Part shown: positions 1 through 64,000 of the stretch, one piece after another | Position numbering within the stretch: the first letter of the stretch is position 1 | Layout of the letters: each line of letters starts with the position of its first letter | Assembly: GCF_937425535.1 (NCBI RefSeq) | Contig: NZ_OW485601.1 | Location: 301,001 to 365,000 of the forward strand | Origin: Rhodovastum atsumiense | GTDB taxonomy: Bacteria > Pseudomonadota > Alphaproteobacteria > Acetobacterales > Acetobacteraceae | Direction: 5' to 3' | Length of the DNA: 64,000 nt | Made by a program: the position numbers and the translations under genes | The notes under the pieces: generated by a model | Database searches by the model: none | The model's input: only the letters and a program-made list of their open reading frames with translations | Told to the model about the DNA's origin: nothing

Positions 1-459
1 TGGCATGCCCGCCGGCGTCGGGGCGCGATAGCGCCGGCCGCAACCGCGACACCGTCCGCCGAACACCTCGACCCGCGTCACCTCCGGGCGCACGGCGGGA
101 AGGTCGACGTGGTCGTAGCGCTCGCGGCACTGCTGCGCCGTCTCGGCCACGGCCGCCCCGCAATGCGGGCAGGCCTCGACCAGGCAGCGTTCCGTCTGAT
201 CGGGCGTGTCCGCCAGCGGCCGCGCCGCCCCAGGTCGCGAGGGGCGGGGTTTGCGCGACCGCTTCCGCTCCCGGTTCTTGTGCCCCGGGCCATCCTGGGA
301 CGGCGGAAGGCTGGAATTCGACGACGTCTTCCGCGGTTTGCCGACCAGCGCTTCCAACTCGGCGATCCGTGCCGCCATGCGCTCAATCAGCGCCGCCTGC
401 TCCAACAGCAGCGCGTCCTTTTCAGCCTCAGTCAGCCGGATGCGAGGAGGGGTCGGCAT
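1..459 (-). CDS. IS66 family transposase, N-terminal part (runs off left edge)
   Basis: This minus-strand frame is open from an ATG at 459 to base 1 without a stop, giving 153 codons of a longer gene. It begins MPTPPRIRLTEAEKD, followed by a coiled segment, an SSNSSLPPSQDGP stretch and a basic RERKRSRKPRPSRPG linker. It then has the paired-cysteine knuckles CPHCG and CRGCGRRY that make up the zinc-binding DNA-recognition part of IS66-type transposases. The catalytic DDE domain would lie outside the window. The IS boundaries cannot be placed here. The family call rests on this domain order; activity cannot be judged. Confidence 0.8.
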   Translation of the reverse strand, partial: MPTPPRIRLTEAEKDALLLEQAALIERMAARIAELEALVGKPRKTSSNSSLPPSQDGPGHKNRERKRSRKPRPSRPGAARPLADTPDQTERCLVEACPHCGAAVAETAQQCRERYDHVDLPAVRPEVTRVEVFGGRCRGCGRRYRAPTPAGMP

Positions 460-575
460 CCAGATTTTGATTCATATCTCCGGCATTATGGAGCTGCCGC
501 CACGAGCGAAATCAGCCTTGTACTCCTGCCGGGCTTCTGGCAGGAAAGGGTTGGGATCATTGCAGGTGGCTGGCC

Positions 576-1472
576 ATGGCGCAACATTTCCTGCTTTCCG
601 CGGCGGCACGCTCGCTCAGTACGGCGAAGGTCATGCGCATGTCGGATAGCGGCGTGGTGAACGTGTTCGTGCGCCTCCGCTGGCCTGAAACCGACGGCAA
701 GCCGGTCTGCCCTGGCTGCGGCTGCATGATCTGCTACGCCTGCCCGAGATCACCGGACCGGCCGCGCTGGCGTTGCAAAGCGTGCCGCGGCGATTTCTCC
801 ATTACTTCGGGGACGCTGTTTGCGCACCACAAGCTGCCGTTGCGCACCTATCTGCTGGCCGTCGTCGCGTTCTGCAACGAGGTCAAGGGCCACAGCATGC
901 TCGCGCTCTCCCGTGAGCTCGATGTCCAGCATAAGACGGCATTCGTCCTGGCGCACAAAATGCGCGAGGCAATGGCGTCCAGCACGAAGGCGTTGCGCAT
1001 CGGCGGTGCAGGACGTGAGGTCGAGCTCGACGGCGCCTATTTCGGCGGCCATGTCCGGCCAGCCAATCTAGCGGCGAACCGGGTCGACCGGCGACTCGCC
1101 GAGAACCAGTCGGGCAAGCGCCAGGTCGTCGTGGTGATGCGCGAACGCCGCGGCCCCACGCTGGTGCAGGTGGTGCCGGCCGAGGAAGCTGTGCTGCCGA
1201 TCATTTCCCAGCGGATCGCCCAAGCCACCGAGCTGCATGCCGACGAGAGCCCGGCCTGGAACAGGCTGCATGCCCACTTTCCGATGCGGCGTGTCAACCA
1301 CCAGGAGGGCTATAGCATCGGGGGCGCCTGCACCAACGGCGCGGAGTCCTATTTTTCCCGTCTGCGCCGCAGCGAGCTGGGGCACCACCACCACATCGCC
1401 GGGCCGTATCTCCTCCGCTATGCCCAGGAAGCCGCCTGGCGGGAAGACGCGCGGCGGTGCGTGTCAACGTAG
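576..1472 (+). CDS. IS1595 family (ISXO2-like) transposase, C-terminus probably shortened
   Basis: The 298-residue product shows the IS1595 layout. An N-terminal zinc ribbon (CPGC ... CKAC) is followed by a DDE-type nuclease core with ELDGAYFGG, HADESPAWN and NHQEGYS, and then the conserved TNGAESYFSRLRRSELGHHHH block. Family members usually continue some 25-30 residues past the AQEAAWRED region; here the frame stops soon after it, so the C-terminus looks cut or altered. The true start may lie downstream of 576, because the first 15-20 residues do not resemble the family. No convincing terminal inverted repeats were identified. Confidence 0.8.
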   Translation: MAQHFLLSAAARSLSTAKVMRMSDSGVVNVFVRLRWPETDGKPVCPGCGCMICYACPRSPDRPRWRCKACRGDFSITSGTLFAHHKLPLRTYLLAVVAFCNEVKGHSMLALSRELDVQHKTAFVLAHKMREAMASSTKALRIGGAGREVELDGAYFGGHVRPANLAANRVDRRLAENQSGKRQVVVVMRERRGPTLVQVVPAEEAVLPIISQRIAQATELHADESPAWNRLHAHFPMRRVNHQEGYSIGGACTNGAESYFSRLRRSELGHHHHIAGPYLLRYAQEAAWREDARRCVST

Positions 1473-1543
1473 TTGCCGCTTGTCTCTCGTAACGAATATT
1501 CCCCTATCCCGACTGTGCTGACGGTGCGTGGTTCGGATGTGGC

Positions 1544-1868
1544 TCACCTCCAACCAGGGCTGAGCCTGGCCACGGGGCTCGCTGCGGGGAAGGTCCGGTG
1601 CTCGCCGTTCTCGCCATGCTCGCAGTGCTGCGCGTGGCTCCGAGCGGCTCTGCTCCTCTCTTCCCCTTCGCTGCGCGCCGTGGCCGGGGCACTGCCAGGT
1701 CGGGACGGGAAAGCAGGTGCACCGATCGAACCGGAAAGCGGGATTTTTGAGACGGCGAGCTGGATGGCCGTGTCGCGCTCCGGGTTCAGCGTGACTGCGC
1801 CGATCGGGGTCCAGTTGCGGGTGTGCCGGCTCCAGCGCCGGGGGTTGCGTTCGCGCGCCGCCTGATAG
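1544..1868 (-). pseudogene. IS3 family transposase OrfB, C-terminal fragment
   Basis: Read on the minus strand, this frame resumes with YQAARERNPRRW and RNWTPIGAVTLNPER, the typical tail of an IS3-type OrfB. It continues the frame of the OrfB segment that ends near 3690, and the codons for YQA occur at both junctions, as expected of a target-site duplication. The frame stays open to 1544, but the IS3 coding part probably ends near 1740. The fragment is separated from the rest of its gene by about 1.8 kb of inserted DNA, so it is not functional. Confidence 0.7.
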
Positions 1869-1927
1869 GGACTGCGTATTCCGACGAAAACAGCCGGCGA
1901 TTCCGATCGAAGCCAGCCACCTGTTCC

Positions 1928-3660
1928 GGGCTCTCCCGCACTTTGTGTGGAGTGGTGGTGAAGGTGGGGCCGGATCCCCATTTATGAGGCTGGCTGTAAC
2001 CCCCGGAGTTCCTTGTCCAAACGCATTTTGCCGCTGATCCCGCCCGGCCTCATGGTTGAGCGGGTCGTGCCGTCCCCCGACCGGATCACCATCGTCACTA
2101 CGCCGCGCGCCCCGACCGCGGCCTGTCCGACCTGTGGACAGACCTCTGCCCGTGTCCACGCCCGCTACCAGCGGCGTCTGCAGGACCTGCCATGGCAAGG
2201 CCATCCGGCCGTGCTTCTGGTTCGGGTTCGCCGCTTCCGCTGCGCCAATCCGATCTGCACGCGCCAGACCTTTGCCGAGCCGCTGGGAGCCGTCGCCGTC
2301 CGCTCGGCACGCCGCACCGCGCGCCTGGGCGAGGTTCAGTGCCAACTCAGCCTCGGTCTCGGTGGCGAGGCCGGGGCACGGATAGCTGGGCGGCTGGCCA
2401 TGCCGGTCAGCCCCGATACGCTGCTGCGCCTGGTTCATCGCGCCGCGGTTCCCCAACCTCCACCGCCCCGCGTCCTGGCGGTGGATGACTGGGCGTTTCG
2501 GCGTGGTCAGAACTACGGAACCATCCTGGTCGACCTGGAGCGCAACAAGGTTGTGGACCTGCTGCCCGACCGCGAAACCGGCACGCTCTCGGCCTGGCTA
2601 CGGCGCCACAATGGAATCGAGATTGTCGCGCGTGACCGCGCCGGCGCCTATGCCGACGGCGTACGGCAAGGCGCACCGGATGCATTGCAAGTCGCGGATC
2701 GGTGGCACCTCCTCCGTAATCTCGGCGAAGCCCTGCAGGGTGGAGTTGATCGGCGTCGTGGTGCTGTCCGTCGGGCCGCAAACGCTGTCTCCGAAAAAGT
2801 CGCCATTCCAACGGAGGCTGAACCGAGACAGGCGACGCGCGAGGAGCGCCTGCGGGCGGACCGACGCGACCACCGTCGTCTTCGCTACGAGGAGATGGTC
2901 CGGCTGCATCAGCTGGGCCTGCCCGGTCGCGCCATCGGCCGTGCTGTCGGCGCCAGCCTACCTACGGTCTATCGCTGGCTGAAGACTGGAGGGCCCCCCA
3001 CACACAACAAGCCGGAGCAGCCGCGAAACATCGGGCCGCACGAAGCCTATCTCGCCCGCCGCTGGGCGGAGGGATGCCGCAACGGCGCACAGCTCTGGCG
3101 TGAACTCCGCGCCCAGGGTTACCGTGGCGGTATGCGCAGCGTCGTGCGGTGGACCACGCAACAGCGCCGCCAGGAGGGCACGGGAGAAGCGGAGACGGTC
3201 CGTCGCATCTCGGCGTGGCCCGCACCGTCGTCCCGCCGTTGCGCGCGTATCCTCGGCACCCCACCCGACCGGCTCGACGACACGGAGAGGGCCTTTCTCG
3301 CTCATCTCGCCGGCATCGCACCCGACCTGATCCGCGCTGGTGAACTGGCCATCGCGTTCGCCGACCTGCTGCGCGAACGGAGCCCTGATGGCAGCAGTGC
3401 CGATGCCGCGCTGGAGAAATGGATGGAGATGGCGCGTGGAAGCCTGCTGGGCGGCTTTGTCCGTGGCCTTGAGCGCGACAGGGAGGCCGTGGTTGCCGCC
3501 ATCTCCACGCCCTGGAGCACCAGCCCTGCAGAAGGACAGATTACACGGCTGAAGGCGATCAAGCGCGCCATGTACGGCCGCGCTGGTTTCCACCTGTTGC
3601 GACAGCGCGTTCTGATGGCCGCATGACCGGAAACGAACCACACAAAGTGCGGGAGAGCCC
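1928..3660. mobile_element. Complete ISL3 family insertion sequence
   Basis: The element is 1733 bp and has perfect 23-bp terminal inverted repeats at 1928-1950 and 3638-3660. They begin GGGCTCTCCC, the usual start of ISL3 ends. It carries one full-length transposase gene on the plus strand. The family normally makes 8-bp target duplications, but the flanking octamers here differ (CCTGTTCC at 1920-1927, AGAATCAC at 3661-3668). This suggests that recombination or deletion removed the original flank. Confidence 0.85.
2013..3626 (+). CDS. ISL3 family transposase
   Basis: The 537-residue protein starts at a TTG preceded by a GGAG. It has the N-terminal zinc-binding region (CPTCGQTSARVHARY ... 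CANPICTRQTF), the DDE core beginning VLAVDDWAFRRGQNYGTILVDLE, ADRWHLLRNL, an HTH-like insertion (PGRAIGRAVGASLPTVYRW) and the C-terminal STSPAEGQITRLKAIKRAMYGRAGF block. Length and motifs match an intact ISL3 transposase. It lies alone inside the 23-bp inverted repeats of its element and looks potentially active. Confidence 0.92.
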   Translation: MSKRILPLIPPGLMVERVVPSPDRITIVTTPRAPTAACPTCGQTSARVHARYQRRLQDLPWQGHPAVLLVRVRRFRCANPICTRQTFAEPLGAVAVRSARRTARLGEVQCQLSLGLGGEAGARIAGRLAMPVSPDTLLRLVHRAAVPQPPPPRVLAVDDWAFRRGQNYGTILVDLERNKVVDLLPDRETGTLSAWLRRHNGIEIVARDRAGAYADGVRQGAPDALQVADRWHLLRNLGEALQGGVDRRRGAVRRAANAVSEKVAIPTEAEPRQATREERLRADRRDHRRLRYEEMVRLHQLGLPGRAIGRAVGASLPTVYRWLKTGGPPTHNKPEQPRNIGPHEAYLARRWAEGCRNGAQLWRELRAQGYRGGMRSVVRWTTQQRRQEGTGEAETVRRISAWPAPSSRRCARILGTPPDRLDDTERAFLAHLAGIAPDLIRAGELAIAFADLLRERSPDGSSADAALEKWMEMARGSLLGGFVRGLERDREAVVAAISTPWSTSPAEGQITRLKAIKRAMYGRAGFHLLRQRVLMAA

Positions 3661-3689
3661 AGAATCACTGGCTGCTTTGCGTCGGAATA

Positions 3690-4652
3690 CGCCTGATAGA
3701 CGGCATGACGGGTGCCAAGCAGGCGGCGATCCTCACCGGCATGGCGCTGGGCGGGGGTGATGTAGCGGATGCCGCTGTGCCGATGCTCGTGGTTGTACCA
3801 CTGCACGAACCACACCGCCCATTCCCGCGCCGCCGCGAGGTCGACGAATCCCGCCACCGGGAACTCGGGGCGGTATTTGGCGGTGCGAAACAGCGCCTCG
3901 GCGAAGGCGTTGTCGTCGCTCACCCGCGGGCGCGAGTAGGAAGGGCAGATGCCCAGCCAGTGCAGCATCGCCAGCACCGTGGTCGCCTTCAGCGTGGCGC
4001 CGTTGTCGCCGTGCAGCACCGGCCGGGTCGGCATCGCATGCACCCCTTCCGCCAATGCCGTGCGCCGGACCAGATGGGCGGCGTGCTCGGCGGTGTCGCT
4101 GTCATGCACCTCGAAGCCGACGATCTTGCGGCTGTAGAGGTCGAGGATCAGGTACAGATAGAACCAGCGGCCCTGCACCGTGGCCGGCAGGAACGTCACG
4201 TCCCAGCACCACACCTCGCCGGGGCGGCTGGCGACGTGCGTGGTCGGCGGGCGCGAGGCCCTCGGCAGGTTGGCCCGGCCGCGACGCTTCATCTGGTCAT
4301 GGGCGCGCAGCACCCGATGAAAGCTCGATTCGCTGGCGATGTAGACCCCCTCGTCGGCCAGCATCGGGACGATCCGCGCCGGCGGCAGGTCAGCGAACCG
4401 CTTCTCGTTGGCCACTGCCACGATCCGCGCCCGCTCCTCGGCGCTCAGCGCCTGCGCGGGCACCGGGCGTTCAGCCTGCGGCCGGCGATCGACGTGCACC
4501 CCGCCCGCCGCCGTATCTGCGCCGGCGCGCCACCGCTGCCGTGTCCGCGGATCGATGCCCGCCTCGGCACAGGCCACGCGCAGCCGCGCCCCGGCCGCAT
4601 GCGCCCGGGCAACCTCCTCCAGCAGGGTTTGGCAGTCTTCCCGCGAGGTCAT
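3690..4652 (-). pseudogene. IS3 family transposase OrfB, N-terminal and catalytic part
   Basis: The ATG at 4652 overlaps the OrfA stop in an ATGA, the usual OrfA-OrfB coupling. The frame encodes a helical N-terminus and then the integrase core with WCWDVTFLP, HGDNGATLKA and NAFAEALFRT, which supply the D, D and E of the active site. It continues to the HSGIRYITPAQRH region and breaks after VYQA near 3690, where the IS21-like end was inserted. Its C-terminus lies at 1544-1868. The open frame continues into the inserted DNA, but those residues are not transposase. Confidence 0.85.
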
Positions 4653-5158
4653 GCGTCCTCGCCGTCCCCGAAGACCGCCGCCAGTTTTCCCCGCATCACC
4701 AGCAAGGCCGTGGTCTCCGCCAGCGCCTTGTCCTTCCGATGCAACTCCCGCTCCAACTCCTTGATCCGCCGCCGGTCCTGCCGGGTGTCGGCGACACTGC
4801 CGCCGCGCGGCTCGCCCAGCCCGGCCATGGCGTCGCGCTTCCAGCGCTCCAGGTCCGCCCCGTAGAGCCCGTGCTCCCGGCACCAGGCGCTGCGGCTCGC
4901 CTCGTCCAGCGACGCCGTGGCGATCACCGCTTCCAGCCGCGCCGCCGACGTCCATCGTTCCGCACCACCCGGCCCCGCGCCAGATTCGGCCAACGCCGTC
5001 GCCCGCCACCGCTCCAGCGTCGCCACGCTCACGCCCACCTCACGCGACACCGCCTCCGCCGCCGCGCTCTCCGGCGGCAGCAGTCGTGCCACCACCCGTC
5101 GCTTGTACGCCTCTCCGTATCGAGCCAATGCCCTCGTCCCGCGCCCCCATCGCCTCAT
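4649..5158 (-). CDS. IS3 family transposase OrfA
   Basis: The 169-residue protein begins MRRWGRGTRALARYGEAYKRRVV and has a helix-turn-helix (SREVGVSVATLERWR). It ends with a predicted leucine-zipper coiled coil (RIKELERELHRKDKALAETTALL). It fits the DNA-binding partner that is fused with OrfB by frameshifting in IS3 elements. It overlaps OrfB by four bases. OrfA is intact, but the element is inactivated because OrfB is split. Confidence 0.85.
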   Translation of the reverse strand: MRRWGRGTRALARYGEAYKRRVVARLLPPESAAAEAVSREVGVSVATLERWRATALAESGAGPGGAERWTSAARLEAVIATASLDEASRSAWCREHGLYGADLERWKRDAMAGLGEPRGGSVADTRQDRRRIKELERELHRKDKALAETTALLVMRGKLAAVFGDGEDA

Positions 5159-5274
5159 CCTATCCAGGCGGCAACTTCAGTGACACAGGGGGCGCGGCGC
5201 GTCAGCAACGGCGAGCAGGTGCATGGGGTGGTCCGCCTGGCTTTGCGGGGCCGGCCATCGATCGACTTCTGCGG

Positions 5275-5730
5275 CTATTGGCAGCGTTCCCGGGCGGCCT
5301 GACGTACCCGCCATCTGACCACGCCGGCGGTCTCGACCCGCTCGATCGTGTCCTTGGCGCGGTTGAGCGATGCCAGAACGATCTTCTGGATCAAGGCGTG
5401 CTGGCAATCGTCGCTGAGCGAAATGCTCTTCAGCTCCGTCATCCGCTCGACCACCTCGCGCGTCGTCATCGGCTGCGGCGCATCGCGCAGCACGTCGTAG
5501 ATCAGCCGAAGGCATTCACCAGGGCGGAACCAGGCATTGCATCGCCGCCGCTGTCGAGGGCCGATCTCCTCGGGCCGGGTTTCCGGATCGAACAGCCGCA
5601 TGGTGACATCGAGATGCATCAGGGCAGCGCGGTGCTCGCCCAGCTCCCGCTCCAGGCCTTTCACCAGCCCCGCCAACTCGGAGCGCTTGTCACGCAATAC
5701 ACGGATGACATGCTGCTCGGCCACCGCCAC
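5275..5730 (-). CDS. Conserved hypothetical protein, coiled-coil plus winged-helix-like
   Basis: The 151-residue product begins MAVAEQHVIRVLRDKRSELAG. Residues 10-45 are charged and heptad-like, consistent with a coiled coil. This is followed by a basic RQRRRCNAWFRPGE segment and a region (LIYDVLRDAPQPMTTREVVERM) resembling a winged-helix domain. Amphipathic composition and codon use argue for a real gene, although it sits between IS fragments. I do not recognise a named family. It may be cargo of a former mobile element. Confidence 0.6.
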   Translation of the reverse strand: MAVAEQHVIRVLRDKRSELAGLVKGLERELGEHRAALMHLDVTMRLFDPETRPEEIGPRQRRRCNAWFRPGECLRLIYDVLRDAPQPMTTREVVERMTELKSISLSDDCQHALIQKIVLASLNRAKDTIERVETAGVVRWRVRQAARERCQ

Positions 5731-5825
5731 TCTCCTTCCGCATACCAGTGGGACGAGAGTAGATAGCCGATCTCAGAACGCGAACCGGCCAGCGGTGGCT
5801 TGTGCTACATGATACCGCAATGATA

Positions 5826-5929
5826 GGCTGTAGCTGCCGCCGCACCAGCGCCTTCCCAGCAGCATCAATCCCGTGGACCTGGAAGACATTCTTTGCCAGA
5901 TCCAACCCGATCGTTGTCACCTCGCTCAC
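5826..5929 (-). pseudogene. IS110 family transposase, N-terminal stub
   Basis: From a GTG at 5929 the frame reads SEVTTIGLDLAKNVFQVHG and DAAGKALVRRQL, the strongly conserved start of IS110 transposases with the first acidic residue of the DEDD nuclease. The similarity ends after about 34 residues and the frame then runs into unrelated sequence. It is a remnant with no catalytic capacity. Confidence 0.75.
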
Positions 5930-6174
5930 CGGTCGCTCCCATGGTGGTCCCTTCGACTGCCGCAGCTTCCCACAACTCAGACAGGAAGGAAGGGCCGTCC
6001 ACCACATCACCTCAGTAAACCGAACCTCCATTCGTTCATGAGGCATGCCCTTCTCGGCGATGATTTCATCCTGACAAGCAAATGGACTTTTTAAACTGCT
6101 CGATTGTTTGTTCGGCCATGGCATGACGGCGTGCAGCTTTAACTCGGACACGTAGGTCCAAAGGATGTCAGAAA

Positions 6175-7311
6175 CTATGCAATAACAGACTCTGCAGATT
6201 CCCGCTTGCCTTTTCGCTCGCCGATTTTATCGATAACAAGCGGCAGGGGATCGCCAAGCGCCTGCCACAAACTGCCGCGCGTAGCAGCCGAACGCAGCGG
6301 GCGTGCGTCAAACCGTAGGAACCGACGCAGCGCCACGCCGAGCGGATAAAAGATGCCGTCCACCAGATCGGGAACCGCAGCGACAGCCGTTGGTTCGATC
6401 GCGGCATCCAGTCCAATCGCAACGAAGTTCAGACCACACCAGTGCGCCGCATCCACGGACGCCCAGAAGCGTGGGTTGCATTCAATCAGTCGGATGCCGC
6501 CGTCACGGAGATCCGTACGAGCGTCGAAATGAGCCACTCCAGTGAAGCGCGAAGCTTCCACGATACGCCCGACTAAGTTGGTCAGCATGGAATGGTCGCA
6601 GAACACGATTGCATCTTCGATGCGTCGCTGCACTGCTGCTGCCAGCACTCGCCCATCGACAGCCAGGACACTGCAATCGATATCGTCGCCAGGAATGAAG
6701 GACTGTGCGATAAGGTTACCGTAACGATAGCCTGGATTCCCGATTACCCGCTGTTCAAGATCCGCGGCAGAGTGTGCGATCACCACGCCGTCCATATTGC
6801 CCTGGTCCGTCGGCTTGACCACCAATGGGTAGCCAAACCGGGTCCCTAAAGCCGCCGCCGCTAAACAGGTTTTGTCACCGACCCAAATGGTCTGAGGAAC
6901 CGGCACATCAATACTTTTACAAAAACAATAAAAATTCCATTTTTCCGCAAGCATGTCGAAGCTTCGTGCGTCAGGCAACGGAAACACTGGCACCCTCAGG
7001 CCAGGCGCCACCCGTATCAGGGCCCGTGTGGACCAGTAATCACCCGGAAGAACAACGGATGCCCCCGTGCATTGAACTGCGTCCTCGACTGCGGCGGCGA
7101 ACGATTCAAATGGTCCATTCGAAGGTATGTCAGTCAAGGTGAAGCTGGCAGTGTAACGGGAATGGCGCAGGTGCGCTGCCTGCGGCCCGCCAAGGATATG
7201 AACGCGCAGCCCGGCACCAATACAACAATGAAGCACTTTCAAAGCGATACCGGACTGCTCGGCAACCATCAGCACGTCACGCACGGGCAGCCTGATCCGC
7301 ATCGTTGCCAT
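6175..7311 (-). CDS. ATP-grasp domain protein in the exopolysaccharide locus
   Basis: From the ATG at 7311 the protein has 378 residues. An N-terminal Rossmann-like part (VRDVLMVAEQSGIALKVLHC) is followed by an ATP-grasp fold: YPLVVKPTDQGNMDGVV holds the ATP-binding lysine, and GGIRLIECNPRFWASVDAAHWCG holds the metal-binding glutamate and asparagine. Enzymes of this type join a carboxylate to an amine or another nucleophile; the substrate cannot be told. It probably modifies a polysaccharide building block. The longer open frame up to 7722 reads into a degraded ISL3 transposase, so the upstream start was rejected. Confidence 0.8.
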   Translation of the reverse strand: MATMRIRLPVRDVLMVAEQSGIALKVLHCCIGAGLRVHILGGPQAAHLRHSRYTASFTLTDIPSNGPFESFAAAVEDAVQCTGASVVLPGDYWSTRALIRVAPGLRVPVFPLPDARSFDMLAEKWNFYCFCKSIDVPVPQTIWVGDKTCLAAAALGTRFGYPLVVKPTDQGNMDGVVIAHSAADLEQRVIGNPGYRYGNLIAQSFIPGDDIDCSVLAVDGRVLAAAVQRRIEDAIVFCDHSMLTNLVGRIVEASRFTGVAHFDARTDLRDGGIRLIECNPRFWASVDAAHWCGLNFVAIGLDAAIEPTAVAAVPDLVDGIFYPLGVALRRFLRFDARPLRSAATRGSLWQALGDPLPLVIDKIGERKGKRESAESVIA

Positions 7312-7429
7312 TTTGCATCCTGCATTTTGGGTTCCCAGGACATCATCCTGTCCGTTAGTTATACCCCTGTTCACGCGAGAATCCGAAAATTCGGGATTGT
7401 GTAGCAGGCACCACCAATGAATGAGCAGG

Positions 7430-8215
7430 TCTCCGGATCCCGGACAGTTGGATAAGGTTGGCCCAACCAGACAAGGAACGAGCGGATAGGTGGGCAATGG
7501 AAGCGCTGCACGGCGTCGAGCAAGGTGGCACTGGCGTTTTCCATCAGATACCACCGGACGGCCACCTGCATCGCATTGGGGCAATGCCATGGTAGCCGCC
7601 TGGGCGTAGGCACACACGTAGCCGCGTGTGATCATGGTGATTCCGGCGCACCGGCCAAACCATGCCCGCACGGTCTCAACCGTGCGATCGGAAAGAAGAT
7701 CAATGATGCGGTGTCGTTTCATATCACAAATGATGAACCCGTGGCAGTGCCCACGGCGCCAGGCCGGTCCTCAAGGCGGATCACTCGGGGCGCTGGGTGA
7801 GATGCGAGCGGGGCCGTACGAACCAGGCGCAGCAGGGTGTCATCGCCGATCGGCATGGCAAGTCGCGCCGCCAACCGCGCTCCCGGCTCGCCGCCCAGCG
7901 ACAGTGCGATCTGCCGTTGGCTGTTTGCAAGCCGCATGGTTCGCCGCGCCCTGACCGCGGCGAGTTCAGGCAGCCGTTCGGCAAAGATCCAACGGAACAG
8001 CTTGGGGTGTCACAGCGGAAGGGCCGGCCCCGCACCTGAAGGCCAGCAACATGGTCCTGAAGCGGCAAATCGGCCAGGGTACGGAGATAGCGGCTGTGCT
8101 GCCGTCTCGACCGCCTGCCACAGTCAGGACACGGCGCGGATGCCAACTTCACGTCGGCATGAAGGGTGATGTCGTCGGGAATGAGCAGAACCGGACGGAC
8201 GGAAAGCCTCGGCAG
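7430..8215 (-). pseudogene. ISL3 family transposase, degraded and frameshifted
   Basis: Three minus-strand frames in succession give consecutive parts of one ISL3 transposase. First comes the zinc-binding N-terminus (CPDCGRRSRRQHSRYLRTLADLP), then RQIALSLGGEPGARLAARLAMPIGDDTLLRL, then HRIIDLLSDRTVETVRAWFG and YLMENASATLLDAVQR. At least three frameshifts separate them and the C-terminal half is missing. The remnant differs in sequence from the intact copy at 1928-3660. It lies between the ATP-grasp gene and the flippase gene. Confidence 0.75.
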
Positions 8216-8229
8216 AAAAGCCGGGAAAA

Positions 8230-8390
8230 GAAAAGGGCGACTTGTAGGTTCAAAACGGCAAAGATGCAGCCCATATATGGCAACTGCACCAGAGCATCCA
8301 ACCCATCTGCACGGAAGACGCGGAAGAACCCTTTTGAAGCCGAACCACAAAAGGCCGTCCCCCACATCACCTCACAGTCTCTGACAACCA
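8230..8390. repeat. ISL3 left-end region, copy 1 (diverged copy near 22.4 kb)
   Basis: This segment upstream of the degraded transposase resembles 22364-22490. Both contain AAAAGGGC, ACG(G/C)CAAAGATGC, an ATATGG(A/C)A(A/T)CT stretch and CGAACCACA(A/G)A in the same order and spacing. Both seem to be the non-coding end of related ISL3 elements. Identity is partial, so they are old or from different elements. Confidence 0.5.
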
Positions 8391-8395
8391 TCGGA

Positions 8396-9796
8396 TCAGT
8401 GCGGGATGCCGAAGATAAGTCCAAAAAACCAGTTATAGGCCTGGCCCAGCGCACATCCCAGCACCAGCATGGGTATGCCGACAAGCTCGGACCGGTAATC
8501 CTGAAGCCCATGGCGTATCTTGAAACGGATGGCGAGAGGCCATGTAATGAACTGGGTCAGGATGACGGCGCCGAGCGCACCGTTGAAGCCGAACAACGCA
8601 TATCCTGTCGGCAACGCAAGCACCATCGTAGCGGCGCGCAGCGCGTTCCACCCCGCGAGCACCCGCGCCTGACTCTGCATTATGCAATACTGCTCGACCA
8701 CCATGTAACGCAATCCGATCAATCCGAACGAAAGCGCGGAAAGTATGCTGCCAACACTGGCATAATGCTGATTGTAGAGCAGCCCCGCGATTGATGGTCC
8801 GGCCACAAACAGAAATCCAGCGGTGCTGAAGAGAAACAGGTCGGACTGCAACTGGAAGCGCAGAAAGGCACGCCGCAACCTCTGTTGGTCCTCACGGCTC
8901 ACCTGGCTCAGGCTGGGCAGCATCACCGATGAGACCAGGGCCAGGAACAGGGTCTGGACGACACCGAGCAGGATCGTGGCAATGGCGTAGTAGCCGACCG
9001 TTCTGGCGTCCACGATGCCGCCCAAAAGCAACTTATCGCCGCTCTGGATGAAGAACCACAGCGCGGAACTCGCCATGATCCACCGGCCGAACTGGATCAG
9101 GTTGCGCACGCACTCGCGATCCCAACGGAAACGCGCCTTCACCCCGGGCAGCAATACATGGCTTCCCACGATCTTGACCAGGCCGGAGATCGCCGCCCCG
9201 GCAACCAGAGCCCATACAGACCTGAAGCTGTAAGCCAGCACGATTGTACCGATAAGGCCCACGGCCTGGCTTCCCAGCTCCAGGAGGGTCAAGCGCACGA
9301 GATGGAGCTGGCGCTGCGCCTGCCGTATCTTGATCGATTCGAACCCCGCCGCAAAAGTGGTCAACGCAAACGCACAGAGGATAAAGGGCAAACGTGCGTC
9401 ACTATAGACCGTCCCGGGTTCAAACAGCCCCAACCACGTGGACGCGTACACCGCCGCGCCACAGGTCGCACAGGCCAGCCCGATGCACAGGCTGCGGACG
9501 ACCTGCATCGTCCAGGCTGTCTGGAGGAACACGGGGTCATCTCCCCGCCGACTGACGAGGACATTCTGGTTAATGCCCAGATCCGACAGGAGCGCCAACC
9601 CGGTCGAGACGGCGTAGACGATCGCGATGACACCGAAAGCCTCTGGGGGCAGCAAACGGGTGAGCAGCAAATTCCCGCCCAGTCGGATCGCGCTACCAAC
9701 CACCTGCTGGATAACGACGCAGATGCCCGCCCCCAGGACACGACGGCCCAGCAGTTGCCGTCGGCCGGCGACTGCAACGGTTGTTTGCCCGCTCAC
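8396..9796 (-). CDS. Oligosaccharide flippase, Wzx/MATE-like
   Basis: The 466-residue product is almost entirely hydrophobic with about twelve membrane segments, and fits the polysaccharide-transport flippase family that moves lipid-linked repeat units across the inner membrane. Typical parts are the early RLGGNLLLTRLLPPEAFGVIAIVYAVSTGLALLSDLG block and the later GDKLLLGGIVDARTVGYYAIA block. I chose the GTG at 9796 because the preceding small gene ends in a GTGA overlap there and GGAAG lies six bases upstream. The longer frame to 9877 is less likely. It works with the glycosyltransferases and Wza/GumC homologues nearby. Confidence 0.85.
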   Translation of the reverse strand: MSGQTTVAVAGRRQLLGRRVLGAGICVVIQQVVGSAIRLGGNLLLTRLLPPEAFGVIAIVYAVSTGLALLSDLGINQNVLVSRRGDDPVFLQTAWTMQVVRSLCIGLACATCGAAVYASTWLGLFEPGTVYSDARLPFILCAFALTTFAAGFESIKIRQAQRQLHLVRLTLLELGSQAVGLIGTIVLAYSFRSVWALVAGAAISGLVKIVGSHVLLPGVKARFRWDRECVRNLIQFGRWIMASSALWFFIQSGDKLLLGGIVDARTVGYYAIATILLGVVQTLFLALVSSVMLPSLSQVSREDQQRLRRAFLRFQLQSDLFLFSTAGFLFVAGPSIAGLLYNQHYASVGSILSALSFGLIGLRYMVVEQYCIMQSQARVLAGWNALRAATMVLALPTGYALFGFNGALGAVILTQFITWPLAIRFKIRHGLQDYRSELVGIPMLVLGCALGQAYNWFFGLIFGIPH

Positions 9797-10083
9797 CCGC
9801 TGCTTCCGACCAGCAGGCAGCTTCGAGCAGGCACCTCCTTGGCAGAAGCCCTGTGTCGCTGGGCATAGCGGACGCACAAGCTGGCGGTAAGGAGATACGC
9901 TTTGCCGATAGCGGCAATGCTGCCAACCATGGAGATGATAACCAGCATCATAACGATCGAGCTAAAAGGGAACTCTTTGATGCGCTCCGCCTCCGGGTCG
10001 TCGATATCGTGATAGATTCTTACGACGCGGTGCATTAGCGAAAGAGCGACCTGGGGGGAAAGCGAAAAGCCGATACCTCGCAT
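9793..10083 (-). CDS. Small membrane protein coupled to the flippase gene
   Basis: The 96-residue product begins MRGIGFSLSPQVALSLMHRVV. It has a charged stretch (IYHDIDDPEAERIKEF) and then one long hydrophobic region (about residues 40-72) that could form one or two membrane segments, and ends basic. Its stop overlaps the flippase GTG start in GTGA, which is the main reason for treating it as real. I do not recognise a family. It could be a fragment of a larger membrane protein or a small partner of the flippase. Confidence 0.5.
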   Translation of the reverse strand: MRGIGFSLSPQVALSLMHRVVRIYHDIDDPEAERIKEFPFSSIVMMLVIISMVGSIAAIGKAYLLTASLCVRYAQRHRASAKEVPARSCLLVGSSG

Positions 10084-10221
10084 GGGAGTACGATCTGCAT
10101 AAGAGGTTTCACCACGTCGATGATGGCTTGCTCCTGCCGCATTTTTTCCATTAGCAAGTTACTGACATAAGAAAATCACCGGAAAGGGAATTTGGTACAG
10201 GAAGCTCCATATGGCTGGGCA

Positions 10222-10803
10222 TCACCGTCCTCGTGGATCCGCCTCCGCGTAGGCATCAGGCGCGTGCAGGAATGCTGCACTCCCTGGGGAGGCACGTAGA
10301 ACCCGCGCCGGCACGCCAACCACGACGGCGCCCGCCGGAACATCGGCGAGTACCACGGCATTGGCGCCAACCATCGCATTTGCGCCGACGGTGACCTTAC
10401 CCAGGACCACTGCCCCGGCGCCGAGGCTTACGCCCTCCATCAGGACAGGTGCCTCGTTTGGAGCGTCCAGGGTTCTCAGGCCCAATGTGCAGTTCTGTCG
10501 CAGGATGCACCGATCACCGATGATCGCCGCCCCATGGACGACGATGCCACCCTGATGTTCAATGATCACCTTGCGCCCAACCCTTGCAGAGTACGGCAGC
10601 TCTATGCCGTAGACGTTGCGGCAGAATCGGTAAAGAGCGCGATAGAGTATGGAAAACGGCGCCCTCAGCAGCTTGCTGCGGATCCCCATGCGCCACACAC
10701 CGAACCGATAGGCTGCGAGCGCGCGGAAGCCTGGCCGCGTCCAGTCACGGCCATTGGCCCTGTAATCCTCGCCGATTACCGAGAGCAGTTCCCCGACACG
10801 CAC
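10222..10803 (-). CDS. Serine O-acetyltransferase-like hexapeptide-repeat acetyltransferase
   Basis: The 193-residue protein has a helical N-terminus (VGELLSVIGEDYRANG) and then a left-handed beta-helix with VYGIELPYSARVGRKVIIEHQGG, GDRCILRQNCTLG and ILVGV-type hexads up to AVVVGVPARVLR. This matches the CysE-like acetyltransferases found in exopolysaccharide loci, which probably acetylate a sugar. The GTG start at 10803 lies eight bases after GGAG and just beyond the stop of the upstream glycosyltransferase. The longer ATG frame would overlap that gene by 89 bases. Confidence 0.8.
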   Translation of the reverse strand: MRVGELLSVIGEDYRANGRDWTRPGFRALAAYRFGVWRMGIRSKLLRAPFSILYRALYRFCRNVYGIELPYSARVGRKVIIEHQGGIVVHGAAIIGDRCILRQNCTLGLRTLDAPNEAPVLMEGVSLGAGAVVLGKVTVGANAMVGANAVVLADVPAGAVVVGVPARVLRASPGSAAFLHAPDAYAEADPRGR

Positions 10804-10807
10804 GACG

Positions 10808-11935
10808 CTACTCCTTATATGCGTAACTCGACACTCCCTGAAGCTTGCCCAGAAAGACACTGCGAGCAAATGCGGCCGCCCCCTGAAGCTGAGCAAACTT
10901 ATCGAGCATGATCAGCCCCCCCCAGCGTGTCGCAACGAGCAAGGGCTCTCCCTGGACCAAGCGCTGATGGACCATGCGCAGCAGTTGTCCTCCCCAAAGC
11001 AGGGCGAGCAGCGCAGCGAGCAGCGCCACCATCGTACTTGCGCAAACGATTCCGACCAGAAGGGCGATGACACTGCCGAGCGCCACTGCATCCCAGAAGA
11101 GAAAGCTGGCAAGATCACGAAGCCAGCCTGGATCGGCATTGATGCGATGACGAAAGATAAGTGCGGCGAAAGCGTGTCCACCCCGGGCTGAACGCTTCCA
11201 CCACTGCCTGAAGCGCGAAATTGCGATATCGTGTACCGTCATCTCCGCCGGTGTCCGGCAAATCAACCAACCGGCACCGCGCAAGCGAAGGCACAGATCT
11301 GGCTCCTCTCCGGCAATGAGCCACTCGCAGTAGGCCTTCGCGTCCATAACTGCGCCGGCACGTAGCATGACGTCACCACCACAGGACGACACGATGCCGA
11401 CAGGCACGTCCCACTCAGCGTCGCAGATTCGGTTGTAGATCGTAGCGGTCGGAAACCGCTCGCGCCGACGTCCAAAGACCGCCGCGAATCGAGAATTCGC
11501 TTCTAGTACGCCTCTTGCATGCGCGAGCCATCCTTCGCTCAACTCACAGTCGCCATCGATCATCTGCACATAGGCGATGCCAGGATGAAGCTCGAGCGCG
11601 CGCCGCAAGCCAACGTTGCGCGCGCGCGCGGCCGAAAACGCTGGAGGTGTCGCGAGTTCGACGACATCAAAGCCAAGCTCGCGCGCAAGCTGCGCGCTGC
11701 CGTCTGTGGAGGCAGAATCGACATAGATTCGGCAGGAGAGAGCAGGAATCGAGGTGAGGCACTTTCGCAGGCGCTCCCCCTCATTGCGGCCGATGACCAC
11801 GACCGCCACATCGGGAATCATCTCAATCCTTACCTCGCCCTTCCCTCCGCCGTTGCCAGATTCGGGTTCTATTTGCTGGCTCTCCGTCATGGGAACCGGC
11901 ATGGTTGAGGTGTTCGCGCTGACCGATCCTGACAA
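10808..11935 (-). CDS. Glycosyltransferase family 2
   Basis: The protein has a GT-A catalytic domain: VVVIGRNEGERLRKCL binds the nucleotide, MIDGDCEL is the DxD-like metal site and SARGGHAF is near the acceptor region. It ends with two or three hydrophobic segments (about residues 280-330) that would anchor it in the inner membrane. The start may be further in than 11935, for example at MTESQQ or MIPDVAVVV, since the first 35 residues are not conserved-looking. It would add one sugar during repeat-unit assembly. It is followed directly by the acetyltransferase gene. Confidence 0.82.
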   Translation of the reverse strand: MSGSVSANTSTMPVPMTESQQIEPESGNGGGKGEVRIEMIPDVAVVVIGRNEGERLRKCLTSIPALSCRIYVDSASTDGSAQLARELGFDVVELATPPAFSAARARNVGLRRALELHPGIAYVQMIDGDCELSEGWLAHARGVLEANSRFAAVFGRRRERFPTATIYNRICDAEWDVPVGIVSSCGGDVMLRAGAVMDAKAYCEWLIAGEEPDLCLRLRGAGWLICRTPAEMTVHDIAISRFRQWWKRSARGGHAFAALIFRHRINADPGWLRDLASFLFWDAVALGSVIALLVGIVCASTMVALLAALLALLWGGQLLRMVHQRLVQGEPLLVATRWGGLIMLDKFAQLQGAAAFARSVFLGKLQGVSSYAYKE

Positions 11936-12297
11936 TGACGGTGCCTCCCTTGTATGTCGAAGTCGCCTCCGTCGTCTGGCAGTATCGCAGTCTGAGAAGC
12001 CGTCAGCGTCGGCATCGTTTGCTGCAGTCCCAGGCGGGGCCGCACCGCCGAAGGCGTGCTATTTCGGATCAGAACAGTCTGCAAGTGGGCTATAAATGGC
12101 CATGCCGCCATCGCACTGAGCATCACCATCAGCACACACCAAATGCGCTTCTCGTAATGAATTTTATTTTTGTCATAATATTAGTGCAATTTCGAAAAAT
12201 CACCTTCGCCGCCATGTCGATCCTACTCCGCCGCCTCCTCTCGGTCCCGACGACCACGATGATCTATTTGTCGAGAGCACTGAAACGTCCGTTCACA
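11936..12297. other. Non-coding gap between two minus-strand polysaccharide genes
   Basis: No convincing gene is present. The part around 12155-12200 is unusually AT-rich for the window and could hold a promoter for the glycosyltransferase gene at 10808-11935, but no specific -35/-10 pair stands out. Confidence 0.4.
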
Positions 12298-13815
12298 TCA
12301 TACCTCGCAGATCCACAGCAATAGGACAGCGTAAATGCCTCCAAGCAGGAGAATCATGAAGGAAAGCGATACGACGCTCAGGCATTGCGAGATCAACGAA
12401 CGGGACCCATCTATTGCGGAAATACCGCCTGCAATCGGAAGATCGAGCACTTCAAGTTCCATCAACGAGTGAAATGAACGGTCGAACTGCTTAAGCAGAA
12501 GCGGAAGGCCGATTGCGCCTAGACAGGCAACAGCGAACACGGCGGAAACGAGCGTTTTCCGCTTCGGAGAGACCGGATTCAGCGGCACGACCGGCGGATC
12601 CACGATCTGTGCCCTGATCTTGTCGACGCCCGTGTCTGCAGCCTCGGTCAGGCGCATGGCCTCCCGGCGCCGTAGCAATTCAGTGTAGCCGTTATAGGCC
12701 TCTTCGTATTCGCGCTTGATGTTGACGAAGTCGCTCTGCACTGTTGGTGCATCACGGCTCATGACCTGCAGTCGGTCGCGTTCCACCGTGGCAGCCGCCA
12801 GGCGTTGTTCCAGGGAGGCGACGGCAAGCTGGGTATCAACGAGGTCTCGTTTAACCCGCTCGTAGACAGGGTTTGGCACAACACGATCCGTGGTTGCGGC
12901 ACCAGCCCCCAGGCCAGTTGCACGCAGGCGGCCGACGAGCTCTCGGGCACGGACAACGTCGGGATGTGTATCGGTGTAGCGCAGCCGCAGTGCGGTCAGT
13001 TCGAGTTCCGCCCGCGTTAACTCGGGGCTGGCCGTGACGCCAGCAGAGGCGGCGGCAGATTTCGTCCCGTCCGGAACGAGCTTCACCGCGGAAGGTATGG
13101 TAGCAAGCTCCCGCTGCAGAACTGTAATTTTCACTTTTAGCTCAGCGAGTTGCGTTTTCGCCGCCGAAACCTGCGCGATCGCGTTGCTAAGCCTGGAAGG
13201 CCCGCCCGTCGGATCCGGAAGCAGGTCCCCGTAGCGGTTTTGGAATTCGGTCTTCCGCGCCTCCGCCTTCCTGAGCGTTTCTTCGTAGATGGCGATCTGC
13301 TCCGCCAGGAACTGCCGAGCAGTGTCGAGATCGTTGCGTGTCGCCGCCGTCCTGCTCTCCATGAAGATCGTGAGTAACGTGTTCACCACCTCGTAGGCCT
13401 GGGTCGGACTACCGTCGCTGTAGGTCACGGAGAAAAGATTCTTTGTGGGTGTGACGACCTTCACCTCGGCGGCCAGCCTTTGGGACAAACTCTCCAGTGC
13501 GGCGGGGCTGGTGCCCCTGGATTTGAGGTTCGTGCGCGCGATCAGAGCCTCGATGTTAGGTCGACTCAGGAGCGTGCGGTGCAGCAGGTCGATCTGGCTC
13601 CCAGGAGCACTCTCGAGAGCGATGCCCTTCAAGAGTGGGGTAAGTACCGCGTCCGCATCGACGTAAAGCCTGGCACTGACCTCATACTTGTTCGGGATGA
13701 GCATGACAGCGCTCCAGCCGATCAGGCAGACCAGGCAGGCCACCGCGACGGACCACCAGCGGTGGCGCCATGCCATCGTGAGGTAGGGATAGTAGAGCGC
13801 ACGAATGTTCAGCAT
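12298..13815 (-). CDS. Polysaccharide chain-length determinant / GumC-Wzz family protein
   Basis: The 505-residue protein has one membrane segment near the N-terminus (WWSVAVACLVCLIGWSAVMLI), a long periplasmic part rich in coiled coil (residues about 160-400), and a second and third hydrophobic segment near the C-terminus. The PxxP-like VVPLNPVSPKRK precedes the second segment. This is the layout of the GumC/Wzz co-polymerases that set chain length. There is no fused tyrosine-kinase domain. It lies ten bases downstream of the export lipoprotein gene and is probably cotranscribed with it. Confidence 0.85.
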   Translation of the reverse strand: MLNIRALYYPYLTMAWRHRWWSVAVACLVCLIGWSAVMLIPNKYEVSARLYVDADAVLTPLLKGIALESAPGSQIDLLHRTLLSRPNIEALIARTNLKSRGTSPAALESLSQRLAAEVKVVTPTKNLFSVTYSDGSPTQAYEVVNTLLTIFMESRTAATRNDLDTARQFLAEQIAIYEETLRKAEARKTEFQNRYGDLLPDPTGGPSRLSNAIAQVSAAKTQLAELKVKITVLQRELATIPSAVKLVPDGTKSAAASAGVTASPELTRAELELTALRLRYTDTHPDVVRARELVGRLRATGLGAGAATTDRVVPNPVYERVKRDLVDTQLAVASLEQRLAAATVERDRLQVMSRDAPTVQSDFVNIKREYEEAYNGYTELLRRREAMRLTEAADTGVDKIRAQIVDPPVVPLNPVSPKRKTLVSAVFAVACLGAIGLPLLLKQFDRSFHSLMELEVLDLPIAGGISAIDGSRSLISQCLSVVSLSFMILLLGGIYAVLLLWICEV

Positions 13816-13824
13816 CCAGGTCTC

Positions 13825-14472
13825 TCAGAACCAGGTCTGCGGGATGACGAGCGTATCGCCGGGCTGCACCTCGACGTTCTGGCCGATATCGCCGTCCTTG
13901 AGCAAGTCGGCCAGACGGACCGGGATGTGCTCCTGGCCTTGGGTGGTGTTGCGCAGGATGAAGGCGCGGTTGCCGGCGGCGAATCGTGTCAGTCCCTTAA
14001 CCATGATCATCGTGTCGAGAACGGTCATGTGATCGCGATAAGGAATCGCCTGCGGCTGCGTCGCCTCGCCGATGACGCGAACCTGGCGGTTAAACGGGCC
14101 AACAAAAGTGCGCACGATCACCGTCACATTCGGATCTTTAACGTACTCCTTGAGCCGTTCGGAGATGTCCTGCGCGAGCGTCCCCGGTGTCTTGCCTGCC
14201 GCCACCATCTCGGGAGCAAGGGGCGTGGAGATGCGGCCGTCTGGACGAACGGGCACCTCGCTGCTGAGCTGCGGCGCGTCGTAGACGAACACCTGCAACT
14301 GGTCACCGGCGCCGATGATGTAGCTCTCCTTCTCGTCGGAGAGCGCCGCAGTTGTGGCACTCTTCTCAACCGGGCTTGTCACGGTCGTCCGGTCGCGCGA
14401 GGCGACACCAGGACTGCAGGCAGTAAGCAGAACCAGTGCCAGAAAGCAGGCCGGATGAAGGTCGGTCATCAT
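13825..14472 (-). CDS. Polysaccharide export lipoprotein, Wza family
   Basis: The product begins with a lipoprotein signal, with LVLLTAC as lipobox, so it should be acylated and sent to the outer membrane. YIIGAGDQLQVFVYDAPQLSSEVPVRPDGRIS starts the poly-export domain, and a SLBB-like domain (VIGEATQPQAIPYRDHMTVLDTM) follows. At 215 residues it is shorter than Escherichia coli Wza, like the outer-membrane export proteins of many alphaproteobacterial loci. The ATG at 14472 follows GGAACC. A longer frame exists but would bury the signal peptide. Confidence 0.85.
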   Translation of the reverse strand: MMTDLHPACFLALVLLTACSPGVASRDRTTVTSPVEKSATTAALSDEKESYIIGAGDQLQVFVYDAPQLSSEVPVRPDGRISTPLAPEMVAAGKTPGTLAQDISERLKEYVKDPNVTVIVRTFVGPFNRQVRVIGEATQPQAIPYRDHMTVLDTMIMVKGLTRFAAGNRAFILRNTTQGQEHIPVRLADLLKDGDIGQNVEVQPGDTLVIPQTWF

Positions 14473-15251
14473 GGTGGTTCCAGGAATGGACATGGCGTGG
14501 TCTGAACGAAGCTCCGGTTCATCACTCAGTGCGTCAGCCACGGTGGGAGACGCAATTGAGATTGCCGCCGAGCAACGCTCGTATCTTGAACGCATGCCGC
14601 AACCGTTGCAGATAACTTGCTTTGGCGCCGCGGCTGCCGAAGCGGGTTCCCAGAGGGCTGGTGCTCCAATCGGCGCAGGCCAGGTGGCATCCGCCATCCC
14701 GATGGCGCCGCATGTTTTGCGGAAAGGAGCCGCACTTCACCGGCCATCAGCTTGGCTTGCTTCATTTCCGGACAGACTGTACCGACGAACCTTGCCTGAC
14801 TCTCCCACGCGCGGGCTTTCTTCGCTTTCATCAGCCGGCCGTCCAGTGGCAGACGTGAAACCCAACGACACCAGAGGAAGGGCCCTTTCGCCCTCCAGAG
14901 CTCCGTTCGTCACCGCCCGGTCCATGAAGCGGAAGCAATTGAACAGGCTGCAAAAATGAGGGAGGCCGCGACACTCCCGGTTCGAGGCAGGCCAGCCCCG
15001 TGCCCCCCACGTCATGCCCCAACAACGAAAGCCGCAGTCGCAATCGACAATGTCCGCGGAATTCATGCCGATCGACAAGCAGGACATGTCGCAGCAAGGC
15101 CGGTTCAAGGGCGGAGTGATCAGTCCAAGGCACGTTGTTCCTGCTGGCATCGCCGTCGCGAGCATGGCAGTCGCCCGTGAAATCAGATGTCTGTGCGTCG
15201 AAGCTGGCATGATTCGATTCTACCGAGGACACCACGTGTTTTGGCGTTGCC
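14473..15251. other. Gap without a supported gene
   Basis: Several overlapping open frames on both strands cross this 779-base stretch, but none resembles a known protein, none has a good ribosome-binding site and their amino-acid composition looks random. It may hold the promoter of the wza-gumC pair or an eroded gene. Confidence 0.4.
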
Positions 15252-16436
15252 TTACCAATAATGAATGGCCTTGCCGCGCCGAAGCTGCCGGTTTGCCGCA
15301 TGGAGCACGATGAGTTCAATGACGAACGCGCCGAGCAGAAACGGGACAAGGTGCAGTACACGCCAGACTGGACGGCGCGAGAGGATGCCGAATCGGCTCC
15401 ACACCCGCTCGCGGAACATCCCACGTGGAAGCGCCCACAGGCCACGATTGGCGATGGCGTTGGCGACCAACCCCTCGAACCAGGTTGGACGTTCCTGGTT
15501 TAACCTTCTGATGAGGTCGCCCGCACCAAGTCCCCTCGGGTCAGTCAGGAAGTGCAAAACATCCCAGCAGAGATACACATTGACAGCGGTTCCGATCACG
15601 AGCCGCACCTCATGGCGGATGATCGCCCGCACGCTATTCAGACCTTCGTAGTAATGAGCCGCATCCGCCGCTCGCCTGATGCGGCTGGAATCAGGGGCCA
15701 CCCGGAAGCCATCCGTCGTGATGGCCGCCGCCAGGAATCCATCTTCACCCGGCAACCCGCGAGGCATCCAGATCGCCCGCAGCGTATCGCCGCGTGCGCA
15801 GTAAAAGCTGCCGGCCAAGCCCGGCGGTCTTTCCAATCTCTGCGCCGACAGTTGGACCAGCGCCCGCTCCAGCAGATTGGGATGCGCCTTACGCACCAGG
15901 TCGTTCACCGGCAGGTCAACGACGACATCCCCCTGGCGGCTGACCAGCAGTTGAGCGATGGAATTCTCGATGGTATGTGTCGTCACGAATTCGATATCGG
16001 CGTCCATCATTACAAAAATATCAGTCGCCGGATCCGCAATTTCGTGGATCAGCTCATTCCAGGCAGCGCTCTTTCCGGGTCGGGAAAGCGAAACGACCTT
16101 GTATCCGACCTCGATCCGGGACGAAGCTGTCTTCGCCTCGGCGAGTGCTCGCTCGGCGATCGCGGCCGTCGCATCGGTACAACCGTTCGGCACGACCACG
16201 ATTTCCAGTCTAAGCGAAGATTCGACGGTGTTGCCGGTCAGGATCGATTGGGCAAACAGGGAAGCGATTGTCGCGCCAAGCCTGCGCTCTTCGTTATGGG
16301 CCAGGATCCCCACGGTCACCAGCAGGCCCGCCGCGGAGGCTGCCCGTGGATCCGATGAAAGCGTGGCCGGATGTCTCGTGATATCGGCGGACCAGGCACC
16401 TGAGTCGGGCAAAACAGGAGGCGGCCGCTGCATCAT
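15252..16436 (-). CDS. Glycosyltransferase family 2, membrane-anchored
   Basis: From the paired ATGs at 16436 the protein has 394 residues. VTVGILAHNEERRLGATIASL begins the GT-A fold, FVMMDADIEF is the DxD site and GLPGEDGFLAAAITTDGF is near the catalytic acidic residues. A hydrophobic segment close to the C-terminus (VLHLVPFLLGAFVIELIVL) should anchor it. The longer frame to 16799 adds residues that look unrelated. It probably transfers a sugar to the growing repeat unit. Confidence 0.8.
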   Translation of the reverse strand: MMQRPPPVLPDSGAWSADITRHPATLSSDPRAASAAGLLVTVGILAHNEERRLGATIASLFAQSILTGNTVESSLRLEIVVVPNGCTDATAAIAERALAEAKTASSRIEVGYKVVSLSRPGKSAAWNELIHEIADPATDIFVMMDADIEFVTTHTIENSIAQLLVSRQGDVVVDLPVNDLVRKAHPNLLERALVQLSAQRLERPPGLAGSFYCARGDTLRAIWMPRGLPGEDGFLAAAITTDGFRVAPDSSRIRRAADAAHYYEGLNSVRAIIRHEVRLVIGTAVNVYLCWDVLHFLTDPRGLGAGDLIRRLNQERPTWFEGLVANAIANRGLWALPRGMFRERVWSRFGILSRRPVWRVLHLVPFLLGAFVIELIVLHAANRQLRRGKAIHYW

Positions 16437-17104
16437 TCCGATTTCCAATAACAAGAATGAAAAGCATGGCCAGGACCGGCGCACAGCATGTTTGACTTTT
16501 CTCCGCCCAGGGGTTCTCCGGGTGGGCACCAGGGGTTCATCCCGAATTGGCCCCAACCTGCCCGCCGCTTCCGCCGAAACCGGTGGGCAGCCCCAAGCTG
16601 GCCGCTTCGCGCGTTCGGCGCAGCCCACACATCGTCTGGCGCTGAGGCAAAAACAGCCAACTGAGTTCCGAATATCTGGAAAAAGCGCTTCATGACCGCG
16701 AAATATATAGTCACGCCGGTGCCGCTGCCGTCCAGACGCACCGAGGGATGAGGATACCTCATTAGGGTTACGCCTTATGCGATCATTGCATCGTTGCACC
16801 AGCGTGTGAGAAGAGGACGTTTATTCAGAGAATGTCCTGGAGTGGTGTTCTCCCGGAAGTTAGTCGTGAATTGGGGAAGCGATGCTGCCAAATAGTTGAA
16901 TTTGCTTGCTTCGAACGTTGGCATCTCATCGGGAGTTGCAGCTATCGCCGAGTGCATCAGCGACAATACAGATTGTGCCTTCACCTCAGTTGTGTTGGAC
17001 CGCAAGGCGGTATAGCAGCTTGATGCGCTGCGTCGTTTCCAGTGCCTTTCAAGGAGAAGCATCCTCGCCCGCCCCGGATGCGGCCAAACGCAACACAGGG
17101 CGAT
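16437..17104. other. Divergent intergenic region of the polysaccharide locus
   Basis: This 668-base stretch separates the minus and plus arms of the locus and should hold both promoters. Composition drops in GC around 16780-17000. No clear open frame, operator or hairpin was recognised. Confidence 0.4.
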
Positions 17105-18109
17105 ATGGCCGGTATCATGTTATTTTATAATACCAATGATCTACCCATGCAAAGCTCTGAACCAGACCTCAGTATCATCATCGTATTTTATAAGACTTCT
17201 CATCTCATCGAACCATTGATGGCCGCGCTTGATGCAAGCACAAGCCATCTTTCTGTAGAAACGATCATTGTTGACAATGCGTCCTGCGATGGTTCCGTGG
17301 CGAGGCTGCGGGAGCGGGTCCCGTCTGCCCGAATTATTGAGAATGAAAGAAATGTCGGCTTTGGGCGAGCCAACAACCAGGCACTTGCGGTCGCGCACGG
17401 GCGTTTTCTCCTGCTCCTGAACACCGATGCTTTCGTCGCGCCCGAGACACTTCTCGCCACCGTGCGCGCGATGGAGGAACATCCGGATTGGGGCATCCTC
17501 GGCGTTCGCCTGGTGGGGCCTGACGGATCCGACCAACCTTCATGCCGCCACTTCCCCACACCAGCAAACATTTTTCTGAACGCTACCGGCCTTGGCCGCG
17601 TCATGCCCTGGGTGAAGCCGGTCGACGATCCCTTGTGCAAACGTGACGTCACACAGGAATGCGATTGGGTTCCCGGTTGCTACTTCCTCATTCGCCGGAG
17701 CGTGGTGGAACAGATAGGTGTCCTCGATTCCAGATTCTTTATGTACTACGAAGAAGTTGACTATTGTCGGCGAGCGAAGGCGGCCGGGTGGAAGGTGGTC
17801 TATTTTCCCGGCACGCGCGTCATTCACCTGGGTGGCGTAAGCGCCGAGAGACTCGGACCGCTTGCGGCCACGATACGCCAAGTCCCCGCGCTTCAGCTTG
17901 AGAGCGAAATCCTCTACTTCCGCAAGCACCTTGGCTTACCTGGGTTACTTACCATATTCATGCTGACACTGGCGGCCAATGCCATCGTCCGCTTCAAGGC
18001 AGCCGTGAGGCAGAAACAGCCAAGGCCGGAATACACCGGACTGCCGTCCAGCTTTGCGCTGATCATAACTCTCCTGCAAACGCGATGCGGCCTCAGGCCA
18101 ACGCGGTAA
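17105..18109 (+). CDS. Glycosyltransferase family 2, rhamnosyltransferase-like
   Basis: The protein shows LSIIIVFYKTSHLIEPLM, IENERNVGFGRANNQAL and LLLLNTDAFV (DxD-type), then WVPGCYFLIRRSV and FFMYYEEVDYCRRAKAAGW, the pattern of bacterial rhamnosyltransferase-like GT2 enzymes. Start choice is open: 17105 follows an AGGG at a short distance, 17147 (MQSSEPDL) is closest to the conserved domain, and 17042 is the longest. It opens the plus-strand arm of the locus. Confidence 0.82.
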   Translation: MAGIMLFYNTNDLPMQSSEPDLSIIIVFYKTSHLIEPLMAALDASTSHLSVETIIVDNASCDGSVARLRERVPSARIIENERNVGFGRANNQALAVAHGRFLLLLNTDAFVAPETLLATVRAMEEHPDWGILGVRLVGPDGSDQPSCRHFPTPANIFLNATGLGRVMPWVKPVDDPLCKRDVTQECDWVPGCYFLIRRSVVEQIGVLDSRFFMYYEEVDYCRRAKAAGWKVVYFPGTRVIHLGGVSAERLGPLAATIRQVPALQLESEILYFRKHLGLPGLLTIFMLTLAANAIVRFKAAVRQKQPRPEYTGLPSSFALIITLLQTRCGLRPTR

Positions 18110-18194
18110 GTGTTCCTGACGCGGGAACCTGGTGGTTTGCCAAAGCCCCCATCCGGTCGGCGCGTGTTCCGACCGAAGCCGGAATATCGCGCTT

Positions 18195-19400
18195 ATGAGA
18201 ATCGCTTATTTCGTCAGCCAGTACCCTGCCGCCAGCCACAGCTTCATCCGCCGTGAGATAATGGCACTGGAAGCGCGGGGGCATCACCTTTCCCGCTACG
18301 CTCTCACCTCGCCCACTGAAGCAGTGGTCGATCCCGAAGACCGCACGGAAGCACAGAAGACCCGCCAAATGCTCAGTGAGCCTCTGGGGCGGCTGCTTGC
18401 GGGCCTTCTCAATACCGTAATCAGCTACCCGTTCGGGCTTTGCCGTGCGCTCCGGCTGGTTCTACGGATCGGCCCTGGCTCGGACCGAGGTCTACTGCGT
18501 CACTTTGCCTACCTGGCAGAGGCCGCCATCGTTGTGCACTGGTGCCGGCGCGAGCGGATTGAGCATCTTCACTCTCATTTCGGTACCAATCCGGCAGCCG
18601 TGGCCTTGCTCGCGCACACGATCGCTGGTCTGAGCTACAGCTTCACTGTGCACGGACCCGACGAGTTCGACAAACCGGAAGCAATAGCGCTGGGGGTGAA
18701 GATCCGCCATGCTGCCTTCGTGGTCGCGGTCAGCAGCTTTGGCCGCAGCCAGCTCATGCGCTGGGCAGAGATTTCTGATTGGCCAAAGCTGAAATTGGTC
18801 CACTGCGGACTCACCGCGGAGTTCCGTGCCCCACCAGTGCGGCGTGAAACCGATGTGCCGAGTATCGTCTGTATCGGGCGCCTCGCTCCACAGAAGGGGC
18901 ATCTCATTCTCCTTGCTGCAGCACACAAGCTCCTGGAGGAAGGGTTCCGATTTCGTCTCATTCTGGCCGGGGACGGGCCGCTCAGGCCGCATATCGAACG
19001 CCATGCAGCCGAGCTGGGCCTTATGCCGCATCTGACCATCACCGGCTGGATCTCAGGCAAGCAGGTAATCGCCGAGCTCGCGCGTGCCTGCGCCATGGTG
19101 CTCCCGAGTGTGGCGGAGGGGCTTCCGGTCGCCATCATGGAGGCCATGGCGCTACGCCGTCCGGTCATCTCTACCTTTATCGCCGGAATCCCAGAGCTCG
19201 TTATCCCGGGGGTGACCGGTTGGCTTGTTCCCGCGGGCGACGTGGACGCGCTGGTCGACGCCATGCGGGAGCTTCTGAACTCCGATCCGGCTCGCCTCGC
19301 CGAGATGGGCGAAGCCGCACACCGCCGGGTGTTCGAGCGTCACACCATGGAGCGCGAGGCAGCGAAGCTCGAGGCTCTTTTGCTGGAGAGGCATGCATGA
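18195..19400 (+). CDS. Glycosyltransferase family 4
   Basis: The 401-residue protein starts MRIAYFVSQYPAASHSFIRRE, as in colanic-acid-type GT4 enzymes. VCIGRLAPQKGHLILLAAA and EGLPVAIMEAMALRRPVIST give the GT-B nucleotide-sugar site with its E-x7-E pair. It would be a retaining, cytoplasmic-face transferase. Its stop overlaps the next start in ATGA, so the two are translationally coupled. Confidence 0.88.
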   Translation: MRIAYFVSQYPAASHSFIRREIMALEARGHHLSRYALTSPTEAVVDPEDRTEAQKTRQMLSEPLGRLLAGLLNTVISYPFGLCRALRLVLRIGPGSDRGLLRHFAYLAEAAIVVHWCRRERIEHLHSHFGTNPAAVALLAHTIAGLSYSFTVHGPDEFDKPEAIALGVKIRHAAFVVAVSSFGRSQLMRWAEISDWPKLKLVHCGLTAEFRAPPVRRETDVPSIVCIGRLAPQKGHLILLAAAHKLLEEGFRFRLILAGDGPLRPHIERHAAELGLMPHLTITGWISGKQVIAELARACAMVLPSVAEGLPVAIMEAMALRRPVISTFIAGIPELVIPGVTGWLVPAGDVDALVDAMRELLNSDPARLAEMGEAAHRRVFERHTMEREAAKLEALLLERHA

Positions 19401-20584
19401 CGACAGCGCTTTCAACAGTCTTGCTGGTCGCCGGTTTTTTGCTTCTTACAATGATTCTATTGCTTGCGCTTGAGGTTATTGCCGCCTCTATGGCGGGAGA
19501 AGAGCCACTGGCGCCAGCCGAGATTTCCCCTCACGCTCCTCGGATTGCTGTCCTTGTCCCAGCGCATGACGAGGGACGGAGGATCGTCCCGCTTTTGTCG
19601 GACCTGCGGGTCAGTTGCCCGGCCTCCGCCCGGGTGCTCGTGGTCGCCGACAACTGCACGGACGATACCGCCGCGATCGCGCGCGCCGAGGGGGCAGAGG
19701 TCATCGAACGCCACGACCCCGGACAACGGGGTAAGGGATTTGCGCTGGCTTTTGGCGTTGCCCATCTCGCGCTCACCCCGCCCGACATCGTCGTGATCAT
19801 CGACGCAGATTGCCGCGTCAGGCCGGGAACGGTAGCGATGCTTGCAACGATCTGCGCGGGAACCAACCGCCCTGTCCAGTCAGTCGACAGTATGATCGGA
19901 GAGGATCCGACTTCGGCATCACAGCGGGTGGCAGAGTTTGCCTGGCACCTGAATACCTACGTGAGGTCGCTCGGTCTTGCGCGCTGTGGCTGGCCTGTGC
20001 GCCTCATGGGAACCGGCATGGCCATCCCCTGGACAGCGCTGAAAGAGATTGATCTCGCGACCGGGAACGTGGTCGAGGATCTGTCCCTCAGCCTGGACCT
20101 GACCGAGCTTGGCTATCCGCCGCTGTTCTGTCGCTCGGCGGTGGTCGAGAGCGCGTTTCCGAGTTCGGTGCAGGGCATGCGCACCCAGCGGCAGCGCTGG
20201 GAGCTGGGAGCACTGCGCACAGCGATGCAGGAAGGACCGATCCGTCTGTGGCGGGCGGCGCGTCGGCGTGATCTGGGTCTCTTCGTGCTATCGCTTGACC
20301 TTATGATCCCGCCACTCGTTCTCCTGGTCTCCGCCACTGCTGCGCTGGCCTGCGCGGGGCTGGTCCTTGGCTTGTTCTGGGCCAGGTGGTGGTCCGCCAT
20401 TGTGCCGGCCGCTGGAATGGCCCTGCTCGCGGCCATACTCGTCCTGGCCTACTTTCGCTTTGGCCGTGGCACGCTGCGTCTGAGAGACCTGGGAGGACTG
20501 CTTTCTTTTGCGCTCGACAAGGTGGCAATCTACCGCACGGGTTTTGGTTCCATTCAGACCTGGGTCCGCACAGACCGGTCGTAA
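19397..20584 (+). CDS. Membrane glycosyltransferase family 2
   Basis: The 395-residue protein has an N-terminal membrane segment, a GT-A domain with IAVLVPAHDEGRRIVPLL, VVIIDADCRV (DxD) and the QRQRW motif typical of processive-type GT2 enzymes, and two or three C-terminal membrane segments. The fold resembles cellulose-synthase-like or hopanoid-type transferases; the sugar is unknown. It overlaps the preceding GT4 gene by four bases. Confidence 0.83.
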   Translation: MTTALSTVLLVAGFLLLTMILLLALEVIAASMAGEEPLAPAEISPHAPRIAVLVPAHDEGRRIVPLLSDLRVSCPASARVLVVADNCTDDTAAIARAEGAEVIERHDPGQRGKGFALAFGVAHLALTPPDIVVIIDADCRVRPGTVAMLATICAGTNRPVQSVDSMIGEDPTSASQRVAEFAWHLNTYVRSLGLARCGWPVRLMGTGMAIPWTALKEIDLATGNVVEDLSLSLDLTELGYPPLFCRSAVVESAFPSSVQGMRTQRQRWELGALRTAMQEGPIRLWRAARRRDLGLFVLSLDLMIPPLVLLVSATAALACAGLVLGLFWARWWSAIVPAAGMALLAAILVLAYFRFGRGTLRLRDLGGLLSFALDKVAIYRTGFGSIQTWVRTDRS

Positions 20585-21067
20585 ACGCAGTGCCGTCGTG
20601 ACCGCCTGGAAATTGCCTGTCGAGATCCTTTGCAGGCAAAGGATCTCCGGCAATGCGTGCAGGCTGCGTGTCTGCCGCACCCCGCGCGCCAGACACGCCG
20701 AGATGAGACTGATCCGCTTCGCTTCCGATGGGACGCCGCGCTCGCGCGGCTTCACCTGCCGCACCGGGACCAACCCAAGGCTGTCCGTATCGGGCGTTTC
20801 GACCATCCCCGTCATGCTTCAGCCGCTCACGTCCGTCTGGCGACCGTAGGCCACTCGGGCTGATTGGAGCCCCCCTGGTATTGCTTGTCCTGACGTATCG
20901 GCTTTTCGGGAGGTTCCGCCTGGCTCGTCATCAAATTCGATACGCCACTTGATCCAGACCGTCGCCACTCGGATTTCCACATGGCTCTCTCGCAAACTGC
21001 CACCACATTCGCGACGTCACTTGTCCGAACGGTGTCTCGACAAAGCCGGCCACCTCTTTAATCATGG
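20585..21067. other. Gap without a supported gene
   Basis: Open frames on both strands here look like chance frames in GC-rich DNA. No RNA gene, hairpin or IS end was recognised in the 483 bases before the acyltransferase gene. Confidence 0.4.
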
Positions 21068-22165
21068 ATGAGGCATCCGATGAACAGGTCCGCGGTCTCC
21101 GGCCGATCTCAGAACAAATTTGGATTTCTTCGGGTTCTGTTCGCGATCCTCGTGATCCTCTCGCACTCTCCCGAACTTCTCGACGGTAATCGCTCAAGGG
21201 AGATCCTGACACGCCTCTTCGGGACAATCTCGATCGGTGAGCTCGCCGTTGACGGGTTCTTTCTCATCAGCGGCTATCTGATCACAGCCAGTTGGGAGAC
21301 GTCACGCACCACCGGGCAGTATCTTCTCAAGCGCGTGCTGCGGATCTATCCAGGCTTTATCGTGGCATTCCTGATCTCGCTGCTTGTAGTCGGACCGCTC
21401 GCCGGTGGCGATCTCGCCTCGCTGCTTGGTCGGCCTGGTCTCAGGCAGTTCGCCCGCATGTTACTGCTGGGGGAGCCGCAGTTGCAGGGTGCATTTGTCG
21501 ACCTGCCCTATCCGGCGCTGAACGGCTCGATGTGGACGGTCATCTACGAATTCCGTTTTTATCTCGCCACCATGGCACTCGGCATTCTGGGTATCATTCG
21601 CCATCGCCACGTCTATCTCGGTATGACGCTGCTGCTAATGGTGATTTGGGTGGCGGTACCGCACCTGCGCATCGGCTTGCCGGGCGCGGTTGAGATGGTA
21701 GCAGGAGAGGTTCATCACTCGATCCGCCTTTTTGCGTTATTTTGCTGCGGCGGCCTGTTCTATCTGTTCCGTGATAAGATCTTGTATGATGGACGTTTGG
21801 CGGGGCTTGCCGCGGTCACGACGTGCTGCCTGCTGTTCAGCTCTCGCCTCGCTGAGCCGGGGCTCGCCGTGTTCGGCGGCTATGTATTGTTCTGGGTTAG
21901 CTTTCATGCCCGCCCCAATCTGCTGAGCGGCATCGACAACCGGATCGACCTGTCTTATGGGCTCTATCTTTATGCTTGGCCTGTGCAGAACTTGCTCATC
22001 GCGCAAACGCACGACATCTCGCCCTGGGTATTGTTCGCCATTTCCAGTGCACTCGCGGCGCTGCTGGGGACAGCAAGCTGGGTGCTGGTCGAAAATCCCT
22101 TCCTGCGCCTGAAGGGCCGCGGCCGCGTGTACCAGGCAACGTCTGTACCGGCTGCGGCGGACTGA
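21068..22165 (+). CDS. Acyltransferase family 3 (OafA/YrhL-like) membrane protein
   Basis: The 365-residue protein begins with NKFGFLRVLFAILVILSHSPELLDG, where the RxxFA and H correspond to the conserved start of acyltransferase 3 enzymes. Eight to ten membrane segments follow, with GELAVDGFFLISGYLIT at the usual place. Such enzymes move acetyl or other acyl groups onto exported sugars. An ATG at 21080 is an alternative start. It closes the plus-strand arm of the locus. Confidence 0.87.
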   Translation: MRHPMNRSAVSGRSQNKFGFLRVLFAILVILSHSPELLDGNRSREILTRLFGTISIGELAVDGFFLISGYLITASWETSRTTGQYLLKRVLRIYPGFIVAFLISLLVVGPLAGGDLASLLGRPGLRQFARMLLLGEPQLQGAFVDLPYPALNGSMWTVIYEFRFYLATMALGILGIIRHRHVYLGMTLLLMVIWVAVPHLRIGLPGAVEMVAGEVHHSIRLFALFCCGGLFYLFRDKILYDGRLAGLAAVTTCCLLFSSRLAEPGLAVFGGYVLFWVSFHARPNLLSGIDNRIDLSYGLYLYAWPVQNLLIAQTHDISPWVLFAISSALAALLGTASWVLVENPFLRLKGRGRVYQATSVPAAAD

Positions 22166-22189
22166 CTGTCCGTTGGATCTGTTGCAAAT

Positions 22190-22520
22190 TTTGCGGGTGA
22201 TCTTCGCGGATGAGCCTTTCCCCGATCGACACGTCGCTTTCGGCGAGGCCACGAATGGCCCGATCAGTGACGACGCGACATAGAAATCCCTCGTACTGGT
22301 GCTGCTCGGCACAGGTGAGCAGCACCAAGCGGATCGAAAGTCCGGCGGGTTCAACGAGAGGGAAAAGGGCAACGTGTGAAGCTAGAACGCCAAAGATGCT
22401 TCCCAAATATGGAATCTACCCAGACACATCTCCCCAGGTTGCACCGAAAGCGCGAGAGAGCCTTCTTTCCACGTCGAACCACAGACAGCAGCGGGACCTT
22501 CGTGGCGGTCGATGATTCCC
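22190..22520. repeat. ISL3 end remnant, copy 2
   Basis: The part at 22364-22490 is a diverged copy of 8230-8390 in the same orientation. On the minus strand it is followed by a short eroded stretch (PAGLSIRLVLL) that looks like the beginning of an ISL3 transposase and then loses similarity. The segment therefore looks like the remaining end of an insertion sequence at the outer border of the polysaccharide locus. Confidence 0.45.
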
Positions 22521-22640
22521 TCCCGCGATGCCGTCACTGCCGACTTTCCTGGTCCGGTAGCCTGGACTGATCCCGACGCACCAGATCATCGCGGATTTCC
22601 AACCGCGCAGAGACGACGGCCACACTCGCCGCTGATATCG

Positions 22641-22676
22641 GCCCCGGCGCCGCTGCATTCCTCGCGGCGCCGGGGC
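22641..22676. terminator. GC-rich hairpin after the nitroreductase gene
   Basis: A perfect 13-bp stem (GCCCCGGCGCCGC and its complement) encloses a 10-base loop, eight bases beyond the nitroreductase stop. There is no clear T-run on either side, so it is terminator-like rather than a textbook intrinsic terminator. Confidence 0.5.
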
Positions 22677-22684
22677 AACACCAA

Positions 22685-23284
22685 TCAGGCCGACACGAAA
22701 CCACCTTCGAAGGCAAAAGTCTCGATCGGGCGCCGACCGCTCGGCAGCTCGCGCGCCAACAACGCCTCGGGCAGATCCGGCCGGGGGCCAGGCCGCCCGA
22801 TGGCGATGGCAAGCTCGACGTGGTAGCCCGTGGGCACGTTCAGCTCGGTGATGGCCCGTTCGATATCGAACCCCCCCAGCCCGTGGGCCTGCCAACCGCC
22901 GCGTGCGGCCTGCAAGGCGAGATTTCCCCAGGCCGCGCCGGCATCAAGCGAATGGCTGCGCAGCAGCACCGGCTGATCCGCACCCGGCGGCTGGAACTGC
23001 GGATCGGAGACCAGCACCACCAGTGCCGCGGCACGGTCCGCCCAGCTCTGGTTGAACGGGTTCAGCAGGCCGAAGAAACGGTCCCAGGCCTGGGTATTCC
23101 GGCGCGCATAGAGAAAGCGCCAGGGTTGTGCGTTGTAGGCCGACGGCGCCCAGCGTGCCGCTTCGAACAATGTCAGCAGCTCCGTTTCGGAGATTTCCTC
23201 ACCGGTGAAGGCGCGCGTTGACCAACGCTCGAGAAACAGGGGATCGATGGGATGGTCCGCGTGGCGTGATGCCGATGCTGTCAT
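22685..23284 (-). CDS. Nitroreductase family protein
   Basis: The 199-residue protein has the FMN-binding pattern of this family: FLERWSTRAFTGEEIS near the start, then AARWAPSAYNAQPWRFLYA, and HSLDAGAAWGNLALQAARGGWQAHGLGGFD. Such enzymes are cytoplasmic flavoproteins reducing nitro groups, quinones or flavins with NAD(P)H; the natural substrate is unknown. The ATG at 23284 begins MTASASRHADH; the longer frame adds residues with no family character. It stands alone, downstream of the amino-acid transporter operon on the same strand. Confidence 0.85.
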   Translation of the reverse strand: MTASASRHADHPIDPLFLERWSTRAFTGEEISETELLTLFEAARWAPSAYNAQPWRFLYARRNTQAWDRFFGLLNPFNQSWADRAAALVVLVSDPQFQPPGADQPVLLRSHSLDAGAAWGNLALQAARGGWQAHGLGGFDIERAITELNVPTGYHVELAIAIGRPGPRPDLPEALLARELPSGRRPIETFAFEGGFVSA

Positions 23285-23572
23285 GGGGAAGCCTTTCAGG
23301 GATCGCAGATACGGAGCCGCAGTCACATCACCTGCCTCACTGCCGCGACGGCAGGACTGCCTGCGCTCCTGATGTGACGGAAACCAAAACAACGAGACTA
23401 CATTGTTACATTACGATATTCACGCAGCCACTGCAAAGCACCGATCGACAATCACCACAGACTTCGTCATCACACCGGGAAACTGCATCACTGCGCCGGT
23501 GAGCCGGGCGTGGCTGCCTGTCAGGCCGGACAGAGAGCCGGGCAGCCCTCCGTCGGCGCATTCTCAACTGCC

Positions 23573-24493
23573 TCAACTGCGCGGCAAGCCGGGAGGATTG
23601 GTGCGGGAGCGCTCGACTCCTTCGGCTTCGAGGTTCCAGCGCTGCAGCACCTTGGCGTAGCTTCCATCGGCGATCAGGCCGTTGATGGCTGCGGTGAAGG
23701 CATCAGCCAGTCCGCTGTCCTTGCGTGTGGCCACCGCGATCTCCGCCGTCAACGGCCATCCGCCATTGACGATCCCGACCGGGCGGATGCGGCCGTCGAG
23801 CGCAGCCCGATAGGCGCCATGGGCATTGGGTCCAAGCAGGGCGTCGGCACGTCCCGACTGCAGCGCCAGGTCACGCAGCGCCTGATCGTTGTAGTACTGG
23901 ATCTCGACCGGCTTCAGTCCCTTCGCGACATTCTGCCGGTCCCATTCCAGCAGGATCTTTTCCTGGTTGGTGCCCGAGCTGACGATGATGCGCAGCCCGG
24001 CCACATCCTTTGGCTCACGGATCGAGGTGATCTTGCTCGACGTGGCGACGTGAAAGCCGAGATCATCCTTGCGGTAGGTGGAGAAGTCGAACTTCAGCTT
24101 GCGTTCCTCGGTGACGGTGATGTTGGAGATCACCGCATCGAACTTTCCGGACTGCAACCCGAGAGGCCATTCGGCCCAGGACACCGGCAGCAGCACCAGT
24201 TTGAGTCCGAGCGCCTCGGCCAGCAGCGAGGCGAAATCCGGCTCGGAGCCAACCACCGTGCGGGTATCGGTCGAATAGGTGGACAAGGGCGGGCTGCTCG
24301 GGGCCGTGGCGATGGTGAGGGCACCGGGGGTCGCGAAGGAAAAATTCTTCGGCAGCAGGGCGATCGCCTGCCGGTTGGGACCGGTATGTGGACGGCCGGG
24401 TTGCTCGGGGCTGAGGTCGACCGGCGCGGCCTGCGCGGCGGCACCGATGCCGATGGCAAGCGCCGCCACTGCGGCAAGACGCAGAAATCTCAT
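23573..24493 (-). CDS. Polar amino-acid ABC transporter substrate-binding protein
   Basis: The 306-residue protein has a cleavable signal peptide (MRFLRLAAVAALAIGIG, then AQA before APVDL). It has a family-3 periplasmic binding fold with PDFASLLAEALGLKLVLLPVSWAEWPLGLQ, FDAVISNITVTEERK and VSSGTNQEKILLEW. It should capture an amino acid or a related small molecule in the periplasm and deliver it to the fused permease-ATPase encoded 54 bases upstream on the same strand. Confidence 0.87.
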   Translation of the reverse strand: MRFLRLAAVAALAIGIGAAAQAAPVDLSPEQPGRPHTGPNRQAIALLPKNFSFATPGALTIATAPSSPPLSTYSTDTRTVVGSEPDFASLLAEALGLKLVLLPVSWAEWPLGLQSGKFDAVISNITVTEERKLKFDFSTYRKDDLGFHVATSSKITSIREPKDVAGLRIIVSSGTNQEKILLEWDRQNVAKGLKPVEIQYYNDQALRDLALQSGRADALLGPNAHGAYRAALDGRIRPVGIVNGGWPLTAEIAVATRKDSGLADAFTAAINGLIADGSYAKVLQRWNLEAEGVERSRTNPPGLPRS

Positions 24494-24547
24494 GCTGAGC
24501 TATCCTGATGAGTGTGGTGAGGAGAAAAGCGGCAAGAATCCCTTGCT

Positions 24548-26332
24548 TCACAGGACCTTTGCCAGAAATTCGCGCGTGCGTGCCTGTGTCGGTGCGTTGA
24601 GCACCTGCGCGGGCGGGCCGGATTCGACGATCCGCCCCGCATCCATGAACACGACCCGGTCGGCGACCTCGCGCGCGAAGCCGATCTCATGCGTGACGAT
24701 CACCAGCGTGCTGCCCGACCGTGCGAGTTCCTTGATGACGTCGAGCACTTCGCCCACCAGTTCGGGATCGAGCGCGGAGGTCGGCTCGTCGAACAGCAGC
24801 ACTTTCGGATTGAGCGCGAGCGCCCGCGCGATGGCGACGCGTTGCTGCTGGCCGCCTGAAAGCTGGCGCGGATAGGCCGCTTCGCGATCGCCCAGGCCGA
24901 CCCGGGCCAGCAATTCGCGCGCCTGTGCCCGCGCCTGCGCGCGCGTCAGGCCACGCACCGCCACCGGTGCCTCGGCAACGTTGTCGAGTGCGGTCAGGTG
25001 GGGGAAGAGGTTGAAGTTCTGGAACACCATGCCGACTTCGATGCGGCGGCGGAGGATGTCCTTCTCCTTCAGTTCATAGAGTGTATCGCCACACCGCCGA
25101 TAGCCGATGAACTCCCCGTCCACCGACACCAGGCCACGGTCCACTTTCTCCAGGGCATTGATCGTGCGCAGCAGGGTCGACTTCCCCGACCCGGAAGGCC
25201 CCAGGATCGCCAGCACCTCCCCTGGACGCACATGCAGGTCGATGTCCTGCAGTACGGGATGACCAGAGTACTGCTTGCAGACCCCCTCGATGCGCACTTC
25301 GGCGCCGGGCCCACGCTGCCACGAGCCCCTGGCAGGGAAAGGGACCGCAGCGGCCGGCGGAACGGGGGCCGGGACGGGCGGAACGGCCACAGAGGGCGGC
25401 CGCACGCGCCGGTAGAGGCGCTGGTACCAGGTCGGCGACAACGTCCGCACGGCGCCGCGGGCAAAGTGCCGTTCGATATGGAACTGCAGGACCGACAGGA
25501 CGGTCAGGATGATGATGTACCAGACGGTGGCGACCATCAGCAGCGGGATCACCTCCATGTTCCGCTGGTAGACCACCTGCACGGTGTAAAAAAGTTCCGG
25601 CAAGGCCAGCACGTAGACCATGGATGTGCCTTTGGCGAGGCCGATGATCTCGTTGAAGCCTGCGGGCAGGATGGCGCGCATCGCCTGCGGCAGCACGATG
25701 CGCCAGACCTGCCGCCGGCGCGGCATGCCCAGGGCCGCGGCCGCTTCCAGTTGCCCCTGGTCGACGGCGAGAATGCCCCCCCGGATGATCTCTGATGAGA
25801 ACGCCGCCTGGTTGAGGCTCAGGCCAAGCACCGCCACCGCCGTCTGGTTGAGCAGTTGCATGGTCGGATATTCGAAGAACACGACGTCGGTGAAGGGGAC
25901 GCCGATGCGGATCGACTGATAGAGGTACGCGAAGTTGTACAGCACCAGCAGCAGCACGATCAGGGGTATCGAGCGCAGCAGCCACGTGTAGAACCAGGCA
26001 AGTCCGGCCAGCAGCGGGGATCCCGACACGCGCGCGAGCGCCAGCGCGGTGCCAAGCACGAAGCCGAGCGCCGAGGCCACCACGGTCAGCGCCAGGGTGC
26101 GACCAAGCCCGGCCAGCACCGGAGGCGAAAGGAACCAATGCGCGAAGGTGTCCCATCCCCAGCGGGGATTGGTCAGCACCGACTCCGCCATGATGGCAAT
26201 CAGCAGGCCGGCCAGGATGGTACCGACCACGCGCCAGGGATGGCGCTTGCGCACGACACGATAGCGGGTCGGTGCGGTGCCGGCAGGCGGCAAAGGGGTC
26301 AAGGTATCGGAAACGCTGGCCGTGGAGCTCAT
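24548..26332 (-). CDS. Amino-acid ABC transporter, fused permease and ATP-binding protein
   Basis: One 594-residue chain carries both transporter functions. Residues about 35-300 form the permease with five or six membrane segments and the EAA loop ([24 protein letters not shown]). A proline-rich linker (about 320-345) joins it to an ATPase with GPSGSGKST (Walker A), LSGGQQQR (signature) and [12 protein letters not shown] (Walker B). The start at [11 protein letters not shown] is preferred to the longer frame. Most homologous systems use two separate genes. It is followed by its binding-protein gene. Confidence 0.9.
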
Positions 26333-26698
26333 GACGCGGCAATCCAAAAGACGTGGGGCAAGGCAAGAGAGCCGGGCAAGGAGCGGCCGGACGCAGCCGG
26401 CGACGGCGGCCATCGCCGGTGCCTGCGCCGCCGACGTTACGGACCAGTTTTGCCATCAGTCAACTGTGATTATCGAAATTTACTATTTTATGGTGTTATA
26501 TAGACTGCCCCGCCGACCAGCCAGGGAGGAGCGGCGGACCTGCCCGGCGCATTGACACGCGCCGCGTATCGTGGATAGCATATTTATACGAATGATGATC
26601 GCTTTTTCGTTGATCGGCACGAAGTGGACGGGACGGCTTCCGGCCTTCCCGCCTGCCTTGTTCCGGCAATGCACCACACATACGAGATTGCTGGCTCC
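26333..26698. other. Divergent promoter region
   Basis: The 366 bases separate two divergent transport genes. An AT-rich core near 26460-26510 (with TTTACTATTTTATGG) contrasts with the GC-rich surroundings and probably holds the promoters. No operator was recognised. Confidence 0.4.
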
Positions 26699-27511
26699 AT
26701 GAACTCCTCCTTCCCGCGCACCTCCCGCCGCACGCTGCTGGCCCTGTCCATCGCCGCGTTGGCGCTGGCCAATCGCCCCGCCATCGCCGCCGACCCGCTT
26801 CGCGTCGGCGTCATGGCAGGTGACGGCGAAGTCATCTTCGCCGCCGTCGCCGCCGAAGCGAAGAAGCGCGGCCTCGACATCAAGGTCGTGCCGTTCTCGG
26901 ATTACACTCTGCCGAACGAAGCCCTGGAGCGCGGCGACCTCGATGCCAACGCCTTCCAGCATGTGCCGTATCTGGAGAACCAGAGCCGCACCCGCGGCTA
27001 TCATCTGGTGCCGGTTGGATACACCGTGGTGGCCCCGATCGGCCTCTATTCGCACAAGGTGCGCGCCGCCGCCGATCTGCCGGCTGGCGGGCGCATCGGC
27101 GTGCCGAACGACCCCAGCAACGGGGGGCGCGCCCTGCTGCTGCTGCAGGCCCAGGGAGTCATCCGGTTGCGCGATGGCGTCGGCATCCTGCCCAAGGTCA
27201 CCGACATCGTCGAAAATCCGAAGAAGCTGAAGATCATTGAACTGGACGCCGGCATCATCGGCCGTTCCATCGACGATCTCGACGCCGGGGTGGTCAACAC
27301 CGACTGGGCGATCAAGTCCGGCCTCGACCTGGCACGTGACCGCATCGCCTCGGAGGCGGTGGAGGGCAATCCCTATCGGAACGTAATCGCCGTTCGCCAG
27401 GGCCGTGAGAACGATCCCCGCGTGCGCACGCTGGTCGTCGCCTACCAGACCGAGTCGGTTCGCCGCACCATCCTGGAAACCTGGAAGGGGGCAACCTTGC
27501 CGGCATGGTGA
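26699..27511 (+). CDS. MetQ/NlpA-family ABC substrate-binding protein
   Basis: The 270-residue protein starts with a twin-arginine-like signal (SRRTLLALSIAALALA) ending near AIAADP, without a lipobox. The mature part matches the methionine-binding MetQ family: LRVGVMAGDGEVIFAAVAAEAKKRGLDIKVVPFSDYTLPNEALERGDLDANAFQH in outline, IGVPNDPSNGGRALLLLQ and DAGVVNTDWA. No MetN or MetI gene is adjacent, so it may serve a transporter encoded elsewhere. Methionine is the family's usual ligand. Confidence 0.85.
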   Translation: MNSSFPRTSRRTLLALSIAALALANRPAIAADPLRVGVMAGDGEVIFAAVAAEAKKRGLDIKVVPFSDYTLPNEALERGDLDANAFQHVPYLENQSRTRGYHLVPVGYTVVAPIGLYSHKVRAAADLPAGGRIGVPNDPSNGGRALLLLQAQGVIRLRDGVGILPKVTDIVENPKKLKIIELDAGIIGRSIDDLDAGVVNTDWAIKSGLDLARDRIASEAVEGNPYRNVIAVRQGRENDPRVRTLVVAYQTESVRRTILETWKGATLPAW

Positions 27512-27553
27512 TGCAGTGGCTGCGACGGGACATCCCGTCGCAGCCAGACCATG

Positions 27554-28882
27554 TCAGATACCAGCCTCGATCCGAATCTCCGATCCATCGCTGAACCGCG
27601 TCAGGCGGAACGGATGCGGATCCACCACCGGGGGCGCCCCGGTGACGAGGTCAGCCGCGAGCCTGCCCGCCCCCGGTCCAATGCCGAAGCCATGCCCGGA
27701 GAATCCGGTCGCCACCACGAGACCGGGCAGACGCTCGACCGGCGAAATGACGGGCACCACATCCGGCGTCACGTCGATCAGCCCGGCCCATTGCTGCGCC
27801 ACCTTCGCCTTGGCGAAGACCGGATACACCGTCGCCAGCGCCGCCAGCGCGCCGGCATTGACCTGCTGCTGCGGCGCGGGATCGAGCACACGGACCCGCT
27901 CGTAGCGCGAGGCCTGGTCAAGCGGGGTGGGCCCGGCCCATGACAGTTCCTCGAAGAAGCGTCGCCCGAACCGCAACGGCATCTTCCGCCAGTTCTGGCG
28001 CAACGCCGGCAGGAACTCGCGGAAGAAGACGAAGCTGTCGGGCAGGATGTCGGCCACGCTGGCGACTGCGCCCGCCACCGTGTAGCCACCATCGAGCCGC
28101 TTGCGGTATGCCACGTCCGGCAACCAGGCGGCGGCCTCCGGCCCGCCCTCCACCGGTCCGGTACGCAACACCGATGACCGCACGCGCAGTTGCGGCAGGC
28201 GAATGTCGTGATCCTTGCAGAACAACCGCGACCATGCGCCGGTCGCCAGCACCACGCCGTTGCAGGCGATATGGCCTCGTTCCGTGACCACGCCGCTGAC
28301 CCGCCCGCCGGTGGTCTCCAGTCCACGCACGGCGCAGCCGGTCAGGACAGTGGCACCGGCGCGTTGCGCCGCTCGTGCGATGGCCGGCGCCGCCTGCTGC
28401 GGCTCGGCGCGGCCGTCACTGGCCGTGAACAGCCCTGCCTTGAACCCCCGCGTCGCGCCCGGCATCAACCGGGTCAGTTCGTCGCCGCTGACCAGCCGGG
28501 AATCGAGCTGATAAGGCCGCACGCGTTCGAGCCAGGCTTCCCATCGCGCGATGTCGGCATCACTCGACAAGGCATAGAGGATGCCGGTCGTACGAAACCC
28601 GGTATCGGCGCCTACCGCTTCGTTCATGCCTTGCCACAGCCGCAGGCTCTCCACGATCAACGGCAGTTCGCGTGAATCGCGGCCCTGCTTGCGGACCCAC
28701 CCCCAGTTACGGCTCGACTGCTCGCCGGCGATCTGCCCCTTTTCGCAAAGCACGACGCGCACGCCGCGCCGGGCCAGATCGAAGGCAGCCGAGGTGCCGA
28801 TAATCCCGCCGCCGATCACCACGACGTCCGCACTGGACGGTAAGGCGGAATCGGAAATGACCGGATCGGTTGCTGGTCCCAT
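27554..28882 (-). CDS. FAD-dependent oxidoreductase, D-amino-acid-oxidase family
   Basis: The 442-residue protein has the dinucleotide-binding motif VVVIGGGIIGTSAAFDLARRG near the N-terminus and SSRNWGWVRKQGRD, which places a flavin contact typical of DAO-type enzymes. It ends with GFSGHGFGIGPGAGRLAADLV, the second FAD contact. It would oxidise an amine or amino acid in the cytoplasm. The ATG at 28882 follows a GGAG nine bases upstream and was preferred over starts at 28897 and 28912. Its neighbours are amino-acid transport genes, which fits. Confidence 0.87.
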   Translation of the reverse strand: MGPATDPVISDSALPSSADVVVIGGGIIGTSAAFDLARRGVRVVLCEKGQIAGEQSSRNWGWVRKQGRDSRELPLIVESLRLWQGMNEAVGADTGFRTTGILYALSSDADIARWEAWLERVRPYQLDSRLVSGDELTRLMPGATRGFKAGLFTASDGRAEPQQAAPAIARAAQRAGATVLTGCAVRGLETTGGRVSGVVTERGHIACNGVVLATGAWSRLFCKDHDIRLPQLRVRSSVLRTGPVEGGPEAAAWLPDVAYRKRLDGGYTVAGAVASVADILPDSFVFFREFLPALRQNWRKMPLRFGRRFFEELSWAGPTPLDQASRYERVRVLDPAPQQQVNAGALAALATVYPVFAKAKVAQQWAGLIDVTPDVVPVISPVERLPGLVVATGFSGHGFGIGPGAGRLAADLVTGAPPVVDPHPFRLTRFSDGSEIRIEAGI

Positions 28883-29193
28883 GGGAGTAAGCTCCATCGA
28901 GTATCGGCACATGCCATGACAATGGCGCCACGCCGGCCATCGCCGATGACAGCCTAGTCATCGGCGGTGTCGGAATGAAGCCGGCAAACACATCCCTGGC
29001 ATGGGCAGACCCGTACTCACCCTGGCGGCCAAGCGCCACCCCCGGCAGTGATAAAACAGAAACTTCAATCCATGATTGTGGCTCCTGGTTGCATTTTGCG
29101 ATGCAGCCCGCCAGGAAACCGACAGAGGAATTCCACCATGGCAAATCGTCATTATTGACCGAGCGGAGCCGCGTCGCGTCATCCCAGACAAGC

Positions 29194-29239
29194 GAAGGCC
29201 GGTACTGCTCCCTTCTCGAAGGGAGCAGTACCGGCCTTC
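29194..29239. terminator. Strong hairpin downstream of vnfH
   Basis: A perfect 21-bp stem (29194-29214 with 29219-29239) is closed by the tetraloop CTCG. It lies 109 bases beyond the vnfH stop in the direction of vnfH transcription. There is no T-run after it, but a stem of this strength should end or protect the transcript. Confidence 0.65.
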
Positions 29240-29252
29240 ACCGCGCCTTGTT

Positions 29253-29290
29253 CATGGGTTGCCGCGGCTCACATCCGTCGGCAACCCATG
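29253..29290. repeat. Second inverted repeat after vnfH
   Basis: Twelve-base arms CATGGGTTGCCG (29253-29264) and CGGCAACCCATG (29279-29290) are perfect complements around a 14-base loop. It lies between the vnfH stop and the longer hairpin and may act with it as a tandem terminator or 3'-end stabiliser. Confidence 0.5.
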
Positions 29291-29347
29291 CCGTCATTCC
29301 GTCATCACGGATTGGCCCGGTGCCAGGACGTCACCGGGTTGCCCTAC

Positions 29348-30289
<942 letters not shown>

Positions 30290-30322
30290 CTAACCGGAGG
30301 TCCACTCGCCTGGGGCAGTGTC

Positions 30323-30338
30323 AGCAAAGCCCGTGCCA
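30323..30338 (-). promoter_or_regulatory. Sigma-54 promoter of vnfH
   Basis: TGGCACGGGCTTTGCT on the minus strand matches the -24/-12 consensus exactly, with GG and GC ten bases apart. Transcription should start about 12 bases downstream, giving a leader of roughly 70 bases before vnfH. Confidence 0.88.
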
Positions 30339-30438
30339 CTCGCGGCCGGCCTGCAGGTATTCGGGCGCCGTACGATTTTGGTTCCCCCCTGCCCGCCGAA
30401 ATGCACGACCATGAACAAATGCTCCCGACAATGTACGT

Positions 30439-33385
<2,947 letters not shown>

Positions 33386-33402
33386 TCCGGCGCCATAGCT
33401 GA

Positions 33403-34803
<1,401 letters not shown>

Positions 34804-34893
34804 TCCTCTAGCGGAATGGCCGGGACCGTAGGGATCCGGTGCCCGGCCGCCTTCGCCTGCCAGCCTTGTCCTTCCGATCTGCGGGGTCCGACG

Positions 34894-35781
34894 ATGGACT
34901 TATTGCCGGAGCTGTTCGCCGACCTTGCCATCCGGTCGGCCACGCCCCTGAGCCTGCCCGAACACCGGCAGATCGAATTCTTCACGCGCAAACGCGCCCT
35001 GCCGACCGCCGAGGACACACCACGCCCACGCGAGCTTGGTCAGGTCGCCAGCGCCTGCACGACATTTCTTCTGCTGCAGGCGGCCGTGACGGCTCATGAG
35101 CCGGCCCACGAGGGCCGCACCACCTGGGACATCTACAAGGCATTGCCGCGCAGCAGGGGCGATGAACGTATCGTCAGCGAGATTTTCCGCATCCTGCGCA
35201 TCATCCGCCAGGTCGCGCTGAACCCCCGGGGTGAGGTGGTGGCGGATGGCGGCCTGCTGCGGCTGATCGGTCCCGTCGCCGACACCTTGCTGGCGCTGAA
35301 CATCACCTTCACCGGCGTGCGACTCCTGGAATCGGCAGTGGCCTACTGGTTCGGTGCGGCACGCGGCCCCTACAGCCCCGCCTATGTCGAGGCGATGCTG
35401 CTGAGCTATTACGGCGATATCATCAATGAAATCAAGAGGTTCAGTGATGAAGGCATTTCGCCTTACCAGTTCCGCGATCCGCTTCAGCTCAACCGCCATC
35501 TCCGTCTCGACTGCGACACCGTGCGGGCCCGCCTTGACGGCGAGGTCTGCCATCTCGACATAGCCCCTCCCTACCGCAATACGGCCCGTTTCCCGATCGA
35601 CGTGTTCGTCGTCATCCGCGACGTGCTGTACATCATCCCGGCCGAGGCGCTGACCGACGCCACCATTGCGGTCGCCGAGTTGCCGCGCTGGCGCGCGCGC
35701 CTCGGCGAGGATGGCACGCTGCCGGTGTCCTTCCGCAGTCGCTTCGTGCATGAACCGACGCCCCCCGATCTCAAGTGGTGA
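34894..35781 (+). CDS. Unknown protein in the vnfDGK operon
   Basis: The 295-residue product (from ATG 34894, after GGGG) is not a family I recognise. It looks soluble and largely helical, with SLPEHRQIEFFTRKRALP near the start, an RIVSEIFRILRIIRQVAL helix, and a middle block (VAYWFGAARGPYSPAYVEAMLLSYYGDIINEIKRFSDEGISPYQFRDP) that looks well structured. It has only two or three scattered cysteines, so no iron-sulfur motif is visible. Its place after vnfK is the place anfO holds in iron-only operons, but I see no AnfO similarity. A role in assembly or protection of VnfDGK is inferred from position only. Confidence 0.75.
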   Translation: MDLLPELFADLAIRSATPLSLPEHRQIEFFTRKRALPTAEDTPRPRELGQVASACTTFLLLQAAVTAHEPAHEGRTTWDIYKALPRSRGDERIVSEIFRILRIIRQVALNPRGEVVADGGLLRLIGPVADTLLALNITFTGVRLLESAVAYWFGAARGPYSPAYVEAMLLSYYGDIINEIKRFSDEGISPYQFRDPLQLNRHLRLDCDTVRARLDGEVCHLDIAPPYRNTARFPIDVFVVIRDVLYIIPAEALTDATIAVAELPRWRARLGEDGTLPVSFRSRFVHEPTPPDLKW

Positions 35782-35798
35782 CCCCCAAGGAGACGCCG

Positions 35799-36335
35799 AT
35801 GACCCAAGCCGCCACCCACCTCAAGGTTGCCGTGACGACCAACAGCCTGATCAACATCGATGCCGGGTTTGCCGATGCACGGCAGATCGTTTTTTATGAG
35901 GTGACCCGGGACGGGTCAGCCTTCGTTGATGCGGTGAACGTCGCCACGCTGCTGCGCAAGGATCCGGCTCCCGGTGAAAGCGCGAACGATACGCCACCGG
36001 TTGTCACCCCGAAGCCGGGCTTCGGGCGCAATGGCGGCGCCTGCCAGATGGCAGCGGATCTTGCCGCCGATTCCGCCAGTGGCGACCTTCTGACGGCACG
36101 CATCAAGGCGCTGAGCGGCTGCTCGATCCTGGTCACCCGTGGCATCAGCGACCTTGCCGCCGTCCGCTGCCAGGATGCCGACATCTTTCCGGTGAAGACT
36201 GAACGCCTCCATGACATCGACAGCGTGCTCGATCGCCTGCAGACGTTACTGGCAGGACGTCCGCCCCTGTGGCTGCGCCGGGCGCTTCGCGATGCCAACG
36301 GACGGGCAGTCCCGCTCGACGATCAGGCACTCTGA
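35799..36335 (+). CDS. NifX/NifB-like cofactor-binding protein of the vnf operon
   Basis: The 178-residue protein matches the dinitrogenase FeMo-cofactor-binding fold: LKVAVTTNSLINIDAGFADARQIVFYEV at the start and GCSILVTRGISDLAAVRCQDADIFPVKTERLHDIDSVLDRLQTLL later. It ends with the PPLWLRRAL helix seen in the longer members found beside alternative nitrogenases. It probably carries the iron-vanadium cofactor or a precursor. AAGGAG lies six bases before ATG 35799, and it starts 17 bases after the preceding unknown gene. It ends the vnfD operon before a hairpin. Confidence 0.82.
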   Translation: MTQAATHLKVAVTTNSLINIDAGFADARQIVFYEVTRDGSAFVDAVNVATLLRKDPAPGESANDTPPVVTPKPGFGRNGGACQMAADLAADSASGDLLTARIKALSGCSILVTRGISDLAAVRCQDADIFPVKTERLHDIDSVLDRLQTLLAGRPPLWLRRALRDANGRAVPLDDQAL

Positions 36336-36384
36336 GCGCCATCAGGGTAGCCTGCGGCCATCACTTTTCCAGTTTCGACGCACC

Positions 36385-36411
36385 TGGCCAGGAAAGGCGC
36401 TTTCCTGGCCA
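36385..36411. terminator. Bidirectional terminator between the vnfD operon and vnfA
   Basis: TGGCCAGGAAAG and its perfect complement form a 12-bp stem with a GCG loop, located between two convergent genes. Either strand could use it. Confidence 0.75.
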
Positions 36412-36465
36412 TTATGCGTTGGAGACATAGTCCGTTCCGGCGGGGCCGTTACGAAGCCCCCGGCG

Positions 36466-38064
36466 TCATCCCTTGCGGAATGACTTATAGCTGAGCTTGT
36501 ACTTCTCCATGCGCAGGCCCAGCATGCGCCGGGTGAGGCCGAGTTCCTCCGCTGCCTTGCTCATGTTGCCCTTGTGCGCCTTCAGTGCCTCCACGATCAT
36601 CTCGTACTCGACCGCCTGGATCTTGGCGTCCAGGCCGCAGCCAAACGATGTGCCGGTTTCCTGTGACGTCTGCAGCGAAGGCGGCAGATCGTAGCCATGG
36701 ATGACACCGCCGCTGGCCAGGATGACCGAGCGCTCGATCACGTTTTCCAGTTCCCGCACATTCCCGGGCCAGTGATAGCTCATCAGCATGTTGAGCGCGG
36801 GCGTGGAGATACGCTTGACGTCCTTGCCGCTCTGCCGGGCGATCCGGGCAACGAAATGGTCGGCCAGCGTGATCACGTCACTGCCGCGCTCGCGCAGCGG
36901 CGGAATGGTGATCGGAAAGACATTCAGCCGGTAATAGAGATCCTCGCGGAACCGGCCCTGCTGTACCATTTCCGGCAGGTTGCGATTGGTGGCGGCGATC
37001 ACGCGCAGATTCACCTTGATCGGCTGGTTGCCACCAACCCGTTCAAACGTCTTTTCCTGCAGCACGCGCAGCAGCTTCGCCTGGATCGGCAGGCTGAGCT
37101 CGCCCACCTCGTCGAGGAAGATGGAACCGCCATCGGCCAGTTCGAACCGTCCCTTGCGCTGCCCGGCCGCTCCGGTGAAGGATCCCTTCTCATGCCCGAA
37201 CAGCTCGCTTTCGACGATGCTCTCTGGCAGGGCCGCGCAGTTGAACTTCACGAACGGGCCATCCGCCGAATCGCCTTTGTAATGGATGGCGTTGGCGACG
37301 AGCTCCTTTCCCACACCGCTCTCACCCAGGATCAGCACCGTTGCCTTGGTGGTGGCGACCTTCTCGATCAGTTCATAGACACCCATCATCGGCTTTGAAT
37401 TGCCGATGATGTTGGAAGGATGGAAGCGCTCCTTCAGGGCGGTGCGCAGCCGGCGGTTCTCGCTTTCGAGGCGAACCTTGTCGTTGTTCTCAAGCAAATA
37501 CAACTCGACCGCCGGCGCGATCATCGAGGCGATGGTGGCCAGAAGTTCCACGTCCTGGCGCAGCAGGCGCCGGCTGGCGTAGACGCGCTCGGCGCTGATG
37601 GTGCCCAGCACCTTCTTGGCATGCAGGATCGGCACGCAGAAGAAGGTCCGGTCCAGCGCTGCGGTTTCCATCCGGCTGCGGGTGCGATCGAGGAATCCCG
37701 GCTCCTTGCCGATATGCGGCACGACGACCGCTTTTCCCGATTCCACGACCCGGCCGGTAATGCCTTCGCCGAGAGAATAGATGCCGCGCTGCTTCTGCTC
37801 CTCGGTCAGCCCGAAGCTGGCATGGATGAAGATCGTCTCGGCCTCGCGGTCATACAGGCTGACCATGCCGCGGACGATCTTCATGCGGTCTTCCATCACG
37901 CCGAGAATCAACGTGAGCGCACGTTCGAGATCCTCGGTCTCGGTGATGATCTGGCTGATCTGGAACAGGATCGGCAGCACACTGACCCGGCATTCGCCTG
38001 TCGAGCAGCCGGTGAATTCGTCTTTGAAGTCATCGATCTCGATGGCGATGCTGTCGTCTGTCAT
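36466..38064 (-). CDS. vnfA: Sigma-54-dependent activator of the alternative nitrogenase, VnfA-type
   Basis: The 532-residue protein has the NifA-family order. A short N-terminus with C20-x4-C25 ([13 protein letters not shown]) is followed by a GAF domain (about 40-190), and an AAA+ domain with Walker A GESGVGKE at 247-254, the sigma-54 loop GSFTGA at 294-299 and Walker B SIFLDEV. It ends with a helix-turn-helix ([20 protein letters not shown]). The cysteine pair may hold an iron-sulfur cluster sensing redox or iron state. It should activate the sigma-54 promoters of the vnf genes. Context says VnfA; AnfA-type regulators share the same C-x4-C, so the letter is not fully certain. The longer frame to 38280 was rejected. 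Confidence 0.88.
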
Positions 38065-38263
38065 CCCGCTTACCGCTCCCGTGGATTTGCGCGGCCGCAC
38101 GTGCCCGTCCGCTGTCGACCGTGCACGCGCAATCTCATGAGCGTCGAGTGGCAATGGTGGATACTCCGATTCTGACGGGATGTTCCGCGGCTGCCGCCGT
38201 CGATGGCGACAGCAGCCCATCCTCTGGTGAGTTCGAGAGCGTTGAGTTCGAGAAGGCTCGGCA

Positions 38264-38279
38264 AGCATGCGGCGTGCCA
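38264..38279 (-). promoter_or_regulatory. Possible sigma-54 promoter of vnfA
   Basis: TGGCACGCCGCATGCT on the minus strand has the complete -24 element and a correctly spaced -12 GC, with AT for TT. It lies about 200 bases before the vnfA start, a long leader, so autoregulation is possible but less sure than the other sites. Confidence 0.45.
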
Positions 38280-38382
38280 TTCACTGTCGCATGCGCCACC
38301 GCGGGCATGACCTGCCCTATGGGCCGACTGCGGCCTGAGATGCTGTTCGCCGAGGAACATTGTCTGCGACAATGCACCGGGA

Positions 38383-38399
38383 TGTACGTTTTGCCAGGG
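38383..38399 (+). promoter_or_regulatory. Candidate VnfA activator site upstream of vnfE
   Basis: TGCACCGGGATGTACGT agrees with the site before vnfD at 14 of 17 positions, including TGCACCGG and GTAC. The GTAC core is 59 bases from the vnfE -24 GG. Shared sequence, orientation and distance support a common activator. Confidence 0.6.
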
Positions 38400-38452
38400 C
38401 ACGTCTTGCAGGATCGCCACGGTGATCCCTGCCCTGATCGTCTCGACTGGTC

Positions 38453-38468
38453 TGGCACATCCCTTGCG
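38453..38468 (+). promoter_or_regulatory. Sigma-54 promoter of vnfENX
   Basis: TGGCACATCCCTTGCG has TGGCAC and TTGC at the correct ten-base GG-GC spacing. It predicts transcription from about 38479, just before the AGGAG of vnfE. Confidence 0.85.
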
Positions 38469-38498
38469 TTGGCCCCCGGTGAAGCCCAGGAGAGTGGC

Positions 38499-39884
38499 AT
38501 GAGGCCGGATGAGATCGCCGCGCTGCGTCAGGATGCCAGTTGCACGCACAATAAGGGGCCCAAATCCGGCTGTGCGCGGCCCAAGCCGGGCGCAACCCAG
38601 GGCGGGTGCTGCTTCGATGGCGCCCGCAACGCATTGCTGCCGATCGCCGATGTTGCGCATATCGTCCACGGGCCGATCGGCTGTGCCGGAAGCTCGTGGG
38701 ACGGACGTGGATCGCGTTCGAGCGGCGCGACGCTGTACCGCATCGGCATGACCACCGATCTCTCCGAGATGGATGTGATCATGGGGCGCGGAGAGAAGCG
38801 CCTGTTCCACGCCATCAAGCAAGCCATCGATACGTACCGGCCGGCCGCGGTCTTCGTCTACGCCACCTGCGTTCCCTCCCTGCACGGCGACGATGTCGCC
38901 GCGGTGACGAAGGCAGCGCAGGCGCGCTGGGGCGTGCCGGTCGTCGCGGTGGACTGTGCCGGTTTCTACGGCAACAAGAACCTGGGCAACCGCATCGCCG
39001 GCGACGCCATGCTGCAGCAGGTGATCGGCACGCGGGAACCCGATCCAGTGCCCCCGCAGGCCCGGCGTGACGGCATCGCGACCCACGACATCAACCTGAT
39101 CGGCGAATGGAACATCGGCGGCGAATTCTGGAACGTGGCGCCGCTGTTCGACGAACTCGGTCTGCGGATCCTGTGCAGCTTCACGGGTGACGCCCGCTTC
39201 CGCGAGGTGCAGACCATGCACCGGGCGGAAGCCAGCATGGTGGTCTGCTCGAAGGCCATGATCAAGGTTGCCCGGACCCTGCAGGAACGTTACGGCACGC
39301 CGTTCCTCGAAGGCAGCTTCTACGGCACCGCCGCCACGTCGCAGGCCTTGCGCGGGATGGCAGAGCTGCTCGGCGATCCGGACCTGATCCGGCGGACCGA
39401 GGCGGTTATCGCACGCGAGGAAGCCGTGGCGGAAGCGGCACTCGGATTCCTGCGGCCGAAGCTGCAGGGACGCCGTGTCCTGATCTTCGCCGGCGGCTAC
39501 AAATCCTGGTCGCTGGTTTCGGCGATGCAGGATCTCGGCATGAAGGTGGTCGCCACCGGCACCGAGAAATCGACCGAAGAGGACAAGGCCCGCATCCGCG
39601 CGCTGATGGGTGAGGATGCCCGCATGATCGACGACAACGACCAGACCGCCCTGCTGCGCTGCTTCCACGAGCAGCGAGCGGATATCCTGATCGCCGGCGA
39701 CCGCTACATCTACCCGACGCTGAAGGCGCGCCTTCCCTTCCTCGATGTCGATCACGTGCGCAGCATCGGCTATGCCGGCTACACCGGGGCGGTCGAGCTG
39801 GCGCGCAACCTGGCGGTGACGCTGCACAGCCCGGTCTGGCAGCATGCCCGCACACCCGCGCCCTGGGCGCAGGTGGCGGCATAA
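38499..39884 (+). CDS. vnfE: Nitrogenase cofactor scaffold subunit VnfE
   Basis: The 461-residue protein is a NifE-type member of the nitrogenase component 1 family. It keeps C37 (GGCCFDGAR), C62 ([10 protein letters not shown]) and C124 ([12 protein letters not shown]), which hold the bridging cluster in NifEN, at the same numbering. With VnfN it forms the tetramer on which the NifB product is matured to the iron-vanadium cofactor. AGGAG lies just before ATG 38499, and the sigma-54 promoter ends 30 bases upstream; the longer frame would extend beyond that promoter. vnfN follows after ten bases with its own AAGGAGG. Confidence 0.92.
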
Positions 39885-39894
39885 GGAGGCAGCC

Positions 39895-41283
39895 ATGGCG
39901 GACGTCGTTCTCTCCGGCAAGCCCCTGGCCGTGAGCCCGCTGAAGGTCAGCCAGCCGGTCGGGGCCTCGCTGGCGTTTCTTGGTCTTGCCCGCGCGATGC
40001 CGCTGGAACATGGCGCGCGCGGCTGCACCTCTTTCAACAAGCTATTCTTCATGCGGCACTTCCAGGAGCCGATCGCCCTGCAGACCACGGCCATGGACCA
40101 GGTCACCACGGTGATCGGCGCCGATGGCAATGTGGTGGAGGCCCTGCACACCATCGCCGAGCGCAATGCACCGGAGGTGATCGGCCTCATCACCACGGCG
40201 TTGTCGGAAACGCAAGGCGCCGACATTCCGCGTACCGTCCGGCTTTTCCGCAGCACCCACCCGCAGCACGATCCCATTGCCGTGGTGCCGGTCAGCGCCA
40301 GCGACACGCTGGGTTGCCTGGAAACCGGCTTCGCCGCAGCGGTCGAGGCGATCATCGCGACGCTGGTGCCCCAATCCCCGCCGACGGTGCGCCGGCCGCG
40401 ACAGGTCAACGTGCTGGCATCCTCCATGCTCAGCCCCGGCGATATCGAGGCGATCAAGGAATGGATCGAGGCGTTCGGCCTGCAGCCGATCGTGTTGCCC
40501 GACATCGGGGATTCCCTGGACGGGCACATGATCGATGCCGGCTTCGCCACCCTTACCTATGGTGGCACGCCGCGCGCCGCGATCGCCACCATGGGGGAAT
40601 CGCTGGCGACCCTGGTGATCGGCCGTTCGCTGACGCGTGCGGCCGATCTGCTGCATGCACGCACCGGCGTCCCCGACCATCGCTTCCCCGGCCTCACCGG
40701 CGTCGAAGCCTGCGACGCCTTCACCCAGACGCTCAGCCAGCTCTCCCGGCGGGCGGTGCCGGAGCGGATCGGACGCCAGCGCGCGCAGTTGCTCGATGCC
40801 ATGGTGGATTGCCACTTCCAGCTCGGCGGCGCCCGCATCGCCGTTGCCGCCGACGGTGACCTGCTGGAGGTCTTCCTCCGCTTCTTCGGCGGCGCCGGCG
40901 CGGAGGTGGTGGCGGCCGTCGCCGCCGCGCGCAGCCGCAGCCTCGCCGACCTGCCCATCGGCCGGGTGGTGGTGGGTGATCTCGAGGACCTGGAGCGGGA
41001 GGCACGTGCGGGAAAGGCGGAACTCCTGGTTGCCAATGCGCATGCCGTGGAAACCGCCGCCCATCTCAACGTGCAGTTGCTGCGCGCCGGCTTTCCGTTG
41101 AACGACGTCTATGGCGGCCACACCCGGTGCCTGGTGGGCTACCGGGGCAGCCGCCAGGCGCTGTTCGACAGCGCCAACCTGCTTGCGATGCGCCAGCGTG
41201 CGGTCGCCCCCTATCGCTCCATCTATTGGCAGGGAACAGCGCGGGACCAGGAGGTCGTTGCCCCGGCCGCCGGGACGCATTGA
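39895..41283 (+). CDS. vnfN: Nitrogenase cofactor scaffold subunit VnfN
   Basis: The 462-residue protein is NifN-like: VSQPVGASLAFLGLARAMPLEHGARGCTSF places C44 as the conserved cluster ligand, and FFMRHFQEPIALQTTAMDQ follows as in NifN. The C-terminal half (LVANAHAVETAAHLNVQLLRAGFPLNDVYG) matches the usual ending fold. It partners VnfE in cofactor assembly. It sits between vnfE and vnfX with short spacers, so one transcript is likely. Confidence 0.92.
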   Translation: MADVVLSGKPLAVSPLKVSQPVGASLAFLGLARAMPLEHGARGCTSFNKLFFMRHFQEPIALQTTAMDQVTTVIGADGNVVEALHTIAERNAPEVIGLITTALSETQGADIPRTVRLFRSTHPQHDPIAVVPVSASDTLGCLETGFAAAVEAIIATLVPQSPPTVRRPRQVNVLASSMLSPGDIEAIKEWIEAFGLQPIVLPDIGDSLDGHMIDAGFATLTYGGTPRAAIATMGESLATLVIGRSLTRAADLLHARTGVPDHRFPGLTGVEACDAFTQTLSQLSRRAVPERIGRQRAQLLDAMVDCHFQLGGARIAVAADGDLLEVFLRFFGGAGAEVVAAVAAARSRSLADLPIGRVVVGDLEDLEREARAGKAELLVANAHAVETAAHLNVQLLRAGFPLNDVYGGHTRCLVGYRGSRQALFDSANLLAMRQRAVAPYRSIYWQGTARDQEVVAPAAGTH

Positions 41284-41298
41284 CCCGAAAGGACTCAG

Positions 41299-41811
41299 AT
41301 GCTCAGGATTGCTTTTGCTTCCACCGACCGCCGCCATGTCGATCTGCATTTCGGCGCCGCGGTGCGGCTGGTGATCTACGATGTCGCCCCCGGCTATGCC
41401 GACCTGGTCGGCGTCGGTGAATTCGTCCCGGCCGAACAGGTCGGCACCGAGGGGCGCACGGGGCTGGAAGGCACCGTCGCCGACAAGGTCGCGGTCAAGC
41501 TCGCCTTCCTCGATGGCTGTGCCGCCGTCTATGCCGCCTCGATCGGGGCTTCCTCGATCCGTCGCCTGATGAGCGCGCAGATTCAGCCGGTGATCGTCGA
41601 CACCGGCCACGACATCGAGGACCTGCTGAACGAGGTCAGCCTCGCTTTGGTCCATGGTGGCCTGGCCTGGGTTGATCGCGCCAAGGCCCGCACCCGCTCC
41701 CCTGACCGGTTCGACGCCATGGCCGAGGAAGGCTGGCAGCCAAACGACGACGACCCGCCGTTGCCGCGGGAGAGACGCCAACTGATCACCTCGATCGATG
41801 AACTGGCCTGA
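41299..41811 (+). CDS. vnfX: Cofactor carrier VnfX (NifX family)
   Basis: The 170-residue protein has the NifX-type fold: LRIAFASTDRRHVDLHFGAAVRLVIYDV, then a C-containing middle (FLDGCAAVYAASIGASSIRRLM) and IQPVIVDTGHDIEDLLNEV. The C-terminal 40 residues are acidic and arginine-rich, as in NifX proteins linked to NifEN. It should shuttle a cofactor precursor between NifB, VnfEN and the apo-enzyme. It starts 16 bases after vnfN. Confidence 0.87.
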   Translation: MLRIAFASTDRRHVDLHFGAAVRLVIYDVAPGYADLVGVGEFVPAEQVGTEGRTGLEGTVADKVAVKLAFLDGCAAVYAASIGASSIRRLMSAQIQPVIVDTGHDIEDLLNEVSLALVHGGLAWVDRAKARTRSPDRFDAMAEEGWQPNDDDPPLPRERRQLITSIDELA

Positions 41812-42088
41812 GCCGATGACACCCCCCCTTTCCCCGGCTCCCCTTTCCACGACACCGTCCGTCGAGGAACGGCGCCGGCAAATCGTCGCCGAGGTCATCG
41901 CCGCGGCCCGGCCGGACGTGCAGCGGGATGGTGGCGACATCGAACTGGTCGAGATCGCCGGCGACCGGGTCCGCGTCCGACTGACAGGTACCTGCATCGG
42001 CTGCGCCATGGCCGGCCACACGCTCGGCGCCTTGCGCCGCCGGCTGGTGCAGGCCCTGGGCGAGCCGGTGCGCGTCCTGCCCGGCTGA
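41798..42088 (+). CDS. Small NifU C-terminal-type iron-sulfur scaffold
   Basis: The 96-residue protein is essentially one NifU/Nfu domain: VIAAARPDVQRDGGDIELVEI then VRLTGTCIGCAMAGHTLGALRRRL, where CIGC is the cluster-binding CxxC. It would assemble or pass on 4Fe-4S clusters for the nitrogenase or its scaffold. The ATG at 41798 overlaps the end of vnfX by 14 bases; ATG 41816 is an alternative start. It closes the vnfENX run. Confidence 0.85.
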   Translation: MNWPEPMTPPLSPAPLSTTPSVEERRRQIVAEVIAAARPDVQRDGGDIELVEIAGDRVRVRLTGTCIGCAMAGHTLGALRRRLVQALGEPVRVLPG

Positions 42089-42356
42089 CAGCCACCGACC
42101 GGAAAACGACGCTCTTCCTTGCCATCCTGCTGCGGCGGAGCGCAGGCACCCCGCCCGGAACCGCTTTCGCCGGCAGCCAGGCAGGGCGGCGAACCGGACC
42201 GGGGCTGGCAGTCATGGAAAAGAAGGGGTGTCGCTATTCCCATTCGGATATCGCGCCACTATGGCATACCCCCCCTTTCATTCCAAGTGGGGGATTCCCG
42301 CCCCGACAACCATCGCGATGCGGGGATCGATCAGGGGGCCTAGCGGGGCGACAGGA

Positions 42357-43682
42357 TTACCCGGCAGCGTCCCAGGGAGCTGCGCTTCGAACCTGGATCC
42401 AGACGGGATTGTTCACCGACCGGTCGATGGCCGCAAGCAGGGCCAGCATGCCGCCATAGCCCGCCAGGGGCAGGCTGCGCTCATGATTGATCTCCAACCA
42501 TGGAATGCCGGCCTTCATGGCAACGAACTGGCTGTTGGCGCCGCCGAGCACGATGTCGGCTTCCCCCCGCCGCAACAAGGCATCCATGTCCTCGGCCTGC
42601 CATCCGTCGAACCGGGGTGTCGCCGTGCCGACCAGTTCGGTGACCTTTCTCCGGTCATCCTCGCTGGTTTTGCCGATCGCGGTGCCACTGACCACCATGC
42701 CGATCTCCTTGAGCATGCATGCCACCGACCACGTCTTCGCGCCGCCGCACAGTAGCATCGCCCGCCTGCCTGCCAGGCGGATGCGGTACCGGCCCAGCAC
42801 TTCGGCAATGCGACGTTCTTCCCGCGCGATCAGTGCTTCCGCCCGATGCGGCAGGTCACGGGGGACACCGCGTTCCACCAGCAGGTGCGACAGCTGCCGC
42901 AAGGTGGCAGCGATGTTGCCGGTGCCGTGGAAGCTGCCGTCGATGCAGGGAATGCCGAAATCGGCGTGCATCCGTTCCGCCAGATGCGCCAGCCCCTGCG
43001 AACACAGCAGCACCGCCGCCCGCGCCCGATGCGCCATGGCGATGTCATGCAGCCGGCCGTCACCGGTCAGGCTCGCCAGCACACGAATTCCCAACTGCGC
43101 GAGCAAGGGGCGAATCTGCGCCAGCTCATCCGCCAGATTGAACTCTCCGATCAGGACAATGTCGGCCTCCATGCAGCGATCGGGCTCGGCCGTGCCGATG
43201 ACATGCTCCATCAGGATTTCGGCGGCCCGATGCACGCCATAGGGCCGGCTGCCGGCAAAGCCGGGAACATCGACCGGAATCACCGGCCGGCCCCACCGAC
43301 GCGTCGCGTCCCGGCACACCGGCACGATGTCATCGCCGATCATCGCCGGCAGGCAGGTCTGATAGACGAAGACGGCCGGCGGATCGTGCCGGGCAATGAG
43401 CGCATCGATCGCCCGTGCCAGCTTCCGCTCGCCGCCGGCAATGGTGTCCCGCTCGGTAAACCCGGTCGTGAAGCTGACGCGATGCATTCGCGGGCCAGAG
43501 GAAAAGGTTGGACGAAACTGCCAGGACCCTGCCTCGCAGGAAGCCGGTCCATGCACCAGATGCGCCACATCGGCAATCGGCTGCAGCGCCATCTTGGCAC
43601 CGCGGAAAGCGCAGCCGCTCTGCCCCCGACCGGGGATGCGCCGGCAGCCACATCTTCGCGGGCCGGTCTCTGTCGCGCTCAT
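42357..43682 (-). CDS. Second NifE-like protein (nitrogenase component 1 family)
   Basis: The 441-residue product is a diverged NifE paralogue. It keeps a cysteine triad at C24 (SGCAFRGAK), C49 (GPASCEAGSW) and C110 (YQTCLPAMIGDD), plus a CGC near the start. Later blocks such as ADIVLIGEFNLADELAQI, LLCSQGLAHLAERM and VPW-type endings (GIPWLEINHERSLPLAGYGG) follow NifE order. VnfE already exists in the window, so this copy probably has another role. No NifN-like partner or reductase lies beside it. Start choice is uncertain (ATG 43682, or upstream GTGs to 43739). A sigma-54 promoter lies upstream. Confidence 0.83.
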   Translation of the reverse strand: MSATETGPRRCGCRRIPGRGQSGCAFRGAKMALQPIADVAHLVHGPASCEAGSWQFRPTFSSGPRMHRVSFTTGFTERDTIAGGERKLARAIDALIARHDPPAVFVYQTCLPAMIGDDIVPVCRDATRRWGRPVIPVDVPGFAGSRPYGVHRAAEILMEHVIGTAEPDRCMEADIVLIGEFNLADELAQIRPLLAQLGIRVLASLTGDGRLHDIAMAHRARAAVLLCSQGLAHLAERMHADFGIPCIDGSFHGTGNIAATLRQLSHLLVERGVPRDLPHRAEALIAREERRIAEVLGRYRIRLAGRRAMLLCGGAKTWSVACMLKEIGMVVSGTAIGKTSEDDRRKVTELVGTATPRFDGWQAEDMDALLRRGEADIVLGGANSQFVAMKAGIPWLEINHERSLPLAGYGGMLALLAAIDRSVNNPVWIQVRSAAPWDAAG

Positions 43683-43776
43683 GGGCCTGCGACCTGGCAG
43701 TACGGGCACATCTCGCTGCTCTCCTTGCTGATCGTCCACGCCTATGCGCGCTCATGCATCGAAGCAGGCAGCATCT

Positions 43777-43792
43777 TGCAACGTCCGGGCCA
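43777..43792 (-). promoter_or_regulatory. Sigma-54 promoter of the NifE-like gene
   Basis: TGGCCCGGACGTTGCA on the minus strand differs from consensus at one base (C for A in TGGCAC) and has GG and GC ten bases apart. It lies back to back with the next promoter, ten bases away. Confidence 0.72.
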
Positions 43793-43802
43793 GGCTGAAG
43801 CA

Positions 43803-43818
43803 TGGTACGTCGCTTGCA
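43803..43818 (+). promoter_or_regulatory. Sigma-54 promoter of the leader ORF and DUF2478-DUF364 gene
   Basis: TGGTACGTCGCTTGCA has one change from consensus (T for C in TGGCAC), a perfect TTGCA and correct spacing. Transcription should start near 43829, 36 bases before the 32-codon leader ORF. Confidence 0.75.
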
Positions 43819-43864
43819 TTTCCGGTATCATCTGCTGCGGTGGCGAGCATCAGGGAGCGCAACG

Positions 43865-43963
43865 ATGAACCTGCCCACCCTCTTTCCGTTGCCAACCGGG
43901 CCGTTCGCCGGCACGGGCCGTTCGTGCCGACCGGTCACCTCAGTGTCAGCACCCGCGCGATGA
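43865..43963 (+). CDS. 32-residue leader ORF coupled to the DUF2478-DUF364 gene
   Basis: The ATG at 43865 follows a good AGGGAG at a seven-base distance. The ORF encodes a short proline- and serine-rich basic peptide with one cysteine. Its TGA overlaps the next gene's ATG in ATGA, and that gene has no ribosome-binding site of its own, so translation of the leader should drive it. Whether the peptide has a function or only sets coupling is unknown. Confidence 0.55.
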   Translation: MNLPTLFPLPTGPFAGTGRSCRPVTSVSAPAR

Positions 43964-45213
43964 CCAATGTCATTGCCGGATACGCGCGTCCGGGTCCTGG
44001 TGCCGCGCGGGTGGCAGACCCCGCGACAACGGCCTTGGAAGCGGCGCGGTTGCCGTGGATCCGGCCGGGTGTCGTGGTACACGATCCGGCTGAGCTCGTG
44101 GATGATCTCCTTGCCGAGTTTGCCCTCGGCCTGCGCAGCCGCGGCTTCAACGTCGTCGGCTGCGTCCAGGACAATAATCGCGGCTCACTGCACAAAAGCC
44201 TCGGCTGCGCGCCCCGGATCGAGTACCGGGACCTCGGGACCGGCAGGACGCTCAAGGTCGACCGGCCCGGCGCGGTCGCGTATCTCCGCCAGGCGATGCA
44301 CGAGAAGGCGGACCTTCTCGTCATGAGCCACTTCGCCGCCTGCGCGGAGGCAACGGGAAGCGTCGGTGTCAACTTCGGATCCGATGTCACCTGCGGAATG
44401 CCGCTGCTGACCTCGATTGCCTGGCAATGCATCCAGCGATGGCATAGCTACGCGCGCCAGGACGGGGCGATGATCTCGCCGGATCTCGCCTCGCTCTGGG
44501 CCTGGTGGGGGCCGGAACGGCTATATCGCGACCTTGTGCTCGGGGTCACGGAAGCGCCTGTGCGGCGGATCGTCTGCGGCCCGCGCTGGCTCATGGTCGA
44601 AGGACCAGCCGGCGTCGGGCTCGCTGGCCTGCCATGCCATCCGCAGGAATTGCGGCCGCGCCTGCCACGCCTGGCGCGACGCAGCCTGCGCGAGCTCGCC
44701 GCCATGGCCGAATCCTGGGATCCGCTGGAAACAGCGCTTGGGATCGCCGCCATCAATGCGCATTACAACCGATACGATCTGGTGGCGAAGGCCGGCAACG
44801 GCGTGAAGGCGTTCCGGCGGATCACCGGACGCGTGGTCGTGCTCGGGGCCTTTCCCGGGATCGAGGGCATCCTGCCGAACTGCGCCCTGCTGGAGCCCGA
44901 TCCCCGGCCGGGGCGGTTTCCCGTCACCGCCCTGGACACCTTGCTGCCGGGCTGCGGGGCCGCGGTGATCAATGCCTCGACGCTGGTGAACCGGACCCTG
45001 CCGCGCATCCTGCGGCTGGCGCGCAACCGCCCGGTCGCCCTGATCGGGCCGGGAACGCCGATGACGCCGCGGCTTTACGAGTACGGCCTCGAGGTCCTGG
45101 GCAGTCTGGTGGTCAGTGATCCGGACGGGCTCGCGGCTGCCGTGCAGGCCGGAGCCACGGCGCGCGAATTTTCCCAGTACGGCCGCTTCGTCCATCTCGC
45201 CCGCGCCGGCTGA
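43960..45213 (+). CDS. DUF2478 domain fused to a DUF4213/DUF364 putative heavy-metal-chelation domain
   Basis: The 417-residue protein has two parts. Residues about 30-170 resemble DUF2478 (VDDLLAEFALGLRSRGFNVVGCVQDN, ADLLVMSHFAACAEATG), a nucleotidase-like domain often found near molybdate transport genes. Residues about 195-410 match the DUF4213-DUF364 pair (SWDPLETALGIAAINAHYNR, then AAVINASTLVNRTLPRIL and LIGPGTPMTPRLYEYGLEVLGSLVVSD), predicted to chelate heavy metals. Several cysteines and histidines are available. Position between nitrogenase genes and a TonB system suggests handling of imported metal, perhaps vanadium. This function is inferred. Confidence 0.8.
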   Translation: MTNVIAGYARPGPGAARVADPATTALEAARLPWIRPGVVVHDPAELVDDLLAEFALGLRSRGFNVVGCVQDNNRGSLHKSLGCAPRIEYRDLGTGRTLKVDRPGAVAYLRQAMHEKADLLVMSHFAACAEATGSVGVNFGSDVTCGMPLLTSIAWQCIQRWHSYARQDGAMISPDLASLWAWWGPERLYRDLVLGVTEAPVRRIVCGPRWLMVEGPAGVGLAGLPCHPQELRPRLPRLARRSLRELAAMAESWDPLETALGIAAINAHYNRYDLVAKAGNGVKAFRRITGRVVVLGAFPGIEGILPNCALLEPDPRPGRFPVTALDTLLPGCGAAVINASTLVNRTLPRILRLARNRPVALIGPGTPMTPRLYEYGLEVLGSLVVSDPDGLAAAVQAGATAREFSQYGRFVHLARAG

Positions 45214-45297
45214 ATCGCCCCCCCGCGCCGCATCAAGGCTGGAACAGGATGCGACCGAGGCGTCGCGCCTTGCGCGAGAGGCGTTGGCAGATGCCGC

Positions 45298-45326
45298 TTC
45301 GTCATATATTTATAGTATATGACGAA
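45298..45326. promoter_or_regulatory. ModE-like molybdenum-box palindrome
   Basis: TTCGTCATATA and TATATGACGAA are perfect 11-base complements separated by seven bases. The layout (CG, then an alternating TATA-type arm, a 6-7-base spacer and the mirror arm) resembles the Mo-box bound by ModE-type regulators. It lies between the DUF364 gene and the TonB receptor and may make the uptake operon respond to molybdate. Confidence 0.6.
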
Positions 45327-45424
45327 TGTGAATCGTGGGGTGTGCCCCCCGATCGGGACTGGGTCGAAGGCATCCCCTGCTACAGGCAGCGAGGTTGGGG
45401 CTTGTACAATTTTGTGAGAATTCC

Positions 45425-45459
45425 TTGAGGCTCACCTCATGAAATGAGGTGAGCCTCAA
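45425..45459. terminator. Perfect 16-bp hairpin in the TonB-receptor leader
   Basis: TTGAGGCTCACCTCAT pairs perfectly with 45444-45459 around the triloop GAA. A run of five A follows on the plus strand, so it is not a clear intrinsic terminator in the receptor direction. It may end upstream transcription, or act in the leader RNA. Confidence 0.5.
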
Positions 45460-45749
45460 AAAGCATTGTACCATTGCGTGCAAACAAAGTTGCCGAACAA
45501 ATTATTCCAAATGCCACTTGACGCTTATTAAAATCTCGACATGATTCCCGTAATTCAGGCGTGCAAACCAATTTTGTTTTGCATTCCGGCAAAAATGGGC
45601 ACCGCGTTGAACCGGATCGGTGCAACGTGCCGGGATCGTTGACCGAGATTTCGCTGGTTGCTCGCAAACGGGTCGTGCGGAGGGGGCTGCCGTCATTGTC
45701 CAATCCCGAGCCGGCAGGACGTGCCGGCACGCCCGCCTGGAGCGCCGCG

Positions 45750-47930
45750 ATGGTTCCAAAGGTCCTTCTCTTTCCCGGCTCCGCCTTGCTGGGAGGGGTC
45801 ATTTTTGCCGCCCCGATGCTGGCCGTCGCCCCGGCCCACGCCGATGACGCCGAGGCAACCGTCGCCGTTCCGCCGGTCGTCGTCACCGGTCAGCGGACCG
45901 AGGCCGACGGCAGTGCTGCCGACGGTTACCGCAGTTCGAGCGCGACACTGGGGCCGCTGGGCAAGGCCCCGCTGCAGGACACGCCCTATTCGATCAACGT
46001 CACCCCGGGCGCACTGATCGAACGACAGGCGGCGCACACCCTCGCCGATGCGCTGAAGACCAACCCGACCGTGGCACCGCTGCTGAACGCCAACAGCGCC
46101 TTCACCATGTCACGCGTGATGGTCCGCGGCTTCACCGCCGCCGACCAGAACGAGCTGCGCGACGGCCTGGTCGACCGCAGCTTCACCCTGCCACCGATGG
46201 AAATCGTCGACCGGATCGAAGTGCTGAACGGCATGTCCGGCTTCCTCTACGGGTTCTCGGCCCCGGGCGGCCTGATCAACTACATCAGCAAGCGACCGAC
46301 GGAACAGACGCTCCTCGACCTCTCCAGCGGCGTCTACAATGGCAGCGTGGCCTATGTGCACGGCGATGCCGGTGGCCGGGTGCCCGGCACCGATGGACGG
46401 CTGGGCTACCGCTTCAATGCCTATCAGGAAGCAGGCAGCACCGTGATCGATGGCAGCCAGCAGCGCCGCAGCCTGGTGTCGCTGTCGCTGTCCTACGAAG
46501 TCCGACCCAACACGACGGTGTGGTTCGATGTCTGGCATCAGGACATGCAGACCAACGGCCTGCCGACCACGTTCGATGCGCCGAACGGCAACTGGTCGGG
46601 CACCGGCACCGCGGTGCCCTCGGCCTCGGCGTTCCGGGCCAACCGGCAATACGGCCAGGACTGGACCTTCAACAAATCCAGCAAGACGCTCGCGGGCGTC
46701 GGGCTTGATTCGAAGCTGAACGACATCTTCACCCTGCGCGCTGCCATGCGGTACGGCTACATGTGGCGCAAATATGCCTATGTCGATGCGATCCTGCAGG
46801 GCAACACCGGCAACTACCTGGAACGGGCCAATTTCGATTCGCAGCAGACCGAACGTACCGAATCCGCCTATGCGCTGATGGATGCCGCCTTCGACACCGG
46901 CCCGCTGCGCCACGAGGCCACCTTCGGCTACACCCATACCCGCTTCTTCTACGAACGCGCGCCGGAGGTCCAAAGCATCCTCGGCCTGTCGAACATCGAC
47001 AATCCGGTCAGCTTCGCCCAGCCCTCCGTCAGCTTCGCCCCCAACAACAACTTCCAGCGCGTGACGTGGGACAATTTCGTGGTCGCCGACCGGGTCTCGG
47101 TCGGCCCCTATGTCTCTCTGCTGCTCGGCGCCACGGCCGCGACGCTGCAGCAGAATGCCTGGGGCAGCGGCAGCGCCATCAGCACATCCAATTATCGCGC
47201 CCAGCAGGTCACCCCGAGCGTCGGCATCACAGTCAAGCCGATCCCGGAACTCTCGCTGTACGCGTCGTACATCCAGGGGCTGCAGGCCGGCGACAGCACC
47301 ACCAGCAGCGCCGCGGTGAACCGCAACCAGGTTCTCGCGCCGAGCGTCAGCAATCAGTACGAAGTCGGCGCCAAGACAACCATCGGGCGGCTGGGCATCA
47401 ACCTCGCGTTGTTCCGTATCGATAAGGTCAATGCCGAGATCGATCCCGCCGATAGCGTCTACAAGCAGGACGGGCGCGAGATCCACCAGGGCATCGAACT
47501 GGTGACGACCGGGCGTGTCAACGATTCCCTCGCCGTGGTCGGCGGCTTTACGCTGATGGATGCCTTCATCTCCAAGGCTTCGGCGGTGCCGGCCAGCGAA
47601 GGCAAGACCCCGATCAACGTACCGGAGCAGCAGGCCCGCCTCTACCTGGAATACACCGTGCCGGGCCTGCCCGACCTGACGCTGAGCGGCGGCATGAACT
47701 ATTACGGTAAGCGGCCGCTGGATACGCTCAACACCGCGTACCTGCCGGCGGCGACCACGTTCGATGCCGGCCTGCGCTACAGCCCCGAAATCGCCGGTCA
47801 TCGCGTCAGCGCCACGCTGAATGCCTTCAACCTCTTCGACCGCTCCTACTGGATGTATTACCGCAGTGGCGACGGGCTGCTGCTCGGCGCGGGCCGCACC
47901 ATCACCTTCACGCTGAAGGCCTCGCTGTGA
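45750..47930 (+). CDS. TonB-dependent outer-membrane receptor, siderophore-type
   Basis: From ATG 45750 the 726-residue protein has a signal peptide ending AHA-DD and a likely TonB box (PPVVVTGQR). A plug domain (about 70-190, with DTPYSINVTPGALIERQ and MVRGFTAADQNELRDGL) and a 22-strand barrel end in FTLKASL. It resembles FhuA/FoxA-like receptors for ferric hydroxamates or other metal chelates. It should move a metal complex into the periplasm using the TonB-ExbBD encoded nearby. The frame to 45561 would place the signal peptide internally and was rejected. It overlaps the permease gene. Confidence 0.9.
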   Translation: MVPKVLLFPGSALLGGVIFAAPMLAVAPAHADDAEATVAVPPVVVTGQRTEADGSAADGYRSSSATLGPLGKAPLQDTPYSINVTPGALIERQAAHTLADALKTNPTVAPLLNANSAFTMSRVMVRGFTAADQNELRDGLVDRSFTLPPMEIVDRIEVLNGMSGFLYGFSAPGGLINYISKRPTEQTLLDLSSGVYNGSVAYVHGDAGGRVPGTDGRLGYRFNAYQEAGSTVIDGSQQRRSLVSLSLSYEVRPNTTVWFDVWHQDMQTNGLPTTFDAPNGNWSGTGTAVPSASAFRANRQYGQDWTFNKSSKTLAGVGLDSKLNDIFTLRAAMRYGYMWRKYAYVDAILQGNTGNYLERANFDSQQTERTESAYALMDAAFDTGPLRHEATFGYTHTRFFYERAPEVQSILGLSNIDNPVSFAQPSVSFAPNNNFQRVTWDNFVVADRVSVGPYVSLLLGATAATLQQNAWGSGSAISTSNYRAQQVTPSVGITVKPIPELSLYASYIQGLQAGDSTTSSAAVNRNQVLAPSVSNQYEVGAKTTIGRLGINLALFRIDKVNAEIDPADSVYKQDGREIHQGIELVTTGRVNDSLAVVGGFTLMDAFISKASAVPASEGKTPINVPEQQARLYLEYTVPGLPDLTLSGGMNYYGKRPLDTLNTAYLPAATTFDAGLRYSPEIAGHRVSATLNAFNLFDRSYWMYYRSGDGLLLGAGRTITFTLKASL

Positions 47931-48973
47931 GCCTCCCTGCCCTCACCACGCCACGCACCGGGACCGTGGTGAAGGCGGTGCTGCTGTTTGGGCTGCTGCC
48001 TCTGCTGGTGGCATTCCTGTCGCTGCTGATCGGGCGTTACCCGCTTGCACCGGATGCGGTGCTGACCGCGCTGGGCCGGCATCTGTTCGGGTCAGGCCAG
48101 ACCACGCCGGATGCGGCCGAGGTGGTGGTGGTCACCATCCGGCTGCCGCGGATCGCCGCGGCGCTGCTGGTCGGGGCGGCGCTGGCAACCGCGGGAGCGG
48201 CATTCCAGGGCATCTTCCGCAATCCGCTGGTCTCCCCGGATATTCTCGGCGTCGCGGCGGGGGCCGGATTCGGGGCGGCGCTGGCGATCCTGCTCGGGGC
48301 GGGGCCGGTGGGGATCCAGGCGGCAGCCTTTGGCGGCGGGTTGCTGGCGGTGACAACGACCTGGTTGATCACCCGCTGGCACGCCGGCGAAGGTGATGCG
48401 GTGCTGGTGCTGATCCTCGCCGGGGTCATCGTCGGCACGGTGTTCTCGGCGCTGATAGCGCTGGTGAAGTTCGTGGCCGATCCCAACAACGTCCTGCCTG
48501 TCATCACCTTTTGGTTGATGGGCAGCCTGGCGGCAGTCAGCGGGCGTGACCTGCTGGCGGCAGGGCTGCCGGTCGGCGCCGGGCTGGCATGTCTCCTGCT
48601 GCTGCGCTGGCGGCTGAACCTGCTGGCATTCGGCGACGAGGAAGCCCGGGCGCTGGGCGTGGAAGTGGAACGGCTGCGCTTCGCTGTGGTGGTCGGCGCC
48701 ACGCTGATGACCGCGGCGGCGGTGGCCATCAGCGGCGTGATCGGGTTGGTCGGGCTGGTGGTGCCACACGTGACGCGATTGCTGGTGGGACCGGACCATC
48801 GGGTGCTGCTGCCCGCGGCCGCGGTGATGGGCGGCACCTTCCTGTTGCTGGTCGACGACGTCGCGCGCAGCCTGGTCGCTGCGGAGATCCCGCTCGGCAT
48901 CCTGACCTCCCTGATCGGGGCCCCCTTCTTCCTGTCGTTGCTGGGCCGTGCCCGCAACGGGGGAGCAGCCTGA
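47927..48973 (+). CDS. FecCD-type ABC permease for metal chelates
   Basis: The 348-residue protein starts at a GTG overlapping the receptor stop (GTGA). It has about nine membrane segments and family motifs RLPRIAAALLVGAALATAGAAFQGIFRNPLVSPDILG in outline, and GEEARALGV-like FGDEEARALGVEVERLR in the ATPase-contacting loop, with GLVVPHVTRLLVGPDHR later. It forms the inner-membrane channel with the following ATPase and binding protein. The tight overlaps imply one operon. Confidence 0.92.
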   Translation: MSLPALTTPRTGTVVKAVLLFGLLPLLVAFLSLLIGRYPLAPDAVLTALGRHLFGSGQTTPDAAEVVVVTIRLPRIAAALLVGAALATAGAAFQGIFRNPLVSPDILGVAAGAGFGAALAILLGAGPVGIQAAAFGGGLLAVTTTWLITRWHAGEGDAVLVLILAGVIVGTVFSALIALVKFVADPNNVLPVITFWLMGSLAAVSGRDLLAAGLPVGAGLACLLLLRWRLNLLAFGDEEARALGVEVERLRFAVVVGATLMTAAAVAISGVIGLVGLVVPHVTRLLVGPDHRVLLPAAAVMGGTFLLLVDDVARSLVAAEIPLGILTSLIGAPFFLSLLGRARNGGAA

Positions 48974-48974
48974 C

Positions 48975-49772
48975 ATGTCCGCCCCCTTGCTGTCGGTGGA
49001 AGGACTGACCTGCGGCTACCGGGGAAAGGCGGTCACAGCGGCGGCCACCTTCTCGGTCGCGGCCGAGGAATGGCTGTTCCTGCTGGGACCGAATGGCGCA
49101 GGCAAGACCACGCTGTTCAAGACCATCCTGCGACTCTTGCCCCCGCTGGGCGGGCGCATCCGCCTCGGCGGCGAGGATGTCGCGTCATGGCCGGCCCGCC
49201 GCTTCGCCGCCCGTGTCGGCTACGTGCCGCAGGCGCACCGCCCCCCTTTTCCGTTTCGCGTGCACGAGGTGGTCGCGATGGGACGGGCCGCGCATCTCGG
49301 TCCCTTTGCCACGCCCGGCGCGCGCGACCGTACCATCGCCGAGCAGGTGCTGGCCGATCTCGGCATCCATGGCCTGCGCAACGCGGCCTATACCACGCTC
49401 AGCGGCGGTGAACGGCAGTTGGTGCTGATCGCCCGGGCCCTGGCGCAGGAGCCGATGGTGCTGGTCATGGACGAGCCCACGGCCAATCTCGATTTCGGCA
49501 ACCAGATCCGCGTGCTGGCGCATGTGCAGACCCTGGTGGCGCGCACCGGCCTCGGCGTGCTGATGACGAGCCACGATCCCAACCAGGCATTGCTGCACGC
49601 GCATCGGGTCGCCGCCCTCGGGCGGGACGGCCGGTTGCAGGTTGGCTCGGCCTCGGAGATCGTGACCCGCACCTGGCTGCGGCGCACCTACGACGTCGAT
49701 GTCTCCGTGGCCGAGTTGCCGCGTGCCGACGGCACGGTCGCGCGGCTTTGTGTTCCGATGACGACGCCATGA
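48975..49772 (+). CDS. ABC transporter ATP-binding protein for metal chelates
   Basis: The 265-residue ATPase has GPNGAGKTT (Walker A), TLSGGERQL (signature) and MVLVMDEPTANLD (Walker B), as in FepC/BtuD partners of FecCD permeases. ATG 48975 is next to the permease stop. Its stop overlaps the binding-protein start in ATGA. It would power import of the chelate recognised by that protein. Confidence 0.92.
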   Translation: MSAPLLSVEGLTCGYRGKAVTAAATFSVAAEEWLFLLGPNGAGKTTLFKTILRLLPPLGGRIRLGGEDVASWPARRFAARVGYVPQAHRPPFPFRVHEVVAMGRAAHLGPFATPGARDRTIAEQVLADLGIHGLRNAAYTTLSGGERQLVLIARALAQEPMVLVMDEPTANLDFGNQIRVLAHVQTLVARTGLGVLMTSHDPNQALLHAHRVAALGRDGRLQVGSASEIVTRTWLRRTYDVDVSVAELPRADGTVARLCVPMTTP

Positions 49773-50887
49773 AGCCACAGGTGCAGGATAAAGCCATCTT
49801 CTCGCGGCACGGGCGAAGCCGGCGTGCCGCACGAAGCATGGGCGCGACCCTGGGGGCCCTGCTGGCCCTGGCCTGTTGCGGTACAGCCGCCGCCCGCAGC
49901 GTCATCGACATGGCCGGCCGCAGCGTCGAGCTGCCCGCCCAGGTCCGCCGCGTCGCCTGCCTGGAAGTGCTGTGCTACCCGCGCGTGTTCATGCTCGGGG
50001 CGGAGGCACGGATCGGGCTGATGTACGACACCGCCGCTCCCTGGATGGTGGCCACCAATCCGCAGGTCCGTTCTATCCCCCGCATGGTGGGTGAGCCCAA
50101 CGTCGAGGAACTGCTGGCCCGCGGCATCGACACGGCCTTCGTCTTCTACGATGCGGGCCGGGTGGTGCCGAAGCTGGCGACAGTCGGCATTGCGGCCCTG
50201 GTCTCGCAGCCCGTCGGCCCGCCGCCAGCGACGGCCGAGGCCTTCATTGCCGACACCATGCGCGCGGTGCGGCTGTTCGGCCAGGTGCTGGGCGGCGAGG
50301 CGGAAGCACGCGCCGAGGAATGGTGCCGTATTTTCGAAACTCGCATCCGCCGGGTGCTGGCGCGCACGGCGGACATTCCCGCCGCGCAGCGCCCGCGACT
50401 TTATTACGTGCGCGGCCCGCAGGCGGTGAACACCCAGGGACGCGGTTCCTACACCTACTGGAGCGGCACGATCGCAGGGGCCTCGATGATTGCCGGTGCC
50501 CTGCCGCTGGCCGGGCGCGGCAGCATGGCAATGGAGGACATCCTGCGTTGGGACCCACAGGTGGTGCTGGTCGGCCGGCAATATCCGCTGGCGCTGGTAC
50601 AGGGCGACCCACGCTGGGCCGATGTCACGGCGGTGCGGGAAGGCCGGGTGCTGTCGACGCCGGAAGGCGTGTTCTACTGGGACGGTGGCCCGGAGAGTGC
50701 CCTGCTGCTGACCGAGTTCATCGCCCGCTTGCTGTATCCGGATCGTTTCCCCGATCTCGACATGCGCGCCGAGGTGCAGGAGTACTATGCCCGCTTCTAC
50801 CGCACCCGGCTCGACGATGCCGCCGTTGGCCGGTTGCTGCGCGGCGAAGCGCCCGATGGCAGCCGGCACAATCCTTTCAACAACTGA
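49769..50887 (+). CDS. Periplasmic binding protein of the metal-chelate transporter
   Basis: The 372-residue protein has a basic N-terminus with RSRRAARS before a hydrophobic stretch ending TAAARS, so it is exported, perhaps by Tat. The mature part is of the FepB/BtuF type: VIDMAGRSVELPAQVRRVACLEV, GEPNVEELLARGIDTAFVF and EDILRWDPQVVLVG. Such proteins capture siderophore, corrinoid or heme-like ligands; this ligand is unknown. It follows the ATPase with a four-base overlap. Confidence 0.88.
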   Translation: MKPQVQDKAIFSRHGRSRRAARSMGATLGALLALACCGTAAARSVIDMAGRSVELPAQVRRVACLEVLCYPRVFMLGAEARIGLMYDTAAPWMVATNPQVRSIPRMVGEPNVEELLARGIDTAFVFYDAGRVVPKLATVGIAALVSQPVGPPPATAEAFIADTMRAVRLFGQVLGGEAEARAEEWCRIFETRIRRVLARTADIPAAQRPRLYYVRGPQAVNTQGRGSYTYWSGTIAGASMIAGALPLAGRGSMAMEDILRWDPQVVLVGRQYPLALVQGDPRWADVTAVREGRVLSTPEGVFYWDGGPESALLLTEFIARLLYPDRFPDLDMRAEVQEYYARFYRTRLDDAAVGRLLRGEAPDGSRHNPFNN

Positions 50888-50925
50888 TGTCGCGGCGATG
50901 ACCATCCCGGGAGACCTGCCGATCG

Positions 50926-51560
50926 ATGCCCACCCTTGATCTGTCCCTGAGCGGAATGCTGATGCAGACCACCGGCCCGGTGCGGGCGGTGCTCGTGCTG
51001 CTGCTGGTCTGCTCGGTGCTGTGCTGGGCGATCATCTTCGAGAAAGTCACGCGGCTGATCCGGCTGCAACGGGAGGCGCGCGGCTTCGAACGCCTGGTGC
51101 GCAGCCAGGACGCCCCGGTTCCTTCCACCGGCCTTGCCACCACGCTGCTGGCGACAGCGGCCATGGAAACGGGGCGCCGCCCGGCCGGCGAGACACTGGC
51201 GGAACGACGCGAGCGCATCGAACGCACACTGCGCGAGTCCGTGGCCGCGGCGCTGCTGCCGGTCGAGACACGGCTGCCGGTGCTGGCGACGATCGGTTCG
51301 GCAGCGCCGTTCATTGGCCTGTTCGGCACGGTCTGGGGCATCATGCACGCCTTCGCCGGGCTGGCGCAGGCCGGCGACAGCAGCCTTGCCGCCGTCGCGC
51401 CCGGCATCGCCGAGGCGCTCTCCACCACCGCCATCGGCCTTGCCGCCGCGCTGCCGGCCTCGATTGCCTACAACATGCTGGCCGGCAGCCTCGGCATGCT
51501 GGCAAGGCGGCTGGGGCTGGCGGTGGCGGCGCTGGCGCGGCAATCGGCGGAGGCGGCCGC

Positions 51561-51564
<4 letters not shown>
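50926..51564 (+). CDS. exbB: ExbB-type proton channel subunit
   Basis: The 212-residue protein belongs to the MotA/TolQ/ExbB family. It has three membrane segments (AVLVLLLVCSVLCWAIIFEK; TIGSAAPFIGLFGTVWGIMHAF; ALSTTAIGLAAALPASIAYNML) and the GLFGTVWGI pore motif. With ExbD it uses proton motive force to energise TonB. Its stop overlaps the exbD start in ATGA. Confidence 0.9.
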
Positions 51565-51983
<419 letters not shown>

Positions 51984-51988
51984 CGCCG

Positions 51989-52801
51989 ATGTCCCGGGGA
52001 GAGGGCTGGGCACTGCTGGCCTCGGGGCTGCTGCATGCGGGCCTGCTCGGAACCTGGCTGGCCCTGGCGGCGCCGGCCCCGAAGCCGGCACGTACGACCC
52101 TGGTCGAACTGGCCCCGTCGCAGCAGGAGCCAACCCCGCCGGCGTCCCCCGCCGCGGAGCCGGACCCGGCACCGCTCCCATCCGCGGTACCTCCCCCTGC
52201 CCCCCCGGAACCACCGCCCGTCGTGACATCGCCGGAGCCTCCGCCACCAGCCTCCGTGGAACCTGCTGTCACGCCGCCGCCGGAGCCGGAACCTCCGCCC
52301 TCCATCGATGAGCCCCCCCTGCCCACGCCGCCGCCACTGATCGCCAGCACGAGCGCAGCCGCCCCCGTGGCCCCCGTGCAGCGGCCGCGCCCACGACCGC
52401 CGCGCCGACAGGAAGGCCCGCCCGCCATGCCCGCCACCACGCCGATTGCCGCGCCGGCAGGCCCCTCCCAGCCGCAGGCGGCCGGCACGCCGGCGGCGCC
52501 GCCCCACCCCCCTGCCGACTATATCGGCCGGATCCAGGCGCGGCTGCTGGCCGTGAAGCGCTACCCGGCCGAGGCCCGCGCCCGCGGCGAAGAAGGCACA
52601 GTACTGCTTCGCTTCGTCCTGGCCGCCGATGGCGAAGTGCTGTCGGCGCGTGTCATCCGTAGTTCAGGCGTGACCTCGCTGGATACGGAAGGCCTCGCCA
52701 TGATCGCGCGCGCGGCCCCGTTTCCGCCGCTCCCCGACGAGCTGCGTGCCACACCGCTTGCCCTTGCCGTGCCGGTGACATTCTCGCTACGCAGCCGCTG
52801 A
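51989..52801 (+). CDS. tonB: TonB energy-transducing protein
   Basis: The 270-residue protein has one N-terminal membrane anchor (GWALLASGLLHAGLLGTWLAL) including the histidine usual in this segment. A long proline-rich periplasmic spacer (about 40-165) follows, then a C-terminal TonB domain (YPAEARARGEEGTVLLRFVLAADGEVLSARVIRSSG). It spans the periplasm to contact the receptor's TonB box. A dedicated TonB-ExbBD set encoded beside one receptor implies specialised uptake. Confidence 0.9.
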   Translation: MSRGEGWALLASGLLHAGLLGTWLALAAPAPKPARTTLVELAPSQQEPTPPASPAAEPDPAPLPSAVPPPAPPEPPPVVTSPEPPPPASVEPAVTPPPEPEPPPSIDEPPLPTPPPLIASTSAAAPVAPVQRPRPRPPRRQEGPPAMPATTPIAAPAGPSQPQAAGTPAAPPHPPADYIGRIQARLLAVKRYPAEARARGEEGTVLLRFVLAADGEVLSARVIRSSGVTSLDTEGLAMIARAAPFPPLPDELRATPLALAVPVTFSLRSR

Positions 52802-52857
52802 CGACACTGGCCGGGCGCTTTGACTGCATTTTCTTCCTCCGCTGGAGGCTTCGCATC

Positions 52858-53880
52858 ATGGCATCACCGCCTCTGCTCTGGCCCGCCGCCCCACAGGACA
52901 CGCGCATCCTGTATCTGGCACGCTTCGCGCCGGACGACCCGATCTACACGGTCAAGCCGGAGGGCATCACCCACGGCTATGCCGAGTACCATTTCCGCCT
53001 CTACGAGGCCCTGCGCAACATCGGCTATCGCGTCGCCTCCAGCTCGAAGCCCTATGCGGCGCTGATGGCGGGCGGCAATGTCGATTTCGTTTTCTCGTTG
53101 CTCAACCGGATGCCCTTGCGCAATCCGGAGTTGCTGGTTCCATCGATCTGCACCTATCTGCGCCTGCCCTGTCTCGGGGCACCGCCCAATATCCGCGCGC
53201 TGGCCGAAGACAAGTATCTCAGCAAGCTGGCCTTCTCCGCGCTCGGCCTGCCGGTGGCGCCAGGGCGGGCGTATCTGCCGGGGGCGGAACTGTCACCGCC
53301 GGATTTCCCCGGCCCCTATTTCGTCAAGGATCGCTTCGGCGCCGCCTCCGAAGGCGTGACCGAGGCCTCGCTGCAGGACAGTTGGGAAGGTGCGGCACGG
53401 ATTGTCGGGACCTTCCATACCGCCGGAAAGGAAGCGCTGGTGGAGCGGTTCTGTCCGGGCATCGACGTCACCGTGCCGGTGCTCGGCCATTCGCCCTATC
53501 TGGTGCTTGGGCATGTCGCGCCGCGCTCGGACAAGCCCGGCAGCATCCTCACCGCCGATCTCAAGACCGATGACCGGCTGGGCAACGATCTGATCGAACT
53601 TGGTGCCGGCACCGAAGCGGCGATCGCAGACGATGTGCGAAAGGTGTGGTCCTCGCTCGGACCGATCGACTATTTCCGCCTGGATTACCGGTGGGACCCG
53701 GCGACAGGACAGCGCTTCCTGATCGAGATGAACATTTGCTGCTACCTGGGCATCCGCGGGGCGATCGGACTGGCCGGCAAGGCCCTGGGATATGACCGCA
53801 CGCAGATCCTGGCGCATGTCGTCGAGTACAGCCTGGCCCGCCAACGTGGCGCCCACGCCCATGATGCCTGGGTGATCTGA
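52858..53880 (+). CDS. ATP-grasp ligase, D-alanine-D-alanine-ligase-like
   Basis: The 340-residue protein has the D-Ala-D-Ala-ligase-type order: an N-terminal Rossmann-like part, PCLGAPPNIRALAEDKYLSK, then GPYFVKDRFGAASEGVTEA (ATP-binding lysine and glycine loop) and IDYFRLDYRWDPATGQRFLIEMNICCYLG holding metal-binding D, E and N. It makes an amide or peptide-like bond from a carboxylate. Cell-wall ligase seems unlikely in this setting. It may build or modify a small chelator, or modify a cofactor. It starts 57 bases after tonB. Confidence 0.78.
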   Translation: MASPPLLWPAAPQDTRILYLARFAPDDPIYTVKPEGITHGYAEYHFRLYEALRNIGYRVASSSKPYAALMAGGNVDFVFSLLNRMPLRNPELLVPSICTYLRLPCLGAPPNIRALAEDKYLSKLAFSALGLPVAPGRAYLPGAELSPPDFPGPYFVKDRFGAASEGVTEASLQDSWEGAARIVGTFHTAGKEALVERFCPGIDVTVPVLGHSPYLVLGHVAPRSDKPGSILTADLKTDDRLGNDLIELGAGTEAAIADDVRKVWSSLGPIDYFRLDYRWDPATGQRFLIEMNICCYLGIRGAIGLAGKALGYDRTQILAHVVEYSLARQRGAHAHDAWVI

Positions 53881-54050
53881 GGGCCGCGCGGCGAAGGTAC
53901 GCGGCCGTACGTTCGGCTGTACAATGTTCGGATTCGTGCAGCCGGAATCCCGTGCGGCCGCGGTTCCGGCTGCCCCATGCCCTGGCACGTTTCTTGATGG
54001 GTCCGTGGTGCAGACAGCCTTGCACCCCGCCACATCCTGGATCCCGGGCC

Positions 54051-55088
54051 ATGCTGCACAGCCGGCTGACACTTCTCGACGACGGCATTCCCGCGGCCGC
54101 CATCCGTGCCACCGCGCCGCGCCTGTCCACGCTCGACTTCCTCGGGCGCATGCCGGTACCGTTGCGCCATGGCTTTGCCGCCGGGCTGGAACGCGCGGCC
54201 GCGGCCGCCGGCGGGCGGCGGATCTGCTTCCTCATGGGCCATGAATGGTACGCCCCGTTTGATGACATGTTACGCGCCGGGCCGCTTTCCGGCGTTCCGC
54301 ATCTCGTGGTGTCGCCCTTCACCCGTGACCTGCTGTCGCCGCCATTCCAGCAGTTTCTGCGCGCGGCGGGGCACTGTGCCGGCCCCGCCGCGCCGGTGCA
54401 TCCGGCAGTCGCCGAGGCCGGCCTCGTCGATCCCGAAGGTCTGTTCTCGGTGTTCGCCGTCATTCCCTGGGTATTCCTGATCGACCTGCGCAAGCTGGCC
54501 GGGCGGGCGGTGCCGCGGCGGTGGGAAGACCTGCTGGATCCGGCGTATCACCGCCAGATCGTGTTCGGCGGCTGGCGGCGCCCCAGTGACGGTACCTATC
54601 CCGACTGCAACGACTTCCTGCTGCTGACCCTGCATCGCCGCTTCGGGGTCGCCGGCCTGCGTGCCTTCGCAGCCAACACACGTGCCATCCTGCACAACAC
54701 CGCGGCGGCGCGTTTTGCCGGTACCGGCAGCGAACAAGGCGGGGCGATCTCCATCCTGCCCTGGATGCAGGCCGACATGTGCCCCCATCGCGACCGCACC
54801 ATGGTGGTCTGGCCAGAAGACGGAGCCATGACGATGCCCATCGGTTCTTCGGTTTCCGGCGATCACCGGGGCTGGGTGCAGCCCCTGATCGACTATCTCT
54901 CCGGGGATGCCCTGGGACGGTTCCTGGCCCAAAATCGCTACCCTCCCACCTCCGGGCAAATCCCGCAGGTGCTGCCGCCTGGCGCGAAGCTGCACTGGAT
55001 CGGCTGGGACTACACCCGCTCGCATGACATGACTGAGGAAACCAACGTCGCCATGCGGATCTTCTTCGACGCCTGGGATGCCGGCTGA
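54051..55088 (+). CDS. ABC substrate-binding-like protein without signal peptide
   Basis: The 345-residue protein has features of iron/spermidine-type binding proteins (PRRWEDLLDPAYHRQIVFGG, GGAISILPWMQADM, GWVQPLIDYLSGDALGRFLAQN). It lacks any hydrophobic export signal at MLHSRLTLLDDG or in upstream starts, so it should stay in the cytoplasm. It overlaps the GTPase gene. A cytoplasmic binding-protein fold next to a GTPase and an orphan ATPase suggests holding a metal or cofactor inside the cell. The function is not known to me. Confidence 0.75.
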   Translation: MLHSRLTLLDDGIPAAAIRATAPRLSTLDFLGRMPVPLRHGFAAGLERAAAAAGGRRICFLMGHEWYAPFDDMLRAGPLSGVPHLVVSPFTRDLLSPPFQQFLRAAGHCAGPAAPVHPAVAEAGLVDPEGLFSVFAVIPWVFLIDLRKLAGRAVPRRWEDLLDPAYHRQIVFGGWRRPSDGTYPDCNDFLLLTLHRRFGVAGLRAFAANTRAILHNTAAARFAGTGSEQGGAISILPWMQADMCPHRDRTMVVWPEDGAMTMPIGSSVSGDHRGWVQPLIDYLSGDALGRFLAQNRYPPTSGQIPQVLPPGAKLHWIGWDYTRSHDMTEETNVAMRIFFDAWDAG

Positions 55089-55783
55089 TGCGCGTGGTCA
55101 CGGTTGCCGGGCCGCCCTCGGTCGGCAAGACATCGCTGTTCCTCAAGGTCGCGGCCCGGCTGCGCGACGATGGCATCCAGGTCGGCGTGGTGAAGTTCGA
55201 CGCGCTCTCCACCACCGATGACGAGGCTTATGCCGCGCTCGGCCTGCCGGTGCAGACGGGGCTCTCGCGCGGAATCTGCCCGGACCATTTCTTTGTCAGC
55301 AACATTGATGATTGCCTCGCCTGGGGCCATCGCGCGGGCTGCGACGTGTTGCTGGTGGAAACGGCCGGGCTGTGCAACCGCTGCTCGCCGCATATCCGTG
55401 GCGTGCTGGCGGTCTGCGTGGTGGACAACCTCGCCGGCATCCACACGCCGCGCAAGATCGGGCCGATGCTCCGCCTCGCCGATGTCGTGGCCATCACCAA
55501 GGGCGACATCGTCTCCCAGGCCGAACGCGAGGTCTTCGCCTACAATGTGCGGCTTGCCAACCCGCGTGCCCCGGTGGTGTGGTGCAACGGCATCACTGGC
55601 CAGGGCGCGGTCGACCTGGCCTTCCGCATCCGCTCCGCCCCGCGCATCGAGACGCTGGAAGGACAGCATCTGCGCTTCTCCATGCCCTCCGCGATCTGCC
55701 CTTACTGCGTCGGCGAAACCGCGATCGGGGAGACGTACCAGCGCGGCAATGTCCGCAAGATGACCTTCGGGGAAACCCCATGA
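55088..55783 (+). CDS. HypB/UreG-like SIMIBI GTPase with cysteine motifs
   Basis: The 231-residue protein has the P-loop GPPSVGKTS at 8-16 and VLLVETAGLCNRCSPH, where C96 and C99 follow the Walker-B-like region as metal-binding candidates. C64 and a late CPYC add further sites. VVAITKGDIVSQ gives the base-recognition region (TKxD). Such GTPases insert nickel or cobalt into enzymes or handle metal centres. Here it may load a metal or cofactor in a nitrogenase-related pathway. It overlaps both neighbours by one to four bases. Confidence 0.82.
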   Translation: MRVVTVAGPPSVGKTSLFLKVAARLRDDGIQVGVVKFDALSTTDDEAYAALGLPVQTGLSRGICPDHFFVSNIDDCLAWGHRAGCDVLLVETAGLCNRCSPHIRGVLAVCVVDNLAGIHTPRKIGPMLRLADVVAITKGDIVSQAEREVFAYNVRLANPRAPVVWCNGITGQGAVDLAFRIRSAPRIETLEGQHLRFSMPSAICPYCVGETAIGETYQRGNVRKMTFGETP

Positions 55784-56811
55784 TGCCGGACCTGCCGACC
55801 TCCCTCGGTCAACCGTTGGGACGGCTGCTGCAGGCATCGCCGCGCATCGCTGCCTTCCTCGACGGGCTGGGCTTTGGCGAGCTGCCGACGGACCTGCCGG
55901 CAGAGCTGTGGATCGCGCGCCTGCCACAGGCGACGCTGTTGGATGTGGGCCTCGATCGCGAACAACTCGCCGGCCATCTGCGGCTTCTGCTGGAGTCCGC
56001 CGCCGCGCCGCCCGATGCCATGCAGGAAGCCATCCACACGTTGACCATCCGCGGCGGACACGGCAAGGACGGGACGGAGGAACCCACGGATCTCGTCATC
56101 CGGGCCGGCGAGATCGTCTGCGTCGTCGGGCCCACCGGCGCGGGCAAGAGCCGCCTGCTCGCCGACGTGGAATGCCTGGCCCAGGGCGATAGCCCAAGCG
56201 GGCGCCAGGTGCTGCTGAACGACGCCGCGCCGACCGCGGACCTGCGCTTCGCCTCCGACCGCAAGCTGGTCGCGCAGATCTCCCAGAACATGAACTTCGT
56301 CGTCGATCTCAGCGTGGGTGACTTCCTGGCCATGCATGCGGCCTGCCGGCAGGTGGATGCGGGCAGCGACGTGGTCGAGCGCATCATCGCCGTTGCCAAC
56401 ACGCTGGCCGGAGAACGTTTCGGCCCAGGAGTATCCCTGACCCAGCTAAGCGGTGGCCAGGCCCGGGCCCTGATGATCGCCGATGCCGCGCTGCTGACCG
56501 CCTCGCCGATCGTGCTGATCGACGAGATCGAGAATGCCGGCATCAACCGTCGCCAGGCGCTGGACCTGCTGGTCGCGCGCGACAAGATCGTGCTGGTTTC
56601 CACCCACGATCCCCTGCTGGCGCTGATGGGCCAGCGCCGCGTGGTGGTCCGTCAGGGGCGCATCGCCGAGGTGATCAGCACCAGCGACGCCGAACGTCAG
56701 GTGCTGCGCCGGCTTGAGCAGGTCGATTCGACGCTGGCCTCGCTGCGCGACCGGCTGCGCCGGGGGGAGCGGATCGAGGATCCTGCCGAAGCATCGTTTG
56801 CGTGGTTGTGA
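55780..56811 (+). CDS. ABC-type ATPase with N-terminal extension, no permease partner
   Basis: The 343-residue protein has about 100 unrecognised residues (SPRIAAFLDGLGFGELPTDLP) and then an ABC ATPase with GPTGAGKSRLL, LTQLSGGQARALM and IVLIDEIENAG. The Walker B is followed by E-N rather than the usual transporter pattern. No permease gene is adjacent, so a soluble role, as in UvrA-like or cofactor-insertion ATPases, is likely. It forms a coupled trio with the GTPase and the binding-like protein. Confidence 0.82.
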   Translation: MMPDLPTSLGQPLGRLLQASPRIAAFLDGLGFGELPTDLPAELWIARLPQATLLDVGLDREQLAGHLRLLLESAAAPPDAMQEAIHTLTIRGGHGKDGTEEPTDLVIRAGEIVCVVGPTGAGKSRLLADVECLAQGDSPSGRQVLLNDAAPTADLRFASDRKLVAQISQNMNFVVDLSVGDFLAMHAACRQVDAGSDVVERIIAVANTLAGERFGPGVSLTQLSGGQARALMIADAALLTASPIVLIDEIENAGINRRQALDLLVARDKIVLVSTHDPLLALMGQRRVVVRQGRIAEVISTSDAERQVLRRLEQVDSTLASLRDRLRRGERIEDPAEASFAWL

Positions 56812-56928
56812 CCGGTCACGACCGGGACGGGAAAAGCCGTTCTCTCCGCGGAACCGGCGGGACGGCCGCAGCGCCGGCAGTCCTGCCCGGCCTGAACCCG
56901 CCGGCAACGCGCCCGGACGGCGCAGGCT

Positions 56929-57153
56929 TCATTCACGCCGGGCGTCTCGTTCGGCCAGCCCCTTGATTTCCATCAACTGCTGCTGCACGGCCACTTCCAT
57001 GACGCGTGCGGCCTCGGCGAGAATGGCGGCCAACCGCCCCAATCCTTCCTGCGGCGTGAGCGTCCCGTCTTTCACCAGCAACTCGGTGGCGAGCGCCCGG
57101 GCCCTCAGTTTCTCGGATTGCCGGATCAGGTCGGTGTCGGATTCGGGTGTCAT
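56929..57153 (-). CDS. Small hypothetical protein
   Basis: The 74-residue product (start MTPESDTDL, after GGGG) is highly helical and charged, with LAAILAEAARVMEVAVQQQLMEIKGLAE as a likely coiled coil. It has no family I recognise. It is convergent with the ABC ATPase gene. Composition and start context make it moderately credible. Confidence 0.5.
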   Translation of the reverse strand: MTPESDTDLIRQSEKLRARALATELLVKDGTLTPQEGLGRLAAILAEAARVMEVAVQQQLMEIKGLAERDARRE

Positions 57154-57314
57154 GGCGGCCCCGTTTTGCACGGAGACTGACGCCGGGCCAAGCGATTCCG
57201 GTCATGACACGGTCGGCAGATCACGCAGTCGTGCCCCGATCGCGACGGAAAATCCCGTCGCCGACACCGCAGGAGAACGGACTGAACGGTGGAAGCGAGC
57301 CGTGCGCCAACGGA

Positions 57315-57773
57315 TCACCCGATGACAAGTGGAATCCCATAGCTCACGAATCCTCCGCCAACGGCGGGATCATCGAATCCAACGGAAAGTCCGCCGGCCG
57401 CCCCCAGTTCCGTGACGGCCACCGGGGGGCCACCGGGGGCAACGCTGACCTGCAGGGTCGCGGGCGGAATGGCCTGCGTCGTGCTGCCGAGGCTGAAGGT
57501 TGCCGTGTCGGAGCCGACCACGAATTGCGCGCCATAGCCCAGCGGATCACCGGTATCGACGGGAGTCTCGGTGACGTTGGCGGCGACTGGCGGCGCGACC
57601 AGGGTCGCCTCGTCATAGTCGATGAAGCGCAATTCCTGGCTGGCGGGGGCGGCGAGATAGGTCGCGCCGTTGGGGCCGGTGTAGGCCAGTTGAACAACCA
57701 GGTCCGGGCTCTGATAGAGCAGCGTCTGTTGGGGTGGAATGTCGGCACTGCTGTCGGCCGGAATGTCGACCAT
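57315..57773 (-). CDS. Hypothetical small-residue-rich protein
   Basis: The 152-residue product is rich in A, G, P, V and T with few charged residues. It begins MVDIPADSSADIPPQQTLLYQSPD, where AGGAG lies seven bases before the start. It has no signal peptide or membrane segment. The beta-strand-like composition suggests a small extracytoplasmic-type or structural domain, but no family was recognised. It is monocistronic. Confidence 0.6.
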   Translation of the reverse strand: MVDIPADSSADIPPQQTLLYQSPDLVVQLAYTGPNGATYLAAPASQELRFIDYDEATLVAPPVAANVTETPVDTGDPLGYGAQFVVGSDTATFSLGSTTQAIPPATLQVSVAPGGPPVAVTELGAAGGLSVGFDDPAVGGGFVSYGIPLVIG

Positions 57774-58168
57774 GGAAGACTCCTGGGATGCGAATACACG
57801 TCACTCGACACATGCCAATACAACACAAACATAAATCGCGCCAATTCCACAAAATTGGTGCATAATATGCCATCATATGCTACCATAACTTTATTTTAAT
57901 TCTTTAATATAAGCGCATAGCAACCATAAATATTGAATCATTTATACGCCCGTTCCACGCCCTGCGCCGCCCACCCTGCGCGCGAGTGATGACCGCATCC
58001 TCCTCTTGCAGCGCTATTGCGAAGCCGGCGTATCGCCCGGAGAATGTGCCCAAAGAGGCAAGGCGGGCCGGGTCGGTCCCGGCCCGCCGCATGCCGAAAA
58101 GATGAAGAAAAGCCGCCATGCCGGCCCGCGTCACGGGGCGGCGGCGGCATCGTGAGAGGAGGACTCCG
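57774..58168. other. AT-rich divergent intergenic region
   Basis: Around 57790-57950 the sequence is the most AT-rich stretch of this end of the window, and it probably holds promoters for the flanking divergent genes. No operator, RNA gene or IS end was recognised. Confidence 0.45.
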
Positions 58169-59368
58169 GTGGCACGGGTTTATGTCGTCGGCACAATGGA
58201 CACCAAGGGCGAGGAACTGCGCTACGCCGCCGCCTGCCTGCGCCGCGCCGGCGCGGAAGCGGTGGTGGTGGATGTCAGCACGCGCCCGCACGGCGCCGCC
58301 GGTGCCGACGTGACCGCGGCCGAGATTGCCGCGCATCATCCCCAGGGAACCGGCGCGGTGCTCGGGCTGGGCGACCGCGGCGCCGCGGTCTCGGCCATGG
58401 CGGAGGCGCTGAGCCGCTGGCTGCCGGCGCAGACCGATATCGGCGCGGTGCTCGGCCTGGGCGGATCGTGCAACACCGCCCTGGTGACCCAGGCCATGCG
58501 GGCCCTGCCCATCGGCACGCCCAAGCTGATGGTCAGCACTGTCGCCGCGGGCAACGTGGCGCCCTATGTCGGCCCGGTCGATCTGGCGCTGATGTATTCG
58601 GTGGTGGATGTTGCCGGCATCAACGGCATTTCCCGGCGGGTGATCGCCAACGCGGCCCATGCCGCTGCGGGCATGGCGCTGCATGCCGCCCCGCCGGCCG
58701 ATGCGGCGGAGAAGCCCGGCCTCGGCATGACCATGTTCGGCGTCACCACCACCTGCATCACCCGGCTGCGGGAGATGCTGGAACCGGGCTACGAATGCTA
58801 TGTCTTCCACGCCACCGGCGCGGGCGGACAGAGCATGGAGAAGCTCGCCGAATCCGGGCTGGTGGCGGCGCTGCTCGACATCACCACCACCGAGGTGCCG
58901 GATTACCTGGTAGGCGGCGTGTTCCCCTGCACCGAGGACCGTTTCGGCGCGGCCATCCGCACCCGTCTGCCCTATATCGGCAGCGTCGGCGCTGTGGACA
59001 TGGTGAATTTTGGGGCCCGGGAAACGGTGCCGGCGCGCTTCGCCGGCCGCCATCTGCATGTCCACAACCCGCAGGTGACGCTGATGCGCACCACCCCCGA
59101 GGAAAACCGGGCGATCGGCCACTTCATCGTCGAACGGCTGAACCGCATGGAAGGACCGGTACGCTTCCTGCTGCCGCTCGGCGGCGTCTCGGCGATCGAC
59201 GTGCCCGGCCAGCCCTTCCATGACCCGGATGCCGACGCCGCGCTGTTCGACACGATCCGGGCCGGCTTCGTCCCTACCCCCACCCGCCGACTGGTCGAGG
59301 TCGAGGCCGCCATCAACGACCCCGCCTTTGCCGATGCCGTGCTCACCGCCTTCCGGGAGATCGTCTGA
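58169..59368 (+). CDS. Tm-1-like ATP-binding domain protein (UPF0261)
   Basis: The 399-residue protein starts at a GTG after [27 protein letters not shown] is the typical beginning, and [19 protein letters not shown] and [17 protein letters not shown] follow the family through to [15 protein letters not shown]. These proteins form a nucleotide-binding fold; in plant Tm-1 the same domain is fused to the one encoded next. The substrate is unknown. It overlaps the next gene by one base. Confidence 0.88.
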
Positions 59369-60198
59369 TGCCCCGCTTCACGCGCAAGGAATTGCTGGAA
59401 AAGTTCCAGGCAATGGTGGCCCGCCGCGAGCCGATCATCGGCGGCGGCGCCGGAACCGGCCTGTCCGCCAAATGCGAGGAGGCCGGCGGCATCGACCTGA
59501 TCGTGATCTACAATTCCGGCCGCTACCGCATGGCGGGGCGCGGTTCGCTGGCGGGGCTGCTCGCCTATGGCAACGCCAATGACATCGTCAAGGAGATGGC
59601 CCGCGAGGTGCTGCCGGTGGTGCGGCACACGCCGGTGCTGGCCGGGGTGAACGGCACCGACCCGTTCGCGATCATGGACCACCTGCTGGACGAGCTGAAG
59701 GCGCTCGGTTTCGCCGGGGTGCAGAACTTCCCGACGGTGGGGCTGATCGACGGGAATTTCCGGGCCAACCTGGAAGAAACCGGCATGGGGTTCGCGCACG
59801 AGATCGACATGATCCGGCTGGCCCATGCCAAGGACATGCTGACCACACCCTATGTGTTCAGCGCCGAGGATGCGGTGGAGATGGCGCGGGCCGGCGCCGA
59901 CATCCTGGTGCCGCATATGGGCCTGACCACCGGCGGCGCGATCGGCGCGCAAACCGCGCTGAAGCTGGAGGATTGTCCGGCACTGATCGATTCCTGGGCC
60001 GAGGCAGCGCGGCGGGTACGACCCGACATCATCGTGCTCTGCCACGGCGGCCCGATCGCAACGCCCGAGGATGCCACCTACGTGCTGCGCAACACGAAGC
60101 TGTGCAACGGCTTCTACGGCGCCAGCTCGATGGAGCGCCTGCCCACCGAACAGGCGCTCACCGGCCAGACCCGTACGTTCAAATCCATCAGCTTCTGA
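59368..60198 (+). CDS. Phosphoenolpyruvate-hydrolase-like TIM-barrel protein
   Basis: The 276-residue protein has the TIM-barrel signature of this family: [46 protein letters not shown] in outline, [19 protein letters not shown] and [12 protein letters not shown]. It is the usual partner of the Tm-1-like protein, separate here but fused in plants. The enzyme is probably a lyase or hydrolase on a small acid. It is coupled to both neighbours. Confidence 0.88.
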
Positions 60199-60207
60199 GG
60201 TTCCGCC

Positions 60208-60672
60208 ATGACCCGCGCCTACGCTTCCGCCGTCCTGGACGCACCGGTCGAGACCGTCTGGGGTCTGATCCGTGACTTCAATGCCCTGCCCGCCTGGCAT
60301 CCCGTCATCGCGCGCTCGGAGATCGAGGACGGGCGCGCCGCCGATGCCGTGGGCTGCGTGCGCCGCTTCTGGCTGCAGGATGGCAGCATGGTGCGCGAGC
60401 GCCTGCTCTCCCTCGACGACCGGCAGACCAGTTTCTCGTACGAGTTCGTCACACCGGCCTTTCCGGTGCAGAACTATCTCGCGCGGGTGCGGCTGGCGCC
60501 GGTGAGCAGCACCGGGCAGACCTTTGCCGAATGGGAAGCGACCTTCGACGCGACGCCGGAGGAAGCTGACAAATACGCCGACATCATCGCCAATGGCGTG
60601 TTCCGGACAGGATGGGAAGGACTGCAGCGGCTGCTGGCGGAACGCCGCGGGACGGATGATCCCACACCGTAA
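60208..60672 (+). CDS. SRPBCC (START/Bet v1-like) protein
   Basis: The 154-residue protein has the helix-grip fold pattern of polyketide-cyclase-like proteins: SAVLDAPVETVWGLIRDFNALPAWHPVI at the start and a C-terminal helix (VFRTGWEGLQRLLAERR). It would bind a small hydrophobic ligand. It lies nine bases after the PEP-hydrolase-like gene and probably acts in the same pathway. Confidence 0.85.
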   Translation: MTRAYASAVLDAPVETVWGLIRDFNALPAWHPVIARSEIEDGRAADAVGCVRRFWLQDGSMVRERLLSLDDRQTSFSYEFVTPAFPVQNYLARVRLAPVSSTGQTFAEWEATFDATPEEADKYADIIANGVFRTGWEGLQRLLAERRGTDDPTP

Positions 60673-60675
60673 GTC

Positions 60676-61878
60676 TCAGACCCGTTCAATAAGGGCGGCA
60701 ATGCCCTGACCGACGCCGATGCACATCGTGGCGATGGCGCGCCTGCCTCCAAGCGTCTCCAGTGCATTGACCGCGGTCAGGGCAAGACGGGCCCCGGAAG
60801 CCCCAAGGGGATGGCCGAGGGCAATGGCTCCGCCATGCGGGTTCACCTGCTCCGCATCGTCCGTGAGGCCAAGCTGACGGAGAACGGCGAGCGCCTGGGC
60901 AGCGAAGGCCTCGTTCAGTTCGATGACATCGACCGCCGCGAGCGACAGCCCGGTCCGGGCCAGCAGTTTTTGCACGGCCGGCACCGGACCGATTCCCATC
61001 AGGCGCGGCTCCACTCCGGCGCTTGCCATCGCCACCACGCGGGCGCGCGGCGTCAGGCCATGGCGGCGCACCGCGGCGTCCGAGGCCAATAGCAGTGCCG
61101 CCGCCCCGTCATTCACGCCGGAGGCATTGCCGGCGGTGACAGTCCCGGGCGTGCGAAACGGCGTCTTCAGCCGGGCCAGCATCGCCATCGTGGTGTCCGG
61201 ACGCGGATGCTCGTCCTGTGCCATGACCGTCTCGCCCGTGCGGTCCCTGGTGACCACCGCCGCGATTTCATGCGCGAAGAACCCGCCTGCCTGCGCCCGC
61301 GCCGTTCTTTGCTGACTCCGCAGCGCGAATTCATCCTGGTCCGCCCGCGCGATCCCGAATGCCTCCGCCACGTTCTCGGCGGTTTCGGGCATCGAATCGG
61401 TGCCGTACCGCGCCTGCATCAGCCCATTGATGAAGCGCCAGCCAATGGTGGTGTCGTGGATGTCCGCCTGCCGCGCGAAAGCCTCGCTGGCCTTCGCCAT
61501 GACGAAGGGCGCGCGCGTCATGCTCTCGACCCCGCCGGCGAGCACCAGTTCGGCTTCACCGGTGCGGATGGCGCGGGCGGCAGTACCGACGGCGTCGAGG
61601 CCCGAACCGCAGAGCCGGTTGAGCGTGACGCCCGGCACGCTCGCCGGCAGCCCGGCCAACAGAACGGCCATGCGGGCAACATTGCGGTTGTCCTCACCGG
61701 CCTGGTTGGCGCAGCCCAGGATGCAGTCATCCAGCGCGTCCCAGTCAACCCCCGCGTTGCGTTCCTTCAACACGCGCAGCGGATGCGCCGCCAGGTCGTC
61801 GGCGCGCACGGCCTTCAGCGCCCCACCATAGCGGCCGATCGGGGTGCGAACAAAATCGCAGATATAGGCTTCGCTCAT
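60676..61878 (-). CDS. Thiolase, 3-oxoadipyl-CoA or acetyl-CoA acyltransferase
   Basis: The 400-residue protein is a full thiolase with the nucleophile C90 ([11 protein letters not shown]), the HPLGASG histidine block near the end and the second catalytic cysteine in [10 protein letters not shown]. The opening ([32 protein letters not shown]) is close to PcaF/PaaJ-type 3-oxoadipyl-CoA thiolases, which cleave it to succinyl-CoA and acetyl-CoA. The neighbouring PaaH-like dehydrogenase supports this. Other chain lengths are possible, so no symbol is given. Confidence 0.87.
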
Positions 61879-63413
61879 GGCAGGCTCCTTTCCGGCCCGG
61901 CTTCGGGCGTGAGCAGGGATACGCCGAGCCGGGCGCGGCGGCGCAGCCACGGGCTGGGCCGGTAGCGCGGATCCCCGGTCGCGCCCAACATCGCTTCAAG
62001 AATGCCCAGCACCCGGGATGGGCCGAGCCGGTCCCCCCAGGCCAGCGGCCCGAGCGGATAGCCGAGTCCCAACATGACGGCACGGTCGATATCCGCTGGC
62101 AGGGCGATCCGCTGCTGGGCGATGTCGCAGCCAAGATTGACGATTCCTGCCAACACCCGCTGAACGACGAAACCGGCGCTGTCGCTGATGATGCTGACCG
62201 GCACACCGTCCGCGGCGAACAGGCCATGCGCCGCATCCCGCACCGCAGCGGTGGTAAGCGGCGTGGTCATCAGCGTGCGCCGGCGGTCGAGGCCGGGGAG
62301 CACGTCGATGGCAATCGTACGGCTGGCGTCCAGGCCATGCGCCAGCGCCGCCGTGGTGGCGTCCTCGCCCAGCGGCGCCACCAGGCAGACAGCATCGGCG
62401 GACGGAGCACCGAACAGCACCGTCGCACCGAGGCGGGAGACGAGATTGACCAGAACCCCGTGCGCCGGCCCAGGAGCGATCCATACGCCCCCGGCGCGCG
62501 CCGTCGGGACCGGGGGTTCCACCGGCACCACGCGCCGGTCGTGATCATACGCATAGAAGCCGCAACCGGTCTTGCGGCCGAGGAGTCCGGCCACCCGGCG
62601 CTGGCGGGCGATCGGCGAAGGCCGATAGCGCGGTTCCTGGTAGTATTGCTCGTAGAGTGACTCCATCACCGGCTGCGAGACATCCAGTCCGGTGAGGTCG
62701 AACAGTTCGAACGGGCCCATGCGGAAGCCGGCCGCATCACACAGGATGCGGTCGATCGTCGCCACATCGGCGATACCTTCGCGCAGGATCTGCAATGCCT
62801 CGGTGCCGAAGGCACGCCCGGCATGGTTGACCACGAAACCCGGCGTATCGCGGGTGCGGATCGGCGCATGGCCGATCCGGCCGGCGAATCCGACCAGCGC
62901 GTCCAGCACCGCGGGGGCGGTCCGCAGGCCCTGCACCACTTCGACGACCTTCATCAGCGGCACGGGGTTGAAGAAGTGAAAGCCCGCCACCCGCTCTGGC
63001 CAGCGGCTGCCGGTGGCAATGGCAGTGACCGACAGCGACGATGTGTTGGTGGCAATGACGCAGTCCTCGCCGAGAACGGCGTCAAGCTCGGCGACCAGCG
63101 CGCGCTTGGCCTCCAGATCCTCGCGGATGGCTTCGATGATGAGTTCGCAGTTCGCCAGATCGGCAGGCGTCGCGGCAACCCGGATGGCATCCAGGGCCGC
63201 ACGGGCTACCGCCTCGGTCACGCGTCCTTTTTCCGCAAGCCGGAACAACATGGCGCCGACCTGTTCCTTCGCCGCCTGCGCTGCCCCCGGACAGGCATCG
63301 AGGAGAAGGACAGTACAGCCGGCAGCGGCGGCGACCTGCGCGATACCGCGCCCCATCACCCCGGTGCCGACGATGCCGACGGCAAGCGCCGGGCGGTCAG
63401 GATCGAAGACCAT
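61875..63413 (-). CDS. 3-hydroxyacyl-CoA dehydrogenase, PaaH/3-hydroxyadipyl type
   Basis: The 512-residue protein starts with an NAD fold ([22 protein letters not shown]). It has catalytic-type regions [13 protein letters not shown] and [19 protein letters not shown], followed by two helical C-terminal domains ([18 protein letters not shown]; later a second copy). The double C-terminal domain and length fit PaaH-like 3-hydroxyadipyl-CoA dehydrogenases. It overlaps the thiolase gene by four bases, so the two steps are likely coupled in expression. Confidence 0.87.
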
Positions 63414-63430
63414 GCGCCGTTCCTGGATGA

Positions 63431-64000
63431 TCAGTTGGCGAAGGCGGCAATGCCGGTCTGGGCTCGCCCGAGAATGAGGGCATGAATGTCATGGGTTCCC
63501 TCGTAGGTATTGACCGCTTCCAGATTCATCACGTGGCGGATCACATGGAACTCGTCGGAAATGCCGTTGCCACCGTGCATATCGCGGCTGATACGGGCGA
63601 TCTCCAGGGCCTTGCCGGACGCATAACGCTTGATCATCGAGATCGCCTCCGGCGATGCCGTGCCCTCGTCCATCATGCGGCCGACACGCAGACAGGCCTG
63701 CAGGCCGAAGGCAATGTCGGTCTGCATGTTGGCAAGCTTGAGCTGAATGATCTGGTTGGCAGCCAACGGACGCCCGAACTGCCTGCGGTCGAGCGTATAC
63801 TGTCGTGCCGCGTGCCAGCAGAACTCGGCGGCCCCGAGCGTCCCCCAGGCGATGCCGTAGCGAGCCCGATTGAGGCAGCCGAACGGACCGGCAAGACCGG
63901 CGATGTCCGGCAGCAGGTTCTCCTCCGGCACGAAGACGTCATCCATGACGATCTCGCCGGTCACCGAAGCACGCAGGGCGAATTTTCCTTCGATCTTTGG
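63431..64000 (-). CDS. Glutaryl-CoA dehydrogenase, C-terminal part (runs off right edge)
   Basis: The visible 189 residues belong to an acyl-CoA dehydrogenase. [17 protein letters not shown] and [21 protein letters not shown] lead to [24 protein letters not shown] and [25 protein letters not shown], where the glutamate of TYEGT is the catalytic base. These blocks are those of glutaryl-CoA dehydrogenase, which makes crotonyl-CoA. The start lies beyond 64000. With the downstream dehydrogenase and thiolase it suggests dicarboxyl-CoA breakdown. Confidence 0.87.

What the first reader, a model, noticed from the sequence alone, without database searches (positions are those of the whole stretch)
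42357..56811. Metal acquisition and handling island attached to a vanadium nitrogenase cluster
Directly after vnfENX and a NifU-like gene come a second NifE-like gene and a DUF2478-heavy-metal-chelation fusion. These are followed by a complete, overlapping uptake set (TonB receptor, FecCD permease, ATPase, binding protein, own ExbB-ExbD-TonB), an ATP-grasp ligase, and a coupled trio of signal-less binding protein, HypB/UreG-like GTPase and orphan ABC ATPase. The first two genes have sigma-54 promoters like the vnf genes and the receptor has a ModE-like box. Together they could import a vanadium (or molybdenum) chelate and deliver the metal to cofactor assembly. The gene order is seen; the metal is inferred. 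I know of no described system with this composition.
Basis: partly seen in the sequence, partly recalled or inferred. Interest (0 to 1): 0.92.

Follow-up and report, generated by a model that had tools for sequence, protein, structure and literature searches.

The report
Vanadium supply genes beside vanadium nitrogenase
Next to the genes for a vanadium-using nitrogen-fixing enzyme, this bacterium carries genes that look made to pull in a scarce metal and hand it on inside the cell; parts of the set follow the vanadium enzyme across many bacteria, so they are good candidates for its missing metal supply line.

Summary
Beyond vnfENX lie a NifE-like gene (minus strand), a DUF2478-DUF364 fusion, a TonB receptor, a FecCD-type importer, ExbB-ExbD-TonB, an ATP-grasp ligase, and a coupled trio: signal-less binding protein, G3E GTPase, soluble ABC ATPase.

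Best explanation: a vanadium (possibly molybdenum) acquisition and handling locus for V-nitrogenase. The window-type GTPase is in 44 of 59 vnf genomes (six cyanobacteria, Bacillota, Methanothrix set aside), but in 2 of 289 genomes of the class sample, both with vnf; 7 other nifD genomes there lack it. The importer's closest solved relatives are HI1471/HI1472 (molybdate MolB/MolA). A strong ModE-like box precedes the receptor; sigma-54-like sites precede the first two genes.

Not wholly new: in Azotobacter the trio operon and TonB/ABC operons are published VnfA1 targets of unknown function. New here: the linked arrangement, fusion and ATP-grasp partners, mutually exclusive ATP-grasp and GCS2 ligases, and a vnf-only GTPase clade with two extra Cys/His.

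Against: the fusion also occurs away from vnf; some Bacillota trios sit by hybrid-cluster-protein-like genes; 15 of 59 vnf genomes lack the GTPase; the TonB/Fec set is rare. The metal is inferred.

The parts
42357..43739 (-). NifE-like scaffold protein (start probably near 43682)
   Evidence: PF00148 303 bits; TIGR01283 469 bits, below cut-off 505; four Cys that line up with NifE cysteines in the GC, GPxxC, YxTC and CS motifs are kept
43777..43792 (-). sigma-54 promoter-like site of the NifE-like gene
   Evidence: 1 mismatch to TGGCACRNNNNTTGCW
43803..43818 (+). sigma-54 promoter-like site of the fusion gene
   Evidence: 1 mismatch; at this stringency 6 found in 26-64 kb against 0.48 expected
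43960..45213 (+). DUF2478-DUF4213-DUF364 fusion (longest ORF from 43744)
   Evidence: Pfam; model matches DUF364 structures 3l5o, 3npg
45298..45326 (.). ModE-like palindromic box upstream of the receptor
   Evidence: 5 of 22 mismatches; next best in 26-64 kb has 8; shuffles 8-11
45425..45459 (.). 35-bp perfect palindrome between ModE-like box and receptor; function unknown
   Evidence: read from sequence
45561..47930 (+). TonB-dependent siderophore-type receptor
   Evidence: TIGR01783 249.4 bits over cut-off 223.5
47927..48973 (+). FecCD-type permease, closest solved relative HI1471
   Evidence: Pfam; HI1471 238 bits, next 178
48948..49772 (+). ABC ATPase of the importer
   Evidence: best solved relatives FhuC 122, DppD 119, HI1470 117 bits
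49748..50887 (+). Periplasmic binding protein, closest solved relative HI_1472
   Evidence: PF01497; HI_1472 87 bits, next 59
50926..51564 (+). ExbB
   Evidence: PF01618
51561..51983 (+). ExbD (domain from about 51606; start uncertain)
   Evidence: PF02472 94 bits
51980..52801 (+). TonB (C-terminal domain; start uncertain)
   Evidence: PF03544 61 bits
52858..53880 (+). ATP-grasp ligase, D-Ala-D-Ala-ligase-like
   Evidence: orthologues beside vnf
53897..53939 (.). Two VnfA1-type sites (53897 exact, 53926 one mismatch), 29 bp apart like the two one-mismatch sites before vnfE (38345 and 38374)
   Evidence: motif from PMC9542535
54051..55088 (+). Signal-less binding protein of ferric-binding-protein fold (longest ORF from 53952)
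   Evidence: PF13343; alignment; fold
55088..55783 (+). G3E (HypB/UreG-like) GTPase
   Evidence: PF02492; C64, H67, C96, C99, C204, C207 in all 98 relatives aligned
55780..56811 (+). Soluble ABC-type ATPase without a permease
   Evidence: PF00005; next to the GTPase in relatives

Best explanation
A vanadium acquisition and intracellular handling locus serving the adjacent V-nitrogenase. Proposed working: when molybdenum is scarce, ModE-type repression of the receptor operon is lifted; the TonB receptor, powered by its own ExbB-ExbD-TonB, takes up a vanadium (or molybdenum) chelate or oxyanion; a MolBCA-like ABC importer brings it into the cytoplasm. There the signal-less binding protein holds the metal, and the G3E GTPase and soluble ATPase drive its release to the VnfEN cofactor scaffold, a role like that of NifQ for molybdenum. 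The ATP-grasp enzyme (in other lineages a GCS2 ligase) makes a small peptide-like ligand for the metal; the DUF2478-DUF364 fusion and the NifE-like protein are metal- or precursor-holding accessories. Shown: gene content, order, promoter-like sites, coupling of the GTPase and trio to vnf, closest relatives. Inferred: the metal, the ligand, direction of transfer and every protein-protein step.
For: Trio follows vnf: window-type GTPase (66% identity or more) in 44 of 59 vnf genomes, six cyanobacteria, six Bacillota and two Methanothrix set aside; in 26 of the 44 it lies within about 22 kb of vnfD on the same contig (hand count; contigs matched by length). Controls: 2 of 289 in the class sample (own and G291, both vnf); the same request (taken to be the same draw) found nifD in 9 of 289, the 7 others lacking the GTPase; 2 of 398 in the phylum sample at that identity; 1 of 5 anf genomes, at 47% only. 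One clade of 44 rows, all from vnf genomes, SH-aLRT 99 in a quick tree, with Cys76 (98% against 24%) and His102 (100% against 30%) marking it. Regulation: sigma-54 sites, VnfA1-type sites before the trio, ModE-like box; in 45 distinct stretches upstream of the binding protein, window included, 15 hold an exact VnfA1 site (background 4.7%) and 18 a sigma-54 site with up to two mismatches (background 7.1%). Published: the Azotobacter trio operon is VnfA1-dependent; TonB/ABC operons switch on when Mo and V are both absent. Importer closest to HI1471/HI1472 in the PDB. In Rhodopila globiformis a different ExbB/TonB/receptor/Fec set (29-46% identity) sits directly before ATP-grasp (81%) and trio (68-87%), a few genes from vnfK.
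Against: 15 of 59 vnf genomes gave no GTPase at E 1e-20 (13 are MAGs by title, and in one the contig ends inside the trio, but Methylobacter oryzae and Azospirillum sp. TSO22-1 are not MAGs), nor did 6 of 6 cyanobacteria. GTPase relatives occur in 40 of 299 genomes of the Clostridium phylum, 20 of them at 52-61%, not tested for vnf; of 25 such loci 7 have a hybrid-cluster-protein-like gene and 8 a FecB gene nearby, so the family's basic job need not concern vanadium. The receptor is of siderophore type, which usually means iron. The fusion occurs away from vnf. The own genome also has a VodA-like binding protein elsewhere, so the TonB set is not its only candidate route. Single VnfA1 sites with up to one mismatch are no commoner than in shuffles (32 against 38.9). 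No clean sigma-54 site was found before the receptor or the trio in the window. The two sigma-54 sites of fusion and NifE-like gene are only 10 bp apart, so one may be chance.
Confidence: 0.62

Rival explanations
1. Iron supply: the TonB/Fec set imports a ferric siderophore to meet the iron demand of the alternative nitrogenase, and the trio handles iron or iron-sulfur precursors.
For: Receptor scores over the siderophore-receptor cut-off; the trio binding protein's best folds are ferric-binding proteins; 7 of 25 Bacillota/Fusobacterium loci have a hybrid-cluster-protein-like gene; two of the clade-3 relatives read lie beside a cysteine-desulfurase-like gene (L179, L187).
Against: The 7 nif-only genomes of the sample lack the GTPase, as do 4 of 5 anf genomes, though they need much iron too; importer closest to HI1471/HI1472; ModE-like control is indicated (a Fur box was not searched for). 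In Azotobacter the matching operons respond to Mo and V.
Confidence: 0.2
2. Sensing: the trio is a cytoplasmic vanadium sensor that sets VnfA activity, as VnfZ (a signal-less relative of the transport protein VodA) does for VnfA3 in Azotobacter.
For: Published precedent of a cytoplasmic binding-protein paralogue acting on VnfA3 (passages); the trio shares the vnf regulon.
Against: The binding protein falls in SBP_bac_6, the VodA-like proteins in Phosphonate-bd; GTPase and ATPase are not needed for a simple sensor; G3E GTPases are known as metal inserters (established knowledge).
Confidence: 0.1
3. The locus is for molybdenum scavenging under Mo starvation, placed by vnf only because both are switched on without Mo.
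For: Importer closest to HI1471/HI1472 and ModE-like box; Azotobacter modABC2 is VnfA1-dependent.
Against: The GTPase follows vnf, not nif. The TonB/Fec set alone could still be for molybdenum.
Confidence: 0.08

Closest known systems
Azotobacter vinelandii VnfA1 regulon operon Avin_02430-02390 (PMC9542535; sections 2.2 and 2.3 read, other passages)
   Same: Binding protein, GTPase, ABC ATPase in this order; near vnf; VnfA1-type sites. The CA-strain GTPase is 68% identical; its match to these locus tags is mine, by composition and place.
   Different: Azotobacter ends with nitroreductase and glutamate-cysteine ligase; the window has an ATP-grasp ligase before the trio and no member of those two clusters. 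The TonB operons are elsewhere in Azotobacter, linked here.
Azotobacter class B VnfA1 targets: TonB receptor/ABC operons, one ending in NifD-like Avin_39870 (PMC9542535)
   Same: TonB receptor, ABC importer and a nitrogenase-like protein together, Mo/V-responsive
   Different: No close relative of the window NifE-like protein in A. vinelandii: its best hits (43%) lie at what I take, by position, for NifE and VnfE
Haemophilus influenzae MolBCA (HI1470-1472), type II molybdate importer
   Same: Best solved relative of permease and binding protein
   Different: Here with TonB receptor, own ExbBD-TonB and nitrogenase genes; substrate unknown. MolBC-A as molybdate importer from an abstract in a listing (PMC4031551); the HI number to Mol name match is recalled
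VupABC (Anabaena) and VodABC (Azotobacter) vanadate transporters
   Same: Vanadate supply near vnf genes (passages); Vod is a prediction
   Different: Other ABC types, no TonB receptor. VodA-like proteins in the fetched stretches of 38 of 59 genomes; own copy unlinked

Membership tests
VnfA1-dependent SBP-GTPase-ABC operon (Avin_02430 type) | three genes in this order, GTPase in the vnf-linked clade | tested here: met
VnfA1-dependent SBP-GTPase-ABC operon (Avin_02430 type) | VnfA1 sites upstream | tested here: met
   exact site 53897 plus 53926; sequence match only
VnfA1-dependent SBP-GTPase-ABC operon (Avin_02430 type) | sigma-54 promoter upstream | tested here: inconclusive
   TGGCACGTTTCTTGAT lacks the -12 GC (sequence printed); not counted by the scan
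VnfA1-dependent SBP-GTPase-ABC operon (Avin_02430 type) | nitroreductase and glutamate-cysteine ligase at the end | tested here: not met
   no window member of either cluster; ATP-grasp instead
VnfA1-dependent SBP-GTPase-ABC operon (Avin_02430 type) | expression depends on VnfA | not testable with these tools
   needs a mutant
MolBCA molybdate importer | permease and binding protein closest to HI1471/HI1472 | tested here: met
   238 and 87 bits, next 178 and 59; among solved structures only
MolBCA molybdate importer | transports molybdate | not testable with these tools
   needs uptake assay
HypB or UreG | curated score | tested here: not met
   hypB 34.5 of 121.2, ureG 23.2 of 204.2 bits
G3E metal GTPases (cobW/HypB/UreG, PF02492) | family domain and conserved cysteines | tested here: met
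   35.5 bits, cut-off 20.7; C64, C96, C99, C204, C207 conserved in 98 of 98
NifE | curated nifE score | tested here: not met
   469.1 of 505.1 bits
NifE | cluster-ligand cysteines | tested here: met
   four aligned Cys kept; their role as ligands is recalled
TonB-dependent siderophore receptor TIGR01783 | curated score | tested here: met
   249.4 over 223.5

The most novel reading that the evidence does not exclude
The trio with its ligase is the missing vanadium donor of V-nitrogenase, the counterpart of NifQ: a cytoplasmic binding protein of periplasmic fold, a G3E GTPase and a soluble ABC ATPase form an NTP-driven metal hand-over, fed by a peptide-like ligand made by interchangeable ligases (ATP-grasp or GCS2). 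Clade-2 and clade-3 relatives would be a wider, unnamed class of NTP-driven cofactor-metal delivery machines, including ones for hybrid-cluster protein.
Probability: 0.33. Interest if true: 0.88.

Novelty: new variant of a known kind. Interest (0 to 1): 0.66.

Why it matters
How vanadium reaches the VnfEN scaffold, and how most V-fixing Proteobacteria acquire it, is not known to me; in 2014 Vup was called the only characterised vanadate transporter (passage, PMC4284476). The locus gives a defined gene set with testable roles at each step. It also points to a family of linked binding-protein/GTPase/ATPase trios that recurs in Bacillota, Fusobacterium and, as a GTPase-ATPase pair, Methanothrix; the one literature search aimed at it listed no study of it. 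For engineering V-nitrogenase in new hosts, a dedicated metal donor would be a needed part.

Tried and rejected
Rejected: the fusion as a V-specific marker (orphan paralogue, Azospirillum copies). Rejected: the TonB set as a replacement for VodABC (own VodA-like gene at C1:4635400, 74% identical to that of L066; both occur together in 5 of the 6 receptor-bearing genomes). Rejected: a terminator reading of the 35-bp palindrome (no T-run after it on either strand). Rfam: no match in the window. Literature for DUF364/DUF2478 and for a trio linked to hybrid cluster protein gave nothing useful in the listings. In the alignment two rows (labelled Avin_VnfE and Mful_nifE2) were wrong ORFs and were ignored; a third (L054) is cut by the end of its stretch. 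The plus-strand ORFs tested first for the NifE-like gene gave no family. ORF g29288, used as a vnfH marker, is the antisense frame of vnfH. Addo & Dos Santos 2020, cited for conservation of the operon, is not held and was not read. Presence counts use fetched stretches only, with identity thresholds of my own (for example fusion 45%, receptor 45%, FecCD 55%, GTPase 62%), so they are lower bounds; Fisher tests ignore shared ancestry, and ATP-grasp versus GCS2 may partly follow lineage. The 80 VnfD loci are the best 80 of 97 found; the other 17 were not seen. 78 of the 80 handles were searched for the GTPase; I left out L058 (same genome as L052) and L106 (same as L099). The 59 include one MAG titled a cyanobacterium (L077) whose VnfD is 83% identical to the window's and whose GTPase hit is split. 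Class and phylum samples are unnamed; I take them for Alphaproteobacteria and Pseudomonadota.
Full report
What is there. The window is G000:C1:301001-365000 of a 7.4 Mb genome whose nearest kin by GTPase are Rhodopila globiformis and three uncultured Rhodopila (87-88%). It carries vnfH (29348-30238, minus; placed by homology), vnfD, vnfG (33053-33382), vnfK, vnfA, vnfE, vnfN, vnfX and a NifU-like gene up to 42088. A NifE-like gene follows on the minus strand, then, on the plus strand, the DUF2478-DUF4213-DUF364 fusion, TonB receptor, FecCD permease, ATPase, binding protein, ExbB, ExbD, TonB, ATP-grasp ligase, signal-less binding protein, GTPase and ABC ATPase.

Control elements. With at most one mismatch to the sigma-54 consensus, 26-64 kb holds six sites against 0.48 expected: by position at vnfH, vnfD, vnfA, vnfE, the NifE-like gene and the fusion. 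The last two are divergent and only 10 bp apart. Before the trio, two VnfA1-type sites 29 bp apart match the spacing of two one-mismatch sites at vnfE (motif from PMC9542535); a -24/-12-like element there lacks the -12 GC. Taken singly, VnfA1 sites with up to one mismatch are not enriched (32 against 38.9 in shuffles). In 45 distinct stretches upstream of the binding-protein gene, window included, 18 have a sigma-54 site with up to two mismatches (background 7.1%) and 15 an exact VnfA1 site (background 4.7%). Before the receptor lies TTCGTCATATA-N7-TATATGACGAA, a palindrome with 5 of 22 mismatches to the ModE consensus (recalled); no other site in 26-64 kb has fewer than 8, and shuffles give 8-11. 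With that consensus and the window's own box as patterns, 23 sites appear in 2.38 Mb of fetched loci and none in 0.39 Mb shuffled; six of them lie just before vnfA (L050, L054, L061, L085, L087, L121), which supports the method.

Co-occurrence. A scan of named genomes with VnfD gave 97 relatives, the best 80 kept: 75 vnf and 5 anf loci (sorted by identity, 70% or more against 57-59%). Island genes recur in their flanks. Genome-wide, the GTPase at 66% identity or more is in 44 of 59 vnf genomes once six cyanobacteria, six Bacillota and two Methanothrix are set aside. Those gave: cyanobacteria 0 of 6; Bacillota 5 of 6 at 53-57% and 1 at 36%; Methanothrix 2 of 2 at 41-43%. Anf genomes: 1 of 5, at 47%. 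Random controls: 2 of 289 in the class sample, both vnf-bearing (own and G291, whose vnf cluster is seen and which is the genome of L051); the same request found nifD in 9 of 289, so 7 nif genomes lack the GTPase. In the phylum sample, 4 of 398: the same two, and two at 37-38%. A quick tree of 98 GTPases puts 44 rows, all from vnf genomes, in one clade (SH-aLRT 99). All 98 keep C64, H67, C96, C99, C204 and C207; Cys76 (98% against 24%) and His102 (100% against 30%) mark the vnf clade. The vnf rows were chosen through VnfD, so the random samples, not the tree, carry the specificity claim.

Partners. In stretches fetched for the 59 genomes: GTPase 43, binding protein 42, ABC 42, VodA-like 38, fusion 22, ATP-grasp 22, nitroreductase 18, GCS2 ligase 12, FecCD 8, receptor 6, NifE-like 3 (lower bounds). 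ATP-grasp and GCS2 never occur together (0 both, 22, 12, 25 neither; Fisher p 0.002), and fusion with ATP-grasp co-occur (18 both, 4, 4, 33; p 6e-8) (ancestry not corrected). Two different bond-forming ligases in the same setting suggest a shared small product; that is inference. In Rhodopila globiformis an ExbB/TonB/receptor/Fec set only 29-46% identical to the window's lies directly before ATP-grasp (81%), binding protein (68%), GTPase (87%) and ABC (72%), a few genes from vnfK. Two unlike importers in one slot argue for a functional link between importer and trio. Of 29 vnf-clade GTPase-centred stretches 9 have a FecCD, FecB or receptor relative, of 28 clade-2 stretches 12, of 18 control stretches 0 (controls are of mixed origin). 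Three Magnetospirillum genomes (L050, L054, L201) carry receptor, FecCD, ATPase, binding protein and NifE-like gene as one run; the NifE-like gene is cut by the stretch end in L050 and L054 and matches in two pieces in L201.

Proteins. The permease and binding protein are closest, among solved structures, to HI1471 and HI_1472, the MolB and MolA of a molybdate importer (names recalled; MolBC-A abstract of PMC4031551 in the listing). The trio binding protein, modelled from 11 sequences (pLDDT 80), has the fold of ferric-binding proteins such as FutA and KfuA (TM about 0.55); near its strand end are invariant Pro-Trp and a Cys, with no tyrosine pair visible, so iron binding by the classical ligands is doubtful (ligands recalled, not aligned). 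The fusion, modelled from 12 sequences (pLDDT 79), matches in its C-terminal part DUF364 structures of unknown function, 3l5o and 3npg; a weaker match is an NTPase, 2i3b. The NifE-like protein keeps the aligned NifE cysteines.

Wider family. The own genome has two more GTPases (58% and 38%). The 58% one lies in a receptor-FecB-SBP-GTPase-ABC run; in A. vinelandii the like FecB-SBP-GTPase-ABC run (L184) is probably the Avin_00450 operon, a VnfA1 target (matched by position only). In the phylum of Clostridium sp. LS 40 of 299 genomes have a relative, 20 at 52-61% and 20 at 32-41%. In 25 loci examined (20 from that sample, 4 from vnf genomes, 1 Fusobacterium), 7 carry a hybrid-cluster-protein-like gene nearby and 8 FecB-type proteins (the first family named by reading its sequence). 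So the trio type is general and one clade is dedicated to vnf.

Known or new. PMC9542535 (sections 2.2 and 2.3 read, further passages; supplement not seen) shows that the A. vinelandii operon Avin_02430-02390 is VnfA1-dependent and states that, but for its last gene, it is conserved in V-nitrogenase Proteobacteria, citing a paper not held here; function unknown. It also reports TonB/ABC operons activated only without Mo and V, one with a NifD-like gene. A search of the held library for six of these locus tags found that paper alone. Other searches listed no functional study of the set among the titles and abstracts shown; the library lacks most subscription journals. Hence: a new, linked and extended variant of a partly described but functionally unexplained regulon.

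Verdict. Vanadium acquisition and handling is the best reading (0.62). The specific claim that the trio is the vanadium donor is plausible and untested.

Noticed in passing
window 30439-31332 (-): NifX-type (Nitro_FeMo-Co) domain fused to a glyoxalase domain, between vnfH and vnfD; its cluster is found in 25 of 60 genomes, own included.
   Followed up: partly
window 34816-35781 (+): Gene after vnfK without any Pfam match, its cluster in 46 of 60 genomes.
   Followed up: no
window 45425-45459: 35-bp perfect palindrome between the ModE-like box and the receptor gene; not a terminator by its sequence, operator unknown to me.
   Followed up: partly
L264-L283, L046 (Bacillota and Fusobacterium trios): SBP-GTPase-ABC trios, 7 of 25 loci with a hybrid-cluster-protein-like gene and 7 with a CRP-like gene; the binding protein has an N-terminal extension that looks like DUF1858 (names by eye).
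   Followed up: partly
L187 (Pararhodospirillum), L179 (own genome), L231: GTPase-ABC pair with a CGxCG iron-sulfur-like protein, and in L179 and L187 also a NifS-like gene; in L187 next to a nitrogenase-like operon (names by eye).
   Followed up: no
own genome C1:3485146-3486303: Orphan paralogue of the fusion, 66% identical, no nif or vnf gene matched by the window set within about 18 kb.
   Followed up: partly
window 58118-60198 (+): UPF0261 and phosphoenolpyruvate-hydrolase-like gene pair.
   Followed up: no
window 6175-20584: Lower-GC polysaccharide island with glycosyltransferases, an exporter and another ATP-grasp protein; transposase-type genes at 576-1472, 2958-5009 and 7781-8365.
   Followed up: no
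window 24548-27511: ABC ATPase-permease fusion (621 aa) next to an NlpA lipoprotein, resembling a methionine-type importer.
   Followed up: no
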